Shown piece after piece: positions 1 through 64,000 of a stretch of DNA of 64,000 nucleotides. Position numbers and translations under genes: made by a program. The notes under the pieces were generated by a model. It was not told where the DNA came from, made no database searches, and saw only the letters and a program-made list of their open reading frames with translations. Source of the stretch: Malania oleifera (lineage: Eukaryota > Streptophyta > Magnoliopsida > Santalales > Ximeniaceae); assembly GCF_029873635.1 (NCBI RefSeq), contig NC_080423.1, positions 101,804,991 to 101,868,990 on the forward strand, read 5' to 3'. Each line of letters opens with the position of its first letter. The stretch's first letter is position 1.

Positions 1-533
1 TCAAAAGAAAGAGAAAAAAATGTGATTTTTCTCATGCTACCCAGATTTCATCAAGACACTGATCCTGTTTCTTCTGTGGTCCGATCGAGCTAAAATTTGG
101 AGGAGAGGTTCACGACTCAAAGAGCTACAATATGAACGGTGGAGATCGGATTTGGAGCTCGGAAGTTGGGTTTTTTCCTGTGAACAGTAACCTCGAATTT
201 GGTATATTCTCTCCAATTCTCTTTGTATTTGCCAATATTGTAGATATCTTGATGAGAGATATTTGTATCCTCTAATTACGATTAGAGAAGACTTTTTGTA
301 CCCATTATTTTATTGATAGTGGAGATTTTAACTGGCCTAGGTCCCGTGGTTTTTCTTCCTCACATTGGGGAAGTTTTCCACGTAAAAAATTACTTGTATT
401 CTTGTGACTTGGTGTGATTGATTATTTCTCTTATTATTTCCAGCATGTATAAAAGTAGAGATACACTATATTTTCTTGCATATAGGGAGAAGAATTATTC
501 CGCTGTGGTAGTTTATTGATATCTCTCCCAACA
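1..533 (+). mobile_element. Ty1/copia 5' LTR, 3' part (window cuts its start)
   Basis: The stretch runs into CAACA at 533 and is followed directly by a primer-binding site and a gag reading region, so it is the end of a 5' LTR. It contains promoter/leader-like low-complexity text and the usual AT-rich copia LTR composition. The LTR start lies outside the window. Family assignment (Tork/Tnt1-like) comes from the protein region that follows, not from the LTR itself. Confidence 0.8.
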
Positions 534-536
534 AAG

Positions 537-548
537 TGGTATCAGAGC
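537..548 (+). other. copia primer-binding site
   Basis: TGGTATCAGAGC, complementary to the 3' end of plant initiator-methionine tRNA, starts four bases after the LTR end. This is the standard minus-strand primer site of plant copia and Ty3 elements and fixes the LTR/internal boundary. Confidence 0.85.
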
Positions 549-582
549 CAGGTTAACAGATTGTCAGGTTGGCAGTTTGAGT

Positions 583-1410
583 TATGGAAGCAAATACTAG
601 TAGAATGATTAATCTCAATGGTTTAAATTATCACATATGGAAAGTAAAAATGGAGGATCTTCTTTATGTGAAAGATTATTACCTACCGGTATTTAGTGTT
701 GAAAAACCAGAAAAAAAAGCTTGATGTGGAATGGACTTTGTTACATCGAAAGGTGTGTGGGTATATCAGGTAATGGGTAGATGATAATATTTTGAACCAT
801 ATTAGTGGAGACACAAATGCACGTTCTCTATGAAATAAGCTTGAACAGTTATATGCTAGAAAGACTGGAAATAATAAGTTGTTTCTGATTAAACAAATGA
901 TGGCTTTGAGGTACCAAAACGAGACTCCTTTATCTGATCACTTGAATACATTCCAAGGAATTATTAATCAGTTGGCTGGAATGGGTATTAAATTTGATGA
1001 TGAGATACAAGGGTTATGGTTGCTTGGTTCATTACCGGACTTGTGGGAGACGCTCAGAACTTCATTGTCTAATTTTGCTCCAAAAGTGTAATCACAATGG
1101 ATATGACCAAGAGCTGTTTGATAAATGAAGAGATGAGAAGAAAAAAACAGGAGTCCTCTTCACAGTCAGAGATCTTGGATACAGAAAAGAGGGGGAGAAG
1201 TAAGAGCAGAGGTCCGAAGAATAGAGATAATAGCATAAGAAAGTCCAACAAGTTTGCAAATGTTGAGTGTCATCATTGCGGGAAAAATGGACACATCAAG
1301 AAATATTGCAGGCAATTGAAGAGAGAAACCAAGAATGAGAAAGGGAAGGGAACGAAGAATGGAGATAACAAAGATGGTGATGATAAAGTTGCTACTACCA
1401 CTCCTCCATA
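583..1410 (+). mobile_element. copia gag region (fossil)
   Basis: Opens with [19 protein letters not shown], the usual start of Tnt1-type gag, which forms the virus-like particle. Further conserved segments are MMALRYQNETPLSDHLNTFQ and GIKFDDEIQGLWLLGSLPD (about 899-1050), a basic stretch, and a single CCHC zinc knuckle (about 1270-1310). It is part of the broken copia element and is not expected to make product. Confidence 0.8.
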
Positions 1411-1435
1411 ATTCCTCATTGTTTATGATGATGAG

Positions 1436-2114
1436 ATGATAAATGTTGCATATCATGAGACCAGTTGGATGATTGACAGTGGTGCCTCCATTCATGCTAC
1501 ATCTCGGAAGGATCTCTTTACATCCTATAGATCTAGTGACTTTGGAATAGTAAAAATGGGAAATGATGGCTTGGTTAAAGTCATTAGAATTGGGGATATG
1601 TATCTGAAGACAAAAAGGGCACGAGTTTAGTTCTTAGAGATGTGAAGCATATTCGTGACATTCGCTTGAATTTGATTTCTGTAGGTAAACTTGATGACAA
1701 AGGGTACTGCAACACTTTCAATGATGGCCAGTGGAAGCTCACCAAGGGTGCTATGGTTGTGGCTCATGGCATGAAACACTCTGCATTGTACATTATGCAA
1801 GCAAAGATCTCCAACGACATAGCTAATGCGATGGAGGATAATGGTACAACAGAGTTGTGGCACAAGAGACTGGCTCATATGAGTGAGAAAGGATTAGCTC
1901 TACTGGGGAAGAAAAGTCTACTATGTGGACTGAAAAGTACACTTCTGAAAAGGTGTACTCATTGTTTGTCAGGAAAGCAGAGCAGAGTTTCCTTTAAGAA
2001 TTCCCCTCATTCGAGAAAGTCAGAGATACTGGATTTAGTACATTCGAATGTGTGTGACCCTATGAAGACGAGAACACTTGGTGGCTCCAGATACTTTGTG
2101 ACCTTCATAGATGA
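1436..2114 (+). mobile_element. copia protease and pre-integrase/integrase start (fossil)
   Basis: Contains the aspartic protease active-site motif DSGAS (about 1471-1485), the segment IRDIRLNLISVGKLDDKGY typical of the protease-integrase linker, the GAG-pre-integrase LWHKRLAHMSEKGL with the following C..C pair (RCTHCLSGKQ), and the integrase core start FVTFIDD. The integrase continues on the far side of the nested Ty3 element at 14514. Confidence 0.8.
2110..2114. repeat. Target-site duplication of the nested Ty3 element (left copy)
   Basis: GATGA at 2110-2114 is repeated at 14514-14518 and flanks TG...TA ends of the Ty3 element. It shows a simple integration into the copia integrase region. 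Confidence 0.85.
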
Positions 2115-3608
2115 TGTCACGCCCCGAACCTTGAAATGGGACCTAGGGGTGAAAATGTAACCTAACCTATCCCTATATCATACAATCATATCCACAGATA
2201 CAGTACAAAGGATGAGGGTCCGACCCCATGGGGTTCCCAGGCACCCTAAACACATCCAAACTCAACAGAATATACGCAGCGAAAAGGTCATTCTATATAT
2301 ATACAGTACCATACCAAAGTCTATACAAGAGTAGAAACAGGCTCTATCGAAAACCTACAAACGGGTGCCCAAATACATCTCAAAATGGCAACCTAACAAA
2401 AATACAGTCCTAGCACTTACCCAAGCGCTAAACGCAGTACATCGGCCACTACGCTCCCTACACCAGGATGCTAGTTTCGGTTACTCGAAGGACCTGTAAA
2501 AATGTACATATAGCAGGGGTGAGACACCTCTCAGTAAGGAAGAACACATGTTATATCGGTGTGTGGCATTTGAGTGTTATCATGATACAACATACACGCA
2601 ATTAAATGCATTCCAGTACAAGTTTTCACAGTGCATACACGCACCCATACACATACACATGATCAGTAGTCCTCAGTGTCATCACACCCTACAGCCCGAA
2701 GCTGGCCCGCGACATACGACGTTGGCCCGTAGCCAACCTGCGAACACGACACCACCGACACATGGCTAGTCCCCGACTCCCATGGCATCGAACCGGCGCA
2801 TAACTGGTGGATCCACACCCTTCCGCCTGATCTTCCAGAATAGGCTCACGCCCTCGGATATAGAGCCGGACACTCTTGCCCACATGGCAGGCGGTAAAAT
2901 ACACGCCCTCAGATATAGAGCCGGACACTCTTAGTACCTGGAACAATTCGGAACCCCGTTCCTACTAGCATTTCAACCATCACACACACACATGCATGCT
3001 CATATAACCAAACAAACCACACCCATTTGGTAATCTAAATTATGGTTTTTCAAACAAATACAGTTTAAACAAGTCAAAGCACGATAATCCCAATATCACA
3101 GTATAAATCAACATATACCCACGGTTTTCAACAAAACTAGGGATGTAGCCCGTTGCCCCCTTTTTCCAAAACTATAATAATGAAAAACTCATAGTTTTCC
3201 CCGTTATATCCCCCCAAATGAGTAGCCAAAACACACATAGGACCGTGGACCACAGTTCCACCGAGAACGATTTCAAAAATAACCGATATAAACATAGTTC
3301 CCCTTACCTTTTCCCCGAATAGAAAATCCCGAACTCCAAGGCCCCTACACATCGAACCGAGTTCCAAAACCTACAAATCACAGTACAGAATATACTCAAA
3401 AGACAATTTCCTACAAAACTACCAGATCAGAATTGAAAACCGAGCCTTACCTCAATTTTACGCCAAAACCCAAAAATCTCCGAAACGAGATTTCAATCCA
3501 TAGAAATTGTAGAGAATCCTTCCACGATCCTCGTGGTAACTTTAGATTTCCGATTCCAGCAACGATCGTCAAAGAAATCTAGAGAGAGAGAGTGTGTAGA
3601 GAGAGTTT

Positions 3609-3677
<69 letters not shown>

Positions 3678-4002
3678 GATTGAAGTTTCTTAGCTTGGAA
3701 GTAAAGAATATTCTATTTATAGCCCTTTTGACCTGGCCCACTTCGTCGACGAAATGGTGCCTTCGTCGATGAATCTTCCACTACCTTCGTCGATGAATCG
3801 GTGGCCTCGTCAACGAATCTGAGATCACCGATTTTCTTGAAACTCCTCGGCTTCTCCTTGTCGACAAGTCTCTGAATTTAGTCGACGAGAAGAACAAAGG
3901 CTTCGTCGATGAAATCTGGCTTTGTCGAAGAGGCTTGCTCTTTTACCAAAATGTTCCTCTCTTTAAATGTTTAACCCATTTATCACGGTTCGAGTTCTTA
4001 CA
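2115..4002 (-). mobile_element. 3' LTR of the Ty3 element
   Basis: About 1.9 kb, TGTCACGCCCCGAAC at the left end and TTCTTACA at the right end. It holds the shared box GTGAGACACCTCTCAGTAAG near 2519-2538, a GA microsatellite at about 3578-3674, a TATA-like segment near 3711-3720 and, on the far side of it, a cluster of GTCGAC-centred palindromes (about 3743-3915). It is the partner of the split LTR 9036-14513. Confidence 0.85.
3578..3674. repeat. GA/TC microsatellite in the Ty3 LTR
   Basis: Nearly pure GA dinucleotide run. It lies in the transcribed leader part of the LTR (minus strand reads TC). The reading frames across it are repeat artefacts. The other LTR carries a much shorter GA run at about 12208-12229. 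Confidence 0.9.
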
Positions 4003-4016
4003 ATCTCCCCTCCTTA
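4003..4016 (-). other. Polypurine tract of the Ty3 element
   Basis: Minus strand reads AAGGAGGGGAGAT immediately before the LTR start TGTAAGAACTCG. This is the expected plus-strand primer position and confirms the minus-strand orientation. Confidence 0.75.
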
Positions 4017-4386
4017 TAAAAATTTCGTCGTCGAAATTTGCCATCTCTCATTCATAAAGTCATATCCGGAATACACATATACGAACTACCAACAAGAAAC
4101 TTGAGACTACTACAGCGCAGTCCCATCATACACATACACATACACATCCTCACTTATGGCAGAGGAATACCGTGGTTACATATACAACTGTCTCAGGAGT
4201 TCACCACACACACGTACTCCCGACGACTAACCACCTATCCCAACCCACAGTAGGATCATGTACAAGTGCTTAAAACAACTGTGGATACTTCCGGCATATT
4301 TTCGTTTCCAGTTCCCAAGAAGCTTCCTCAATCTCGTGGTTCCGCCACAATACCTTCACTAACGGTATCTCTTTCGTACGAAGCTT

Positions 4387-7300
4387 CTAAACTTTACGGT
4401 CCAGAACCTGAACAGCTATCTCCTCATACGCTAAAGTATCCCCAATTTCTAACTCATCATAACTAATAACATGTGAAGGATCCAACACGTGCTTCCTCAA
4501 CATGGATACGTGAAACACATCATAGAGCCTCGAAAGTGTTGGAGGTAATACAATCCTGTAGGCTACCGGACCTACTCGCTCAAGTTCCTCGAATGGTTCG
4601 ATATACCTCGGGCTCATCTTGCCCTTCCTCCCAAATCTCATCACCCCTTTCATTGGAGCGATACACAGAAATACCTTACCTCCCACTTCGAACTCTAATT
4701 CACGGCGGCGAACATCTGCGTAACTCTTCTGCCGACTCTGAGCTGATTTAATCCTCTCTTGGACCAAACCCACCTTCTCAGACGCCTGTTGCACAAGTTC
4801 AGGTCCTAACACCTGATGTTCACCAACCTCATCCCAACACAATGGAGATCGACATCTCCGACCATATAGAGCCTCGAACGGTGCCATCCCGATACTAGAC
4901 TAGAAGCTGTTATTATAAGCGAACTCAACAAGTGGCATAAACTGTATCCAACTACCACCGAAGTCTAACACACACGCTTGCAACATATCTTCCAATATCC
5001 GTATCGTCCTCTCCGACTGTTCATTAGTCTGGGGGTGGAACGCTATACTGAAAGTAAGCTTCGTCCCCAATACCTCTTGTAAACTCGTTCAGAATCGAGA
5101 AGTAAACCTTAGATCTCGATCTAACACAATGGACACTGGTACCCCGTGCATTCTAACAATCTTATGCACATACAACTCCGCCAACCTACTTAAAGGATAG
5201 CCAACTTTCATCGATATGAAATGAGCAGCTTTTGTCAATCAAACCACGACCACCCAGATAGCATTCTGCCCGTGAAGTGCTGGTGGAAAACTGGTCACAA
5301 AATCCATGGAAATATGCTCCCATTTCCACACCGGAATAGGCAAAGGCTGCAACGGCCTTGTCGGCCTCTAATGTTCAGTTTTCACCTACTGACACGTCAG
5401 ACACTGCTCCACAAACTGAGCAATCTGCCTCTTCATACCATACCACCAGAAGGTCTCGCACAAGTCCTGATACATTTTTGTACTACCAGGATGTACCGTA
5501 TACGTAGAACGATGCGCCTCCTCTAGAATCGTCCTTCTAATCTCATCATCGTTCAGAACACACAGTCTAGTCCCAAACCTCAACACACCTCCCTCAGAAA
5601 TGTTAAACTCTGTAGCCAGTCCCTGCTGTACCTTTTCCATAACCTCTGCCAACTCTGCATCACTAGCCTGCGCGGCTTTTATACGTTCAAACAAGGTCGG
5701 TTGGACCACCAAATCAGCAAGATAAGCTTGATGATCACCAACCACCAACTCTATAACTGAGTTTTCCAAATCCCGTCTGATGTGACACTGAGTTACAACA
5801 GCAGATACAGTCGTAAGCCTCGACTTCCGACTCAGCGCATCAGCCACCACATTAGCCTTTCTCGGGTGATAACTGATTGTGTCATCGTAGTCCTTAATCA
5901 ATTCAAGCCACCGTCTCTGCCTCATGTTCAACTCCTTCTGTGTGAAGAAATACCTAAGGCTCTTATGGTCAGTGAAGATCTCACACTGCACCCCGTACAG
6001 ATAGTGTCGCTAGATCTTTAGCGCATATACTATAGCAGCTAATTCCAGATCATGCGTAGGTTAGTTCTTTTCATACTCTTTCAATTGCTGAGAGGCAACG
6101 CTACTACCTTACTCTGCTGCATGAGCACACATCCTAGGCCTTTTAGAGACGCGTCTCTATAAGTCACAAACACACCAATCCTCGAAGGAATGGTCAACAC
6201 TGGAGCAGTAACCAGCTGGTGCTTCAACTCCTGAAAGCACTGCTTGCAATCACTGGTCCACTCAAACTGGACTCCCTTCCTGATCAATCGTGTCAGAGGT
6301 CCAGACAGTTTAGAGAAACCCTCTATGAACTGACAATAATAACTTGCCAGTCCCACAAAACTCCGAACCCCCTGCACATTTTTCGGCCTTACCTAGTCGA
6401 CCACAGTTTCAATTTTGCTAGAATCAACTGATATACCATCTCCTGTAACCACATGGCCTAAGAACGCAATTTGACTCAACCAGAATTCACACTTCTTTAA
6501 TTTAGCATACAACTTCTTCTCCCACAAAATCTGTAACACTAGCCTCAAATGTTTCACATGCTCTTCCGTACTCCTCGAGTATACCAGAATATCATCAATG
6601 AATACCACCACGAATCGATCCAAGTACTCATGGAAAACCCTGTTCATCAGATCCATGAACACCGCTGGAGCATTCGTTAACCCAAAAGGCATGAGTAAAA
6701 ACTCGTAATGGCCATATCTGGTTTGGAAAGCAGTCTTCGCTACATCCTCCGGTCTAACCCTCACCTGGTGACATCCTGACCGCAAATCGATCTTTGAAAA
6801 GACCCGCGTCCCCTGCAATTGGTCAAAAAGATCAACGAGGTAAAGGATAGAGATTTTTCATAGTCACCCTGTTAATCTTAGGGTAATCAATGCACATTCG
6901 CATCGACCTGTCCTTCTTCTTCACAAACAGTACTGGAGCTCCTCAGGGCGAAATACTAGGTCGAATGAATCCCTTGTCCAATAGTTCCTATAACTGCTCC
7001 TTCAACTCCCGAAGTTTTTCTGGAGCCATCCAGTACAGAGCTTTAGAGATCGGTGCCTTACCGGGTAGCAACTCTATCGCAAACTCCACCTCACGATCTG
7101 GAGGTAAACCGGGTAAATCATCTGAAAACACATCTGGGAACTAGCTGACTACTCGAATGTCCTCGAGTCTCAACTCATCCTGCGGTGGTTCCTTCATACA
7201 AGCTAGGTACCCCTGACATCCATCCAAGAGTAGCCTCCTCGCCTGTAGTGCTGATAGAATCTGTGGCGTTGGACGCACACATGATCCCACGAATTCATAC

Positions 7301-7803
7301 TCCTGCTCCCCAGAAGGTCTAAAAACTACCACCTTCCTACGACAGTCGATCACAGCATAACTAGAGAACAATCAATCCATTCCTATAATGACATCGAACC
7401 CTGACATGTCGTATACCACAAGATTTGTCGGTAGTAGCTTATCCTAAATTTCTATTAGGCAGTCTACCAACATCTTCCTATAGAAAGATACACTCCCAGA
7501 TGGTGTAGTAATAGATAACACCTCATTCATATCTCGGGTCTCAACCCCACATCGTCCTACAAAATTCACAGACACAAAGGAATGAGTTGTACCTGAATCA
7601 AACAAAACAAAAGCTTTTTTCAAAAGCAATAATAAGGTACCTGTCACCACATTACCTGCATGCTCAACGTCCGCTGGAGTAAGAGAGTGTACTCTGGCCG
7701 GAGCTGTATTCGTCTGAGCGGTTCCCCGAGGTATTTGATTGCTCCCTCGGTTTCCACTGAATGTAGACACATCTCGTTTCGGTGCACGAAAATCATGAGA
7801 CAT
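4387..7803 (-). mobile_element. Ty3 pol region: protease, RT, RNase H, integrase (fossil)
   Basis: Protease motif LFDSGTTHSFVS near 7575-7615. Reverse transcriptase segment [15 protein letters not shown] and catalytic FIDDILVYS at about 6570-6800. RNase H start near 6220-6380 and [11 protein letters not shown]-type motif near 5950-5985. Integrase zinc finger ([11 protein letters not shown] then CLTCQ) near 5386-5500, and the C-terminal FEALYGRRCRSPLCW to GRKGKMSPRYIEPF segment at about 4480-4880. These domains define a Ty3 polyprotein. The region is broken in many places and is a fossil. Confidence 0.85.
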
Positions 7804-7829
7804 GTGGCCTGACCGGCCACAGTTGTAGT

Positions 7830-8715
7830 AGTTACCCCCAAATGACCGGCACTCACCCTCGTGCCACCTGTGATATTTGGTACAATGACCACCAGTCTAG
7901 CTCATCTGAGAATCCTGGCACTCGGTATTCTGATGATAACCCGAGCCCTTGCTCATTTTCTTCCACGATCCCTGACGAGATCCTGTTTGAGAACCATAAG
8001 GTACTGTCCTCTTCCTCGATTCCTGATCCACTTCGTCCTCTCGGATATCGATCTTAATCACCGTAGGCTTATCCACCAACACTGAGAACTCGTGGATCTT
8101 AAGCATACCCATCAGTCTACGGATATCCTTTCTCAAGCCCTTCTCAAACCTCTGAGTCTTCTCGTACTCGCTTAAGATCATACATGGTGCAAAGCGGGAC
8201 AACTCTATGTATCGAGCCGCATACCCCTGTAGCGTCAAACTCCCCTAAGTTAGCGCAGAAAACTTATCTGCCTTCGCATCACGTACTGAAGCCGGGAAGT
8301 ATCTGTTAAAGAACACCTCCTTGAATCGACTCCACGTCCTCTCCTCAAGACCACTCCTCTGCTTCTCCAGCAGATTCACTGCAGTCCACCATCGACCCGC
8401 CTCCCTAGACAGCTAAAAAGTAGCATAGAGGACTCGTTGCATATCCGTGCAGTGCAGGACCTCCAAGATCCTCTCAGTCTTCTCCACCCAATCATTAGGT
8501 ATCGTCGGGTCAGGTCCTCCAAAGAACGTCGGAGGATCCATGTGTGTGAACCTCTCAATGGTGCACCCCGCAGCGGAAGGAGAGCGCTCGCGTATCCTCA
8601 CACTCCGCCCGATCTCTCGTAACACCTACCTCATCAAACCTCGAGGCACAGAAGGAGACTCATCACTCATAGTCTCTTCGGAGCCACTTCCCAGGTTATT
8701 ATCCTTGGGTTCCAT
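7830..8715 (-). mobile_element. Ty3 gag region (fossil)
   Basis: Minus-strand reading from an ATG at 8715 (MEPKDNNLGSGSEE) through MDPPTFFGGPDPTIPNDW (about 8495-8545), the usual start of the retrotransposon gag domain, to segments such as RYIELSRFAP and FEKGLRKDIRRLM (about 8110-8215) and a zinc-knuckle-like CGRSGHMSH near 7800-7830. It encoded the particle protein of the Ty3 element. Broken. Confidence 0.75.
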
Positions 8716-9020
8716 TTTGCAACACAATAGGAATCTATCAGCATCTATACAACACATACAGTTAACGCAATGATCTACACTAATCTTGTTAACTACTCCC
8801 TTCCAGGTCTAGGTCTGTCCTATCACACTGACGCAAAAGTCGTCAATGATCTGCCCTTTACTGGAATCGTCATCTTAGGAAAAACACGGAATACCGTCGA
8901 TAAATTCCAGTCTAGCAACCGAACAACCCCCAACCAACTCTACCCATTTCCACATTCTATACTCTGGTATGTACTCACAACTAAGCCTAACCAAGTCTAC
9001 AAGATCTAGTAACCTAGTTA

Positions 9021-9032
9021 GCTTTGATACCA
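9021..9032 (-). other. Ty3 primer-binding site
   Basis: Minus strand reads TGGTATCAAAGC three bases after the LTR end (9036), one base different from the plant initiator-methionine tRNA complement. It marks the inner edge of the 5' LTR. Confidence 0.8.
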
Positions 9033-9137
9033 AGTTGTCACACCCCGAACCCTAAAATGGGACCCAAGGGTGAAATTGTAACCTAACCTGTCCCTGTATC
9101 ATACAATCATATCCACAGACATAGTACAAAGGATGAG

Positions 9138-11124
9138 TGTAGTGACCCGAAGAATTATAGCGTTTTTAATAATAAGAGGAAGAGAAAATAGATATAGAAA
9201 CAGAAGGAGGTCGTAGACTCCGCGTTTGTCGACGACATTGCATTTTGGAGATAATATTAAATAATCAAAATTTTAGAAAATTGCCAGGCTTCTTCGATGA
9301 ATATAGGGTTTCATCGACGAAGGCCTTAAGAATTTCGTCGACGAACACAGGGCCTCGTCAACAAATTTTGTGAAGGGCTCGTCGACGAAGTGACATGGCT
9401 CGTCGACGAATCTGACAGTATAAAAGGAGGAAAACTGGGATTTTTATTAGTTCTCTCACCGCTCTATCTCTCCTCTCTCTCTCTCACGACTCTCTCTCCC
9501 TTCTCTCTTCATTTCTAGCCCCACCAGTCGCCAGATCGACGATCCGAAGCTACCACGACGCTCCTAGCGGAGTTCTTTAGGCATCTACTGGAGCGGATCG
9601 TCTAGAAATCAGAGTTGGAAATCATCCCAAATTCAGGGTAAGACCTTTTAGCCTCTTTTTGGCCTCATGACAGTTATAGGAAATAATATAGGTAGGAAAA
9701 TACTGATGTTTAGTTTTGGCATATGTTGATTTTAGGATGTTTTGTAGGAGGCCCTACGGGTGTTAGGCTTGTTTTCCCTAGGGGCTTTTCAGTAGTAAGG
9801 TTAGAAAATTTCTAAATATTATGCAATGTATTTATTTATGAAAATTATGTATTACAGTATGGTGTGGCTTGAGAATGTGTATGTAGTATGGGAATATGTT
9901 TTATGAATTGTAGTTTCATGATTTTATGTATTCCAATGCTATGATTATGTGAATTACAGTACCATGTTTTGACGGATTTTAATACCATGATTATACGAAT
10001 TACGGACACAGTATTATGATTACGTAGTTCCAGTATTATGATTTACATAGTTTAAAGCATGCCATGTTTTCTATTACCCTAACATTCAAAGTATACAGAC
10101 AGAGCATTTACAGAATATATAGACAGTTATACAGAGATAGCATCGAGATGCTACAATTATAGTATGTACAGAATAGAAAGATAGCGTTATGGTAATTTTG
10201 AAAACATGATGAAAATAGTGAAAGATTTTATATATGAATATGTATATAGTATCAGACCTTGTTGGACCATACAGTTTACAGAGCACAGTACCGTAGCTAC
10301 ATGCAGTATACAGTTTACAGAGTGCAACCGCCTATTCAGATAATAGGCTGTAGGTTGATCGTATAGTGCCCTTGACGTGGACAGACTCCCCATCAGATAT
10401 GGGTAGAGGTGGGCAGATCGACTGAGGGAGTATAGTGATTTACCTGGTCGGCCAGCCAGGGTAGATCCCGCCTATGGCCCGCACAATCCTGTCATGAGGG
10501 GTTAAATCATGACATACAGATATCCACAGGGGAAAGTTTATAGTTATTATTATGTATATTCTGATTTATAGAGACAGGGAAATTACTTATGTATGTTAGA
10601 AGTATTTTGAATAGTAACTTAAATACAGATGTGTTAAATGATATGGAATTGGGGATAAATATTATGATTTGTATTGTATTTATAAATCCAGATATACATG
10701 ATTATATGGAAACAGATTTTTATGAAATGATAACTCAATTGCCACACACTAGTAATAGCATATATCGTCTTACTGAGCATTGGCTCATCCCAGTGTTGAA
10801 ACCTTTTTCAGGTGATCCAGGTAGGTGAGCAGATCAGGCTCGTAAGTAGAGGGGCGACGGTAGTGCCTTGACAGCAAAGTGAGTACAGTGAAAGATTTTT
10901 GTTTACCCCAACTAGCTGAGGGTATTTTTGGGAAAACAGTGTTATGTGTATATTTTGGGGAAAATGGTAGCACTCTGGTATTGGTTTTTGTATTGTGTAT
11001 ATACTTTCATATGGTTATGTCTATGTGATTATGCTTCTCACTGCTTAGGTCATTAATGTGGTATCAGAGTATGTTAATTATTACAATGGAAAAAAAAATC
11101 ATGTTAATTAAGCAGGTCGTTATA
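9138..11124 (+). mobile_element. Solo LTR, Ty3-like, nested in the Ty3 5' LTR
   Basis: 1987 bases from TGTAGTGACCCG to GTCGTTATA, flanked by ATGAG at 9133-9137 and 11125-11129. No internal region, so a solo LTR left by recombination between two LTRs. Seen inside: palindromes around GTCGAC at about 9227-9416, TATAAAAGG at about 9420, a CT run, a donor-like AGGGTAAGACC near 9640, and the box CTTACTGAGCATTGGCTCAT near 10769-10788. It is the same family as 12343-14333 but in the other orientation. Confidence 0.85.
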
Positions 11125-12342
11125 ATGAGGGTTCAACCCCGTGGGGTTCCCAGGCACCCTAAACACATCCAAACTCAATAGAATATACGCATTGGAAAAA
11201 GGTCATTCTATATATATACAGTACCATACCAGAATCTATACAAGAGCAGAAACATGCTCTATCGAAAACGTATAAACGGGTTCCCAAATACATCTCAAAA
11301 TGGCAATCCATAAAAAATACAGTCCTAGCACTTACCCAAGCGCTAAACGTAGTACACCGGCCACTATGCTCCCTACATCGGGACGCTAGTTCCGGTTACT
11401 CGAAGGACTTGTAAAAATGTATGTACAGCAGGGGTGAGACACCTCTCAGTAAGGAAGAACACATGTTATATCGGTATGTGGCATTTAAGTGTTATCATGA
11501 TACAACATACACAGTTAAATGCATTCCAGTACTAGTTTCCACAGTGCATACACGCACCCATACACATACACATGATCAGTAGTCCTCGGTGTCGTCACAC
11601 CCTTCGGCCCGAAGCTGGCCTGTGACATATGGCATTGGCCCGTAGCCAACCCGTGAACATGGCGCCATTGGCACATGGCCAGTCCCCAACTCCCATGGCA
11701 TCGTACCAGTGCATAACTGGTGGATCCACACCCTTCGGCTAGATCTACAGGAATAGGCTCACGCCCTCGAATATAGAGCTGGATACTCTTGCCCACATGA
11801 CAGGCGGTAAAATACACGCCCTCAGATATAAAGCCGGACACTCTCAGTACCTGAAACAATTCAGAACCCCGTTCCTACTAGCATTTCAACCATCACACAC
11901 ACACATGCATGCTCATATAACCAAACAAACCACACCCATTTGATAATCTAAATCATGATTTTTCAAACAAATACAGTTTAAACAAGTCAAGGCACGGCCA
12001 TCCCAATATCAAAGTATAAATCAACATATACCCATGGTTTTCAACAAAACCAGGGATGCAGTCCGTCGCCCCCTTTTTCAATTTTACGCCAAAACCCAAA
12101 AATCTCCGTAACGAGATTCCGATCCGTAGAAATTATAAAGAATCCTTCCATGATCCTTGTGGTAACTTCAGATTTTCGATTCCAGCAACGATCAGCGAAG
12201 AAATCTAGAGAGAGAGAGAGAGAGAGAGATAGGATTGAAGTTTCTTAGCTTGGAAGTAAAGAATATTCTATTTATAGCCCTTTTGACTTGGCCCACTTCG
12301 TCGACGAAATGGTGCCTTCGTCAACGAATCTTCCACTACCTT

Positions 12343-14333
12343 TGTAACGACTTGCTTAATTAATTGATTTTTTTTTTCATAATAGAAAATAACATACTCT
12401 GATACCATGATATTAACCTAAGCAGCAGGAAGCGGAATTATACAAACATAACCATTATATATAATACAAAACCAATACCAGAGTACTACTGTGTTTTCCA
12501 AAATATACACATATAATTTTTTTTCAAAAATACCCTTAACTAGCTAGGGTTAATACCAAAAATCCTTCACTGTACTCACTTTGCTGACAGGGCACTACAG
12601 ACGCCCCTTTATTTGCGAGCCTAATCTACTCGCCTACCTGGATCATTTGAAAAATATTTCAACACTGGGATGAGCCAACGCTCAGTAAGAAGAAAAATGC
12701 TATTACTAGTGTGTGGCAAATGAGCTACTATGTATTGTGAAATCTGTTTCATATAAATATGAATAACTGAGTACAAAAGTACAGCACAAATAATAAAGTA
12801 CACCACCCCTTTTTCCTTATTGCTTGACATATCAGTATTATGGTTACAGTTCAAAATACTTCTAGTGTATATAGTAGGATCCCCGTTTCTGTAAATCAAT
12901 ACGTAAGTAATAGTAACTGAAACTGTTCCCTGTGGCTATCTGTGTCATGACATGCCCCTCATGACGAGGTTGTGTGGCCCGTAGGCTAGATTTACCATGG
13001 CTGGCCAATCAGGAATAAATCACTGAACTCCGTCAGTCGACCTGCCCACCTCAACCCATATCTGGATGGGGAGCCTAACCTCTTCAAGGGCTTAGGTGGT
13101 CAACCGTACCACGTATTATCTGAATAGGTGGTTGCACTCATAAAGTAACATAATATCTGTAGCAACGGTACCGTGCTCTATAGCTGCAAGTCCAATAGGG
13201 TCTGATATCGTATAATATATTTCTATACATATCTATCTGATTTACCATGATTTTGAAGTAATCATAATAACCATGATGCTGCATAACGTACTGAAATCTA
13301 AATAATCATAACATGGGATTGCATATTCGTAATACTAGAATTCGTATAATCATAGTACTAAGTTTCGTATAATCATGGGACTAAAATCCGTAAAATCATG
13401 GTACTGAAGTTCACATAGTCATAGTACTTAAATCTATAAAATCATGGTACTGAAATTCATAAAAATCATGAAACTATAATTCGTAAAACATATCCCCGTA
13501 CTACATACATATTCACAAGCCACACTATAGTTTAATACATAATTTTCGTAAATAAATACACTGTATAATATTCAGAAATTTCCTAACATAACATTTTTCC
13601 CTTACCTTAACTTTGAAAAGCCCCTACTGTACTCTAGCCCGATACCCGCACGACCTCCTATACAACACCCTGAAAATGATATTTTCCAGAACTAAATATC
13701 AGTATTTTTCTGCTTACATCATTTCTTATAACTGTCAGGAAGTCAAAAATTGGATAAAAGTCCTTACCCTAAATTTGGGATGAAATCCAATTTCGATTTC
13801 CTGACAAAACGCTCTAGTAGTCTTGCAGAGAACTCCTCCAAGAGCATCTTAGTAGCTTCGGATCGTCGATCCGGCGACTTGTGGGGCCAAAAATGAAGAG
13901 AGAAGGGAGAGGGAGTCGTAGGAGAGAGAGAGAGAGAGGAGAGAGAGCGACGAGAGAAATGTGATAAAATCTCGGGTTTCCACTATTTATAGGGCCAGGT
14001 TCGTCGACGAGACACGTCACCTCGTCGACGAGCCCTTCACAAAATTCGTCGACGAGACCCTGTGCTCGTCAATGAAATTCAGAGCAACCCGAATCGTCTC
14101 TCGGTATTTTCTCGTCGACAAAGCCCTTTGTTCGTCAACGAAATTCTAAAGATCTTCATCGACGAGACCCTGTGTTCATCAATGAAGCTGGGCAATTTCC
14201 TGAATTTATGATTATTTAATATTATCTCCAAAATGCAATGTCGTCGATGAAGTATACGACCTCCTTTTGTTTCTGTTTCTATTTTCTCTCCCTCTTTTAT
14301 ATTTAAAATGCTATTATTCTTCGAGTCACTACA
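12343..14333 (-). mobile_element. Solo LTR, same family as 9138-11124, opposite orientation
   Basis: 1991 bases, TGTAACGACTTGC to GAGTCACTACA, flanked by ACCTT at 12338-12342 and 14334-14338. Its ends are the reverse complement of those of 9138-11124, and the two lengths differ by only four bases. Minus-strand TATA-like segment and GTCGAC palindromes are near 13985-14185; the shared box is near 12667-12689. Confidence 0.85.
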
Positions 14334-15481
14334 ACCTTCGTCAATGAATCGGTGGCCTCATCGACGAATCTGAGATCACTAGTTTTCCCTAAACTCCTCG
14401 GCTTCTCCTCGTTGACGAGTCTCTGAATTTCGTCAACGAGAAGAACTGCTCTTTTACCAAAATGTCCATCTCTTTAAATATTTAACCCATTTATCACGGT
14501 TCGGGTTCTTATAGATGATCATTCAAGGAAGTTGTGGGTTTATATCTTGAAGTCAAAAGACCAAGTGTTGGCTGAGTTCAAGAAATTTCAAGCCCTAGTT
14601 AAGAGACATACTGGGAAGAAATTGATCAGGTGCATCCGAACTGACAACGGTGGAGAGTATTCTGGTCCATTTGATGAGTATTGCAGATAGCAAGGTATTC
14701 GACATCAAAAGACTCCTCCGAAAACTCCTCAATTGAATGGCATAGCAGAAAGAACGAACAGAACAGTGCTTGAGAGAGTGAGATGTTTGCTTTCACAAGC
14801 CCGGTTGCCAAAATCCTTTTAGGGGGAGGCATTGAGCACTGTTGTTCATGTGTTGAATCTTACACCCTCTGTTCCTCTACAGTTTAATGCGCTAGACCGA
14901 GTTTGGATAGGTAAGGATGTTTCCTATAATCATCTGTGTGTTTTTGGGTGTAAAGCATTTGTGCATATTCCAAAAGATGAAAGGTCCAAACTTGATGAGA
15001 AAACGCAACAGTGTATTTTCCTTGGCTACGGTCAAGATGAATTTGGATACAAGCTTTATGATCCAGTTGAGAAGAAAATTGTCAAAAGAAGAGATGTCGT
15101 GTTTGTAGAAGATCAGACGATTCAGGATATTGAGAAGGTAGAGAAATCTATGTCTTAACAAGGTGATAGTTTGATTGATGTCCTTTGAAGAACTTTTCAT
15201 CTCAGGTTGAGAATGATGTTCAGGATGACCACCAGGGTAGAGGTGATATGGATGTTCCCTTACAAGTTCAGGGAGATGTTGAGACTGATGAGCAGCTGGC
15301 AGTTCTAGAGATTCCACCAAAGATTCCATCCAAGAGGTCAGCTAGAGACCGACATCCTTCCACTCGGTATTCAGCAGAGCAATATGTGTATGGATATGTA
15401 TTAGGTTTTCAACTATACTCACTAGCTTTGTTAAAAGCAAATCTTGAGTTATTTTGCAGATTTAAAATTTCTATATTGTAA

Positions 15482-15915
15482 TCACGGTTCGAGTTGTGAA
15501 TCGGGTGAGGAGGAAATTGTGCCTCTTGTAAGCAGAGGATGTAAGGAAAGCTCCATCCCGGTTAAAGGAGCACGGATTTAGTGGAATCCTTGAGTGGGTT
15601 GCTCAAGGCGAGGACGTAAGCCGGATTGGCTGAACTTCGTAAAAACTGTGTTTGCCTTCTCTCTTCCTTTACTCTTTTTATTTTTCACACCTCATTTCAT
15701 TACTTATATTGCATGTGTGTATGTTTGAATAATCCCACACACACTTGATTATAAATTGGGTAAAACAAAATTCATTAAGATAATAATTTGATTCAGCTTC
15801 AAACCTGTGCAATTAATTTGTCAACTATAGAAATAGGGATTAAGTGGTAAATAATATTAAAGGCTTTTAAAAATACTCAATTCACCTCCCTCTTAGGATT
15901 ACACCTAAATTAACA
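15482..15915 (+). mobile_element. Copia-type LTR 3' fragment
   Basis: Text with KGAG-like leader phrases (GGTTAAAGGAGC, GTGGGTTGCTCAAGGCGAGG, GGATTGGCTGAAC), then an AT-rich tail ending in CACCTCCCTCTTAGGATTAC and TTAACA. It aligns by eye with the last 0.7 kb of the Sirevirus-like LTR at 38292-40529 (about 39850-40529). Only the 3' part is present. It ends 30-40 bases before the outer edge of the inverted duplication. Confidence 0.65.
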
Positions 15916-16029
15916 GGTACGGTGGAGGTGGCTACCGACTACAGCTCAACAATTCAATGAAATTGGCTGAGGTTGGTGGAGGTGGTTACCACTGCAGCTC
16001 AAGTTTAATATTCAACAATCAGAGCTTCT

Positions 16030-17600
16030 CTTTCTATTGTTCAGAAATTTGTTACTCATTAATTTAAGCTTAACTTGTAATCTTTACCTAACTGATTTTA
16101 AATTAGTTACAGATTTAACTTGAACTTGATTTTGAACATTCCACATTTGAATTAACACTTAATCTTTTTGAAATCAACTTCAGAATTTAGCAATCTACAA
16201 GCCTACTTTTAAATATTTTTTGAATAATCCAGTCTATTAATTCTTTGATTTTCTTTTCTAGGAAAAAAAGTAATCACATGTATGTTAAGACTAAATTCAA
16301 ACTAGTATTTATGTATACACGTCATATTAAATTTCTTGCCATAGTTAAAATTATGTATTAAGGGGAAAATATTTACAATGTCAGGGAAAATATCATCATA
16401 TTTATAAAATTTTGCATTTTCATCCCCATAATTAAACATATTTGTGTTTATCATCGTATTTATAAATTTGTTTGCATTTTCATCCTTAGAATTTTATATA
16501 TATACACATAAACTGTAGGTATCTTCCAGTGTAGCCAGCTAATTATTCTCCCCTATTTATAGCCCTTATGGTGGTCATCCACTTGAATGCAATTTGATTT
16601 CCTAATAAATCATACTCAAAATGTCTGATGAAATAGCTTTAGAAGCCACATTTACTATTAGGTAACTGTTGATCGAGAGTATTAACATTTTTTTATTGTT
16701 AGTTTTGATTTTACGCACCAAGTAAGAAGAGTAGGAGGGTTATTGATAATAAGAAAAAAAAAAGTGGTATTAATACTTATAGAAAGGATAAATTAGAAAT
16801 TCTATTGTGACTTTTGACCACAATGTCATTGATGAATAAAGTTCTACTATTTGATCAAAAAAACCAATTACTATGGTCAAATAAAATTACGCATTTAAGT
16901 CTCTTTTTCTTAAGGCCACAATTTTTTTTTTATGACAAATTGTATACCATGTATGTCAAAAATTGACATCACTCACAATTAATTACATGTGCATAGAGAG
17001 GAAAAAGTGTGATTTTGATTTTTTTTTTGTTTTTTTCTTGATAGATAGACAATTTCATTCCCATTCAATATGTGCCCATTCATATAGATTTGTATCATAT
17101 GTATATATATACATTTTAAGACAATAATGATTGGTGGTGTTTACAACTTTTAAAATGCATTTTTTAATAAATAAATTACTATATATGTATAACATCTACA
17201 AATTTTTTGGAATATATATATATATATATATATATTAATTTTTTTTATTAAAAAATGCATTTCAAAAGTTGTAAACACCACCAAACATTATTGTCTTAAA
17301 ATGTACATTTAGTCGGTCTACACTACAAAGGATTTGGCAAGACACATCCTGACTACTAATTTTGATATGATTTTTGTCATAGTGTGGGGAGGGGAGGGGA
17401 GGGGTTTATGGTTAGGGGTTGTGGTGTTGAGAACAGTGTGGCTAATTCAAAACAATTAGATTTGAAGCATTGTGTATAATTTATTACAAGGAAAACTTAA
17501 ATATTATTAATAAATGCTTCCAATTCAGCATAGTCTATTTATTTGTAGATTGGCCTTATTTTCATGTAGTGTTTTCTTTATAAGCATAAATCATAGAAAT
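16030..17600. other. Non-coding upstream region of the left PMEI copy
   Basis: AT-rich, no gene seen. It matches 33250-34990 in reverse, apart from the right-arm SINE and the local fold-back here. Parts also match, more weakly, the region upstream of the PMEI at 52673-53221 (53640-55050), so it belonged to the ancestral PMEI duplication unit. Confidence 0.6.
17111..17304. repeat. Small fold-back (about 59-base stems) present only in the left arm
   Basis: 17111-17170 (ACATTTTAAGACAATAATGA onward) is the near-perfect reverse complement of 17246-17304, with an AT-rich spacer of about 75 bases including a TA run. The matching place in the right arm (about 33764-33880) carries the sequence once only. 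So the left arm holds a second, local inverted duplication. Confidence 0.75.
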
Positions 17601-17667
17601 TTTCTTTCAGCCATGGAAAGCATAGAAAAAACACCAAAGTAAAGGGGTGTACATGCGAAATCCACTT

Positions 17668-17677
17668 CTATTTAAGG
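17668..17677 (+). promoter_or_regulatory. TATA-like box of the left PMEI copy
   Basis: CTATTTAAGG about 90 bases before the ATG at 17764. The same ten bases lie at 33151-33160 (minus) before the right-arm gene. Placement fits a plant core promoter; it is inferred from sequence only. Confidence 0.5.
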
Positions 17678-18081
17678 TTCAAAATCCCTCCTCACTCTCA
17701 TCCCATTCTCAAATTAAGAGAACACTTGCAAGAAGGGTTCCCTAAAGTTTTCCCATTCACAACATGGAAGAAACAAAAGCCCTAGCCATGAATCTTTGTT
17801 CTCTACCCCTCTTCATATTGTCCACCTTCCTCCTCTCCTTCTTCTTCATTAATGGTGCAAATGGGGATAGCAATCTCGTGATAAAGGTTTGCAGAGTCTC
17901 GGCCGAAAGGGACTCGAACCTCAACTATACTTTTTGTTTGGAGTCCTTCCAAGCAGTCCCAAACAGCCAAAATGCAACCCTAAGAGGGCTAGGGTTTATC
18001 TTTGTGAAGCTAACCCACTACAACACAGTTCGCGTTCATGCGCTTATCAAGGAACTCTTGAACCAGAATTCGGATAATAAG

Positions 18082-18451
18082 TGTAATAACTCGAAAAAAA
18101 AATAAATTATTAATTAATAGATTAAAATTATTAATCAATTAATTAGTTGAATATTATTAAATTAATGTTTGAAATAAACAAGTAAAAAGAAATAGTATGA
18201 AAAAAAATTAAAAAAAAAAAATAATAGTAAATTTAAATTAAATTAAATTAATTATTAATTAATTAAACCTTATTTAATTAAATAAATTATATGATGAGTA
18301 TATATTTATATAAGGGTAAGGTATATATATATGTAATATAAAATAATGTAAAGATAGAATTAAATGAATTGGATTTCAATTTGAAATCCAATTCAATCTG
18401 AAAGTTCACGCCTGATCTTCTCAGGCCTCTCTCCTGTGCCTGTTTCAATTT

Positions 18452-18517
<66 letters not shown>

Positions 18518-20776
18518 TCTCCTTCTATCTCCTCCTCCCTCTCCTCAATTTCATTAGCTTAGCAAGCGCCGATCGAAAAACGAAAAGTGCCATTGGGTTC
18601 CTAACTCCGCCACCGACATTTCTAATGGAGCAGATTTTTCATAGGAACGACTTAGGGACTGCTCTTGGGGAAAGGTAATTTTTCCTCAATTTCTCAATTT
18701 CTGGTTAAATCTGCTGTTGAATCGACGATCAGGCACCACCACCGGGTCCTAATCGTTGTTGTCGTCATTTTGGCGTAGGTGATTTTTCAATTAAAATTTT
18801 CTAGACCCTACTCCAACGCGAGAGTGAGATTTGAGAAATTTGACAATTTGGCTAAATTTAAGGGTATATTTATTTATTCAGGAATTATGGCCCTAGGAAA
18901 TATTTAAATAATATTTTATTCAGGAATAATTTATTGGAGTTAGAAAATTTTGATTCAGAGTCCGGGTGAGCGCCGCAGGTATTTTTTTGGAGTTCCTGTT
19001 GGTGTAATTCAAGAAACCAGGTAAGGGGAAAAATATATATTAAATCAGAATTTTTATGAATTTAATGAAAAAATAAATTGTGTTATATGTACGTATATAT
19101 GTTTCAGTATGGGTAAAATGTCAACTGTTTAAATTATATTTTTTTCGAGTTTAGGGTTGTTTATTAGATATGTATGTGTGAAAATGAACTGATGAAAGTG
19201 GAAAAATATTTTCAGAATATTTATGTAAGACATGAAAGGTATTTTTAGTATACAAACATTAAATGTTGGTTGACTTATTTTACAGGCAGTGTATGAATTT
19301 TACTATTAAATTGTGTGGCATGAGAATCTGTACAAATTATATGTTAAATGTACGAGATGCGGGCTAAATAAGTAAAGTAATGAAAATAAAATATGATAGG
19401 GACAATGTTGCCTGTGTATGTTAAATGCAACCATGTAAACAACTGAAATATGCTGGGTAAAACAGCTAAAAGTAGCTGGGTAAATGTGTAACAGCTGAAA
19501 GTGGCTGAGTAAATGTGTCACAGCTGAAAGTGGCTGGGTAAATATGTCACAGCTGAAAGTGGCTGGGTAAAAGTGTCATAATTGAAAGTGGCTGGGTAAA
19601 TATGTTACAACTGAAAGTGGTTGGGTAAATGTGTCACAGTTGAAAGTGACTGGATAAAATTGTCACAGCTGAAAGTGACTGGGTAAATGTGTCAGAGCTG
19701 AAAGTGGTTAGGTAAATGTGTCACAGCTAAAAGTGGTTGGGTAAATGTCTCACAGCTAAAAGTGGTTGGGTAAATGTCACAGCTGAAAGTGGTTGGGTAA
19801 ATGTGAAACAACTGAAAGTGGTTGGGTAAATGTATGATAACTGAAAAATGCTGGGTAAAACAGCTGAAAGATGCTGGGTATGAAATGAAATGAAATGAAA
19901 AGGAAAATGAATGCAATGAAAAGAAATGTGAAATGTGAATGATACAAATGAGAAAGAGTCACTTAAAGTGAAACACAAAGATATGTTAAATTATGAACAT
20001 GAAGAAATGTGTATGATTGAATAATGATAGAAAGAACGATGCATTATGATATTTGAAGTATTTATGTACGTAGAACATGTTACGATTGGGCGAGACATAC
20101 TCTTCGCCTGAGGGCTTGCTGAGTAAGGCGAGTGCACTAGTAGTTTCAGATGTGGCAGTAACTGTATAACGCACTAGGGAAGAGGGAACCTACTTGTATG
20201 GGCAGGTAGATTTCTCTATCCTTAGGGCCTTTTTCGGTAAGTTATTGTTGAACAGTATGAGTACGAGATCAATTTATCACTTGAGGGCTTACTGAGTAAG
20301 GTGAGTGCCATGGTATGCTTTAGTCACGACCTTTGGGTTACTTAAATATCAGAGCAGATGAGTGCTACTTGTATAGGCAGGTAATCACCCCTATCCTCAG
20401 CTAATCTCATGGGTTAAACATTTATATGTGTTTGTTTAGGATCAGAAAATGGTTTTAGGAAATTATGTTAGTGATTTGCAAATATTATAAAATAATATGT
20501 ATAATCTCATGATGGTCACATGCTGAGTTTAATATATTGTTTCTTCCCTTATTGAGACGTGTCTCACCCGAATATGAATTCATTTTTTTCATGATTTCTC
20601 AGGATCGAACTTTGAGAGCTCGAGATTTTATAACATTTTTGGACGATATGAAAAAAAAAGGTATATTTTTATGTTAATTCTGATATGTATATTTTATGTT
20701 TTATATCTTTATGTTTTAACTCAGTTATGAAAGGATAGTTGTGAAACATACTGGTATTAGTGGATAATGTTTTGGA

Positions 20777-20826
<50 letters not shown>

Positions 20827-21002
20827 AATACTGGTGGATGATTAATTTATTGTGGTTGGTAGTTAGAAATAGTAAATTCTGGTATTATGTTATATGGAGA
20901 TTATGGTTATGTTTTCCGCTGCGTATATGTTGATTATGGATCATCAGGGATTTTATCAGGTATAACGCACCGGACCCGGGTTTAAGGGTTCGGGGCGTTA
21001 CA
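18082..21002 (+). mobile_element. Solo LTR (Ty3-like, 2.9 kb) inside the left PMEI
   Basis: 2921 bases from TGTAATAACTCG to GGGGCGTTACA, with ATAAG at 18077-18081 and 21003-21007. Inside are a CT microsatellite (about 18455-18513), donor-like GGTAAGG near 19020, a 29-base minisatellite (19452-19880), the shared box CTTATTGAGACGTGTCTCAC near 20548-20567 and a TA run (about 20779-20823). No internal domains. Same family as 27931-30827 in the opposite arm. Confidence 0.9.
19452..19880. repeat. 29-base minisatellite in the LTR
   Basis: About 15 head-to-tail units of the form GCTGGGTAAATGTGTCACAG plus CTGAAAGTG, with small changes between units. Several overlapping minus-strand frames translate it into repeats such as HLPNHFQL; these are artefacts. 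Confidence 0.9.
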
Positions 21003-21220
21003 ATAAGAGTAGAGGCAAGTTGCAGGACTGCTTGAGTGTGTACTCTAAGACTGTGTATGACACAAGGGATGCCCTTCTTGCTGTTCGGTATGGAGATTAT
21101 CAATCTGCCAACGTGCATGTGAGTGCAGCAATGGATGCATCCAAGGTATGTGAAGACGAGTTTGCGATGAGTACAGAAGGTGCAAGACCTCCTTTGGGAA
21201 ATAAAAATAAGGAGATATTT

Positions 21221-21430
21221 GACCCCCAGGGAGTGGTTCAGGTGGTAGTACGGGCTGCGGGAGTGCCTCTCACGAGGTCAGGTGTTCAAACCCTCTCGGA
21301 TTCGTTTCCATCCCTGAATTCCTAAAATTTACCTCCCTTTGGAGTCGTGGGATCGGTTTCAAGGGGAGCAGGATTAGTCATGTGGACCGTAAAATAGACA
21401 CGTGGAAACCCGGTGCGTAATCTAAAAAAA
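21221..21430 (+). mobile_element. tRNA-type SINE, left arm
   Basis: 210 bases flanked by AATAAGGAGATATTT at 21206-21220 and 21431-21445. The head has A-box-like GTGGTTCAGGTGGTAG and B-box-like GGTGTTCAAACCC, as in tRNA-derived SINEs; the body ends in CACGTGGAAACCCGGTGCG and a short A-rich tail. It sits in the last coding part of the left PMEI. A sister copy is at 33469-33680. The family name is not known to me. Confidence 0.85.
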
Positions 21431-21493
21431 AATAAGGAGATATTTGGATTGAGTGCAGTGGCTTTGTTTATAATTAACTTGCTTGCAAAGTAA

Positions 21494-23187
21494 TGGCTAT
21501 TCATCCAAGTTTTATCTTTTTATATAAAATTCGCATGTTGATTTGATATATTTTATAAGTTCTTATAAAATGAGATATTCACTCTTAATTACTTAAAAAA
21601 TTGTGCACATTTTTTTTGACATTATATCAAGACTCATAAAACAAAATGAAGATATTTGATAGGACCAAGTTGAGACATTACAATGACCCTTAACCCCTAT
21701 CTACCCCGTGCCCCCATAATGAATGCCAAAAATTATAATGAATATACAATTATGATGCCCAATTTTATAATTAATGATATATGCAATTATGATACCAAGT
21801 GATATAATTAATTTCTATAAATAGGATTTAAAATTCAATAAATATAGAACGTTTTGATGAAATTTTGATTTCTTACAATAAATAAGCGTTGCAAGGACTT
21901 CTTATTTGTTTCTCAATTCGTTGAATGAATTGATGATACAAATAATTGTGAATTGATTCACCAAATCAACTATTTAAATTCTTTCCTATTAATGGTATAA
22001 TTATTAATTGTGATTCAATTATGATTTCTAACCTTGTATAGAGGCACACACCAAAAAAGTAAACTGAAAATGAATAATTCTTGCCTATTCAAACCTCAAA
22101 TGAATTTTTAGTCATTTGAAATTAAATTTCATCCAAATTTTTATAGATATAAATTATTTCAAAGGTCTCCATGCTCCCAAACACATCGCGGTATTTGGAA
22201 GAAAGCTAGAATTAAACATTCTATTAATAAAATTTTAACAAAAATCATATTTGTCAAGTAATTGACATTTTAGTGGCAACTCATTGTATGATTAAACATA
22301 TTCTTCTGTGTTTTTTGAAGGCCAAGTTTTGAATTTCATGCTTCTTATTCCATTTTTTTTTAAATATATATATTACATAAGAACTCTAGCCACTAACGAG
22401 CTCTTCGTATTCCTATTTTATTCTATAATTATGTGGGTTTCAAAACACGCAAAATTTAGTTTTTGAAAAAAAATATGTTTTGTGGATTTTAAAAAATCAA
22501 CATTCCAAATTATTTTTGTGTAGGGTAGAATTATAAAATGTGGTAACTTGTTTTTCTACTTATAATTATTTTGAAAATGCCAAACTGCTGGCCATATATA
22601 CATATGAATTTGATTCTCCGACTTAATAATAATTTAATTAAAAATTTACAATATTTTAAAAACATTTTTAGGAATAAAGCACATTTAAAAATAAATTTGT
22701 ACATCGTAAAAAATCCCTACAAATTCAAAATGACATTCATAACTCAAATAATAAAAATCAGGATTAAGTCTCAAAATTTAAGATAAAGTCTTAAATTCTA
22801 TTCATTAACAAGATAAAAGATAACCTTAGGAGCAACATACGTCAACTCTAGAACAGTGGGGAAAATATTATGTATATAGAACATTTGTGAAAATACAACT
22901 AACAAATTTAAGAAGACTGAAATCTAAAATTTGTATTAAAAAAAAAAAAACAAAATCAATTAAAAAAACAATTAATAAAAATTAAAGAGGAAAATAAAAT
23001 TTTTAAAAAAGAAGAAGGTAATAACAGTAATAAAATATGTTATCTTGGTATATTTGGATATTTAGTAGACTTTTGAATTGAATAAAAGTTGGTGATTAAA
23101 TTGTAAACGGATAAATTTCAGTGAGTTTTATGATCCGGTCCTTAAAAGAACCCTAATTCTAACTTTGGTGGTGTGAGGGAATGTGGG
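21494..23187. other. Non-coding, left arm, downstream of PMEI
   Basis: AT-rich. No gene seen. It mirrors 27321-27925 and 30833-31890 in the right arm, where a solo LTR separates the two parts. At about 22370-22420 a run of T is followed by ACATAAGAACTCTAGCCAC, which resembles the retroposon end at 55820-55900 and may be an old poly(A) element tail. Confidence 0.6.
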
Positions 23188-23621
23188 TGTTGCGGGGTAA
23201 AATTTGCTAGGATGCTCCTTCCACTTTCGTTGACCTGAAAGGGGAAGAAAAGAATGGCTTGGAGGACCCGGGGTGTACTCCGGGGGATACTCTGATGCCT
23301 AAGTAAGAGGAACGCTTTTAGAGATGCTGAATGCAACAGTATAATCGTGTTGAATGACTTACCTTGACCTTTTCTCCATATCCCTTCTTATAGGGGCTCG
23401 AGTTGACTGTAGGTTGGCTCGAATTTATTGCGCGGGGGCGTGAATCACTCCCCAGCCATAAGTGCGTGTACCTATTACTCAGCTATTAAAGCCGCTGGCG
23501 TGGATCTCTCCTCCTCTTTATTGGGTTGGAGCCGATCACTCGCCAGGATGTTAGACCCGGAGAAGGTGCGAGATAGGCGCGTTGACTTGCCTTCATTGGC
23601 TATATTATTTTGGGCGTATCA
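23188..23621 (-). mobile_element. Solo LTR (0.43 kb), left-arm copy
   Basis: TGTTGCGGGGTAAAATTT to GGGCGTATCA, with GTGGG at 23183-23187 and 23622-23626. It is present at the mirrored place in the right arm (26885-27320), so it was there before the inverted duplication. The family is that of the Ty3 element at 41.6-47.7 kb, whose LTR starts TGTTGCGGGATAAAAT at 42796. Strand is inferred from that element. Confidence 0.85.
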
Positions 23622-24259
23622 GTGGGATTGGAGTTTTAGCATCTAGCTAATGATGCATTGGTTATTTCAAATCAAGGAATCCATTAAAATGTTCTCTCCG
23701 ATTAACGTTAATCCTTCTCAACATGCCTAGCAGATATCCCACAATTAATCTTTCAAGGCATGGAAGTACTGCCCTATAGCAGAATAAACCCATTGAACCG
23801 AACAAAGAACAATCTCAGCTTTTACAAGTCTCATCTCCCCCTAAAAGCAGAAGAACAAAAAGAATTCTGCCCTAGTCTGATCGGGATATATATGTTTAGC
23901 CTCAGAATTTAGATCTCTACTGTTCTACATGCAGAGAACAGCAACTTGAAGTTTCTGTTCCATCTTCCTGCAAAGGATTTCTATACATGTTCACACAAGA
24001 AGATATAGATATCATCATAATGAGGCTTTGGCCACAAGATATACAAAAGGGGGCAAGTGAAGAAAAAGGAAAAATGATTTATTTTGGCTTAGCCAAAGAA
24101 TCTTGCATGATAGACAAGATCTATTTATCATTGATCAATAATGTACTGTTACTTCTGTTATTTTCATTCCCCTAACTGTGCTTCTATTTTCCACATTCTC
24201 AAATTTTGCACAATTGCCGAAAAATAGAAAAATAAATTAAAAAGACTTGCTAGAAGAAA
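23622..24259. other. Non-coding between solo LTR and CDC20-type pseudogene (left)
   Basis: No gene supported. The sequence mirrors 26247-26884. A 62-residue frame here (MFTQEDIDIIIMRLWPQD...) is conserved between the arms only because the DNA is; it has no recognisable domain. It may include the 3' untranslated part of the CDC20-type gene. Confidence 0.55.
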
Positions 24260-25089
24260 TTAATCCTCTTGTCGTCTCATAGGTGATGCTTTGAGAGACA
24301 AAAACCTATCCAGATCTGTTTCTCTTGAATTTTCAGTTAGAGGCGGTCCAAAAACCTCCCAGAAGCGAAGAGTTTCATCTGCGCCAGCTGAAACGACCGT
24401 CCCTCTGCTAAAAAAAGAAAAGAAAAATTGAAACGGGCAGCTTGTATTCTGAGTCTGCATTCTCAATCCAGTATCAAGCTCAGTTTCAGATGGAAAATTT
24501 TCAGACAAACCTGGGAAAGGTGGAGGATTCGGGATGAGTGATTCTGTATCTCTCCTATTTTATACAAGGAAGGGTACGTCTACAAGCATAACTGGTTTCC
24601 ATGCTGATCTGTGCTGTAACCATGGCCACTCAATAGCTCGCTGTGATCTATGTTCCACTCCAATCCACATATCTGCAGTAAAAAAACACCAAAATTACTA
24701 TAAGAAATGCAAACCAAATTGGCAAATACTTATATGAGTTTTGTCAACATTCTGAATAATATTGCTGATGAAAGAAGTGGCAATTTGATACCAATTTATG
24801 AAATATACAGTATTGCATTATCAGCTTAGTAGGTAAAAGCAGCAGCTGAACAACTAAAATTCGTAAAAGGTAAAGAACACCAACAGTTCAAGTTCTCATG
24901 AAAAGGAGGTGTTCAAGCATCAATGTAATGGATTACCAATTTTAGGTCACGACTGTTTGGAAAACAAGGAATACAGATGAGTAAACTTGCCTGTGCTTTT
25001 GTATCTATGCTTTTGATGCATGCCCCCTTCTTTATGCTCCACATCTTTATACACCCATCTGACAATCCACCTCCAGAGGCAAGTATATC
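24260..25089 (-). pseudogene. CDC20/fizzy-type WD40 gene, truncated inverted copy (left arm)
   Basis: Three exon-like blocks in mirror image of the right-arm copy: 24991-25089 (ILASGGGLSDGCIKMWSI), 24511-24672 (ICGLEWNIDHSELLSGHGYS) and about 24260-24408 (GTVVSAGADETLRFWEVFGP then FLSLKASPMR and a stop). CDC20-family proteins are WD40 activators of the anaphase-promoting complex; GADETLRFW is their usual last blade. The middle block has TAG where the family has tryptophan (LCL*TYPSL), and the same TAG is in the right-arm copy. Everything upstream of the third block is missing here. A pseudogene before and after duplication. Confidence 0.8.
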
Positions 25090-25171
25090 AGCTGTTGTGT
25101 TATTTTCTGCCCTAGCTATATATCAGATAATGCATGCAAAAAATTCTAAAATTCAATCATCTCCAACAGCT

Positions 25172-25245
25172 TGATGGACATTGATCGAGCGCGCAGCCTG
25201 TTGATGAGCAGGACAAAGGAAGCCTCGAACTCCAAATGCAATGTA
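25172..25245. other. Loop of the giant inverted duplication
   Basis: 74 single-copy bases between CTCCAACAGCT (ends 25171) and its reverse complement AGCTGTTGGAG (starts 25246). Most of it is an exon-like piece, 25174-25242, reading MDIDRARSLLMSRTKEASNS, followed by a GTAAGC donor whose last bases already belong to the right arm. Confidence 0.85.
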
Positions 25246-26246
25246 AGCTGTTGGAGATGATTGAATTTTAGAATTTTTTGCATGCATTATCTGATTGACA
25301 GCTAGGGCAGAAAATAACACAACAGCTTGTCTACGAGCACACAGGGGAGAGGTGTGCGGTTTGAAATGGTCAAACGGCAGCAATATAATGGCGAGCGGTA
25401 GCAATGACCAGTCGTGATATACTTGCCTCTGGAGGTGGATTGTCAGATGGGTGTATAAAGATGTGGAGCATAAAGAAGGGGGCATGCATCAAAAGCATAG
25501 ATACAAAAGCACAGGCAAGTTTACTCATCTGTATTCCTTGTTTTCCAAACAGTCGTGACCTAGAATTGGTAATCCATTACATTGATGCTTGAACACCTCC
25601 TTTTCATGGGAACTTGAACTGTTGGTGTTCTTTACCTTTTACGAATTTTAGTTGTTCAGCTGCTGCTTTTACCTACTAAGCTGATAATGCAATACTGTAT
25701 ATTTCATAAATTGGTATCAAATTGCCACTTCTTTCATCAGCAATATTATTCAGAATGTTGACAAAAGTCATATAAGTATTTGCCAATTTGGTTTGCATTT
25801 CTTATAGTAATTTTGGTGTTTTTTTTACTGCAGATATGTGGATTGGAGTGGAACATAGATCACAGCGAGCTATTGAGTGGCCATGGTTACAGCACAGATC
25901 AGCATGGAAACCAGTTATGCTTGTAGACGTATCCTTCCTTGTATAAAATAGGAGAGATACAGAATCACTCATCCCGAATCCTCCACCTTTCCCAGGTTTG
26001 TCTGAAAATTTTCCATTTGAAACTGAGCTTGATACTGGATTGAGAATGCAGACTCAGAATACAAGCTGCCCGTTTCAATTTTTCTTTTCTTTTTTTAGCA
26101 GAGGGACGGTCGTTTTAGCTGGCGCAGATGAAACTCTTCGCTTCTGGGAGGTTTTTGGACCGCCTCTAACTGAAAATTCAAGAGAAACAGATCTGGATAG
26201 GTTTTTGTCTCTCAAAGCATCACCTATGAGACAACAAGAGGATTAA
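25174..26246 (+). pseudogene. CDC20/fizzy-type WD40 pseudogene, fuller copy (loop and right arm)
   Basis: Exon-like blocks in order: 25174-25242 (MDIDRARSLLMSRTKEAS, compatible with the region after the DRFIPNRS motif of CDC20), 25350-25415 (EVCGLKWSNGSNIMASGSND, a middle WD blade), joined directly to 25416-25514 (ILASGGGLSDGCIKMWSI), then a GC-AG intron (GCAAGT at 25515, CAG at 25831-25833), 25834-25995 (ICGLEWNIDHSELLSGHGYS), an intron from GTTTGT, and about 26098-26246 (GTVVLAGADETLRFWEVFGP to a TAA). Compared with the roughly 450-residue family it lacks most of the N-terminal half and several blades. It has an in-frame TAG in place of tryptophan, and neither AG before the last block keeps phase. 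I infer a dead fragment; a related family member such as FZR/CCS52 is less likely by the C-terminal wording. Confidence 0.8.
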
Positions 26247-26884
26247 TTTCTTCTAGCAAGTCTTTTTAATTTATTTTTCTATTTTTCGGCAATTGTGCAA
26301 AATTTGAGAATGTGGAAAATAGAAGCACAGCTAGGGGAATGAAAATAACAGAAGTAACAGTACATTATTGATCAATGATAAATAGATCTTGTCTATCATG
26401 CAAGATTCTTTGGCTAAGCCAAAATAAATCATTTTTCCTTTTTCTTCACTTGCCCCCTTTTGTATATCTTGTGGCCAAAGCCTCATTATGATGATATTTA
26501 TATCTTCTTGTGTGAACATGTATAGAAATCCTTTGCAGGAAGATGGAACAGAAACTTCAAGTTGCTGTTCTCTGCATGTAGAACAGTAGAGATCTAAATT
26601 CTGAGGCTAAACATATATATCCCGATCAGACTGGGGCAGAATTCTTTTTGTTCTTCTGCTTTTAGGGGGAGATGAGACTTGTAAAAGCTGAGATTGTTCT
26701 TTGTTCGGTTCAATGGGTTTATTCTGCTATAGGGCAGTACTTCCATGCCTTGAAAGATTAATTGTGGGATATCTGCTAGGCATGTTAAGAAGGATTAACG
26801 TTAATCGGAGAGAACATTTTAATGGATTCCTTGATTTGAAATAACCAATGCATCATTAGCTAGATGCTAAAACTCCAATCCCAT

Positions 26885-27320
26885 TGATGCGCCCAAAATA
26901 ATATAGCCAATGAGGGCAAGTCAACGCGCCTATCTCGCACCTTCTCCGGGTCTAACATCCTGACGAGTGATCGGCTCCAACCCAATAAAGAGGAGGAGAG
27001 ATCCACGCCAGCGGCTTTAATAGCTGAGTAATAGGTGCACGCACTTATGGCTGGGGAGTGATTCACGCCCCCGCGCAATAAATTTGAGCCAACCTACGGT
27101 CAACTCGAAACCCTATAAGAAGGGATATGAAGAAAAGGCCAAGGTAAGTCATTCAACACGATTCTACTGTTGCATTCAGCCTCTCTAAAAGCGTTTCTCT
27201 TACTTAGGCATCAGAGTGATCCCCCGGAGTACACCTCGGGTCCTCCAAGCCATTCTTTTTCTTCCCCTTTCAGGTCAACGGAAGTCGAAAGAGCATCCCA
27301 GAAAATTTTACCCCGCAACA
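26885..27320 (+). mobile_element. Solo LTR (0.43 kb), right-arm copy
   Basis: Mirror of 23188-23621: TGATGCGCCC to CCCCGCAACA, with CCCAT at 26880-26884 and CCCAC at 27321-27325, one base apart. It predates the duplication. Between the copies only scattered base changes are visible. Confidence 0.85.
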
Positions 27321-27930
27321 CCCACATTCCCTCACACCACCAAAGTTAGAATTAGGGTTCTTTTAAGGACCGGATCATAAAACTCACTGAAATTTATCCT
27401 TTTATAATTTAATCACCAACTTTTATTCAATTCAAAAGTCTACTAAATATCCAAACATACCAAGATAACATATTTTATTACTGTTATTACCTTCTTCTTT
27501 TTTTAAAATTTTCTTTTCCTCTTTAATTTTTATTAATTTTTTTTATATTGATTTTGTAATTTTTTTTTATTTTTAATACAAATTTCAGATTTCAGTCTTC
27601 TTAAATTTGTTAGTTGTATTTTCACAAATGTTCTATATACATAATATTTTCCCCACTGTTCTAGAGTTGACGTATGTTGCTCCTAAGGTTATCTTTTATC
27701 TTGTTAATCAGTAGAATTTAAGAGTTTATCTTAAATTTTGAGACTTAATCCTGATTTTTATTATTTGAGTTATGAATGTCATTTTGAATTTGTAGGGATT
27801 TTTTACGATGTACAAATTTATTTTTAAATGTGCTTTATTCCTAAAAATGTTTTTAAAATATTGTAAATTTTTAATTAAATTATTATTGAGTCGGAGAATC
27901 AAATTCATATGTATATATGGCCAGCAGTTT

Positions 27931-30496
27931 TGTAACGCCCCGAACCCTTAAACCCGGGCCCGGTGCGTTATACTGGATAAAATCCTTGATAATTCATAAT
28001 TAACATAACATACGCAGCGGAAAACATAATCATAATCTCCATATAACACAATACCAGAGTTTACTAATTTCCATCTATAATCCAAAGTATCCATCCAACA
28101 CCTGCATTCCCATATATACATACATCTCCAAAAGCATTTCAGTATTTTCACAACCATCCTATTCTTAACAGGATTAAAACATAAAACTTAAAACATAAAT
28201 ATTTACATTCCCCCAAAGTGTTTTGAAAATATACCCATTCTCTTTAAGTCCCTCAAAATGCTAAATACCCATGAGCTCCCTAAGCTCGACCTCGAGGATG
28301 TCCTGAAAAAGAAATAATCATATTCGGGTGAGACACATCTCAGTAAGGGAAGAAATATACATATTAAAACAGCGTATGACCAACATGAGATAGATAGATA
28401 TCATTTTTATTTCATTTGTAAATCATCATATAATTTTGAAATCGTTTTCTGAACCTAAACAATCACATGCAAATATTTAACCCACGAGATTACCCAAGGA
28501 TAGGGGTGATTACCTGCCCATACAAGTAGCACCCCTCTGCTCTGATACTTAGGTAATCCTAAGGTCACAATTAAAACATATCAGAGCACTCACCTTACTC
28601 AATAAGCCTTCAAGTGGTAGATTAATCTCGTACTCACACAGTTCAACAATAGTTTACCGGCAAAGGCCCTAAGGATAGGGAATCCTACCAGCCATACAAG
28701 TAGGTTCCCTCTGCCCTAGTGTTTTATGCAACTACTGCCACATCTGAAGCTACTAGTGCACTCGCCTTACTCAGCAAGCCCTCAGGCGAAGAGTATGCCT
28801 CACCCAATCATAACATGTTCTATATACATACATACTTCTATTATCATAATATATCATTCTGTTCTGTCATTATACATCCATGCACATTCATTCCTATTCA
28901 TAACTTAACTTTGCATTTCGTTTCACTTTAAGTGACTTTTTTCCATTTACATCATTTGCCTTTATCATTTCATTTCATTGCTATTTCATCAGTCATTTCA
29001 TTGCATAACATTTCATTTCATTACTTCGTACTACAGTTGGTCTTTAGCCATCATCAGTTAGTCTACATAGAAACGTGCTAAATCTGCTAATATAGCTCCT
29101 TTTAGCTGTCATCAGTTAGTCTACACAGAAGTGTGCTAGATCTGCTAACAAGGCTCTCTTTCAGCTGTCTTACGTTTACATGGTTGCATTTAACAAACAC
29201 AGGCAACATTGTCCATATCATATTTTATTCTCATTGTTTTACTTACTTAGCCTGCATCTCATACATTTAACATATAATTTACACAGATTCTCATGCCACA
29301 CAATTTAGCAGTAAAATTCATACATATTTCTCATAAAATAAGCCAATCATATTTAACATTTACATGCTCAAAATACACTTCATTTCTTACATAAGTCTTT
29401 AGAAAATTCCTTTCACTTTCGTTTGTTTACTTTCACACATACATAACTATATCGACAATCCTAGGCTCAGAAAACATAAATTTCATGGCTGGCATTTTAA
29501 ACCCACATAAAAACATATATACATAAATAACACATGTTCGTTTTTTAATTCATGAAAAACTTAATTTAATATATAAATTTCTCCCTTACCTTGTTTCTTG
29601 AACTACGCCAACAGGGATCCTGAAAAGATGCCTGTGGCGTTCACCCGGATCCTAAAATTAAATTCCTAGTTCCAATAAATTATTTCTGAATAAAATATTA
29701 TTTTAATAATTTCTAGGCCCATAAATTCTAAATAATTAAATATATCCTTAAATATAACCAAATTACCAAAATTTTCAAATTAATTAATTCATTTCCCCAA
29801 AATACTACACATCTAGCCTTCCCTAAGCTCAACGCACTTCAAATTAACATTTAAACTAATATTTAACAGTCCCACTTAATTTTCTAAATTATGCCTACGG
29901 GGCCCAAAATTACACCCGCAGCGCTTACCCGAGCCCTGATTCAAAAACCCTAATTTCACTAAAATTATTTCTAAATAACATACTATTTAAATATTTTCTA
30001 GGATCATAATTTTAAATTTACAGATATACCTGCATATTTATCTAATTTGCCAAATTTCCCAAATCTCACTCTCGCTTTGGAGTAGGGTCTAGAAAATCTC
30101 AATTGAAAAATTATCTACGTCAAAATGACGACGACGACGACTAGGACCACGTGGTGGTACCCGTTCGCCGATTTAACAGTAGATTTAAAGTAAAATTGAG
30201 AAAATAGGGAAAAATTACCTTTTCCCAGGAGCAGTGCCTAAGTCATTCCCACGACCAATTTGCTCTAGTAGAAATGTCGATAGCGGAACTAGGAATCCAA
30301 CGGCACCTTTCGTTTCTCGATCCGCTGCAAAATTACCGTCGAGAAATTGAGAGAGAAAGAGAGGAGGAGATGAAGGTGGTTGGACAAGCTTAGAACAGAC
30401 AGGCGCAGGAAATGGATTTACAGAAGGAGGGGGGGGCGTGAATCTGAGAAGAATTGGATTTCACTTTGAAATCCAATTCTTCTCATTCCATCTTTA

Positions 30497-30550
<54 letters not shown>

Positions 30551-30743
30551 TTCTTACTTTACTCCTATATATACCCTATCCTTATAATTTACTTAATTAA
30601 TTCATGTAAATAACGTTTAATTAATTTATTAATTCAATTAAATAATATTCAATTTATAATTAATCTAATTTCATTTTATCTCATATACATTTTTATTATT
30701 ATTAATTTTTTATACTATTTCTTTTTATTTGTTCATTTATTAT

Positions 30744-30783
<40 letters not shown>

Positions 30784-30827
30784 TTTCTAATTATTTTAAT
30801 CTTTTTTTTTTTTTTTGGGTCTCTACA
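27931..30827 (-). mobile_element. Solo LTR (Ty3-like, 2.9 kb), right arm only
   Basis: 2897 bases, TGTAACGCCCCGAAC to GGTCTCTACA, flanked by AGTTT at 27926-27930 and 30828-30832. Its ends are the reverse complement of those of 18082-21002, so it is the same family. It carries a different repeat at the place of the 29-base minisatellite: two 64-base units with AGCTGTCATCAGTTAGTCTA at about 29040-29165. A TA run is at about 30492-30549 and an ATT run at about 30750-30783. The left arm has the empty site near 22578. Confidence 0.9.
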
Positions 30828-30832
30828 AGTTT

Positions 30833-31894
30833 GGTATTTTCAAAATAATTATAAGTAGAAAAACAAGTTACCACATTTTATAACTCTACCCTACAAAAAA
30901 ATAATTTGGAATGTTGATTTTTTAAAATCCACAAAACATATTTTTTTCAAAAACTAAATTTTGCGTGTTTTGAAACCCACATAATTATAGATTAAAATTG
31001 GAATACGAAGAGCTCGTCAGTGACTGGAGCTCTTATGTAATATATATATATTTAAAAAAAAACTGAATACAAAGCATGAAATTCAAAACTTTGCCTTAAA
31101 AAACACAGAAGAATATGTTTAATCATACAATGAGTTGCCACTAAAATGTCAATTACTTGACAAATATGATTTTTGTTAAAATTTTATTAATAGAATGTTT
31201 AATTCTAGCTTTCTTCCAAATACCGCGATGTGTTTGGGAGCATGGAGACCTTTGAAATAATTTATATCTATAAAAATTTGGATGAAATTTAATTTCAAAT
31301 GACTAAAAATTCATTTGAGGTTTGAATAGGCAAGAATTATTTATTTTCAGTTTACTTTTTTGGTGTGTGCTTCTATACAAGGTTAGAAATCATAATTGAA
31401 TCATAATTAATAATTATACCATTAATAGGAAAGAATTTAAATAGTTGATTTGGTGAATCAATTCACAATTATTTGTATCATCAATTCATTCAATGAATTG
31501 AGAAACAAATGAGAATCCTTGTAACGCTTATTTATTGTACGAAATCAAAATTTCATCCTAACGTTCCATATTTATTGAATTTTAAATCCTATTCATTGAA
31601 ATTAATTATATCACTTAGTATCATAATTGCATATATCATTAATTATAAAATTGGGCATTATAATTGTATATTCATTATAATTTTTGGCATTCAGTATGGG
31701 GGCACGGGATAGATAGGGGTTAAGGGTCATTGTAATGTCTCAACTTGGTCCTATCAAATATCTTCATTTTGTTTTATGGGTCTTGATATAATGTCAAAAA
31801 AAATGTGCACAATTTTTTAAGTAATTACGAGTGAATATCTCATTTTAGAAGAACTTATAAAATATATCAATTCAACATGCGAATTTTATACAAA
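30833..31894. other. Non-coding, right arm
   Basis: Mirror of about 21500-22570. No gene seen. Contains the retroposon-tail-like text at about 31010-31050 shared with the left arm. Confidence 0.55.
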
Positions 31895-32470
31895 AAGATA
31901 GAACTTATTATTATTATTATTATTGATGCATCAAAGAGCAATCATCTTTAAGGATGCAAGGCATGATACTAATAAAAAAAGTACAATGAACAAACTAAAA
32001 AAATATTTTTCAGAGAGAGAAGGATTTGAATTTTTGATTTAAACTTACCCAAAAAAAAATTAAGTCATGCAAAATAATAAAGAAAATACTATTAATCTCG
32101 AGCATTTTCTATTCATTTCTATTCAAATCTCCCAAGAAGTAGCTACAAACATAGCTAGTGCTCCAAATTAAACTTGCAGCCTGTCACCTTTCAAAATCAA
32201 AATGATGCCATTTTGAAGATAATCAATGAAGAAATACAAGAAATCTAATCAAGATTACAAAAGCCCGAAGATTAAAAATGATCAAATAGCTAACTAGTCG
32301 TAGTAGAGGAATCAAATATTCTCTCACAAAGATTAAGACTTATTTGATCGAAACCTTACTAACAATAAGTATATCATTATTTTGCTTATCTTAATTATTT
32401 AATAACAATAAAAGGAATGAGCAAATGACATCATATTCCATGCACATTCTCACTTGAAACGCTAGCCCAA
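31895..32470. other. Segment present only in the right arm, next to PMEI 3' end
   Basis: About 0.57 kb, starting in an ATT microsatellite (about 31907-31923), with no counterpart between 21505 and 21510 in the left arm. No gene or target duplication was recognised. Loss from the left arm is as likely as gain here. Confidence 0.6.
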
Positions 32471-32484
32471 AAATCAATTAGCCA

Positions 32485-33039
32485 TTACTTTGCAAGCATG
32501 TTAATTATGAACAAAGCCACTGCACTCAATCCAAATATCTCCTTATTGTTATTTCCCAAAGGAGGTCTTGCACCTTCTGTACTCATCGCAAACCCGTCTT
32601 CACATACCTTGGATGCATCCATTGCTGCACTCACATGCACGTTGGCAGATTGATAATCTCCAGACCGAAAAGCAAGAAAGGCATCCCTTGTGTCATATAC
32701 AGCCCCAGAGTAGACGCTCGAGCAGTCCTGCAACCTGCCTCTACTCTTATTATCCGAATTCTGGTTCAAGAGTTCCTTGATAAGCGCATGAACACGAACT
32801 GTGTTGTAGTGGGTTAGCTTCACAGAGATAAACCCTAGCCCTCTTAGGGTTGCATTTTGGCTATTTGGGACTGCTTGAAAGGACTCCAAACAGAAAGTAT
32901 AGTTGAGGTTCGGGTCCCTTTCGATCGAGACTCTGCAAACCTTTGTCACGAGATTGCTATCCCCATTTGCACCATTAATGAAGAAGAAGGAGAGGAGGAA
33001 GGTGGACAATATGAAGAGGGGTAAAGAACATGGATTCAT
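32485..33039 (-). CDS. Pectin-methylesterase/invertase inhibitor (PMEI domain, Pla a 1-like), right arm
   Basis: Secreted inhibitor of the plant PMEI-domain family. Members bind and block cell-wall pectin methylesterase or cell-wall/vacuolar invertase in a 1:1 complex; which target applies cannot be read from sequence, though resemblance to the pollen allergen Pla a 1 points to the invertase-inhibitor-like subgroup. 184 residues, single exon, within the family range. Signal peptide about 1-26 (FILSTFLLSFFFINGANG). Four-helix bundle with the four conserved cysteines at 35, 50, 106 and 146, and the family signature DYQSANVHVSAAMDASKVCE at about 128-147. N-glycosylation sites NYT (47) and NAT (62). 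The left copy starts upstream at MEETKALAM; here that first codon is ATA, so the start is the next methionine at 33039. Transcribed toward the palindrome centre. Confidence 0.9.
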   Translation of the reverse strand: MNPCSLPLFILSTFLLSFFFINGANGDSNLVTKVCRVSIERDPNLNYTFCLESFQAVPNSQNATLRGLGFISVKLTHYNTVRVHALIKELLNQNSDNKSRGRLQDCSSVYSGAVYDTRDAFLAFRSGDYQSANVHVSAAMDASKVCEDGFAMSTEGARPPLGNNNKEIFGLSAVALFIINMLAK

Positions 33040-33150
33040 GCCTAGGGCTTTTGTTTCTTCTATGTTGTGAATGGGAAAACTTTTAAGGAACCCTTTTTGC
33101 AAGTGTTCTCTTAATTCGAGAATGGGATGAGAGTGAGGAGGGATTTTGAA

Positions 33151-33160
33151 CCTTAAATAG
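33151..33160 (-). promoter_or_regulatory. TATA-like box of the right-arm PMEI
   Basis: Minus strand CTATTTAAGG, 112 bases before the ATG. Further upstream, near 33178-33205, the text ATACCCC..GCT.TGGTGTTTTTA is repeated before the gene at 52673-53221 (about 53314-53332), so it may be a retained promoter element. Confidence 0.5.
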
Positions 33161-33468
33161 AAGTGGTTTTTTCATGTATACCCCTTTGCTTTGGTGTTTT
33201 TACTATGCTTTCCATGGCAGAAAGAGAATTTCTATGTTTTTTGCTAATAAAGAAAACACTACATGAAAATAAGGCCAATCTACAAATAAATAGACTATGC
33301 TGAATTGGAAGCATTTATTAATAATATTTAAGTTTTCCTTGTAATAAATTATACACAACGCTTCAAATCTAATTGTTTTGAATTAGCCGCACTGTTCTCA
33401 ACACCACAACCCCTAAACATAAACCTCTCCCCTCTCCTCCCCACACTATGACAAAAATCATAAATCAT

Positions 33469-33680
33469 AACCCCCAAGGTGTGGTTCAGGTGATAGTGTG
33501 GGCTATGGGAGTGCCTCTCATGAGGTCAAGTGTTCAAACCCTCCTAGGTTCGTTTCCGCCCCTAAATTCCTGAAATTTACCTTCCTTTGAAGTTGTGGGG
33601 TCAGCTTCAAGGGGCGCGAGATTAGTCACGTGGACCGTAAAACGGACACGTGGAAACCCGGTGGGTAATCCAAAAAAACA
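33469..33680 (+). mobile_element. tRNA-type SINE, right arm
   Basis: About 212 bases, flanked by AAAAATCATAAATCAT at 33453-33468 and 33681-33696. Same family as 21221-21430: GTGGTTCAGGTGATAG and AGTGTTCAAACCC boxes, and an end in CACGTGGAAACCCGGTGGG with an A-rich tail. The mirrored site in the left arm (near 17370) is empty. Confidence 0.85.
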
Positions 33681-33699
33681 AAAAATCATAAATCATACC

Positions 33700-35050
33700 T
33701 CAATAGAAAAATGTAGTCAGGATGTGTCTTGCCAAATCCTTTTGTAGTGTTGACCGACTAAATGTACATTTTAAGACAATAATGATTGGTGGTGTTTACA
33801 ACTTTTGAAATACATTTTTTAATAAAAAAATTACTATATATGTATAACATCTACAAATTTTTTGGAATATATATATGCATATGAAACAAATCTATATGAA
33901 TGGGCACATATTGAATGGGAATGAAATTGTCTATCTATCAAGAAAAAAAAAAAACAAAAACAAAATCACACTTTTGTTTTTTCTTTATATGCACATGTTT
34001 ATAGCATGTAATTAATTGTGAGTGATGTCAATTTTTGACATATGTGGTATACAATTTGTCATAAAAAAAATTGTGGCCTTAAGAAAAAGAGACTTAAATG
34101 CATAATTTTATTTGACCATAGTAATTGGTTTTTTGATCAAATGGTAGAACTTTATTCATGGATGACATTGTGGTCAAAAGTCACAATAGAATTTCTAATT
34201 TATCCGTTCTACAAGTATTAATACCACTTTTTTTTTTTTTTCTTATTATCAATAACACTCCTACGCTTCTTACTTGGTGCATAAAATCAAAACTAGCAAT
34301 GAAAAAATGTTAATACTCTCGATCAACAGTTACCTAATAGTAAATGTGACTTCTAAAGCTATTTCCTCATACATTTTGAGTTTGATTTATTAGGAAATCA
34401 AATTGCATTTAAGTGGATGACCATCATAAGGACTGTAAATAGGGGAAAATAATTAGCTGGCTACGCTAGAAGATACCTGCAGTTTATGTATATATATAGA
34501 ATTCTAAGGATGAAAATGCAAACAAATTTATAAATACAATGATAAACACAAATATGTTGAATTATGAGTATGAAAATGAAAAATTTTATAAATATGATGA
34601 TATTTTCCCTAACATTGTAATTATTTTCCCCTTAATGTTGTATCTAACTTATGCAAGCTATGGCAAGAAATTTAATATGCAGCGTAACGTGTATACATAA
34701 ATACTAATTTGAATTTAGTCTTAACATACATGTGATTACTTTTTTACCTAGAAAAGAAAATCACAGAATTAATAGACTGAATTATTCAAAAAATATTTAA
34801 AAGTAGGCTTGTAAATTGCTAAATTTTGAAGTTGACTTCAAAAAGATTAAGAGTCAATTCAAATGTGGAATGTTCAAAATCAAGTTCAAGTTATATTTGT
34901 ACCTAATTTAAAATTAGTTAGGTAAAGATTACAAGTTAAGCTTAAATTAATGAGTAACAAATTTCTGAACAATAGAAAGAGAAGCTCTGATCGTTGAATA
35001 TTAAACTTGAGCTGCAGTGGTAACCACCTCCACCAACCCCAGCCTACTTC
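33700..35050. other. Non-coding upstream region of the right-arm PMEI
   Basis: No gene seen. Mirrors 15950-17360 and resembles, more loosely, 53670-55130 upstream of the PMEI at 53.2 kb (for example AGGATGTGTC.TGCCAA near 33719 and 53684, and CAAGAAATTTAA near 34662 and 55023). It marks the old tandem duplication unit. Confidence 0.6.
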
Positions 35051-35099
35051 TTTGAATTAATTTTCACCTACCATCCCATCCTTCAATATATGTATAGAG

Positions 35100-35100
<1 letters not shown>

Positions 35101-35133
<33 letters not shown>
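35101..35133. repeat. TG microsatellite
   Basis: Pure TG run of about 33 bases just outside the right edge of the inverted duplication. Confidence 0.9.
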
Positions 35134-35134
<1 letters not shown>

Positions 35135-35136
<2 letters not shown>

Positions 35137-36569
35137 GTATGTGGTGTAGAAGAGGAAGAATAACAAGTGGGAGAAATTCTGTATTTTGTGAGTTCTCTGT
35201 ATTTTTTTTAGATTATTATTAAAATTGAAGGGTGTTTTGTGTGCAATTGAGTATTTCCTCACTGAGTTCAATCACAACTAGTGATTGAGTGAGTCCCCTC
35301 CACCCATAAATGATATCACAGAGCCAAGGTTTGCTGAAATTTGCCAAATATCGAAGGGTGTTTTGTGTGCAATTGAGTATTTCCTCACTGAGTTCAATCA
35401 CAACCAGTGATTGAATGAGTCCCCTCCACCCAGAAATTTTTCCAGATTTGAATTTGCTTGAAATCAATTTTTGAGCATACCAGTGCGTGGAACACGTCGA
35501 GATGAGTCCATAGGTGAAAATGCATCTCAAACGGAGTCCGAATGCCTTCCCACGCGCTCACACGTGCCACCAGCTGTTACTGCGTCATTGAGACGCACTA
35601 CATGTGCCGGCATGAGTGTTGACTGGCAACGTCACGTGCCTAATGCGTTGATACATGCCTTTTTCTACCAAGTGACATGACCCGACCTAGAAACCTGCAA
35701 CCCGATTCCCGACCTAGCCCAGAAACCAGCAACCCGAACCAAAGACTCTCGAGCACAACCCGACCTAGAGACTGACCCGCGTCCAGATCCATGGATTATC
35801 ACGACACGCGGCTCGCCTAGAAGTCACCACATGTTCCAACAGTGCTGACTGGCGCTGTTAATCTGCGGTTAAGTGAAATCGGCCTAGCCAAATCGTTCTA
35901 GAACAATTTTTCAGCCGGTTCAGTGTTATTTAAATCGGTTCTTTGCTTCCCAAAATCGGTTCCTAAAGGTTTTTGACCTTTTGAACACACTGGTTGCATT
36001 AGATTTGCCAAAATCAATCCCCAACATTATATTTTGATATATATCAAACTTGATGGCGAACGATACTACAAAAATAGTCATTCTAAAGCTGACAAAGGGC
36101 AACTACGACAACTGGTGCATTAAAATGAGAGCCCAACTAGGTGCTCAGGATGTCATAGACATCATTGAAGATGGGTACGAAGAAGTCCCATCAAAAGAAG
36201 TTGAAGCATCTGCGTCTGATGTGAGTGCAAAGCCAAGTCCATAATCTACCAAGGCCTTGATAAGGCCATCTTCGAAATCATAGCTTCTGCCAAGACATCC
36301 CAAGAAGTCTGGAATACTCTCCACCGAACATACAAAGGAGCCAAAAAAAGTAAAGAGCATTCGCTTCCAAACTCTATGAGGTGAATATGAATCCTTGCAA
36401 ATGAAGTTGTCTGAGTCCATTGCCCAGTACTATACTTAGGTAATGGTTGTCTCGAACTAGTTGAGGAGAAATGGAGAGAATCTTATAGACATGATATGTG
36501 AGAAAATTTTGCGATCTTTGGATCCAAAATTTGACTACATAGCCGTTACACTAGAAGAAAAGAAAGATC
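35135..36569 (+). mobile_element. Fossil Ty1/copia 5' part: leader and gag remnant
   Basis: A gag-type reading begins at about 36050 (ILKLTKGNYDNWCIKMRAQL, GAQDVIDIIEDGYEEVPSKE) and continues in pieces to NLIDMICEKILRSLDPKFDY near 36480-36540. These match the DUF4219/UBN2 gag of plant copia elements. A primer-site-like ATATCACAGAGCCA lies near 35309-35322 and a long GC-richer leader follows. LTR limits are unclear. Broken, with several breaks, and cut at 36569 by the next element. Confidence 0.7.
35227..35440. repeat. Tandem duplication, period 126
   Basis: GAAGGGTGTTTTGTGTGCAA starts at 35227 and again at 35353. About 85 bases of each unit, to CCCCTCCACCC, are nearly identical. It lies in the untranslated leader of the copia remnant. 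Confidence 0.85.
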
Positions 36570-37396
36570 TATAGACCTGAACTCGAACCTGGAAAATAAA
36601 AGAAAATATTTTTTAAAAAATAAATAAATAAATAAATAAATAAAAATAAAGGAAAATAAAAGAAAAGGAAGGAGTTGGGTTTGGCAGGGTCAAAACCGTC
36701 GACGGTTTCAGAAAGCTGGAGAAAAACCATTGTCGGTTTTGGGTCAACAGGGCGAGTCAACCATAAAATCGTAGACGGTTTTGTGGATACAGGAAAAACC
36801 ATCGACAATTTTCTCCTGGGCTGCCCACCTATAAATAGAAGTGAGTTCATTTTTTTTTTTTGAAATTTCAAAATATTCTCTTTTTGGGCTCTGCTAGGGT
36901 TTTGATTTTTTTTTTTTTCACTAAAAGGCTCCTACAGGTTCTCTCTTATTCTCGGATTACTCTCTCTTTTCTCGGCGCATAGGATCTTGAGTTTCTACCG
37001 GTTCAAAAAGCTAGGGTTTCGATTTTTCTATCAATTTCGGTTTCTTTTTCAGAAACATTCAAGGGGATTAAGTTAAGTCAACATTTTAATGAGTTTGAAC
37101 CGATTGGAATGTATTTTGGGTATGTATATTTATGTTTTCAGTTGTTACTTCAAAAACTGACCATTCAAAATGGGCTTTTTCAAACCTAGGATATACGATA
37201 TGATATTTTGAGTAAAAATGAACGGTGGGAAGCTTGATTTTATCTTCTAAACCGAATATACTATGTTTTCTTAGTTGCCTACGGGCTATGTTCAAATATT
37301 GAAATTTTTGTGGCACGTGAATGATATGTAGGTATTATTTTATAACCGAATTTGGGAATGTTTGTGAAATATTGGAATTGTTTGTGAAAATACAGG

Positions 37397-37550
37397 GATT
37401 TGATATAACGACTGTGAGACGAGTATTATATCACGGCTGAGGGCTGAGATTTGATATAGCGGTTGTGAGCCGAGTTGTATATGACAGTCGAGGGCTGGGA
37501 TTTGATATAGCAGCTGTGAGTAGAGATTTATATGACGACCGAGGGCCGAG
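37397..37550. repeat. Three 51-base tandem units in the LTR
   Basis: Units start GATTTGATATA at 37397, 37448 and 37499 and contain GTGAG.CGAG and CGA(G)GGC(C/T)GAG phrases. Same relative place as the 27-base and 29-base arrays of other LTRs in the window. Confidence 0.8.
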
Positions 37551-38291
37551 ATTTTATAATAAGACAGGTTTTATACGAAATGAGTTTGAAATACAGTTTT
37601 ATTACTTAAATTGCATGATATGCTTTAGGAACCCTGAGGACCAATTATGTTATGAGCATGGTACCGTTGCTAGAGATTCAATATTTGGTCTTGTGCGCCC
37701 ACACTGTTCTTGATAGAAGTGTAGGGTGGTCTCAGCCAATTAGCCTTAGTAGAGGGTGTACCTCCCTTGGAAGTCTGGACCAGGAAGTGGTAAGACAATT
37801 GGACCCTCAAGCAAGTTGTGGATGCCTGCAGGTGTATTAGCAGATGTATGATTTGTCTTTGTTTGGGTTGATCACCTTAGGCTTAGTCCAGCCTTCGGGC
37901 CGCACAACCCATACCATGGTGGAAGTAAATGGTGCTTAGTCTCGGGGAGTGTCTTTTATGCATATATGTAGAATTATGTAAATGATGTTACTTATTTACT
38001 GATCTGTTTATATTATGGAAACGAGACAAGTATTTTCAACTGTGAAAAGTGAGTACAATGTAAAATAGATATTTTCGGTTAAATGAAGGATAAATGTTTT
38101 TTGTAAACACTAAATGCATGCAGACCACACACTGATGTTAACTTAATCTTCCTTACTGAGAAGTGTCTTTTCCCAATATACAAATCATCTTTTGAGAAAA
38201 TACCAGGGATCGTGCTTAGCAGAATAAGGGGGTGGAAGTTAGAATAGTCTCTTTTGCGAATATCTGTATGAACTCAGGTGTATGTAAGTTA

Positions 38292-40529
38292 TGTTGGCCT
38301 TACAAGGATTAACATCTTGTTTTGATGCTAACAAACAAGAGGAACTTAACATATTTGGTTAAACGATGATATTTCAGGACTCAAGCATGTGATTATAAGG
38401 TCAAGTGCTCACAAGGATCATTAAAAACTTATACCCCAAAGAAAGATGATCAAATGAAGTTTAAAGAATATTAAAGCATGGATTCAAAGATGATCTAATA
38501 AAGCTTGAAGATCATGAGAGCATGAATATTAAAGAGAACTTGCTAAAAGCTTAAAGTGTATTGAAGCTTGAAGACAAGATGGAGCCAAAGAAAGACAAGC
38601 ATGAAGACTTAAGTGCTTAGAAAGTCAAAGTCTTAAGAAGTCTTTATATAAGTATTTCAAACAATTTCAATATGGATACATGAAACTCTTAAGTTAATTT
38701 TTTAGACCTAGATACCTTTAAAAATACTTGGAAAATATTTTTACAAGGTCAAAAATTATTTCAAAAGGTTAAAAATAATTTGGGAATGAAAAGTACCAAA
38801 AATAGGATTTTCCAAATGTTGTTATTTTTTCTATATCCATATTGATGTGCATTTTTATCTATCAAAACCTCCTTATTTTGAAAAGTATTCAACATGAAAG
38901 TTGTGTTATTTTTTCTTAGCTTTCTATTGATACCAATAACGTATGATTTGGAGTTATATAGAAATATATATGGCCAAAATACTAAAGTGGGGTTGAAACT
39001 GTCAGCAAACTAAAGTTTTTATCTGCCCAGAAAACTGAAGTGTAACTTCAGTCTACTGAAGGATTTCTTCAGAAGACTGAAGAATTAGTTCAGTCTACTA
39101 AAGAATTTTCTAGAGAAATCCTAAAGAGGCAGTAGCACCTCAGAAGATTGAACTTCACGCTAGTCTTCTGACCCTATTTCTAGACTAAATTTTTCAATGT
39201 TTTAAAGTACTTAAGAAGACTGAACCCGACACTTCAGTCTTCTGAACACTATTAACGGACATATTTTTTTAAAAGTTTTTAAATTCAAATTTTTATTTTT
39301 TATGTTCCAAACTTTTTATAAACTTGGGAAACGCTCCAAGTCACTTCGAGAATACGAAATAGACTTGATTTCTCATCTATAAATAACCTCCCCAGGCTAA
39401 GGATTAATCACACCAAGAAAATATAGCAATCAAGATTTCTTAGTCTCAAATCTCCCAATTCTCTCAAAGCTCTCTTGTGCAATCAAAATCTAGATTTCAC
39501 TATTGAGATTTTGCTAATTTAAAGGTCATGGTTCTTGTGTTCTTAACTGAGTTTTACAACTAAGAAAGAACCCAGGTAATATCTTCTTGAGCTTCATCTT
39601 TCCATATTGTGATTTTGATTGAAGTATATAGTTTTAAATTGTACTAATCATCTCTATTGTGAGAGTGTCCTTGCACACCATATTGCTTCTTTTTTCTTGT
39701 AGTTCTTTGACGATTCCAGGTTGTTAGATCGTTGTGCCCAGCGTGGGGTATCGCTTGGAGAGGTGTAGCTTTAGCCTATTAAAGGAGTGACCAAGCGTGG
39801 GGTATCACTTGGAGAGGCGCTTCTCTAGCCTATTGAAGGAGCGTGTAAGGTTTACTCTGCCCGTAAAGGAGTGGTAATAGTGAAATCCTTAGGTGGTTTG
39901 CCTAAGGTGAGGATGTAGGCTCGGGATAAGCCAAACCTAGTAAAAACTTGGTCTCGCTCTTCTTTCCCTAACTCTTTAATTTTCTGCATACTTATTAACT
40001 GCGTGGATGATTTAAATTTCATGATCATAAATACTATGTGGATTAGATATTAAATAAACTAAAGATTAATTTGTTTTTGGGACTTTCGGAAACTGTAAAG
40101 GAGTACGTTGATTGTTTAACACCCAGAGACTCTTTAACTAAAAGTTTATTTAAAGTCTAAGCTTTTGGAAAGAGTGTTGGATTTTATATTGCACTCATAT
40201 TGAGAAAGCAAATCCATTAATACAAGGCATTTTATTAGCAAGCATACATTTTCAATCTTTACCTTGAGTGCTAAATCTTGCAAAGCATTCATATTCAAAA
40301 ACTTCCATTGAATCAATTTTGACAGTGTTGCAGTTCATACATTAACTTGTGCTTGGTAAATTGATTGGTTGATTAAGTTTTGTTTAATTGTATGGTTGTG
40401 GATTGAATAAAGAACTAAGTTTTTGTGTGATTGCTGAATCAACAAGAAGTTAAGAATTCATTGAAAGAATAAAAAGGAAATTTTAATAACCCAATTCACC
40501 CCCCTCTTGGGACTACACCTCAACTTTAA
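38292..40529 (+). mobile_element. Solo LTR, copia (Sirevirus-like)
   Basis: 2238 bases from TGTTGGCCTTACAAGG to CACCTCAACTTTAA, with AGTTA at 38287-38291 and 40530-40534. The length, the TGTTGGCCTT start, the CTTGGGACTACACCT-type end and a cluster of TTCAGTC/GACTGAA palindrome pieces (about 39010-39245) fit Sirevirus LTRs. No internal region. It sits inside the LTR 36570-40776. Confidence 0.75.
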
Positions 40530-40779
40530 AGTTATGTTGTAAGTCATTGGACTTGTATTATGGTTGTATGGACTGAGCTAGTTGTCCTTTTTCGGTCGGG
40601 TTGTAATATGGATGTTTGAAAACCTTTATGTATAAAGGAAATTTAGAACTCTAGTAATGTATGTTTAGAGAATGTTTCATTATTTTCGTTGCATTTATTT
40701 ATGATGATGTGGTATTAGGTACTTAGACGTCACTAAAGTAGCACCCCATGCCCATGTGGCGGGTCGGGGTGTTACAAGC

Positions 40780-41115
40780 TCTTTAGGCGAAATTTCTGCC
40801 AAGCAGCTCTTGCTAAGGCATTTTTCCTGTCGAGCAGCTCTTTGTAAGGGATTCTACCGAGCTCCTCTTCATAGGTATTCTTATCGAGCTGCTCTTCGTG
40901 GGCATTCTTGTCGAGCTGCTCTTCATGGGCATTCTTGCCTTGCTGCTCTTCATGGGCATTCTTGCTGAGCTGCTCTTCATGGCCATTCTTTCCGAATTGC
41001 CCTTAGTGGGGCATTCTCGCGGACCTGCCCTTCGTGGGACATTCTTGTCGACATGCCCTTCGTGGGGCTTTCTTACCAAGCAGCCTTTCGTGGGCCCTTC
41101 GTGGGGAATTCTTGC
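40780..41115. repeat. 27-base tandem array
   Basis: Clear units of GAGCTGCTCTTCATGGGCAT plus TCTTG at about 40883-40990, with degenerate ones on both sides. The frames across it (RMPMKSS repeats) are artefacts. Confidence 0.8.
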
Positions 41116-41117
41116 AG

Positions 41118-41430
41118 AACAACTCTTTTGGCCTCACGAGTGTTGCTCGTAAATTGGGCTGATTTTGTCTAATAAGTTATGCTCATTTGTTGGGCAGTCT
41201 TCCAGCCTCACGAGCGCTACTTGTCAGTTGGTCTGATTTTGCCTAATGAGTTGTGCTCATTTGTTGGGCAGTCTTTTGAGCTCACAAGCGTTGCTCGTCA
41301 GTTGGGTCGATTTTGCCTAATGAGCTGTGCTCTTTTGTTGGACAGTCTTCTAGTCTCACGAGCATTGCTCGTCAATTGGACAGATTTTCTTTTACCTAAT
41401 GAGTTGTGCTAATCTTTTGGGCTGAAAACA
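41118..41430. repeat. About 75-base tandem array, four units
   Basis: Units run from CTCACGAG.GTTGCTCGT through TTTTGCCTAATGAGTTGTGC to TTGTTGGGCAGTCTTC. It directly follows the 27-base array and precedes a PPR fragment. Such arrays are common in the 3' non-coding part of plant Ty3/Tat elements, which may be their source here. Confidence 0.75.
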
Positions 41431-41433
41431 AGT

Positions 41434-41571
41434 AGCGTGACAGAGAATGCACTTATAGATATGTACGTAAAGTTTGATAATTTAATAGAGGCACACAAAA
41501 TGTTTGAAGATATGACTGACAAAGATGCAATTTCATGAAACAATCTCCCTTCTGGGCATGTTAGATTAGGT
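41434..41571 (+). pseudogene. PPR-repeat gene fragment
   Basis: Reads SVTENALIDMYVKFDNLIEA then HKMFEDMTDKDAIS, a stop, NNLPSGHV. NALIDMY.K......A.KMF..M...D..SWN.LISG is the signature of plant PLS-class pentatricopeptide proteins, which bind organelle RNA. Only one to two repeats are present, and the tryptophan of SWN is TGA. No PPR text was seen to either side. It is a stray exon piece between tandem repeats and a Ty3 gag, perhaps carried by the element. Confidence 0.7.
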
Positions 41572-41620
41572 CAGAGGCCCCTAGGGTATTGGTTCGCGAT
41601 ACGTTTAGGGGAGTGTAGGA

Positions 41621-42725
41621 CTATAACTTACTTGTATGTCCTAACCCCCTAGGGTTGCTCTGCAGCTTGCTACTCTCTTGCTTCTTCCCTGTTTTGGAGG
41701 CCTCCCCCGTATCCCTTAAGCTCTTTCTTTTCAAATCAACTTGGTCTCTCCTTGTGTCCATTACTTCTTCTAAATTGATATACTTATGTGCCTGTGCCAT
41801 TAGTTCCCCCATGTCGTCTAGAGGCCTTTTCCCGAAGGAGTACAAGAAGTCCCTAAGTTGGAGGGTCGTGGTTAGGGCTACCAATACTACCCCATAATCC
41901 AAGTTGCAAATCTCCAAGGTAAAAGTGACAAAGCAATGTATGGATTTTTTTCAACGTTTCCCTTTCTCCTTGGATTAGATTCAACATATGAGCTAAGGTC
42001 TTTACCATTTTGCGGTGGCTGATGAAGTGTCCAACAAATTGTTGTTCCATCTCAGAGAAGGATTTAATGGATATGGGTTTCAAGGTTTGGTACCATGCCC
42101 TGGCATTCCCTTTAAGGGTGGCGGCAAATGCACGACACATAATATCATCTGGTGCGCCTTGCAGTTGTATTAACACCTTAGAGGTATCCAGGTGATCAAC
42201 CAGGTCGGTCGAGCATTCATACCTTTCTAAGGTAGGCATTTTGAACTTGCTGGGCAGCGGGACCTCCATCACTTCTTTGGTGAATGGTGGATCCGACAAC
42301 TTTAACGAAGTCTCTCCATAAGAGGGGTTGGCTCGACCCTCTTTCATAATTTTTTTCTATTTTATCTATCTTTTTTATTCTCTTCTGTAACTCATTTGAT
42401 CATTGCTCATTGACTCATATGATGTTCACGTCCTCCACCTTCTTTGCGGGGTTAGTTTTTCCATTGCTCTCCTTTGGGACTTCCGTTTCTCCTATGCGTC
42501 AGGATCAGCTAGCTACTGGTGGGAGGCAGGTTCTCCATGACTCTTTTGCTGTAAGAGCATGTTGAACATGTCCTCCATCTACTTCTGGGAGGCTTCCATT
42601 CTCCTTTGTAAGATAAGGAATTTCTCCCTTGTCACTCCCGACTGGTCTCTGGGTGTGGAGTGAATGGAATGAGGTAATTGATCACCCGCACAAGGCTCTG
42701 AATGTGAGTTGGTGGTTGTTGTCAT
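41621..42725 (-). mobile_element. Ty3 gag remnant
   Basis: From an ATG at 42725 (MTTTTNSHSEPC) through VPLPSKFKMPTLERYE, DPLVDHL-like and GNARAWYQTLKPISIKSFSE to LMAQAHKYINLEEVMDTRRD. This is the retrotransposon gag (PF03732-type) domain of Athila/Tat-like Ty3 elements. Broken, with several breaks; no protease, RT or integrase was recognised below 41600. Confidence 0.75.
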
Positions 42726-42779
42726 GTTTCAAGGATCAAAGATTCGAGGTAAGAGAAAAAAACCTCTCAGAACTGTTCC

Positions 42780-42795
42780 CACATACAGTGCCAAC
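42780..42795 (-). other. Probable primer-binding site of the Ty3 remnant
   Basis: Minus strand reads GTTGGCACTGTATGTG directly after the LTR end at 42796. TTGGC.C.GT is a usual start of non-methionine primer sites in Tat-type elements. The tRNA was not identified. Confidence 0.5.
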
Positions 42796-43390
42796 TGTTG
42801 CGGGATAAAATGTTGAAGAACCTCCGGTGGACCTTCCGATCTTGATCCCCTGAAAAGGACAAAAAAAAAGAAGCAAGGCTTGGCGGACCCAGGGTGTACT
42901 CTGGGAGATCACTTCGATGCCTAAGTCAGGGATTGACTTTGAGAGGTATGAAGCAATGGTAAAGTGTGGTTATGAATGAGATACCTTTGCCTCCCCTTTG
43001 GACCCCTATTTATAATGATGGAGTTTGACCTTGAGGTGATGTAGAGACCTGAACCCATAAATAAGGAAAATAAATAAGAAACGGGTAAAAAAGGGTATTA
43101 CAGCTGGGGTCGTCAACGAAGGTAGTATGTTCTTCAACGAAGTCCCTTCAGTGCTTCGTCGACAAAATTCAGAGCGTTGTCGACGAAAGAATATTGAGCG
43201 AGCCAAAAAAAATATCCGGATGGGGTTTGTCAACAAAGGTATGGCTTTGTCCACGAATTGAGTGGTTGGCTTGTCGACGAGTTTGACTCGGTTAAAGACC
43301 CTATAAATATCCTTTTTAGTTGCTTAAGGGTTAAGAAAACCCAAAAGAGCTCTCTCTCTCTCTCTCTCTCTCACTCTTTAGAACCACCGA

Positions 43391-43427
<37 letters not shown>

Positions 43428-43958
43428 GAATCTTCATCGTTCGTCGTATGTTTCTACAATCGGAGGTTCCTACGTAAATCAGGGGAGGAAACTCTACAGT
43501 TATAGCAGATCAGATCATCGTTTTGAAGATTTTTGGGTTTTTCCTAAAAATTTATGTAAGGATCTGATTTTGTTTTCGATTAGGTAGTTATATAGTAGTC
43601 GAGATTATAATAAAGTAATGTTTTGTGGTTTTTAGATTTCGAGGATCCCGGGTCATTGTTTTAGACCAGTTCGTACGTGTTTCTATTTTCGGGTTTAAGG
43701 TAAGGAGAATTTGTTTACATCAGTCTTTTTGTAAAACTAAATCACTAAAAAGTTAGGTTATGTTGATATGTATGATATGATTGCTTATTTGCTAAATTTC
43801 ACTGGGTAAAAATGTCGGTTTTATGATTTTACGATTTTGGGTAAAAATAAGGGTTTTGACGTATTGTAGTAACCCGAAAAAAAAAATATAATAATAATAA
43901 AATAATAAAATAAAATTAATTAATTAAATTAATAAATAAAATAAACAGTATGATAAGG

Positions 43959-43999
<41 letters not shown>

Positions 44000-44000
44000 T

Positions 44001-44042
<42 letters not shown>

Positions 44043-44078
44043 AAAAGGTATGAAAGCTTCTTTACTTTACTTTAGGTT

Positions 44079-44130
<52 letters not shown>

Positions 44131-44379
44131 AAATTAGCAAGCTTCTTTAAGAAGCTTTGAAAGGAAATCCAATTTTTGGATTTGTTGCCCGTGTCTCTCT
44201 TCTCTCTCACTTTCTCTCTCTCTCTCTCCTACAACTCTCTCTCTCTCTCTTCGATTTCGGGTTAGTTTTACGCCGGATCGACAAATCGAAACCACCACAA
44301 CGCTCCTGGCGAAATTCTCTACAAGTTTGCCGGAACGGATCGTCAGGAAAACGAAATTGGATTTCATCCCAAATCCAAG

Positions 44380-44640
44380 GTAAGACTTTATATTCAATAT
44401 TTGGATTTTTGACAGTTGAAGAAAGTGATATACGCGTAAAAATACTGAACTTTAATACTGGAAATTTTCAGTTCCAGGGTGTTGATTGGGAACGTGGGAA
44501 ATCATCCCTAAGTTGAGGTAAGACTTTTTAAAGTCGAATTTGACTTAGTGGTAGTTATAGAAAATGTTGTACGTACGAAAATACTGAACTTTAATTCTGC
44601 GAGTTTTCATTTTCAGGGTGTTGAGTTGAGAACCTTGTGG
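44380..44640 (+). repeat. Duplicated splice-site-like unit in the LTR
   Basis: AGGTAAGACTTT (GT at 44380 and 44518), then AAAATACTGAACTTTAAT, then a pyrimidine-rich CAG|GGTGTTGA (44477 and 44616). The two units are about 138 bases apart. It looks like one intron-like segment with its acceptor copied in tandem. Splicing is inferred only. Confidence 0.6.
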
Positions 44641-44950
44641 GTACGGGGGAGATTTTCTTAGGGGCTTTTCAGGAATCAGGTAAGGGGATAAACTAAGCTA
44701 GTTTTGTTTAAGAAAATGCATGTATACATATATGTAGCATCTGGTTTTAGGAAAAAATAAATATATTTATATATATGATTTATATTTGGAAAATACTGTT
44801 TAAATGATGATATGTTGAATACGAGGAAAATTTGTTTAGTGTGGCATGAGTATAAAAATGTTTTGTACTGTTTTTTTTGGAATGGGGATGATATGGATTT
44901 CTATGATGGAAAACCGGCGTACGAGCCGAGATATTTTTATATGTATATGT

Positions 44951-45130
44951 GATTTGCCGGCGTATGGGCCGTGCTATGTGGATGAGATTTGCCAGCGTAT
45001 GGGCTGTGCTATGTGATTTGCCAGCATACGGGCTGTGCTATGTGATTGCCGGCGTATGGGCCGTGCTATGTGGATTGCCAGCGTACGGGCTGTGCTATGT
45101 GATTTGCCGGCGTACGGGCCGTGCTATATT
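44951..45130. repeat. 27- to 36-base minisatellite in the LTR
   Basis: Six units of GATTTGCCGGCGTATGGGCC plus GTGCTATGT with alternating C/T and A/G changes. The frame reading AVLCDLPAYGLCY is an artefact of it. Confidence 0.85.
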
Positions 45131-47717
45131 AAAATGTGTAATACAGGCGTACGGGCCGATGATTTTTATGATACACGTATATATGTGAAATGATATGATT
45201 GATGCGAAAATAAATGATATGAGATATTTATGTATCACGATTTTAGTATATGTATATGATATCAGAACCTGGTTGGCTTGGTCTAGGCTAGCACTTGCAC
45301 GGTACCGTTGTTATGTGTCCATGGTCTTCGTGATCATGATATCTGTGTTAACGCCGCTGTACGGAGTGGTGTGAGATTGGATGGTCGATGTGGTTATTTT
45401 CAAGAAGTGTGCTGTTATCGCCCCTGGTGTACGGACCAGTCTGGGTAGACCTATCGGACCTACAGACTACTGTTTGACTTGGCAGTGGTCGGCTAACTAT
45501 TGTCAAGTCCCGCCTTCGGGCCACACAACCCAGTCATGTGGGGGTAATACATGACAACAGCCAGCTAACCTACCAGGATTGTTTTATGTTATTATTAGTG
45601 TATGAGATGAGATATGTTTATGAAAATGCAGTATATTCTGCTATGTGTTGATATGCATATGTTTTCCCAGATTTGATAAACAGTATTGAATATGTTATGT
45701 ATGGTATATGTAGAACACAGAATACTCATGTTGCCACACACTGGTATTAGTTTATTTCCCTTACTGAGAGGTGTCTCACCCCTAAATCTTATACATTTTT
45801 CAGGAGCCCCTGATAGGAGAGCGGGAAAAGCCCCGCTGATCTAGATCGGTTGGTTGCCCTCTTTGGAAGGGTAAGTTTTTGGTAGGGACAGTTAGGTTTT
45901 TGTGGGGATTGTCCCTAGATTTCATTTTTGGGATGTATATACTGTGAGATAGTAATTGTAGTGACTCTGGTATGTGTTATGCACATTGTGATGAGATGTA
46001 TATAATTTTGTACTTTCTGCTGCGTAGGTTTCTGCTGTATGTTTTGTTATATCCCTGGTGCCCACGGGTCCAGGTGGATTGTGTCCTGCTGAGCTGGAAT
46101 GTATGATGTGATGATAATTTATTTATATATAAAAAAAATAATATGCGAAAAAGGAGCGGGTCGTTACACGTATGATCTCCAAACTTTTCAAAACTTCCTT
46201 ATTTGTGTTATTATTAACATAGGAGATTCTTGGATCCCTTATTTTCCATTTAAATGATGTTTATTGAATTTTATACGATATAGCGGACTTTTGTTCAAAT
46301 GAGCGTGACATATGTAATGAAATGGAATGTGTAAATCTTTTATAGTAATTGTATGAACTATGGGAACTGGAGTTCCACTTTGCTATATGAGAGATGTGAA
46401 AAATAAGTGCCGATTATATACCGAGCTATATACGTAAAAAGGGTTAAATTGAGAGGGTATGTACTAGTTTATACCACAATGCGATTGTGTGAATTTGTGA
46501 AAATAATGGAAAGGCACAAATTATTATGTTTTTATTGTAAATTATATATATGATAAACGGAACCACAACTTGCTACCAAAGGAGTTGAAAGATACTTCAG
46601 ATTAAAAGAGTTGAAAGATACTTCAGATTAAAGGGGTTGAAAGATACTCCCGTAACTAAAGGCACGATTTCGTTGCTAGTAAAGTATAGTGCAATCACAC
46701 ATGTGAATCAATGTGAGTACAGAGATAGTTGGCTTGCAGGATTATTGGGACCACTGGTGAAATAATGGACCAGGTGGGGTAGTCAGACTATATAATAGAT
46801 GCTTGACAGTGCCTGCACGAACAGGGCATGTCAAAATTATTAGTGCACAACCAGAGCCACGGGGTAAATAGGCAAAATTTTACATACCAAGCTAGTCGTT
46901 GTTTTAATATTCATATGCATGATTTAAAAATAAAGTCACAGATTTGAGTACCAGGTAGAGAGATAACTCTCACTTTTTATGATGCCAAACCACCTATCAT
47001 AGGATTTATGTCCATAGATCTCTTATATTACAGTACTGCAAATATGTCTTATATGTATCAGTTTTTAATTGAAATATACGCATGTGGTCACACATTGTTG
47101 TAATATCGTCCACCTTACTGAGAAGTGTCTCACCCCATTATAGAACCTTTGTTTTTAGGTCCTACAAAACGTCGGTCCTGGTTGCTAGAGGGACAAGTCG
47201 AAGGTTGTTTTGATTTTAGCTTACGTAAATATGTTATTTGTGTAGTAAACTTAGTTGGAGTACCTTTTTTTGGAGGTTGTAAGAACTAAATATGTTTTAA
47301 GTATGGATGAATGTATTTAAAGAAACAACTAGAAAACTTGGTATATGTCTAATAGAATCCCTATGGATATTTATATTTTTCCACAACATTTGAATTACAG
47401 TTTTGCGTGAGATACACTCGTATATCCCTATTTAGGGCAGGTTGTTTATGTATGTTTATCAGGTACATGTTTTTTGTATGTGTGGTAGCAATCTGGGTCT
47501 ATATAAAGGGTTGGGTTGTTACATGTGATTTGTCATTATGGTGCCTGGCGTGGATCACTCCGTCCATTATTGGGCGGGTATTGATCACTTTGGTCAATAT
47601 ATGGCTGGCGTCAATGACTCTGTTCAAGCAGTTGACTTGGTAGGTGATTTTCTTCATTAATACTGGGCACTAGTCTTCTTTTGACTTTAGGGTAGGTGAT
47701 ATATTTGGGGTATATCA

Positions 47718-49800
47718 AAATTTTTATTTTTTAATATTATTTGGTACAAAGATAAAATATAATGAAAAATAAGTTTCCTTCATATTTTTATTTCCTTTCC
47801 TTCCCCCATCAAAATCTTGATGGATCAAAAATTTACTTTGAGAAAGGAAAGAAAAGGAAAATAAGAAGAAAACTCATTATATATATATTGTTCTCTATTA
47901 AGTATTATCAAAAATAAAAATTTGTTTTAGTATGACTAAAATTAAGAAAAGTTAAATATTTTTCATGTATTAAATTAAAAAAAAATTCATAAATTTGGTA
48001 TTTTTTTTTTTTAATTTTTTTTCCTACTTTCCTAGATAACCAAACATCAAAAAGCCCAACTAAATAATGCCAACCTCTATCTTCCAACTTCTCAATTTGT
48101 GGAGTTTCACCAAGCTCAAAGCGGGAACTACAAATCCCTCTTTCTCGTCTCTTTCCTACCTTCAACAATATGACAAATATGGAAGGCTATCAGCTTCATA
48201 CTTCAGAGAACTTAATTGTTCTGATTTTATTGCTCTTTACTCTTCCCTGCGTTATGCCATTTTTACTCTTCCGACTAACTCGAGCAGCTTGCTTGATTTA
48301 AGTCCAACGTTCCTCTGCTAGTGCTTTAATATAATCTATTTAAATTTTTTCACTGTGTCATAAATGGGGCTTAATTTATGGCCTTAAAAGAAAACGTTTA
48401 CATTTTGTCATAAATGGGATTTAATTCATTGCCTTAAATGTCATAAATCAGTTTTCCTTTTCCTCTGATTTAAAATTGGGCAAGCTGTGGTTTTCTTTCA
48501 TGTGGTTCAATTTTTGGCATTAAGAAAAGGTTCGAGTACCTCCATGCAAGATTAATAATTAAGAAATTAAGTTTAATTTGAAGCATGATGAAAAATCAAT
48601 TATAAGATTTATTAATAATTAAGAAATTAAGTTTAATTTGAAGCATGATGAAAAATCAATTATAAGATTTAATTAATAGCACTTTGTGGGTAAGTAATTA
48701 ACTATTTTAATTTTGTCGCTCGTCATGTATGAATTTTATAACCAAGGTATTGACTTGTAGAGGTGTAAAAGTGATAGACAAATTACAAATATTTGCACTG
48801 TAAAGTTTAGTCTTAAATACCAAAGAATATGATTACGATAGCACGCGCAGTAAATTCTCAATATATGTTCTTGTGTTATATTTTTTCTAGTAGGTTCAAG
48901 TTGGTTCTCTTTATGTGTTTTTCCCGCTAATTCGGAACTCCTACCCAGATGACCTCAAACCGTGACTTTCAGCAAGTTTTAGTGCTAAATTGGAGAATGA
49001 CATGATTGGTCCCACAACTTTCTCTTGATAAATGAAAGATTGACCTTTTTTACGGAATCAAATCCAAAATCTCCTATCATCAAGAAGCCTTACAGGTTAC
49101 AGCCCATCTTTGTTAATTTCTACAAGTTACTTGTATTTTTAAAACAAATACTATTAAAAATTATTTAAAAAAAAACTATTTAAATATGATTAAAGTTAAT
49201 TGTAAATGACATTTAAAATAAAAGAAATACAAGAGCCGTGCTTCATATATTTTTGTACTTTCTTTAATGTTTTCCGAGTTCCAAATGGATCTAAATAGTC
49301 TATCCATGATCTGTGTAGAAACCTATTTAGGATAGGCAAAAAGATCATGTAGAGGATATGCGGTATTTATGGAGTTTGAGACTTCTTTGAGAAGGTTTTA
49401 GGTTGCGTATCTCTTGTTTATACCTAAGCCTAGTCTGAACCTTCAATAGACCAAAATAATAATAATAATAAAAACCATAAGCAAAAGGGATGCGAAGATA
49501 ACAACACCAACAATGGCAATAATGAGCAATGATGATGAAGCAATAAATTACAAGAATAAATGGAATAAAATTGAACCCAAATAGGATTAAATACTTATAA
49601 AAAGCACTAATAAACACTGATCGATTAAGTTAATATGTAAATTAAAAGGAAGCCATACATATCGCAACTGAAACTTATCGCCCAGTGTTTTATTCTTCTG
49701 GAATAATCAAAAGAAAGGAAAAAAACAACCGCACAACAACAACAGAAACAAAACAACAGTGACTAATGAAGTAAATTATAGAGCACATAGTGAGCGACAC
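47718..49800. other. Intergenic, 3' side of the PMEI at 49.8 kb
   Basis: No gene supported. Short frames at 47.9-48.3 kb show no domain. There is a perfect 60-base tandem duplication at 48551-48670. The stretch at about 49495-49550 (AACAATGGCAATAATGAGCA, GATGATGAAGCAA) resembles 52540-52590 below the next PMEI, so the 3' flanks were copied with the genes. Confidence 0.6.
48551..48670. repeat. Perfect 60-base tandem duplication
   Basis: ATTAATAATTAAGAAATTAA begins at 48551 and 48611, and I see no difference between the two 60-base units. That suggests a recent event or local assembly duplication. Confidence 0.9.
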
Positions 49801-49810
49801 AATTCACAAA

Positions 49811-50374
49811 TTATTTCGTGATGATATGGCCAGCCATGTTAATGATGGATAAAGCCACAGCACTCAACTCAAACATATGAGCATTGCTCTTTGTCAAAGG
49901 AGATCTGTAGCCTTGTCTCTCTGAGTATCCATTTTCACAGTCGTAAGAAGTATCCATTACTGCACTCACATATACGTTGGCCGAGTCATAATCCCTTACC
50001 CTGAATGCAGGAGCCGCCTTACTTACCGTATACACCGCGTCGGAATACATTTTTTGGCAGTCCACCAAGTGATCTTTGGCGTAAGGATCCATTTTCCCCG
50101 TCCAAGAATTATTCAAGAGCCTCTTGATGAGTTTTTGGATGCGAATGGCATCGCTTTTGACAAGGGTTATGGAGATAAACCCTAGCCCTCGGAGGGATGC
50201 GTTTCGGCTCTTCGGGACATTTTCAAGAGAGCTCATGCAGAAGCTGTAGTTCGAGTTTGTGTTCTTTTGGACATAATCTTTGCAGACTTTCTCAATGAGG
50301 TGCTTGTCCCCATTTGCACCATAAAGGAAGAAGAAGGAGAGTACTATGAAGAGGGAGAGAATAGAGGGCTTCAT
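49811..50374 (-). CDS. PMEI-domain inhibitor (Pla a 1-like), second locus
   Basis: 187 residues, single exon, starting MKPSILSLFIVLSFFFLYGA. Signal peptide about 1-22, cut after NG. Conserved cysteines 31, 46, 106 and 146; signature DYDSANVYVSAVMDTSYDCE at about 128-147; RSPLTKSNAHMFELSAVALS near the end as in the family. N-glycosylation sites NYS (42) and NAS (58) are possible. Predicted secreted inhibitor of pectin methylesterase or invertase; the target is not decided by sequence. It is most like the neighbour at 52673-53221 in gene body and 3' flank. Upstream, a weak AATAAAAACCC lies near 50457-50467. The frame is open and the cysteines are intact, so it is probably functional. Confidence 0.9.
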   Translation of the reverse strand: MKPSILSLFIVLSFFFLYGANGDKHLIEKVCKDYVQKNTNSNYSFCMSSLENVPKSRNASLRGLGFISITLVKSDAIRIQKLIKRLLNNSWTGKMDPYAKDHLVDCQKMYSDAVYTVSKAAPAFRVRDYDSANVYVSAVMDTSYDCENGYSERQGYRSPLTKSNAHMFELSAVALSIINMAGHIITK

Positions 50375-50754
50375 GGGTTTAGCTAGGGTTTTTGTTTTGG
50401 TAATCCGTTTCTTGTGTTTGGTGTTGAAAGAGATGAATTCGTGGGTATTGTAGTGGGTTTTTATTGTGTCTCCCCTGCCACGGGAATTCTCATCTTTGAG
50501 TCATCAGGTAATTAATTAAGTGGTTCATGTGAATAAGGTGAACTCTCTGGTGGCTTGGAAAGATATATTAAAGTAAAAAAAAAATTCCAATTAATTACTA
50601 TGACGGTTAGTTTTGAAGTCCTCTAATTGCATTTTCCAATGTTTGCGATATTGCACACGTTGTCTATTTTATTTTTATTTTGTTTTATGAATCATATTGC
50701 ACCTTTACCCATCCCATTCCATTGAGAAATTATACAGGAGACCTTCCCCTCCAT

Positions 50755-51243
50755 TAGGGGTGAGCATAATTCGGTTAAAATCAAATTAATCGAGTAGATT
50801 TGGTCCGCTTGGTTTGGTTAAAAATTTATTTGGTTATGTTTGATTTTAATTTTCTTTGAATTTCGATTTTGGTTTGGTTAGTCGAATTAACCGAATTGTA
50901 CAAATTAATAATAAATAATTATATATTAAAATATTGTATATATTATACATATACTAAAATTTTATTTATTTTTATATATTATATATATATTAAACTTTTA
51001 TATATATCTTACTTATATTATTTATATTTTATATATATTAAAAATTTATATATATATATATATATAAATATTAAATCAGTTAAAATCGATTAACCGATTT
51101 AACCGAAATTCGATTCGGTTGGTTTTGAGTTCGATTAAATATGAAATTACGGTCAATTTGGTTAATGAGATTTTTTAACTAATTTTTTTTATTAATTTGG
51201 TTAATTAAACGAAATCACTGAACCAACCGAATGCTCGCTCCTA
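50755..51243. mobile_element. hAT-like MITE
   Basis: About 489 bases with terminal inverted repeats TAGGGGTGAGCATAATTCGG and CCGAATGCTCGCTCCTA (imperfect), rich in TTCGGTT/AACCGAA phrases, with an AT core. Flanks CCCTCCAT (50747-50754) and CCCTACAT (51244-51251) form an 8-base duplication with one mismatch, as hAT elements make. No coding capacity. Confidence 0.75.
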
Positions 51244-51251
51244 CCCTACAT

Positions 51252-52672
51252 GTGTCTGTTTCCTTAATATTAGACATATGACAAATTGGTCCTACATTCA
51301 TTAATATCAAAGAGAGACATTTTTAATAAGTATATAATTAAGAAAACAAACAAATAGACAGGTGGAGGGGAAGATCCCTTATATAATTTCTCCAATCCAT
51401 TGCCCCACCCATTTGCTTGTGCCTTTTTTTTTAAACCTCTATTAGAGTTCCACAGACATCCTACCAATTCATAGGACACTTTAGCTAGTTAAAGTTCGGG
51501 ATTTTTGTATTAGACGTAGGGTTCTCAATTAGACCAATTCAATTAATCCTTAAATAGAGTGAGAAGAGATATTATAAAATGGGGGACGTCTTATTTTTTG
51601 TAACTCAAGCTTATAGCCTCCAATAGTCCGAGAAAAAAAAAAAAAAACAACAACAACAACAGAATGAGAAGAGATCTAAAATGGGAGATATGCTATCTTC
51701 TATAACTCAAGTCAATAAGCCTCCATTAGCATTTTTTTTTTTTTAAAAAGAAGCAAAAGCCTTAGAGCACATGCATGATGGATGACCGTCATTAGTGCGT
51801 GGTGAAGCCCATAGTTTTCAAAATTATCATTGGCCAATCGGCCATCCACAAATTTTTAAAATAGGTTATATGATACACAATCAGATTAAGGGGGACTATG
51901 TTAGGCTTTTGTGGAGCCTAGTTGCTTTTGATCTGAATGATGACTTGACTTTTCTTTAATGAGAGATTTCTATCTTAAGGCCTGTTTTGTAGCTCATTTG
52001 GAACCTGTGCGTAGCATATAAAATGATTATTTTTGGGTGATTAGGTCAAGCGGTCACACTTCGCGAGAAAAAGAGCATTGTACCGTTGCACTTTTTGTAT
52101 TTTTCTTTTTAATAATAGTGAAATCCCTACAACTCTGTGAACGTAAGCAAAATTACTGAATCACGTAAATACTATCTTGTGCGCGTGATTAATTTTTTCT
52201 TGACGTGTTTTTTTTCTCTATTTTGTTTCTTACAGGTTTCGAAAATTTGTTGTTAATTCCCAATAGGCTATGGATGAATAGCAAATTAACAAGATGCATG
52301 TCTTCATATTTAAAATTGCCGTATGAAGAAAGGAAGTTTTAAATGTATGCTTTTAATTTATCGCTATATTTTAACTAATCAATTTTCTTTTAGATGCAAG
52401 AGCTTGTTCGTCGACAATATTTCGTTCGGATTCACAATATCATTTATCCTTTTACTGATTACTATTATCTTCACTCCAACCATTTTAGTACAACCAAAGA
52501 AAACTTCAATAACAACAAAGACAACAAAAACAAAAACAACAATGGCGATAATGAACAACGATGATGATTCATGATGAAGCAAATTACAGAAATACTTGAA
52601 CCCATACACGATTAAGCTAATTCAGCATGCAAAAGGCAACATATCCCATTTGAAACGCCATCCAGAAGTTGC
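51252..52672. other. Intergenic between two PMEI genes
   Basis: No gene supported. An imperfect tandem repeat of about 100-base period lies at 51558-51730 (GAGAAGAGAT...TAACTCAAG...AGCCTCCA.TAG twice), split by an A run and CAA repeats. The right part (about 52500-52620) resembles 49490-49600. Confidence 0.6.
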
Positions 52673-53221
52673 TCAATGACGATGAAGCATGTTAATTATA
52701 GTCAAAGCCATTCCACTCAATTGGAACATTTGCTTGCTGCTCTCTGTCATGGGAGACTTTGAACCTTTTCCCTCCTTGAACTGGTCTTCACATGTGGAAG
52801 AAGCATCCATGGCTGCACTCATCTTTATGTTGGCCGAGTCGTAATCCCTACCTTTGAAGGAATCAACTGCTTCCTTTACGCTGTCCACGGCGTCGGCGTA
52901 GAGTTCGGAGCAATCCTTTAAGCAATTTTTGGTGTAGTCGCTCATCTTCATATCCTGCGAATTCAAGAGGTTCTGGACGAGTCGGCCGATGCGAAGGGCA
53001 TTTTTTTGTACCAGGCTCATGGAGAAAAACCCTAGACCTCTCAAAGATGCCTTGTGGCTCTTAGGGATTGCTTGCAGAGACTCCATGCAGAAAGCATAGT
53101 TCATGGTTGAGTCTGCTTGGACAAGGTCTTTGCAGACTTTCGCTATGAAGTTTGCTTCACCATGTGCACCATAAATTAGGAAGAAGGACAAAATGAAAAA
53201 GGAGAGAGCAGAGGATTTCAT
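52673..53221 (-). CDS. PMEI-domain inhibitor (Pla a 1-like), third locus
   Basis: 182 residues, single exon. Start at 53221 (MKSSALSFFILSFFLIYGAH); an upstream in-frame extension exists but would put 31 residues before a perfect signal peptide, so I reject it. Signal peptide about 1-21. Cysteines 30, 45, 104 and 144 are the conserved four; C100 is extra. Signature DYDSANIKMSAAMDASSTCE at about 127-146 is the closest in the window to Pla a 1. Role as for the other copies: extracellular or vacuolar inhibitor of pectin methylesterase or invertase. TATA-like GATAAATACC lies near 53278-53288 (minus). Intact and probably functional. Confidence 0.9.
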   Translation of the reverse strand: MKSSALSFFILSFFLIYGAHGEANFIAKVCKDLVQADSTMNYAFCMESLQAIPKSHKASLRGLGFFSMSLVQKNALRIGRLVQNLLNSQDMKMSDYTKNCLKDCSELYADAVDSVKEAVDSFKGRDYDSANIKMSAAMDASSTCEDQFKEGKGSKSPMTESSKQMFQLSGMALTIINMLHRH

Positions 53222-53329
53222 GGTTTGAGGGCTTTTGTTTCTTCTTAATTGTCTATGTGGGTTGAAAGAGATGAGGAGGGTATTTATCAAAACAAAAAGG
53301 TGAATATTGCACATATACCCCCTCGCTAT

Positions 53330-55818
53330 GGTGTTTTTATTAATGTGTCTCCTTGGGCAAAAGCAAAATTTTCAATTTATGCTTATTTAATTACAATTAG
53401 TTAGATTTTGAGCTTGAGAGATAATGGACTTAATTATATATATATATATATATATATATTTGAATCGTGGTAATTAGGTTGAAAATACATATTAATACTT
53501 AGGTTTTTCTGTAACTATAACACAATTTTGAGATTTTTCTCTAATTACAAATACCAAAGTTTTTTGCACTATGTCGGCACATTTAAAAAAAATATATATA
53601 TTTTTAATGGGTCATACTATGCCTTTCAACAACCCATGTTTCCTTATCCCTAAACTTCATGCTCACAAATGCGACAATTAAGGATGTGTCCTGCCAATAG
53701 TTTATGAAGTGTTTGTCGGACTAATGAGACATTGTATTATTTTCCGCGATGAATGGTCATTAATTTCCGGTGAACACAAAAACTTTTTAGAAACTTTTGA
53801 ATTATCATGTGCCATCTACAAAGTTTTTACATAAGCTTTTAATTTTTTATTTTATTTTATATATACTATACTTATTCATGGGCACATATCCAATTGACAT
53901 TGAAATGAGAAATGCTTCATATAAGTCAAAAAAAATAACATTGTGCTTTGAGCTCTCTTTATATGTCTTTTCAAGCATGTTAAGAGAGAAATTATTGTCT
54001 ATAATTTTTGGCTACATGTGACAACTCAAAAAGCTATGGTCTAATGAGAAAAAAATAAATAAATATACTTTTAATTTACCGCTATAATTTTATTAATTTT
54101 TTAGATATATACAAGATTTTTGTCGATTGATAATACTTTAAGAATCGTAATATGATTTATGAATTACCCTTTATTTATTATTAATACCACTATTTTTTTC
54201 TATCATCCATAATACCCGCGACATTTTCTTACTTTCATTATTCAAGATATTCTAAGAAAATTAATATCAATCTCTTTTTCTTTCTCCTTCCAAGTGAGAA
54301 AAAAATTTAATAAAAAAACAAAAAGTAAAGGAAAAAAAAAAAAAAAAAAAACAAGAACTAATTGCCATGCTAATTACTATAATTAGCTTATATCAAAAAT
54401 TTATATTTGATATCTCTACCTTCCTGACTTTAGGTTGAAAGTATGTTCATAGAAAATAATGTGCACAGTGATTCATCGTGTTGTGAATGATTTAAATAAG
54501 AAAATGTAAATGTTATTACATCAACTTAAAAAAAATACCCAAAAAAGACAAAAAAAAAAAAAAATGTTAGTACTTATTAGTGGCAACGAGTTTTGAAATA
54601 ATATTTTAATTCGAATGTTTTAACTTCAATTTTTCATGAGATTAAGTTTACATGCTTTAAGAGAACACTTATAGGTCGTACGAGGTTGATATATCATATA
54701 TCTTAGAGTTGTTGATCGATTCATAGTCTAGCTTTTTGCTATTAAAAAAAAAATTATTCATAATAAAACAAGCGTAGCCTAATATAATATGGAGAGAATT
54801 AAAATAATTAGACTATATTGAGTGGATTGTATGACAACTCGAAGCGTATTCAAGAAGCAAAGTATTTGTAAAGAATGAGTACAAAATTTTAAAACATGAG
54901 GAAATAATTACAAATAAATTGAATTGTGAGGATGTAAATGCAAATTTTTATAGGCGTGATGATTTTTTTTCCCATATTGTAATCTCCACTTTGATGCCAT
55001 ACCTAACTTAGGACATAGATGTCAAGAAATTTAACGTGAAATGTGTTTTCTTTTTAATTTGTTATAATTTATTCTTAACAAATGCTTTCTCATATCTTTA
55101 ATAGGATAAAGTATTCAAAAGGCTTGAAGGCGTGCTGTAATTGGACGAATTAAGTTCATCAAATAATCATTGTTTGGATTAATTCAAATAAATAATTTCA
55201 TATTAAAGTTCAACTCATTGCTTTAAATAAGCCGCACTCGGCGCCGAATTTGAGTAGCTCACAATTTTTTTTTTTTATAAAAATATGAGTAGCTCACAAT
55301 TAAATTAAAAATAATTTTATGACTCGTAAACATAGAATCATGATGTGAAGAATTTGAATCAAGATGGATGTGTTAATTGGGATATTTAATTATAAGTTTA
55401 CATTTATTAAAACAACATTATTTAGTAAATATATTGGGCCCAAATTTTTGTTCAAATTCAGAAAATTTTATGCTTGAAGAATACGATAATTTAAAGTTCA
55501 AATCAAGATGCATGTGTTAATTGGATTACTAATTATAAGTTTATATTTATTACAACAATAATATAAACATAAATCAAAATATAATTTAATTATTTAATAT
55601 TTTTATTAGCATAATTAAATATTTATATATTATTTCATTATATATCATAATGACTAATTATATTGTGTGTTGAAATATAATGATATTATTTATAATATAG
55701 TGAATATCCATACACCATTTAATTTATTTAATTAATACTTATTTCTAGATACATCAATTAAACGGTACTTACTATGACTACAGATAATCCTTACATCTAA
55801 ATATAAAATCGATATCTT

Positions 55819-55819
<1 letters not shown>
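53330..55819. other. Upstream region of the third PMEI, ancient duplicate of the arm sequences
   Basis: No gene supported. Up to about 55130 it matches loosely 33200-34800 of the right arm, so the PMEI tandem duplication unit included about 1.9 kb of 5' flank. TA run at about 53438-53459. A diverged repeat lies at about 55350-55410 and 55493-55560 (CAAGATG.ATGTGTTAATTGG). Confidence 0.6.
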
Positions 55820-55851
<32 letters not shown>

Positions 55852-55990
55852 TACATAGGAACTCCAGCCACCAACCAGCCCTTCGGACCTCTGCTGTGGT
55901 ACCAAACCAACGAATCAGCGTCTTCTGCCCCCAGGTCTCGCTAATCAAGGTAAAGTCTGGATGCGGACACTACTTCTGTGCATCTATGCA
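55820..55990 (-). mobile_element. Poly(A)-tailed retroposon 3' end
   Basis: A pure run of 30 T at 55820-55849, then on the minus strand a unit ending GGTTGGTGGCTGGAGTTCCT ATGTAAT before the tail. Similar ends lie at about 22370-22420 and 31010-31050. It is the 3' end of a LINE or SINE; the 5' limit is not clear and no coding text was found. Confidence 0.5.
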
Positions 55991-56700
55991 ACAATATCCT
56001 TTCTTGCACTTTCCATTGTTGTGCCAGACACCCTACTTGTGCTAAACATCAATACGTACAACAATTATTGCTATTGAATATATAACAAAACTAAAGCAAT
56101 CTAGAAACTAATAATAAAAGACAGCAATAAAAAAAACACAAGAATTTACAAGTTCTGGTACAAAATTACCTACGTCTTCAGGCGTGACAATCAATCCACT
56201 ACTTCCAAAAAATTACAACTTGGGCAACTTAGAAATACGCTAGAGTACAAATACTATTTGTAACTCGATGATCGCTCACATGGCAAGGATATAACTGTCC
56301 ATTAAAAACACAAATCTAACGGCAACATCATATATGCCACGTGTCACAATGATTGGGTGAAACGTGGCTAGCTTAAAATGATCAGTTTTTTTTTTTTTTT
56401 TTTGAAAAAAAATAGGGATGTGACACGTGGTGGGGTAACGTCAGCATGACGTCACCTACTATCCCACAGTGCCACGTGATGCTCATCCTTAATGGCGTGC
56501 TCTCTTCACATGGACGACTGACATGACAATGATCAAACCGTTCGTAGAAAGTACAAATCAAATGGCCAAAGTTGTGCTATGTGTCATAACATGGTGGTGA
56601 CATGCATGTGGCCAACTACAAATGGTTGTGTTGAGTCATTTCTTAATCTGATGGTCAAAATTGAGTGACTGGATCTTGCACCAAAGATTGACCTTAGTTG
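55991..56700. other. Non-coding, repeat-like
   Basis: No gene. ACGTGTCAC/GTGACACGTGG and TGACGTCA-type phrases at about 56335-56470 look like plant ABRE- or bZIP-type boxes, but they lie far from any gene. Probably LTR or leader debris. Confidence 0.4.
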
Positions 56701-57220
56701 ATTGACCCGTTTTAGGTGTTTTTGCTTCCTTTTGACTAATTTTGACCGTCCCAGGCTATTGGAAGAATCCGAAAGGATAATGAATTACTCGGGCAGATTT
56801 TAAATTTTTTGCACAAAAATCAAGAAATTAACTCGCCTGTTTTGGGCATTTTCGCTCATCTTTGACGAATTTTGACCGTCGTAGTGATTTGCAACAGTTT
56901 GAAAGACTTAGGATCGATCTAGACATATTTCATAAATTTGAAACAAAAATTGTGAAAATTATTTGGCTAGTTTTAGACATTTCCTCTCATTTTTAACCAA
57001 TTTTGATTGTCCCAGGTGATTTGGAACAGTCTGCTAAGTTTAGAAGCAACCTAGGCAAAATTTAGGTTTTTGGAGCAAGAATCGAGAAAATCATCACTCA
57101 GCTTGTTCAGAAGTTTTCACTTCTTTTTGACCAATTTTGACTATCCCAAATAATTCGGACCAGTTCAAAAAAGTTAGGAGTGATCCGAGCAACTTTTAGG
57201 GTTTTAACACAAAAAAAAAA
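56700..57220. repeat. Degenerate tandem repeat, about 122-base period, four units
   Basis: Each unit has TTTTGAC.AATTTTGACCGTC followed by a GATTTGGAACAGT-like and an AAAATCGAGAAAAT-like phrase, at roughly 56745, 56868, 56998 and 57125. Divergence is high. A short double repeat (ATGGACGACCT..CGGT.TCCAC) follows at 57241-57310. Confidence 0.7.
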
Positions 57221-57310
57221 AAATCGCTCAACATCCTGAGAGATGGACGACCTTCCGATATCCACTCTTTTGCCGATATGTTGACATATGGACGACCTCT
57301 CGGTGTCCAC

Positions 57311-58139
57311 TTTTGTTCCTAACTATTTTGTAGGTATACATGGGATTTGAAGACTTTTTATGGATGACTTATGATAGAAGACTTTATTATTATTTTTCTT
57401 GAATTTGTATTTGTTAGACATTTCATTTCAAGATTATTAGGTTCTTGAAGACCACAAGTGTAGTATGGAAGCAAATTCCAGTCCAAGACCCATGTGGGCC
57501 CCACACGGATTTGACCTCCCTTAATTTGACTTATGTTTTACATTTAAGTTGTTATATTGAAAGACACTTAAGCTTAGCTTGCATGAGAGAGTATTTAATG
57601 TGTGAGTTTAGTAAGTTGTGTTAGTATTTAATTTATAAGTTGTGTGTATTAATTAGCTATGTCTCCCATGCTTGTGTGGAAATTATTAGCTAAGTTAATG
57701 TCTTGTCCCCCTCTTCCCTATGTTAGCTTATATATCTCCATTGTAAGAACTGAATATTCAGCTAAGATTTAATATTAAATATTGAAAGGAATTTCCTTTA
57801 CTAAAACTTGTTAGCTTTGTCCAATCAATTTGATTGTGTAGTGCGAGGCTACGCATTCTCTCTGAAGATCAGGTGGTGAAAGACCACAATTCTATCAAGC
57901 GACACCATCTCCACCTCCCCTCTTTAACCCATACGGCCTCCCCTCCAACATGTCCACATGGCCACCACAAAATACACCCCACGGCCACTATTCCCCCATT
58001 CCATTGTTGTGTTCATCTCGGTGTTTCAAAGCTTGCATGAAAGACTTCGGTGTGGTCTAACTTGTGTTGAACAACGTCTAGTCATCCAAACAATTTTCTT
58101 GGTAATTTCAGCACTTTTGTTTAAATCGTTATAATAGTT
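57311..58139. other. Non-coding; possible old LTR-like sequence
   Basis: No gene supported. The part at about 57560-57830 has a promoter-like TATATATCTCCATTGTAAGA and an LTR-like composition, but no ends or target duplication were found. Confidence 0.4.
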
Positions 58140-58150
58140 TTTGAACCCTT

Positions 58151-59213
58151 TTTTTTTTTTTTTTTAAGAAGGGCGGTACCTCCATTTATTTATTGATAAC
58201 CCCTCACTTTTGGTGGAGGAATACCGTGGTTACAAGACAACCAATGGGAGATAACAAAATATAACACGTTAAAAACCTCTCAAAGAACAACACCAACATC
58301 CAGCCAAAAACCGGGTTACAAGTCCAAACAAAACAAAACAAAACATGACCTACAAAACAAACCTTACGCAACAAAACAAAACAAAAGATAAACAACATAA
58401 AACATAAGCTAAAACCAAAAAAAAATCAGCTAAACATATCTCATATAAGTCGTATACATCTTCTCCAATTTATACAAGTCATTGCTAACTCTAGGGAGTT
58501 GACTACTATTTGTAAACAAACTATTCCTTCCCATAGCACCTTGTCGAGCCAAGGCATCTACCACTTTGTTCCCTTCTCTATACCAATGATTTATCGAAAA
58601 ATCTACTCCCTCCAATAAACCAATAAGCTGCTCCCAAAAATCTCACAAATACCACAAGGAGCACTTCCTGGCTCTTATCCAATTAACTACAATATTCGAA
58701 TCACATTCAATATCGATACAGGTATGACCCAAATGTTTACAAATCTTTATTCCTTCCAACACAACTCTCAATTCAGCTTCATTATTTGAACAAGAACCAA
58801 AATATTTTGAAAAATCAATCACAAAAGAACCTGTATGGTCTCTAAGGATGCCACTACCACCCGCTGGCCCTGGGTTCCCCAGGCTGCTCCCATCCAAATT
58901 TAGTTTCAACTTCCCTTGCCTCGGTTTTAGCCATCTCACACTTTGCATAGTTTTAATTATTTTATTCACAATTTGCACTTCCAGATTCTGTAATACTCGA
59001 AAATTAGCATCTTTTAACTGAACCATTTCTATCATGTTCCTACTCAAAACCCCCACCCAATACTTAATGGAGAGCCACACATCAGTACTACTCTCTAATT
59101 TTCCTCCCATTTTAGCAACACATCTCCTTCTCCACAGCCTCCAAACTACTAAATAAGGAATCAAACCCTTCAATGAACCTAGTTGAGAGAACCTGGAAGC
59201 CCTATTAAACCAC
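58151..59213 (-). mobile_element. 5'-truncated L1-type LINE, 3' end with RNase H
   Basis: Flanked by TTTGAACCCTT at 58140-58150 and 59214-59224, with a poly(A) tail (T run from 58151). Minus-strand text contains the plant LINE RNase H: LKLNLDGSSLGNPGPAGGSG, SNNEAELRVVLEGIK, IECDSNIVVNWI and WYREGNKVVDALARQGAMGR. One in-frame TGA (near 58643) splits the frame where DFWEQL follows. Only the last kilobase was copied, as usual for L1 insertions. Confidence 0.85.
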
Positions 59214-59224
59214 TTTGAACCCTT

Positions 59225-59555
59225 GCTAGTTGATTAAATCACATCTTTGAATAACCCTATGGGAACTATGGGAACCATAGAATGCAACATTGGTACTCGC
59301 TAGCTTAAATCAAATGTATGAATATTAGTTTGTTAAGATAGAACTTGCAACTTTGGCTTTGAAAATAACATCTATATGCATAAAACTTGACTACTTGACA
59401 AAGAACATTTGGGACTTATTTCTGGACAACATCATACACCGTTTCAAAAATAAAACAACATGTGAACAATAACACAATTTATGATATTTATGTTCAGTTG
59501 ATTTAATTTTTATGTTAAAGTGTTTTGAATATATGTGCTTATGTGAGGGTTGAAT
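59225..59555. other. Non-coding
   Basis: Nothing recognised. The short frame here has no domain. Confidence 0.5.
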
Positions 59556-60120
59556 TGTAACGCCCCGATTTTCATGCCACTTTTTTCCCACATATATAAA
59601 CTATAAAATGTCACCGTTTTGATACCTTCTAATATAAACCACAACATCATCACGGACCAGGTAAGGACCGTGGAACCTGTATAACTATAAACTACCTATG
59701 CAACAGAAAGCAAATATCCACATCAAATATATACAATACCAGAGAGTCAGTATCTCTTCAAATTATACATACTTAACCATTCCCAAAATTCCCTCATCTG
59801 GATCCAAGGACTACTCAAAAAGTGACTACCCAAAATACTTACCCTCCAAACAAGGCAATACTGTAGTCCCCTCTACCTACAAGTATGATATGCTCGCATA
59901 TCTAGTTCACTTGAAAAATAATGGAATACTGGGATGAGACAACTCTCAGTAAGACGAAATATGCTATTACCAATGTGTGGCAGATAACTTTGCATAATTG
60001 TAAAATTTGATTTGAAAGTACTGCAAATAACCGAGTCTGAGAAAACACGTATAAATAATACACAGTATAGCTAATACCTATGTGCTTAACATGATTCGAT
60101 TTCAATCTTATGCTAAATCA
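59556..60120 (-). mobile_element. Ty3-like LTR fragment
   Basis: Starts TGTAACGCCCCGATTTTC and carries the shared box (GATGAGACAACTCTCAGTAAG at about 59932-59952) followed by TGTGTGGCA, as in the other LTRs read on the minus strand. Its far end was not found. Confidence 0.65.
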
Positions 60121-61054
60121 TTTCTATAATTGATTATTTGTATTGGCATCTTGGTCCTTTTTTACATAATAAATTCTAAACTATCTATGGGTTTTGAGTC
60201 CCAAGTCAAACAAAGATAAGAGTTTTTTCATCCAATATAGAAATTCATAGTAAAGACATCTTTGTGTGTTTTTAAATTAGCATTTTTGTGTAATATCCTG
60301 CATTTTAATTTTTGATTTTTTTTATATTTTAGTAAATTGATATTAAACCTTTTGCATTGATGTATGCACCAAGTGATACCCAATAATATTTATAAGGCTT
60401 GCATTAATTAGTTTCTGCTTTAGGTTATTGATGATGTTTAATTTGTATTTGGTTGGTTAATAACATGTTTAAAAAAGGTGTCGTGAGCTATAGTTATAGT
60501 TAATTTGGCTAGTAAATCGCTTAGTTCTTAGAAGTTCATCTATTCCCTGTCCTATTGATTCTTCAAACCTAATCTTAAGAATCTGTGTAAGATTGCCTTG
60601 TTGATCGTTTGACCTACCTTGATTACAAGTTACTAAGGTCTGTCAAGTCCTTATGTGCAAACTATGCTTAGAATTGTATGACTTTGGGGTTTTAAAAATG
60701 ATAGTTGTTGTCTATCATGATAGCTCATAGAAGATCAGAGTATCATATGATTGAATTCTATATAGAGTTCAGGTATAATGCTTTTGAGTTATGGATAGGA
60801 ATTTTTGCCTTAATTAACCTACTTATTCAATAGTTAATTTTTTGTACCAAAATTTTCACCTGCCTTTGGAAAAAAATGGCCTAGAATATCATTTTTATAT
60901 ATACCAATGGTATAGCCTCCAATGGTGTAAACTAGCTATTCTGCATGTAGCACCTTGCTTTCTTTCAATTAGCGACCAAGGTCCTATCACAAAGATAAAC
61001 AATTATAAGGTCAATGTAGCTCGGACAGGTTCCTATTTCAAATACATGTGCTAG
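60121..61054. other. Non-coding, possible LTR remnant
   Basis: No gene supported. TGTAATATCCTGCATTTTAA at about 60290 resembles the start of plus-oriented LTRs (compare 18082), but no end was recognised. Confidence 0.4.
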
Positions 61055-61523
61055 AGTCTCTGTAGCAATCTTGAAATTTTGTTTAAAATTTCTCTAAAAT
61101 TCTATGATACTAATAAATACACAGCAGAAGAGCCCCATAAAAATTACCAGAGTAACTAAAATATCCCAATATAACAATAAAACCATTCCAGTATCACAAT
61201 GAAGTTCTGAACTTATCAAAACATAAATAAAGTATCAACAAAAACTCCAAAATCAATTTAATACATTCTTAAGAATTTCAAGATAAACCAGAATAACAAG
61301 ATTAACAATTTATCTAAACCTCTCTATCTAGTCTCACACATGATTTCACTGCGCTACTTTGATTACTGTCATACTGCACAGGGCATCTGAAAAATGTTTG
61401 ATAATCATGGGGAGAGACACCTCTCAATAAGACGGAATAAATTATTGTCAGTGTGTGGCAACATGAGTTTTAGTATGAAACAACTTAATAACTTATTCCT
61501 TAAAATCACATCTATATAACAAT
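61055..61523 (-). mobile_element. Ty3-like LTR fragment
   Basis: CACAGCAGAAGAGCC..., ACCAGAGTAACTAAAATATCC and the shared box (GAGAGACACCTCTCAATAAG at about 61410-61429) with TGTGTGGCAACA place it with the other LTRs in minus orientation. Fragmentary. Confidence 0.55.
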
Positions 61524-63119
61524 TGTGACGCCCCGATTTTCATACCATTTTTTCCAATAAATAATAAATATTCAAATCACACATCGGCCATGTCAAAATC
61601 TCTGATAATGTATCAGCATAATCCGACTTGAAGTGAGATACCGGGTAATCAGTCAAACTTATATAACACCCTATCAGTGGAAGTCAATTTATACAAATCA
61701 TTCAAAATACAATTAACCAGAGTACTAAACATCCATACACATACACATATCCAACACATTCCCAAAATCAATCAAAACTCTAGAGGAATTCTCCATCCCT
61801 AGCTCAAAACACTCACCCTATCTAATCAAGGTATCAGCTCCCCTCTATCTTAGAGCTCTTTCTCCAAGCTTGTCACGGTTCCAGGAAATATTTAGATAAT
61901 TGGGTAAGACACATCTCAGTAAGACGAAATAAATTATTTATAGTGTGTGGCAGTATGAGTTTCATTATATCATAATATACATATATATATTTCAGTGATA
62001 ATACCATCGGAGAAAATACACCAATTATTCCCATAATGATATAAGTATAAAACACAAGCTTTTATAAGTTTTATTTCCATTTTTCATCTCATTCACATAT
62101 AGCCCAAATTTACCAGCGAAAGTTCCTGAGGATAGGGGAAATTACACGCCCATACATGTAGCTCCCCTCTACTCTGATATCGTTTGTAACCCTGCCCAAA
62201 TAACTCGGGTACAGCTACAACTAATACTTATCAGGGAACTCACCTTACTCAGTAAGTCCTCAAGAGGAGAGTTTTACTTCACCTTATTTATTTATGTTAT
62301 TATACTCGCACTCTTTCTTTTCACTTTCAATTTCATTTCATCATCCAGCACATGAGTGTCCTCAGTAACCAATATATCCATGTATGTAGCTTATAGGTAC
62401 CCTGAGGATATTCTTTCCACACCATCCTTCACCCCATAGTCGAGGTTGATTCTCTCCACGTCATGCTTCACCCAATGGTCAAGGTTGATTCTATCCACAC
62501 CATGCTTCACCCTACGGCCGAGGTTGTGCTGCCCTGAGGATATTCTCCACACCATGCTTCCCCTTATGGTTGAGGTTGTGCGGCCCGAAGGCTATATCTA
62601 ACCGCGGTTGGCTCACCCGATTAGATCAAATTAGGAAATCCATCCAGGCGTCTGTAGTATGATTGGCCTACCATAACCCTGGTCCAGACCCAGGGGCAAA
62701 TCTACCCTTCTCAATTGCTCAATCGATTGCCCACACCACACTCATCACAAGACCGTGTGGTTGCACTAACACCTCACTAGTGTATTGTGCTCAATATCAA
62801 TAATCGTCCATTAGGGTTCTCATTTCCACATTTCATCATTCACATTTCACATTCACAGTTCATTATTCATATTGCAGCATTCACATTGTATTATTCACAT
62901 TTCATATTCTCATTTCAGTATTCACATTGCAGTATTCTCATCACAATTTTTACATTTCTTGTATTCACATTTCAGTATTCACATTGTAGAATTCCCATTG
63001 CACTATACACATTTTCACATTCATATTTTAATATTCACATTTCACAATTCAGTATTCACAATTCATCTCATCATATCAATGATATTTTCATCATTTCAAT
63101 ACTCATTTCATCTCATAAT

Positions 63120-63154
<35 letters not shown>

Positions 63155-64000
63155 TATTTCATGTTATTCAACATTTCTCAATAAAACATTTCCATATTTC
63201 ATATTTCATCATTTCTCAGAAGATACTCTTCAGTATATATCACTTTTCCATGTTTCTCAATAAAACAATTCTCATATCTTTACAATTCAGTATATAAACA
63301 TGACTGGGTTTCTTTTATATTCATTACTGCAAAAAACTTTTCCATATATGTTTTTATCATATTATCATCATTCTCTGTGCAAATTACACAACCCAATTTC
63401 AAACATGTTTCAGTATAAGTCATATGCCACACAATTTCGTCTAATATTCATATCATAATATTTGTAGGTAAAATATCATATTTTCCTTTCACATATTCAT
63501 TCAACCAGTAATTTTAGAAAATACTGTAATAATTTATTCCCCATACCTGGCTTATTAAGAGGTCTACTAAAATCCCAAATCCTATGCCCCACGGCGTTCG
63601 CAGCTCAAAAACCTAAAATCACATTTCCCCAAATTAGTAAACTCAACTCCCAGAACAATTTTCGTTTAACACTTCCTAGGTTTCGAATACTCCAAGTAGC
63701 CCATTGAACCCTAAAATATCTTACTTACCCTTTGTAGAGACTCGTGAAAATAAAATAATAAAAATAATTAGAAAAATAGATTTTTGGCTGGGGAAGGAGA
63801 AAATTGGCGATGATTTTCTGGAGAGGAAGAAAAATCGGCAGCGATTTTGGGGTTTTACCTCGGGTCAGTAATGGGTAAATGGTAAATCTTAACCGGTTAA
63901 ATAGAAAATCGGCGACAGTTTTCTAAGAGATAGAGAAAATCGTTTCTCGACAGTATTGAATGTAAAAATCCCAAAAATAGAGATATAAAAAAAATTAGTG
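61524..64000 (-). mobile_element. Ty3-like LTR running off the window
   Basis: Starts TGTGACGCCCCGATTTTC, with the shared box near 61903-61922 and TGTGTGGCAG. Contains a 45- to 52-base minisatellite (62405-62600: CCACACCATGCTTCACCC...GAGGTTG), a degenerate ATTCACATTTC array (about 62830-63110) and a TA run (63121-63152). At 63733 TGTAGAGACTCGTGAAAATA looks like the start of another plus-oriented LTR inserted here; its end is outside the window. Confidence 0.65.

Follow-up and report, generated by a model that had tools for sequence, protein, structure and literature searches.

Organization of the inverted arms

In order to resolve the structure of the locus, the window, a stretch of 64,000 nucleotides from Malania oleifera (NC_080423.1), was compared with itself by BLAST and by a repeat search, and mirrored blocks were found over 15951-25172 (left arm L, minus strand) and 25245-35058 (right arm R, plus strand). 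L is an inverted copy that carries a 2.9-kb element and a SINE-like element of its own. The inner stem is formed by 25083-25172 and 25245-25334, and the structure, two long opposed homologous arms round a short unique spacer, is that of an interrupted palindrome or inverted segmental duplication. The 19-kb inverted duplication with arms of 9-10 kb put forward in the original prediction was recovered by both searches, with a loop of 72 rather than 74 bases. Its order of PMEI gene, solo LTR and CDC20-type exons, mirrored round the loop, was borne out by the PF04043 domain, the mirrored LTR and the WD40 exons.

Both PMEI genes point towards the centre. In the right gene (32485-33051, minus strand) the frame is open and matches PF04043 (4.8e-20), with an Ile in R where L and an outside copy, P, have the first Met; the next Met lies 8 codons on. 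The left gene (17746-21500, plus strand) is disrupted by both insertions of L, the 2.9-kb and the SINE-like one, and 572 bases present in R (31907-32478, plus strand) and in P are absent from L. The CDC20-type exon fragments of R span 25325-26231 (25325-25514, 25834-25995 and 26106-26231, plus strand) and form a pseudogene with a TAG codon in common with L, whose mirrored part lies at 23622-25090 (minus strand). To judge by their sequence, the CDC20 fragments in both arms are dead.

A solo LTR is shared by the arms (26885-27320, plus strand, in R; 23188-23622, minus strand, in L). It is flanked by the 5-bp target duplication CCCAC, of which the left copy in R has a single base change. The site of the LTR is empty in the outside CDC20-type gene C, and it belongs to a dispersed family with at least 39 copies elsewhere at 87-93% among the matches listed. 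The LTR and the nonsense codon may have come to be in both arms either before the duplication or through later conversion. The remaining insertions are specific to one arm. R alone carries a 2.9-kb solo-LTR-like element (27931-30827, plus strand, TG...CA, target duplication AGTTT) at a site empty in L and P, and L alone carries another (18082-21002, minus strand, TG...CA, target duplication ATAAG) within the left PMEI frame at a site empty in R and P. Different sites, different target duplications and a divergence of ~30% rule out that these are mirror copies of one insertion. Two further insertions, which we take to be SINE-like, were found at 21222-21430 (L only, plus strand, 16-bp target duplication, within the left PMEI frame) and 33470-33683 (R only, plus strand, 17-bp target duplication). 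The arm-specific insertions with target duplications that had been predicted are thus confirmed, and an old inverted duplication that has outlived several independent insertions is supported.

At its outer end (35058), R stops inside a dispersed repeat (34993-35600, plus strand) that runs on outwards on the right side only. The end of a dispersed repeat (15480-15915, plus strand) lies 36 bases left of L; it is probably an LTR, as several of its listed copies occur in same-orientation pairs 12-17 kb apart, and it may have overwritten the original outer junction of the left arm. These ends bear on the concern, raised in the original prediction, that a joining of two haplotypes or a fold-back read had produced the palindrome in the assembly. 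The structure was judged from the assembled sequence, in which both arms end within or next to dispersed repeats, where misassembly can occur. However, the flanking sequences differ at the two ends, the divergence between the arms is graded from <1% to ~6% instead of being uniform or near zero, and the 220 kb round the locus are free of N and hold further single copies of both halves. The arms share the solo LTR and the stop codon, yet differ by two 2.9-kb and two SINE-like elements with target duplications, and a haplotype join would have to be inverted, with homology that stops together at either end. An assembly artefact, whether a head-to-head join of haplotypes or a fold-back read, is therefore disfavored and would seem very unlikely from these features.

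Outside copies and divergence between the arms

The CDC20 part of the palindrome, with CDC20-type WD40 exons, matches gene C, which lies 62-75 kb outside the right arm, and the PMEI part matches copy P, 16 kb beyond the left arm and upstream of the window, both on the same contig. A first genome search with the CDC20 part including the LTR, in which 40 of 3290 candidates were scored, was repeated without the LTR; the region 25500-26880 then matched only L, C and weak sequences on C9, the best at 74% (all six candidates scored). Other genome matches of the PMEI part were only distant PMEI relatives and one 46-base match. P and C have a stretch, X, in common. For its first 108 bases, with all 3 candidates scored, the only matches are C itself, P (94%) and 39 bases on C12, which rules out that X is just a dispersed repeat; such a repeat follows this unique start (40 of 2270 candidates scored). 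P and C differ by 7.3 +/- 2.6% over 115 bases of the unique part of X and by 13.6% over the repeat part. The left flank of P (1261 bases) had no other match.

Between the arms, 220 of 5970 compared sites differ (3.7%), a likeness far beyond chance and well short of the >99% identity over whole arms seen in sex-chromosome palindromes. The predicted near-identity holds only beside the centre, and the outermost block is 91% identical by BLAST. Divergence (K) between R and L is 0.95% in the CDC20 intron, 0.62% in the CDC20 3' part, 1.7% in the segment after the LTR, 2.6% and 3.4% in flanks a and b 3' of PMEI, 5.2% in the PMEI frame, and 4.8% and 5.9% in the outer segments (the latter 33882-35058, gaps left out). 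It is thus graded, with ~0.6-1% over most of the central 1.6 kb, 1.7-4.5% beyond and 5-6% at the outer ends.

As the contig also carries single-copy relatives of each half, the divergence of the arms can be normalized. The mean divergence of the arms from C or P is 4.2-7.8% in the six inner segments from CDC20 intron to PMEI frame, and the mutation rate therefore fails to explain the trend. The normalized ratios rise outwards over these segments (~0.14, 0.15, 0.22, 0.37, 0.74 and 1.02), with C as reference for the inner and P for the outer ones, and the trend holds within the P part alone. The ratio reaches 1.0 ~4 kb from the centre, insertions excluded from the distance. Differences specific to one arm lie further out than those in both arms (227 events, 0 of 20000 permutations), also inside the PMEI part by itself (149 events, 99 of 20000 permutations). 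Fisher tests gave 3e-7 (14/64 vs 75/66; 8 three-way sites left out) and 1e-8, and a change-point model gave a likelihood ratio of 59 (0 of 1000 permutations, with the same grid for data and permutations).

Lower mutation or selection on the inner part could in principle produce such a gradient, and the CDC20 exons in gene C are probably constrained. In the arms, however, these exons are dead, both arms are 4.0-6.9% from C in the intron and 3' segments yet 0.6-1% from each other, and the trend remains in the non-CDC20 part, so that we regard this explanation as highly improbable. The evidence strongly supports that arm-to-arm exchange kept divergence down to 0.6-1% over most of the inner 1.6 kb, against 5-6% in the outer parts; the excess likeness for their age that marks the arms of gene-converting palindromes is seen in the inner part only.

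The gradient is not smooth, since the shared solo LTR is 4.5% diverged between neighbors at 0.6% and 1.7%; we would guess that this excess reflects faster decay of a transposable element. Among the innermost 108 comparable sites there are 3 differences (2.8%), all within 4 bases (25296-25299). In one PMEI window, R and L differ by 3.4%, more than R and P (2.75%) or L and P (2.4%), and P may thus have joined the exchange or split off at nearly the same time.

The loop and the origin of the palindrome

The 72-base loop (25173-25244, plus strand) is a piece of an upstream exon of the CDC20-type gene, with its donor at C7:101902189-101902266 (96%, same orientation). This is the only other place that it matches, in the same gene C and in the same order, but 10.2 kb from the arm sequence in the present donor. 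Gene C has two CDC20 pieces between this exon and the arm sequence that are missing from the palindrome. A retrotransposon probably lies in the 10.2-kb gap (two repeats with 89.7% identity, 6.5 kb apart), but the gap is more than a transposable element insertion, as two further CDC20 matches lie inside it (106987-107250 and 107321-107434); the joint in the palindrome is thus a deletion or a jump. Beside the centre, 80 bases of R (25335-25414, plus strand) have no counterpart in L. Gene C carries the stretch 25335-25408 and 105 further bases; R is without these 105 exon bases and L without both. At the loop joints ~2 bases overlap exactly (TT and TA), and the joint where spacer and inversion meet has 2 exact bases of microhomology (AGCTT vs AGTTT, 4/5), within chance for one case; the short overlaps could be chance. 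The orientation of the loop is no proof of which arm is original, because crossovers between the arms can flip it.

We consider it probable that the locus is an interrupted inverted segmental duplication, once formed by fold-back type repair in locally rearranged DNA and since partly homogenized from arm to arm, most strongly near the centre. A fragment of gene C would initially have been joined to the 3' flank of a PMEI gene, with the joint near 27487-27497, and the reciprocal-looking PMEI-X joint at P probably dates from the same episode. The two CDC20 pieces named above are absent from the palindrome, and the solo LTR and the nonsense codon are now in both arms. A broken end with ~75 bases of the upstream exon may next have turned back on itself and served as the primer for the inverted arm, with the exon piece left behind as the loop. 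Each arm has its own 2.9-kb and SINE-like elements, L is without the 572 bases and the bases near the centre, and arm-to-arm exchange has, on strong support, homogenized most of the inner 1.6 kb. The age and order of these events rest on the paralogues C and P in one assembly.

The same centre could also have arisen by breakage and fusion, where two sister-chromatid ends were joined in inverted orientation without a fold-back hairpin, and the upstream CDC20 exon served as template for a filler of 72 bases. The loop is indeed a short patch with its source 10.2 kb from the inner end of the arm in present C and 2-base overlaps on both sides. But a filler could come from anywhere and in either orientation, whereas this patch derives from an upstream, collinear part of the same gene, which is what a fold-back with an internal deletion would give, and we consider breakage and fusion rather unlikely. 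The central 391 bases have a far stronger fold than 100 shuffled versions of them (z -22.65), which is to be expected of any inverted repeat. With this fold and with PMEI genes that point inwards, read-through from either gene might yield long dsRNA and small RNAs against the CDC20 and PMEI paralogues, and models of inverted duplication for small-RNA genes exist (PMC3237417, in part). However, insertions interrupt both arms and divergence in the outer arms is as great as that of the outside copies, which makes it improbable that the arms would have been kept as a hairpin-RNA locus.

Beyond fold-back formation as such, a more comprehensive course of events can tentatively be proposed, which we rate somewhat below even: the palindrome, P and the joints would all stem from one germline rearrangement episode, a circular or template-switching copying of a CDC20 gene into a PMEI locus that ended in fold-back, followed by a centre-focused conversion field fading out ~4 kb from the centre. 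If true, the locus would give a natural measure of hairpin-guided repair on a plant chromosome. Insertion of a PMEI unit in a second copy of C, followed by inversion between the PMEI copies, was also considered as the origin of P.

Comparison with known inverted duplications

Long inverted repeats are unstable, and the ageing of surviving ones is rarely visible. The palindrome is of an already known kind; the graded homogenization, the source of the loop and the donor loci beyond the window were not part of the original prediction. It is a natural record of palindrome formation, decay and partial self-repair, in which a new gene neighborhood was assembled on a small scale out of sources separated by tens of kilobases. 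Most useful is the gradient of divergence from centre to edge, by which the reach of arm-to-arm exchange from the centre of a palindrome can be measured at one locus.

As described in the cited parts of the reports on fold-back inverted duplications in human (Hermetz et al. 2014, PMC3907307) and foldback inversions in yeast (PMC7467729), a single-copy spacer lies between inverted arms with short overlaps at the spacer joint, as in the present locus, where the overlaps are within chance. In yeast strains normal for MRE11 and SAE2, the median foldback loop measures 36 nt and far longer ones occur (PMC7467729), so that a loop of 72 bases is ordinary. Unlike the human cases, which in the part cited come with terminal deletions, translocations and ring chromosomes (PMC3907307), the palindrome is interstitial, ~10 Mb from the contig end, with 9-10 kb per arm, and old. 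Its loop and arm sequences are moreover separated in the donor gene.

With the palindromes of the willow W (PMC7023750) and P6 of the human Y (PMC3723533), in the sections drawn upon, it has in common inverted arms with indels that conversion homogenizes; conversion in the willow W palindrome is confined to parts of the arms. Unlike in these sex-chromosome palindromes, an identity of ~99% is reached only in most of the inner 1.6 kb. The intergenic inverted repeats of nematodes kept by conversion (PMC1803023, cited in part) likewise lie between paralogous genes, with inner arms that are nearly identical and a spacer that is short (126 bp in one case), but they are conserved as structures between species, whereas the palindrome is known here from one assembly. 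Arms are also made alike by template switching between short inverted repeats in yeast, although the passages cited concern short repeats and multinucleotide changes (PMC8604942) and the tracts here are kilobases long; polymerase template switching may contribute to the homogenization and is inseparable here from recombinational conversion. Without the left arm, the block order is PMEI-X ... exon-CDC20-PMEI, and in the donor exon-CDC20-X. In this flipped order, and in that the two joints fall at almost one point of the donor, the locus resembles segmental duplications through circular intermediates as outlined in part of PMC7450558, from which it differs in that the pieces are small, a 2.7-kb PMEI unit is duplicated round the insert and the closure joint is not visible, none having been found by BLAST between -135 and 25173 (P against C and the whole 220 kb).

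Layout of the palindrome and its insertions

All positions are counted within the window; values under 1 or over 64000 fall outside it on the same chromosome (contig C7; adding 101804990 gives the contig position). Genome searches used the 1.494-Gb assembly of 510 contigs, where the window is C7:101804991-101868990 of a 112-Mb contig; its LTR-type repeats and PMEI genes suggest plant DNA. Self-comparison of the window showed mirrored blocks at 15951-25090 and 25415-35058 (left and right arms, L and R), with 97.9% identity in the inner and 91.2% in the outermost part, and a repeat search extended the stem as 25083-25172 and 25245-25334, leaving 72 bases between. By both analyses, the inverted duplication had been placed in the original prediction to within ten bases, loop size included. 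R and L differ at 220 of 5970 sites compared. The central 391 bases fold strongly (z -22.65 against 100 shuffles), as an inverted repeat must.

The right PMEI copy has a PF04043 match and an open frame, while the left is interrupted by a 2.9-kb element and a SINE-like element. The CDC20 parts were assigned to PF24807 from a peptide of C, the CDC20-type gene beyond the right arm, and also piece by piece, arms included. The CDC20 fragments of both arms are pseudogenes, because the third exon carries the same TAG in both, residues 1-5 of the fourth exon are unaligned in both, and the second exon lacks 105 bases in R and these 105 plus 80 more beside the centre in L.

A 0.44-kb solo LTR is common to both arms (right 26885-27320, left 23188-23622), each time with the target duplication CCCAC, the left side of which is changed by one base in R; in C the site is empty. 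Its family is dispersed, with at least 39 other copies at 87-93% among 45 genome-search rows. In addition, each arm holds a private 2.9-kb TG...CA element, in L at 18082-21002 (target duplication ATAAG) and in R at 27931-30827 (AGTTT). These are distinct insertions (K about 30%), called solo-LTR-like on the basis of their ends and target duplications. The family is abundant: with 869 bases from the start of the right element as query, all 40 matches listed were at 94-100%, the query itself included. Each arm also contains a private insertion with a 16-17-bp target duplication, presumably SINE-like; the arm-specific insertions with target duplications that had been predicted are borne out by two kinds of element. 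A stretch of 572 bases found in R and in P, the outside PMEI copy beyond the left arm, is absent from L. The left 2.9-kb element includes a 29-base minisatellite of about 14 copies (19462-19859), where the right element (29043-29169) shows a 58-base unit repeated just 2.2 times. A short self-complementary element, which we take to be MITE-like, is present in both arms (17104-17311 and 33759-33882).

Outside relatives and the joints

Searching the genome with the PMEI part gave ten rows: R itself, L in four pieces, P (about -2810..-521, 94%; -3243..-521 with its other piece), three pieces from two PMEI relatives within the window (64-73%), and a 46-base match on C12. The minus strand bears two further PMEI genes, at 49811-50500 and 52673-53371, whose frames are open and which are distantly related to the arm PMEI, making this a local PMEI cluster. 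With the LTR left out, the CDC20 part (25500-26880; 6/6 candidates scored) matched R, L, C (93%) and, weakly, C9, at best with 74% over 500 bases (C9:38034159-38034652), which marks a remoter relative on a different contig. The arm-like part of C is 107495-109503, and the loop (25173-25244) matches sequence in the upstream exon of this gene (97199-97276, 96%). Since further CDC20 matches of C, at 106987-107250 and 107321-107434, are missing from the palindrome, the junction of loop exon and arm spans a deletion or jump. The C locus (C7:101902189-101914856, window 97199-109866) has a likely retrotransposon between the upstream exon and the WD40 exons, with a repeat pair (98550-99043 and 105056-105548) 89.7% alike. 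Just upstream, 100% identical 342-base direct repeats 5.1 kb apart (C7:101895522-101900999, window 90532-96009) probably mark a very young LTR element. A second CDC20 locus, two adjoining matches without stops, is found about 170 kb upstream of the window (C7:101634798-101635714).

Arms and C share their sequence as far as TTATTACCTT near 27497. From there C runs on into X, a stretch common to P and C, and the arms go over to the PMEI flank. P starts at the same place as this flank and has a left flank of its own, which carries TTACCTT; the far end of P (33116 in R) is followed by TTATTACCTT and X. In the genome search, the first 108 bases of X had matches only in C, in P (94%) and, over 39 bases, on C12; a dispersed repeat comes next in both P and C. 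If the left arm is disregarded, the block order along the chromosome is PMEI - X ... loop exon - CDC20 - PMEI, and that of C is exon - CDC20 - X. The joint sequences therefore give a flipped block order, with both joints within about 10 bases at one point of C. This order resembles duplications through circular intermediates (PMC7450558). No closure joint was found by BLAST of P against C and across 220 kb, so a circular intermediate is kept as the boldest reading of the joints.

R-P and R-C divergence are both 5.0% and outer L-R divergence is 5-6%, a likeness which suggests that joints and palindrome are of similar age. At a faster substitution rate, about 7e-9, a divergence of 5.5% corresponds to about 4 million years. 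At the Populus rate of 2.5e-9 per site per year, as quoted in PMC7023750, it would be about 11 million years.

Divergence gradient and probable exchange between arms

R-L divergence (in brackets, the average of R and L against the outside relative) was 0.95% (6.8) in the CDC20 intron, 0.62% (4.2) in the CDC20 3' part, 1.7% (7.8) after the LTR, 2.6% (7.0) and 3.4% (4.6) in PMEI 3' flanks a and b, 5.2% (5.0) in the PMEI frame, and 4.8 and 5.9% in the outer unique part, which has no outside copy. The common solo LTR (4.5%) is off this trend, and the innermost 108 comparable sites hold 3 differences, all in 4 bases. At sites where both arms and the outside copy were comparable, arm-specific differences (97 events) lay further out than arm-common ones (130) to an extent reached in 0/20000 permutations; the P part alone (83 against 66 events) showed the same outward trend (99/20000). 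A change-point split gave 64/3245 differing sites inside and 156/2725 outside (LR 59; 0/1000 permutations on the same grid).

Such a gradient would be left by arm-to-arm exchange that is favoured close to the centre of the hairpin; the data fit recombinational conversion as well as template switching by a polymerase (PMC8604942). In one PMEI window P is nearer to each arm than R is to L, and P may therefore have taken part in the exchange or split at nearly the same time. The gradient also bears on whether the palindrome is an assembly artefact, since arms made by a fold-back read should hardly differ (near 0%) and those made by a haplotype join should differ by about the same amount throughout. 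In addition, the 220 kb around the locus contain no N, the outer flanks of the two arms differ, and common and private insertions make one consistent history. We consider an artefact very improbable.

Origin and comparison with known palindromes

Fold-back repair would explain why the loop is single-copy, why its order is collinear with one arm and why the joints overlap shortly, exactly by TA at one loop joint and TT at the other. Human fold-back cases show 2-8 bases of inverted microhomology at 13 sequenced spacer joints (PMC3907307), and the median length of yeast foldback loops is 36 nt when MRE11 and SAE2 are normal (PMC7467729). Sister-chromatid end joining with templated filler is a close rival to fold-back repair. 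The right arm ends within a dispersed repeat that runs on outwards. On the left, a different dispersed repeat, which is LTR-like, has its end 36 bases away from the end of the arm, so that the outer joint first formed on this side may no longer exist.

In the portions of the open literature on palindromes with gene conversion accessible to us, we found no centre-to-edge gradient in a plant palindrome. Plant palindromes with partial conversion are already published, as shown by the willow W chromosome (PMC7023750), and the present palindrome is a structure of an ordinary kind, whose history is unusually easy to read.
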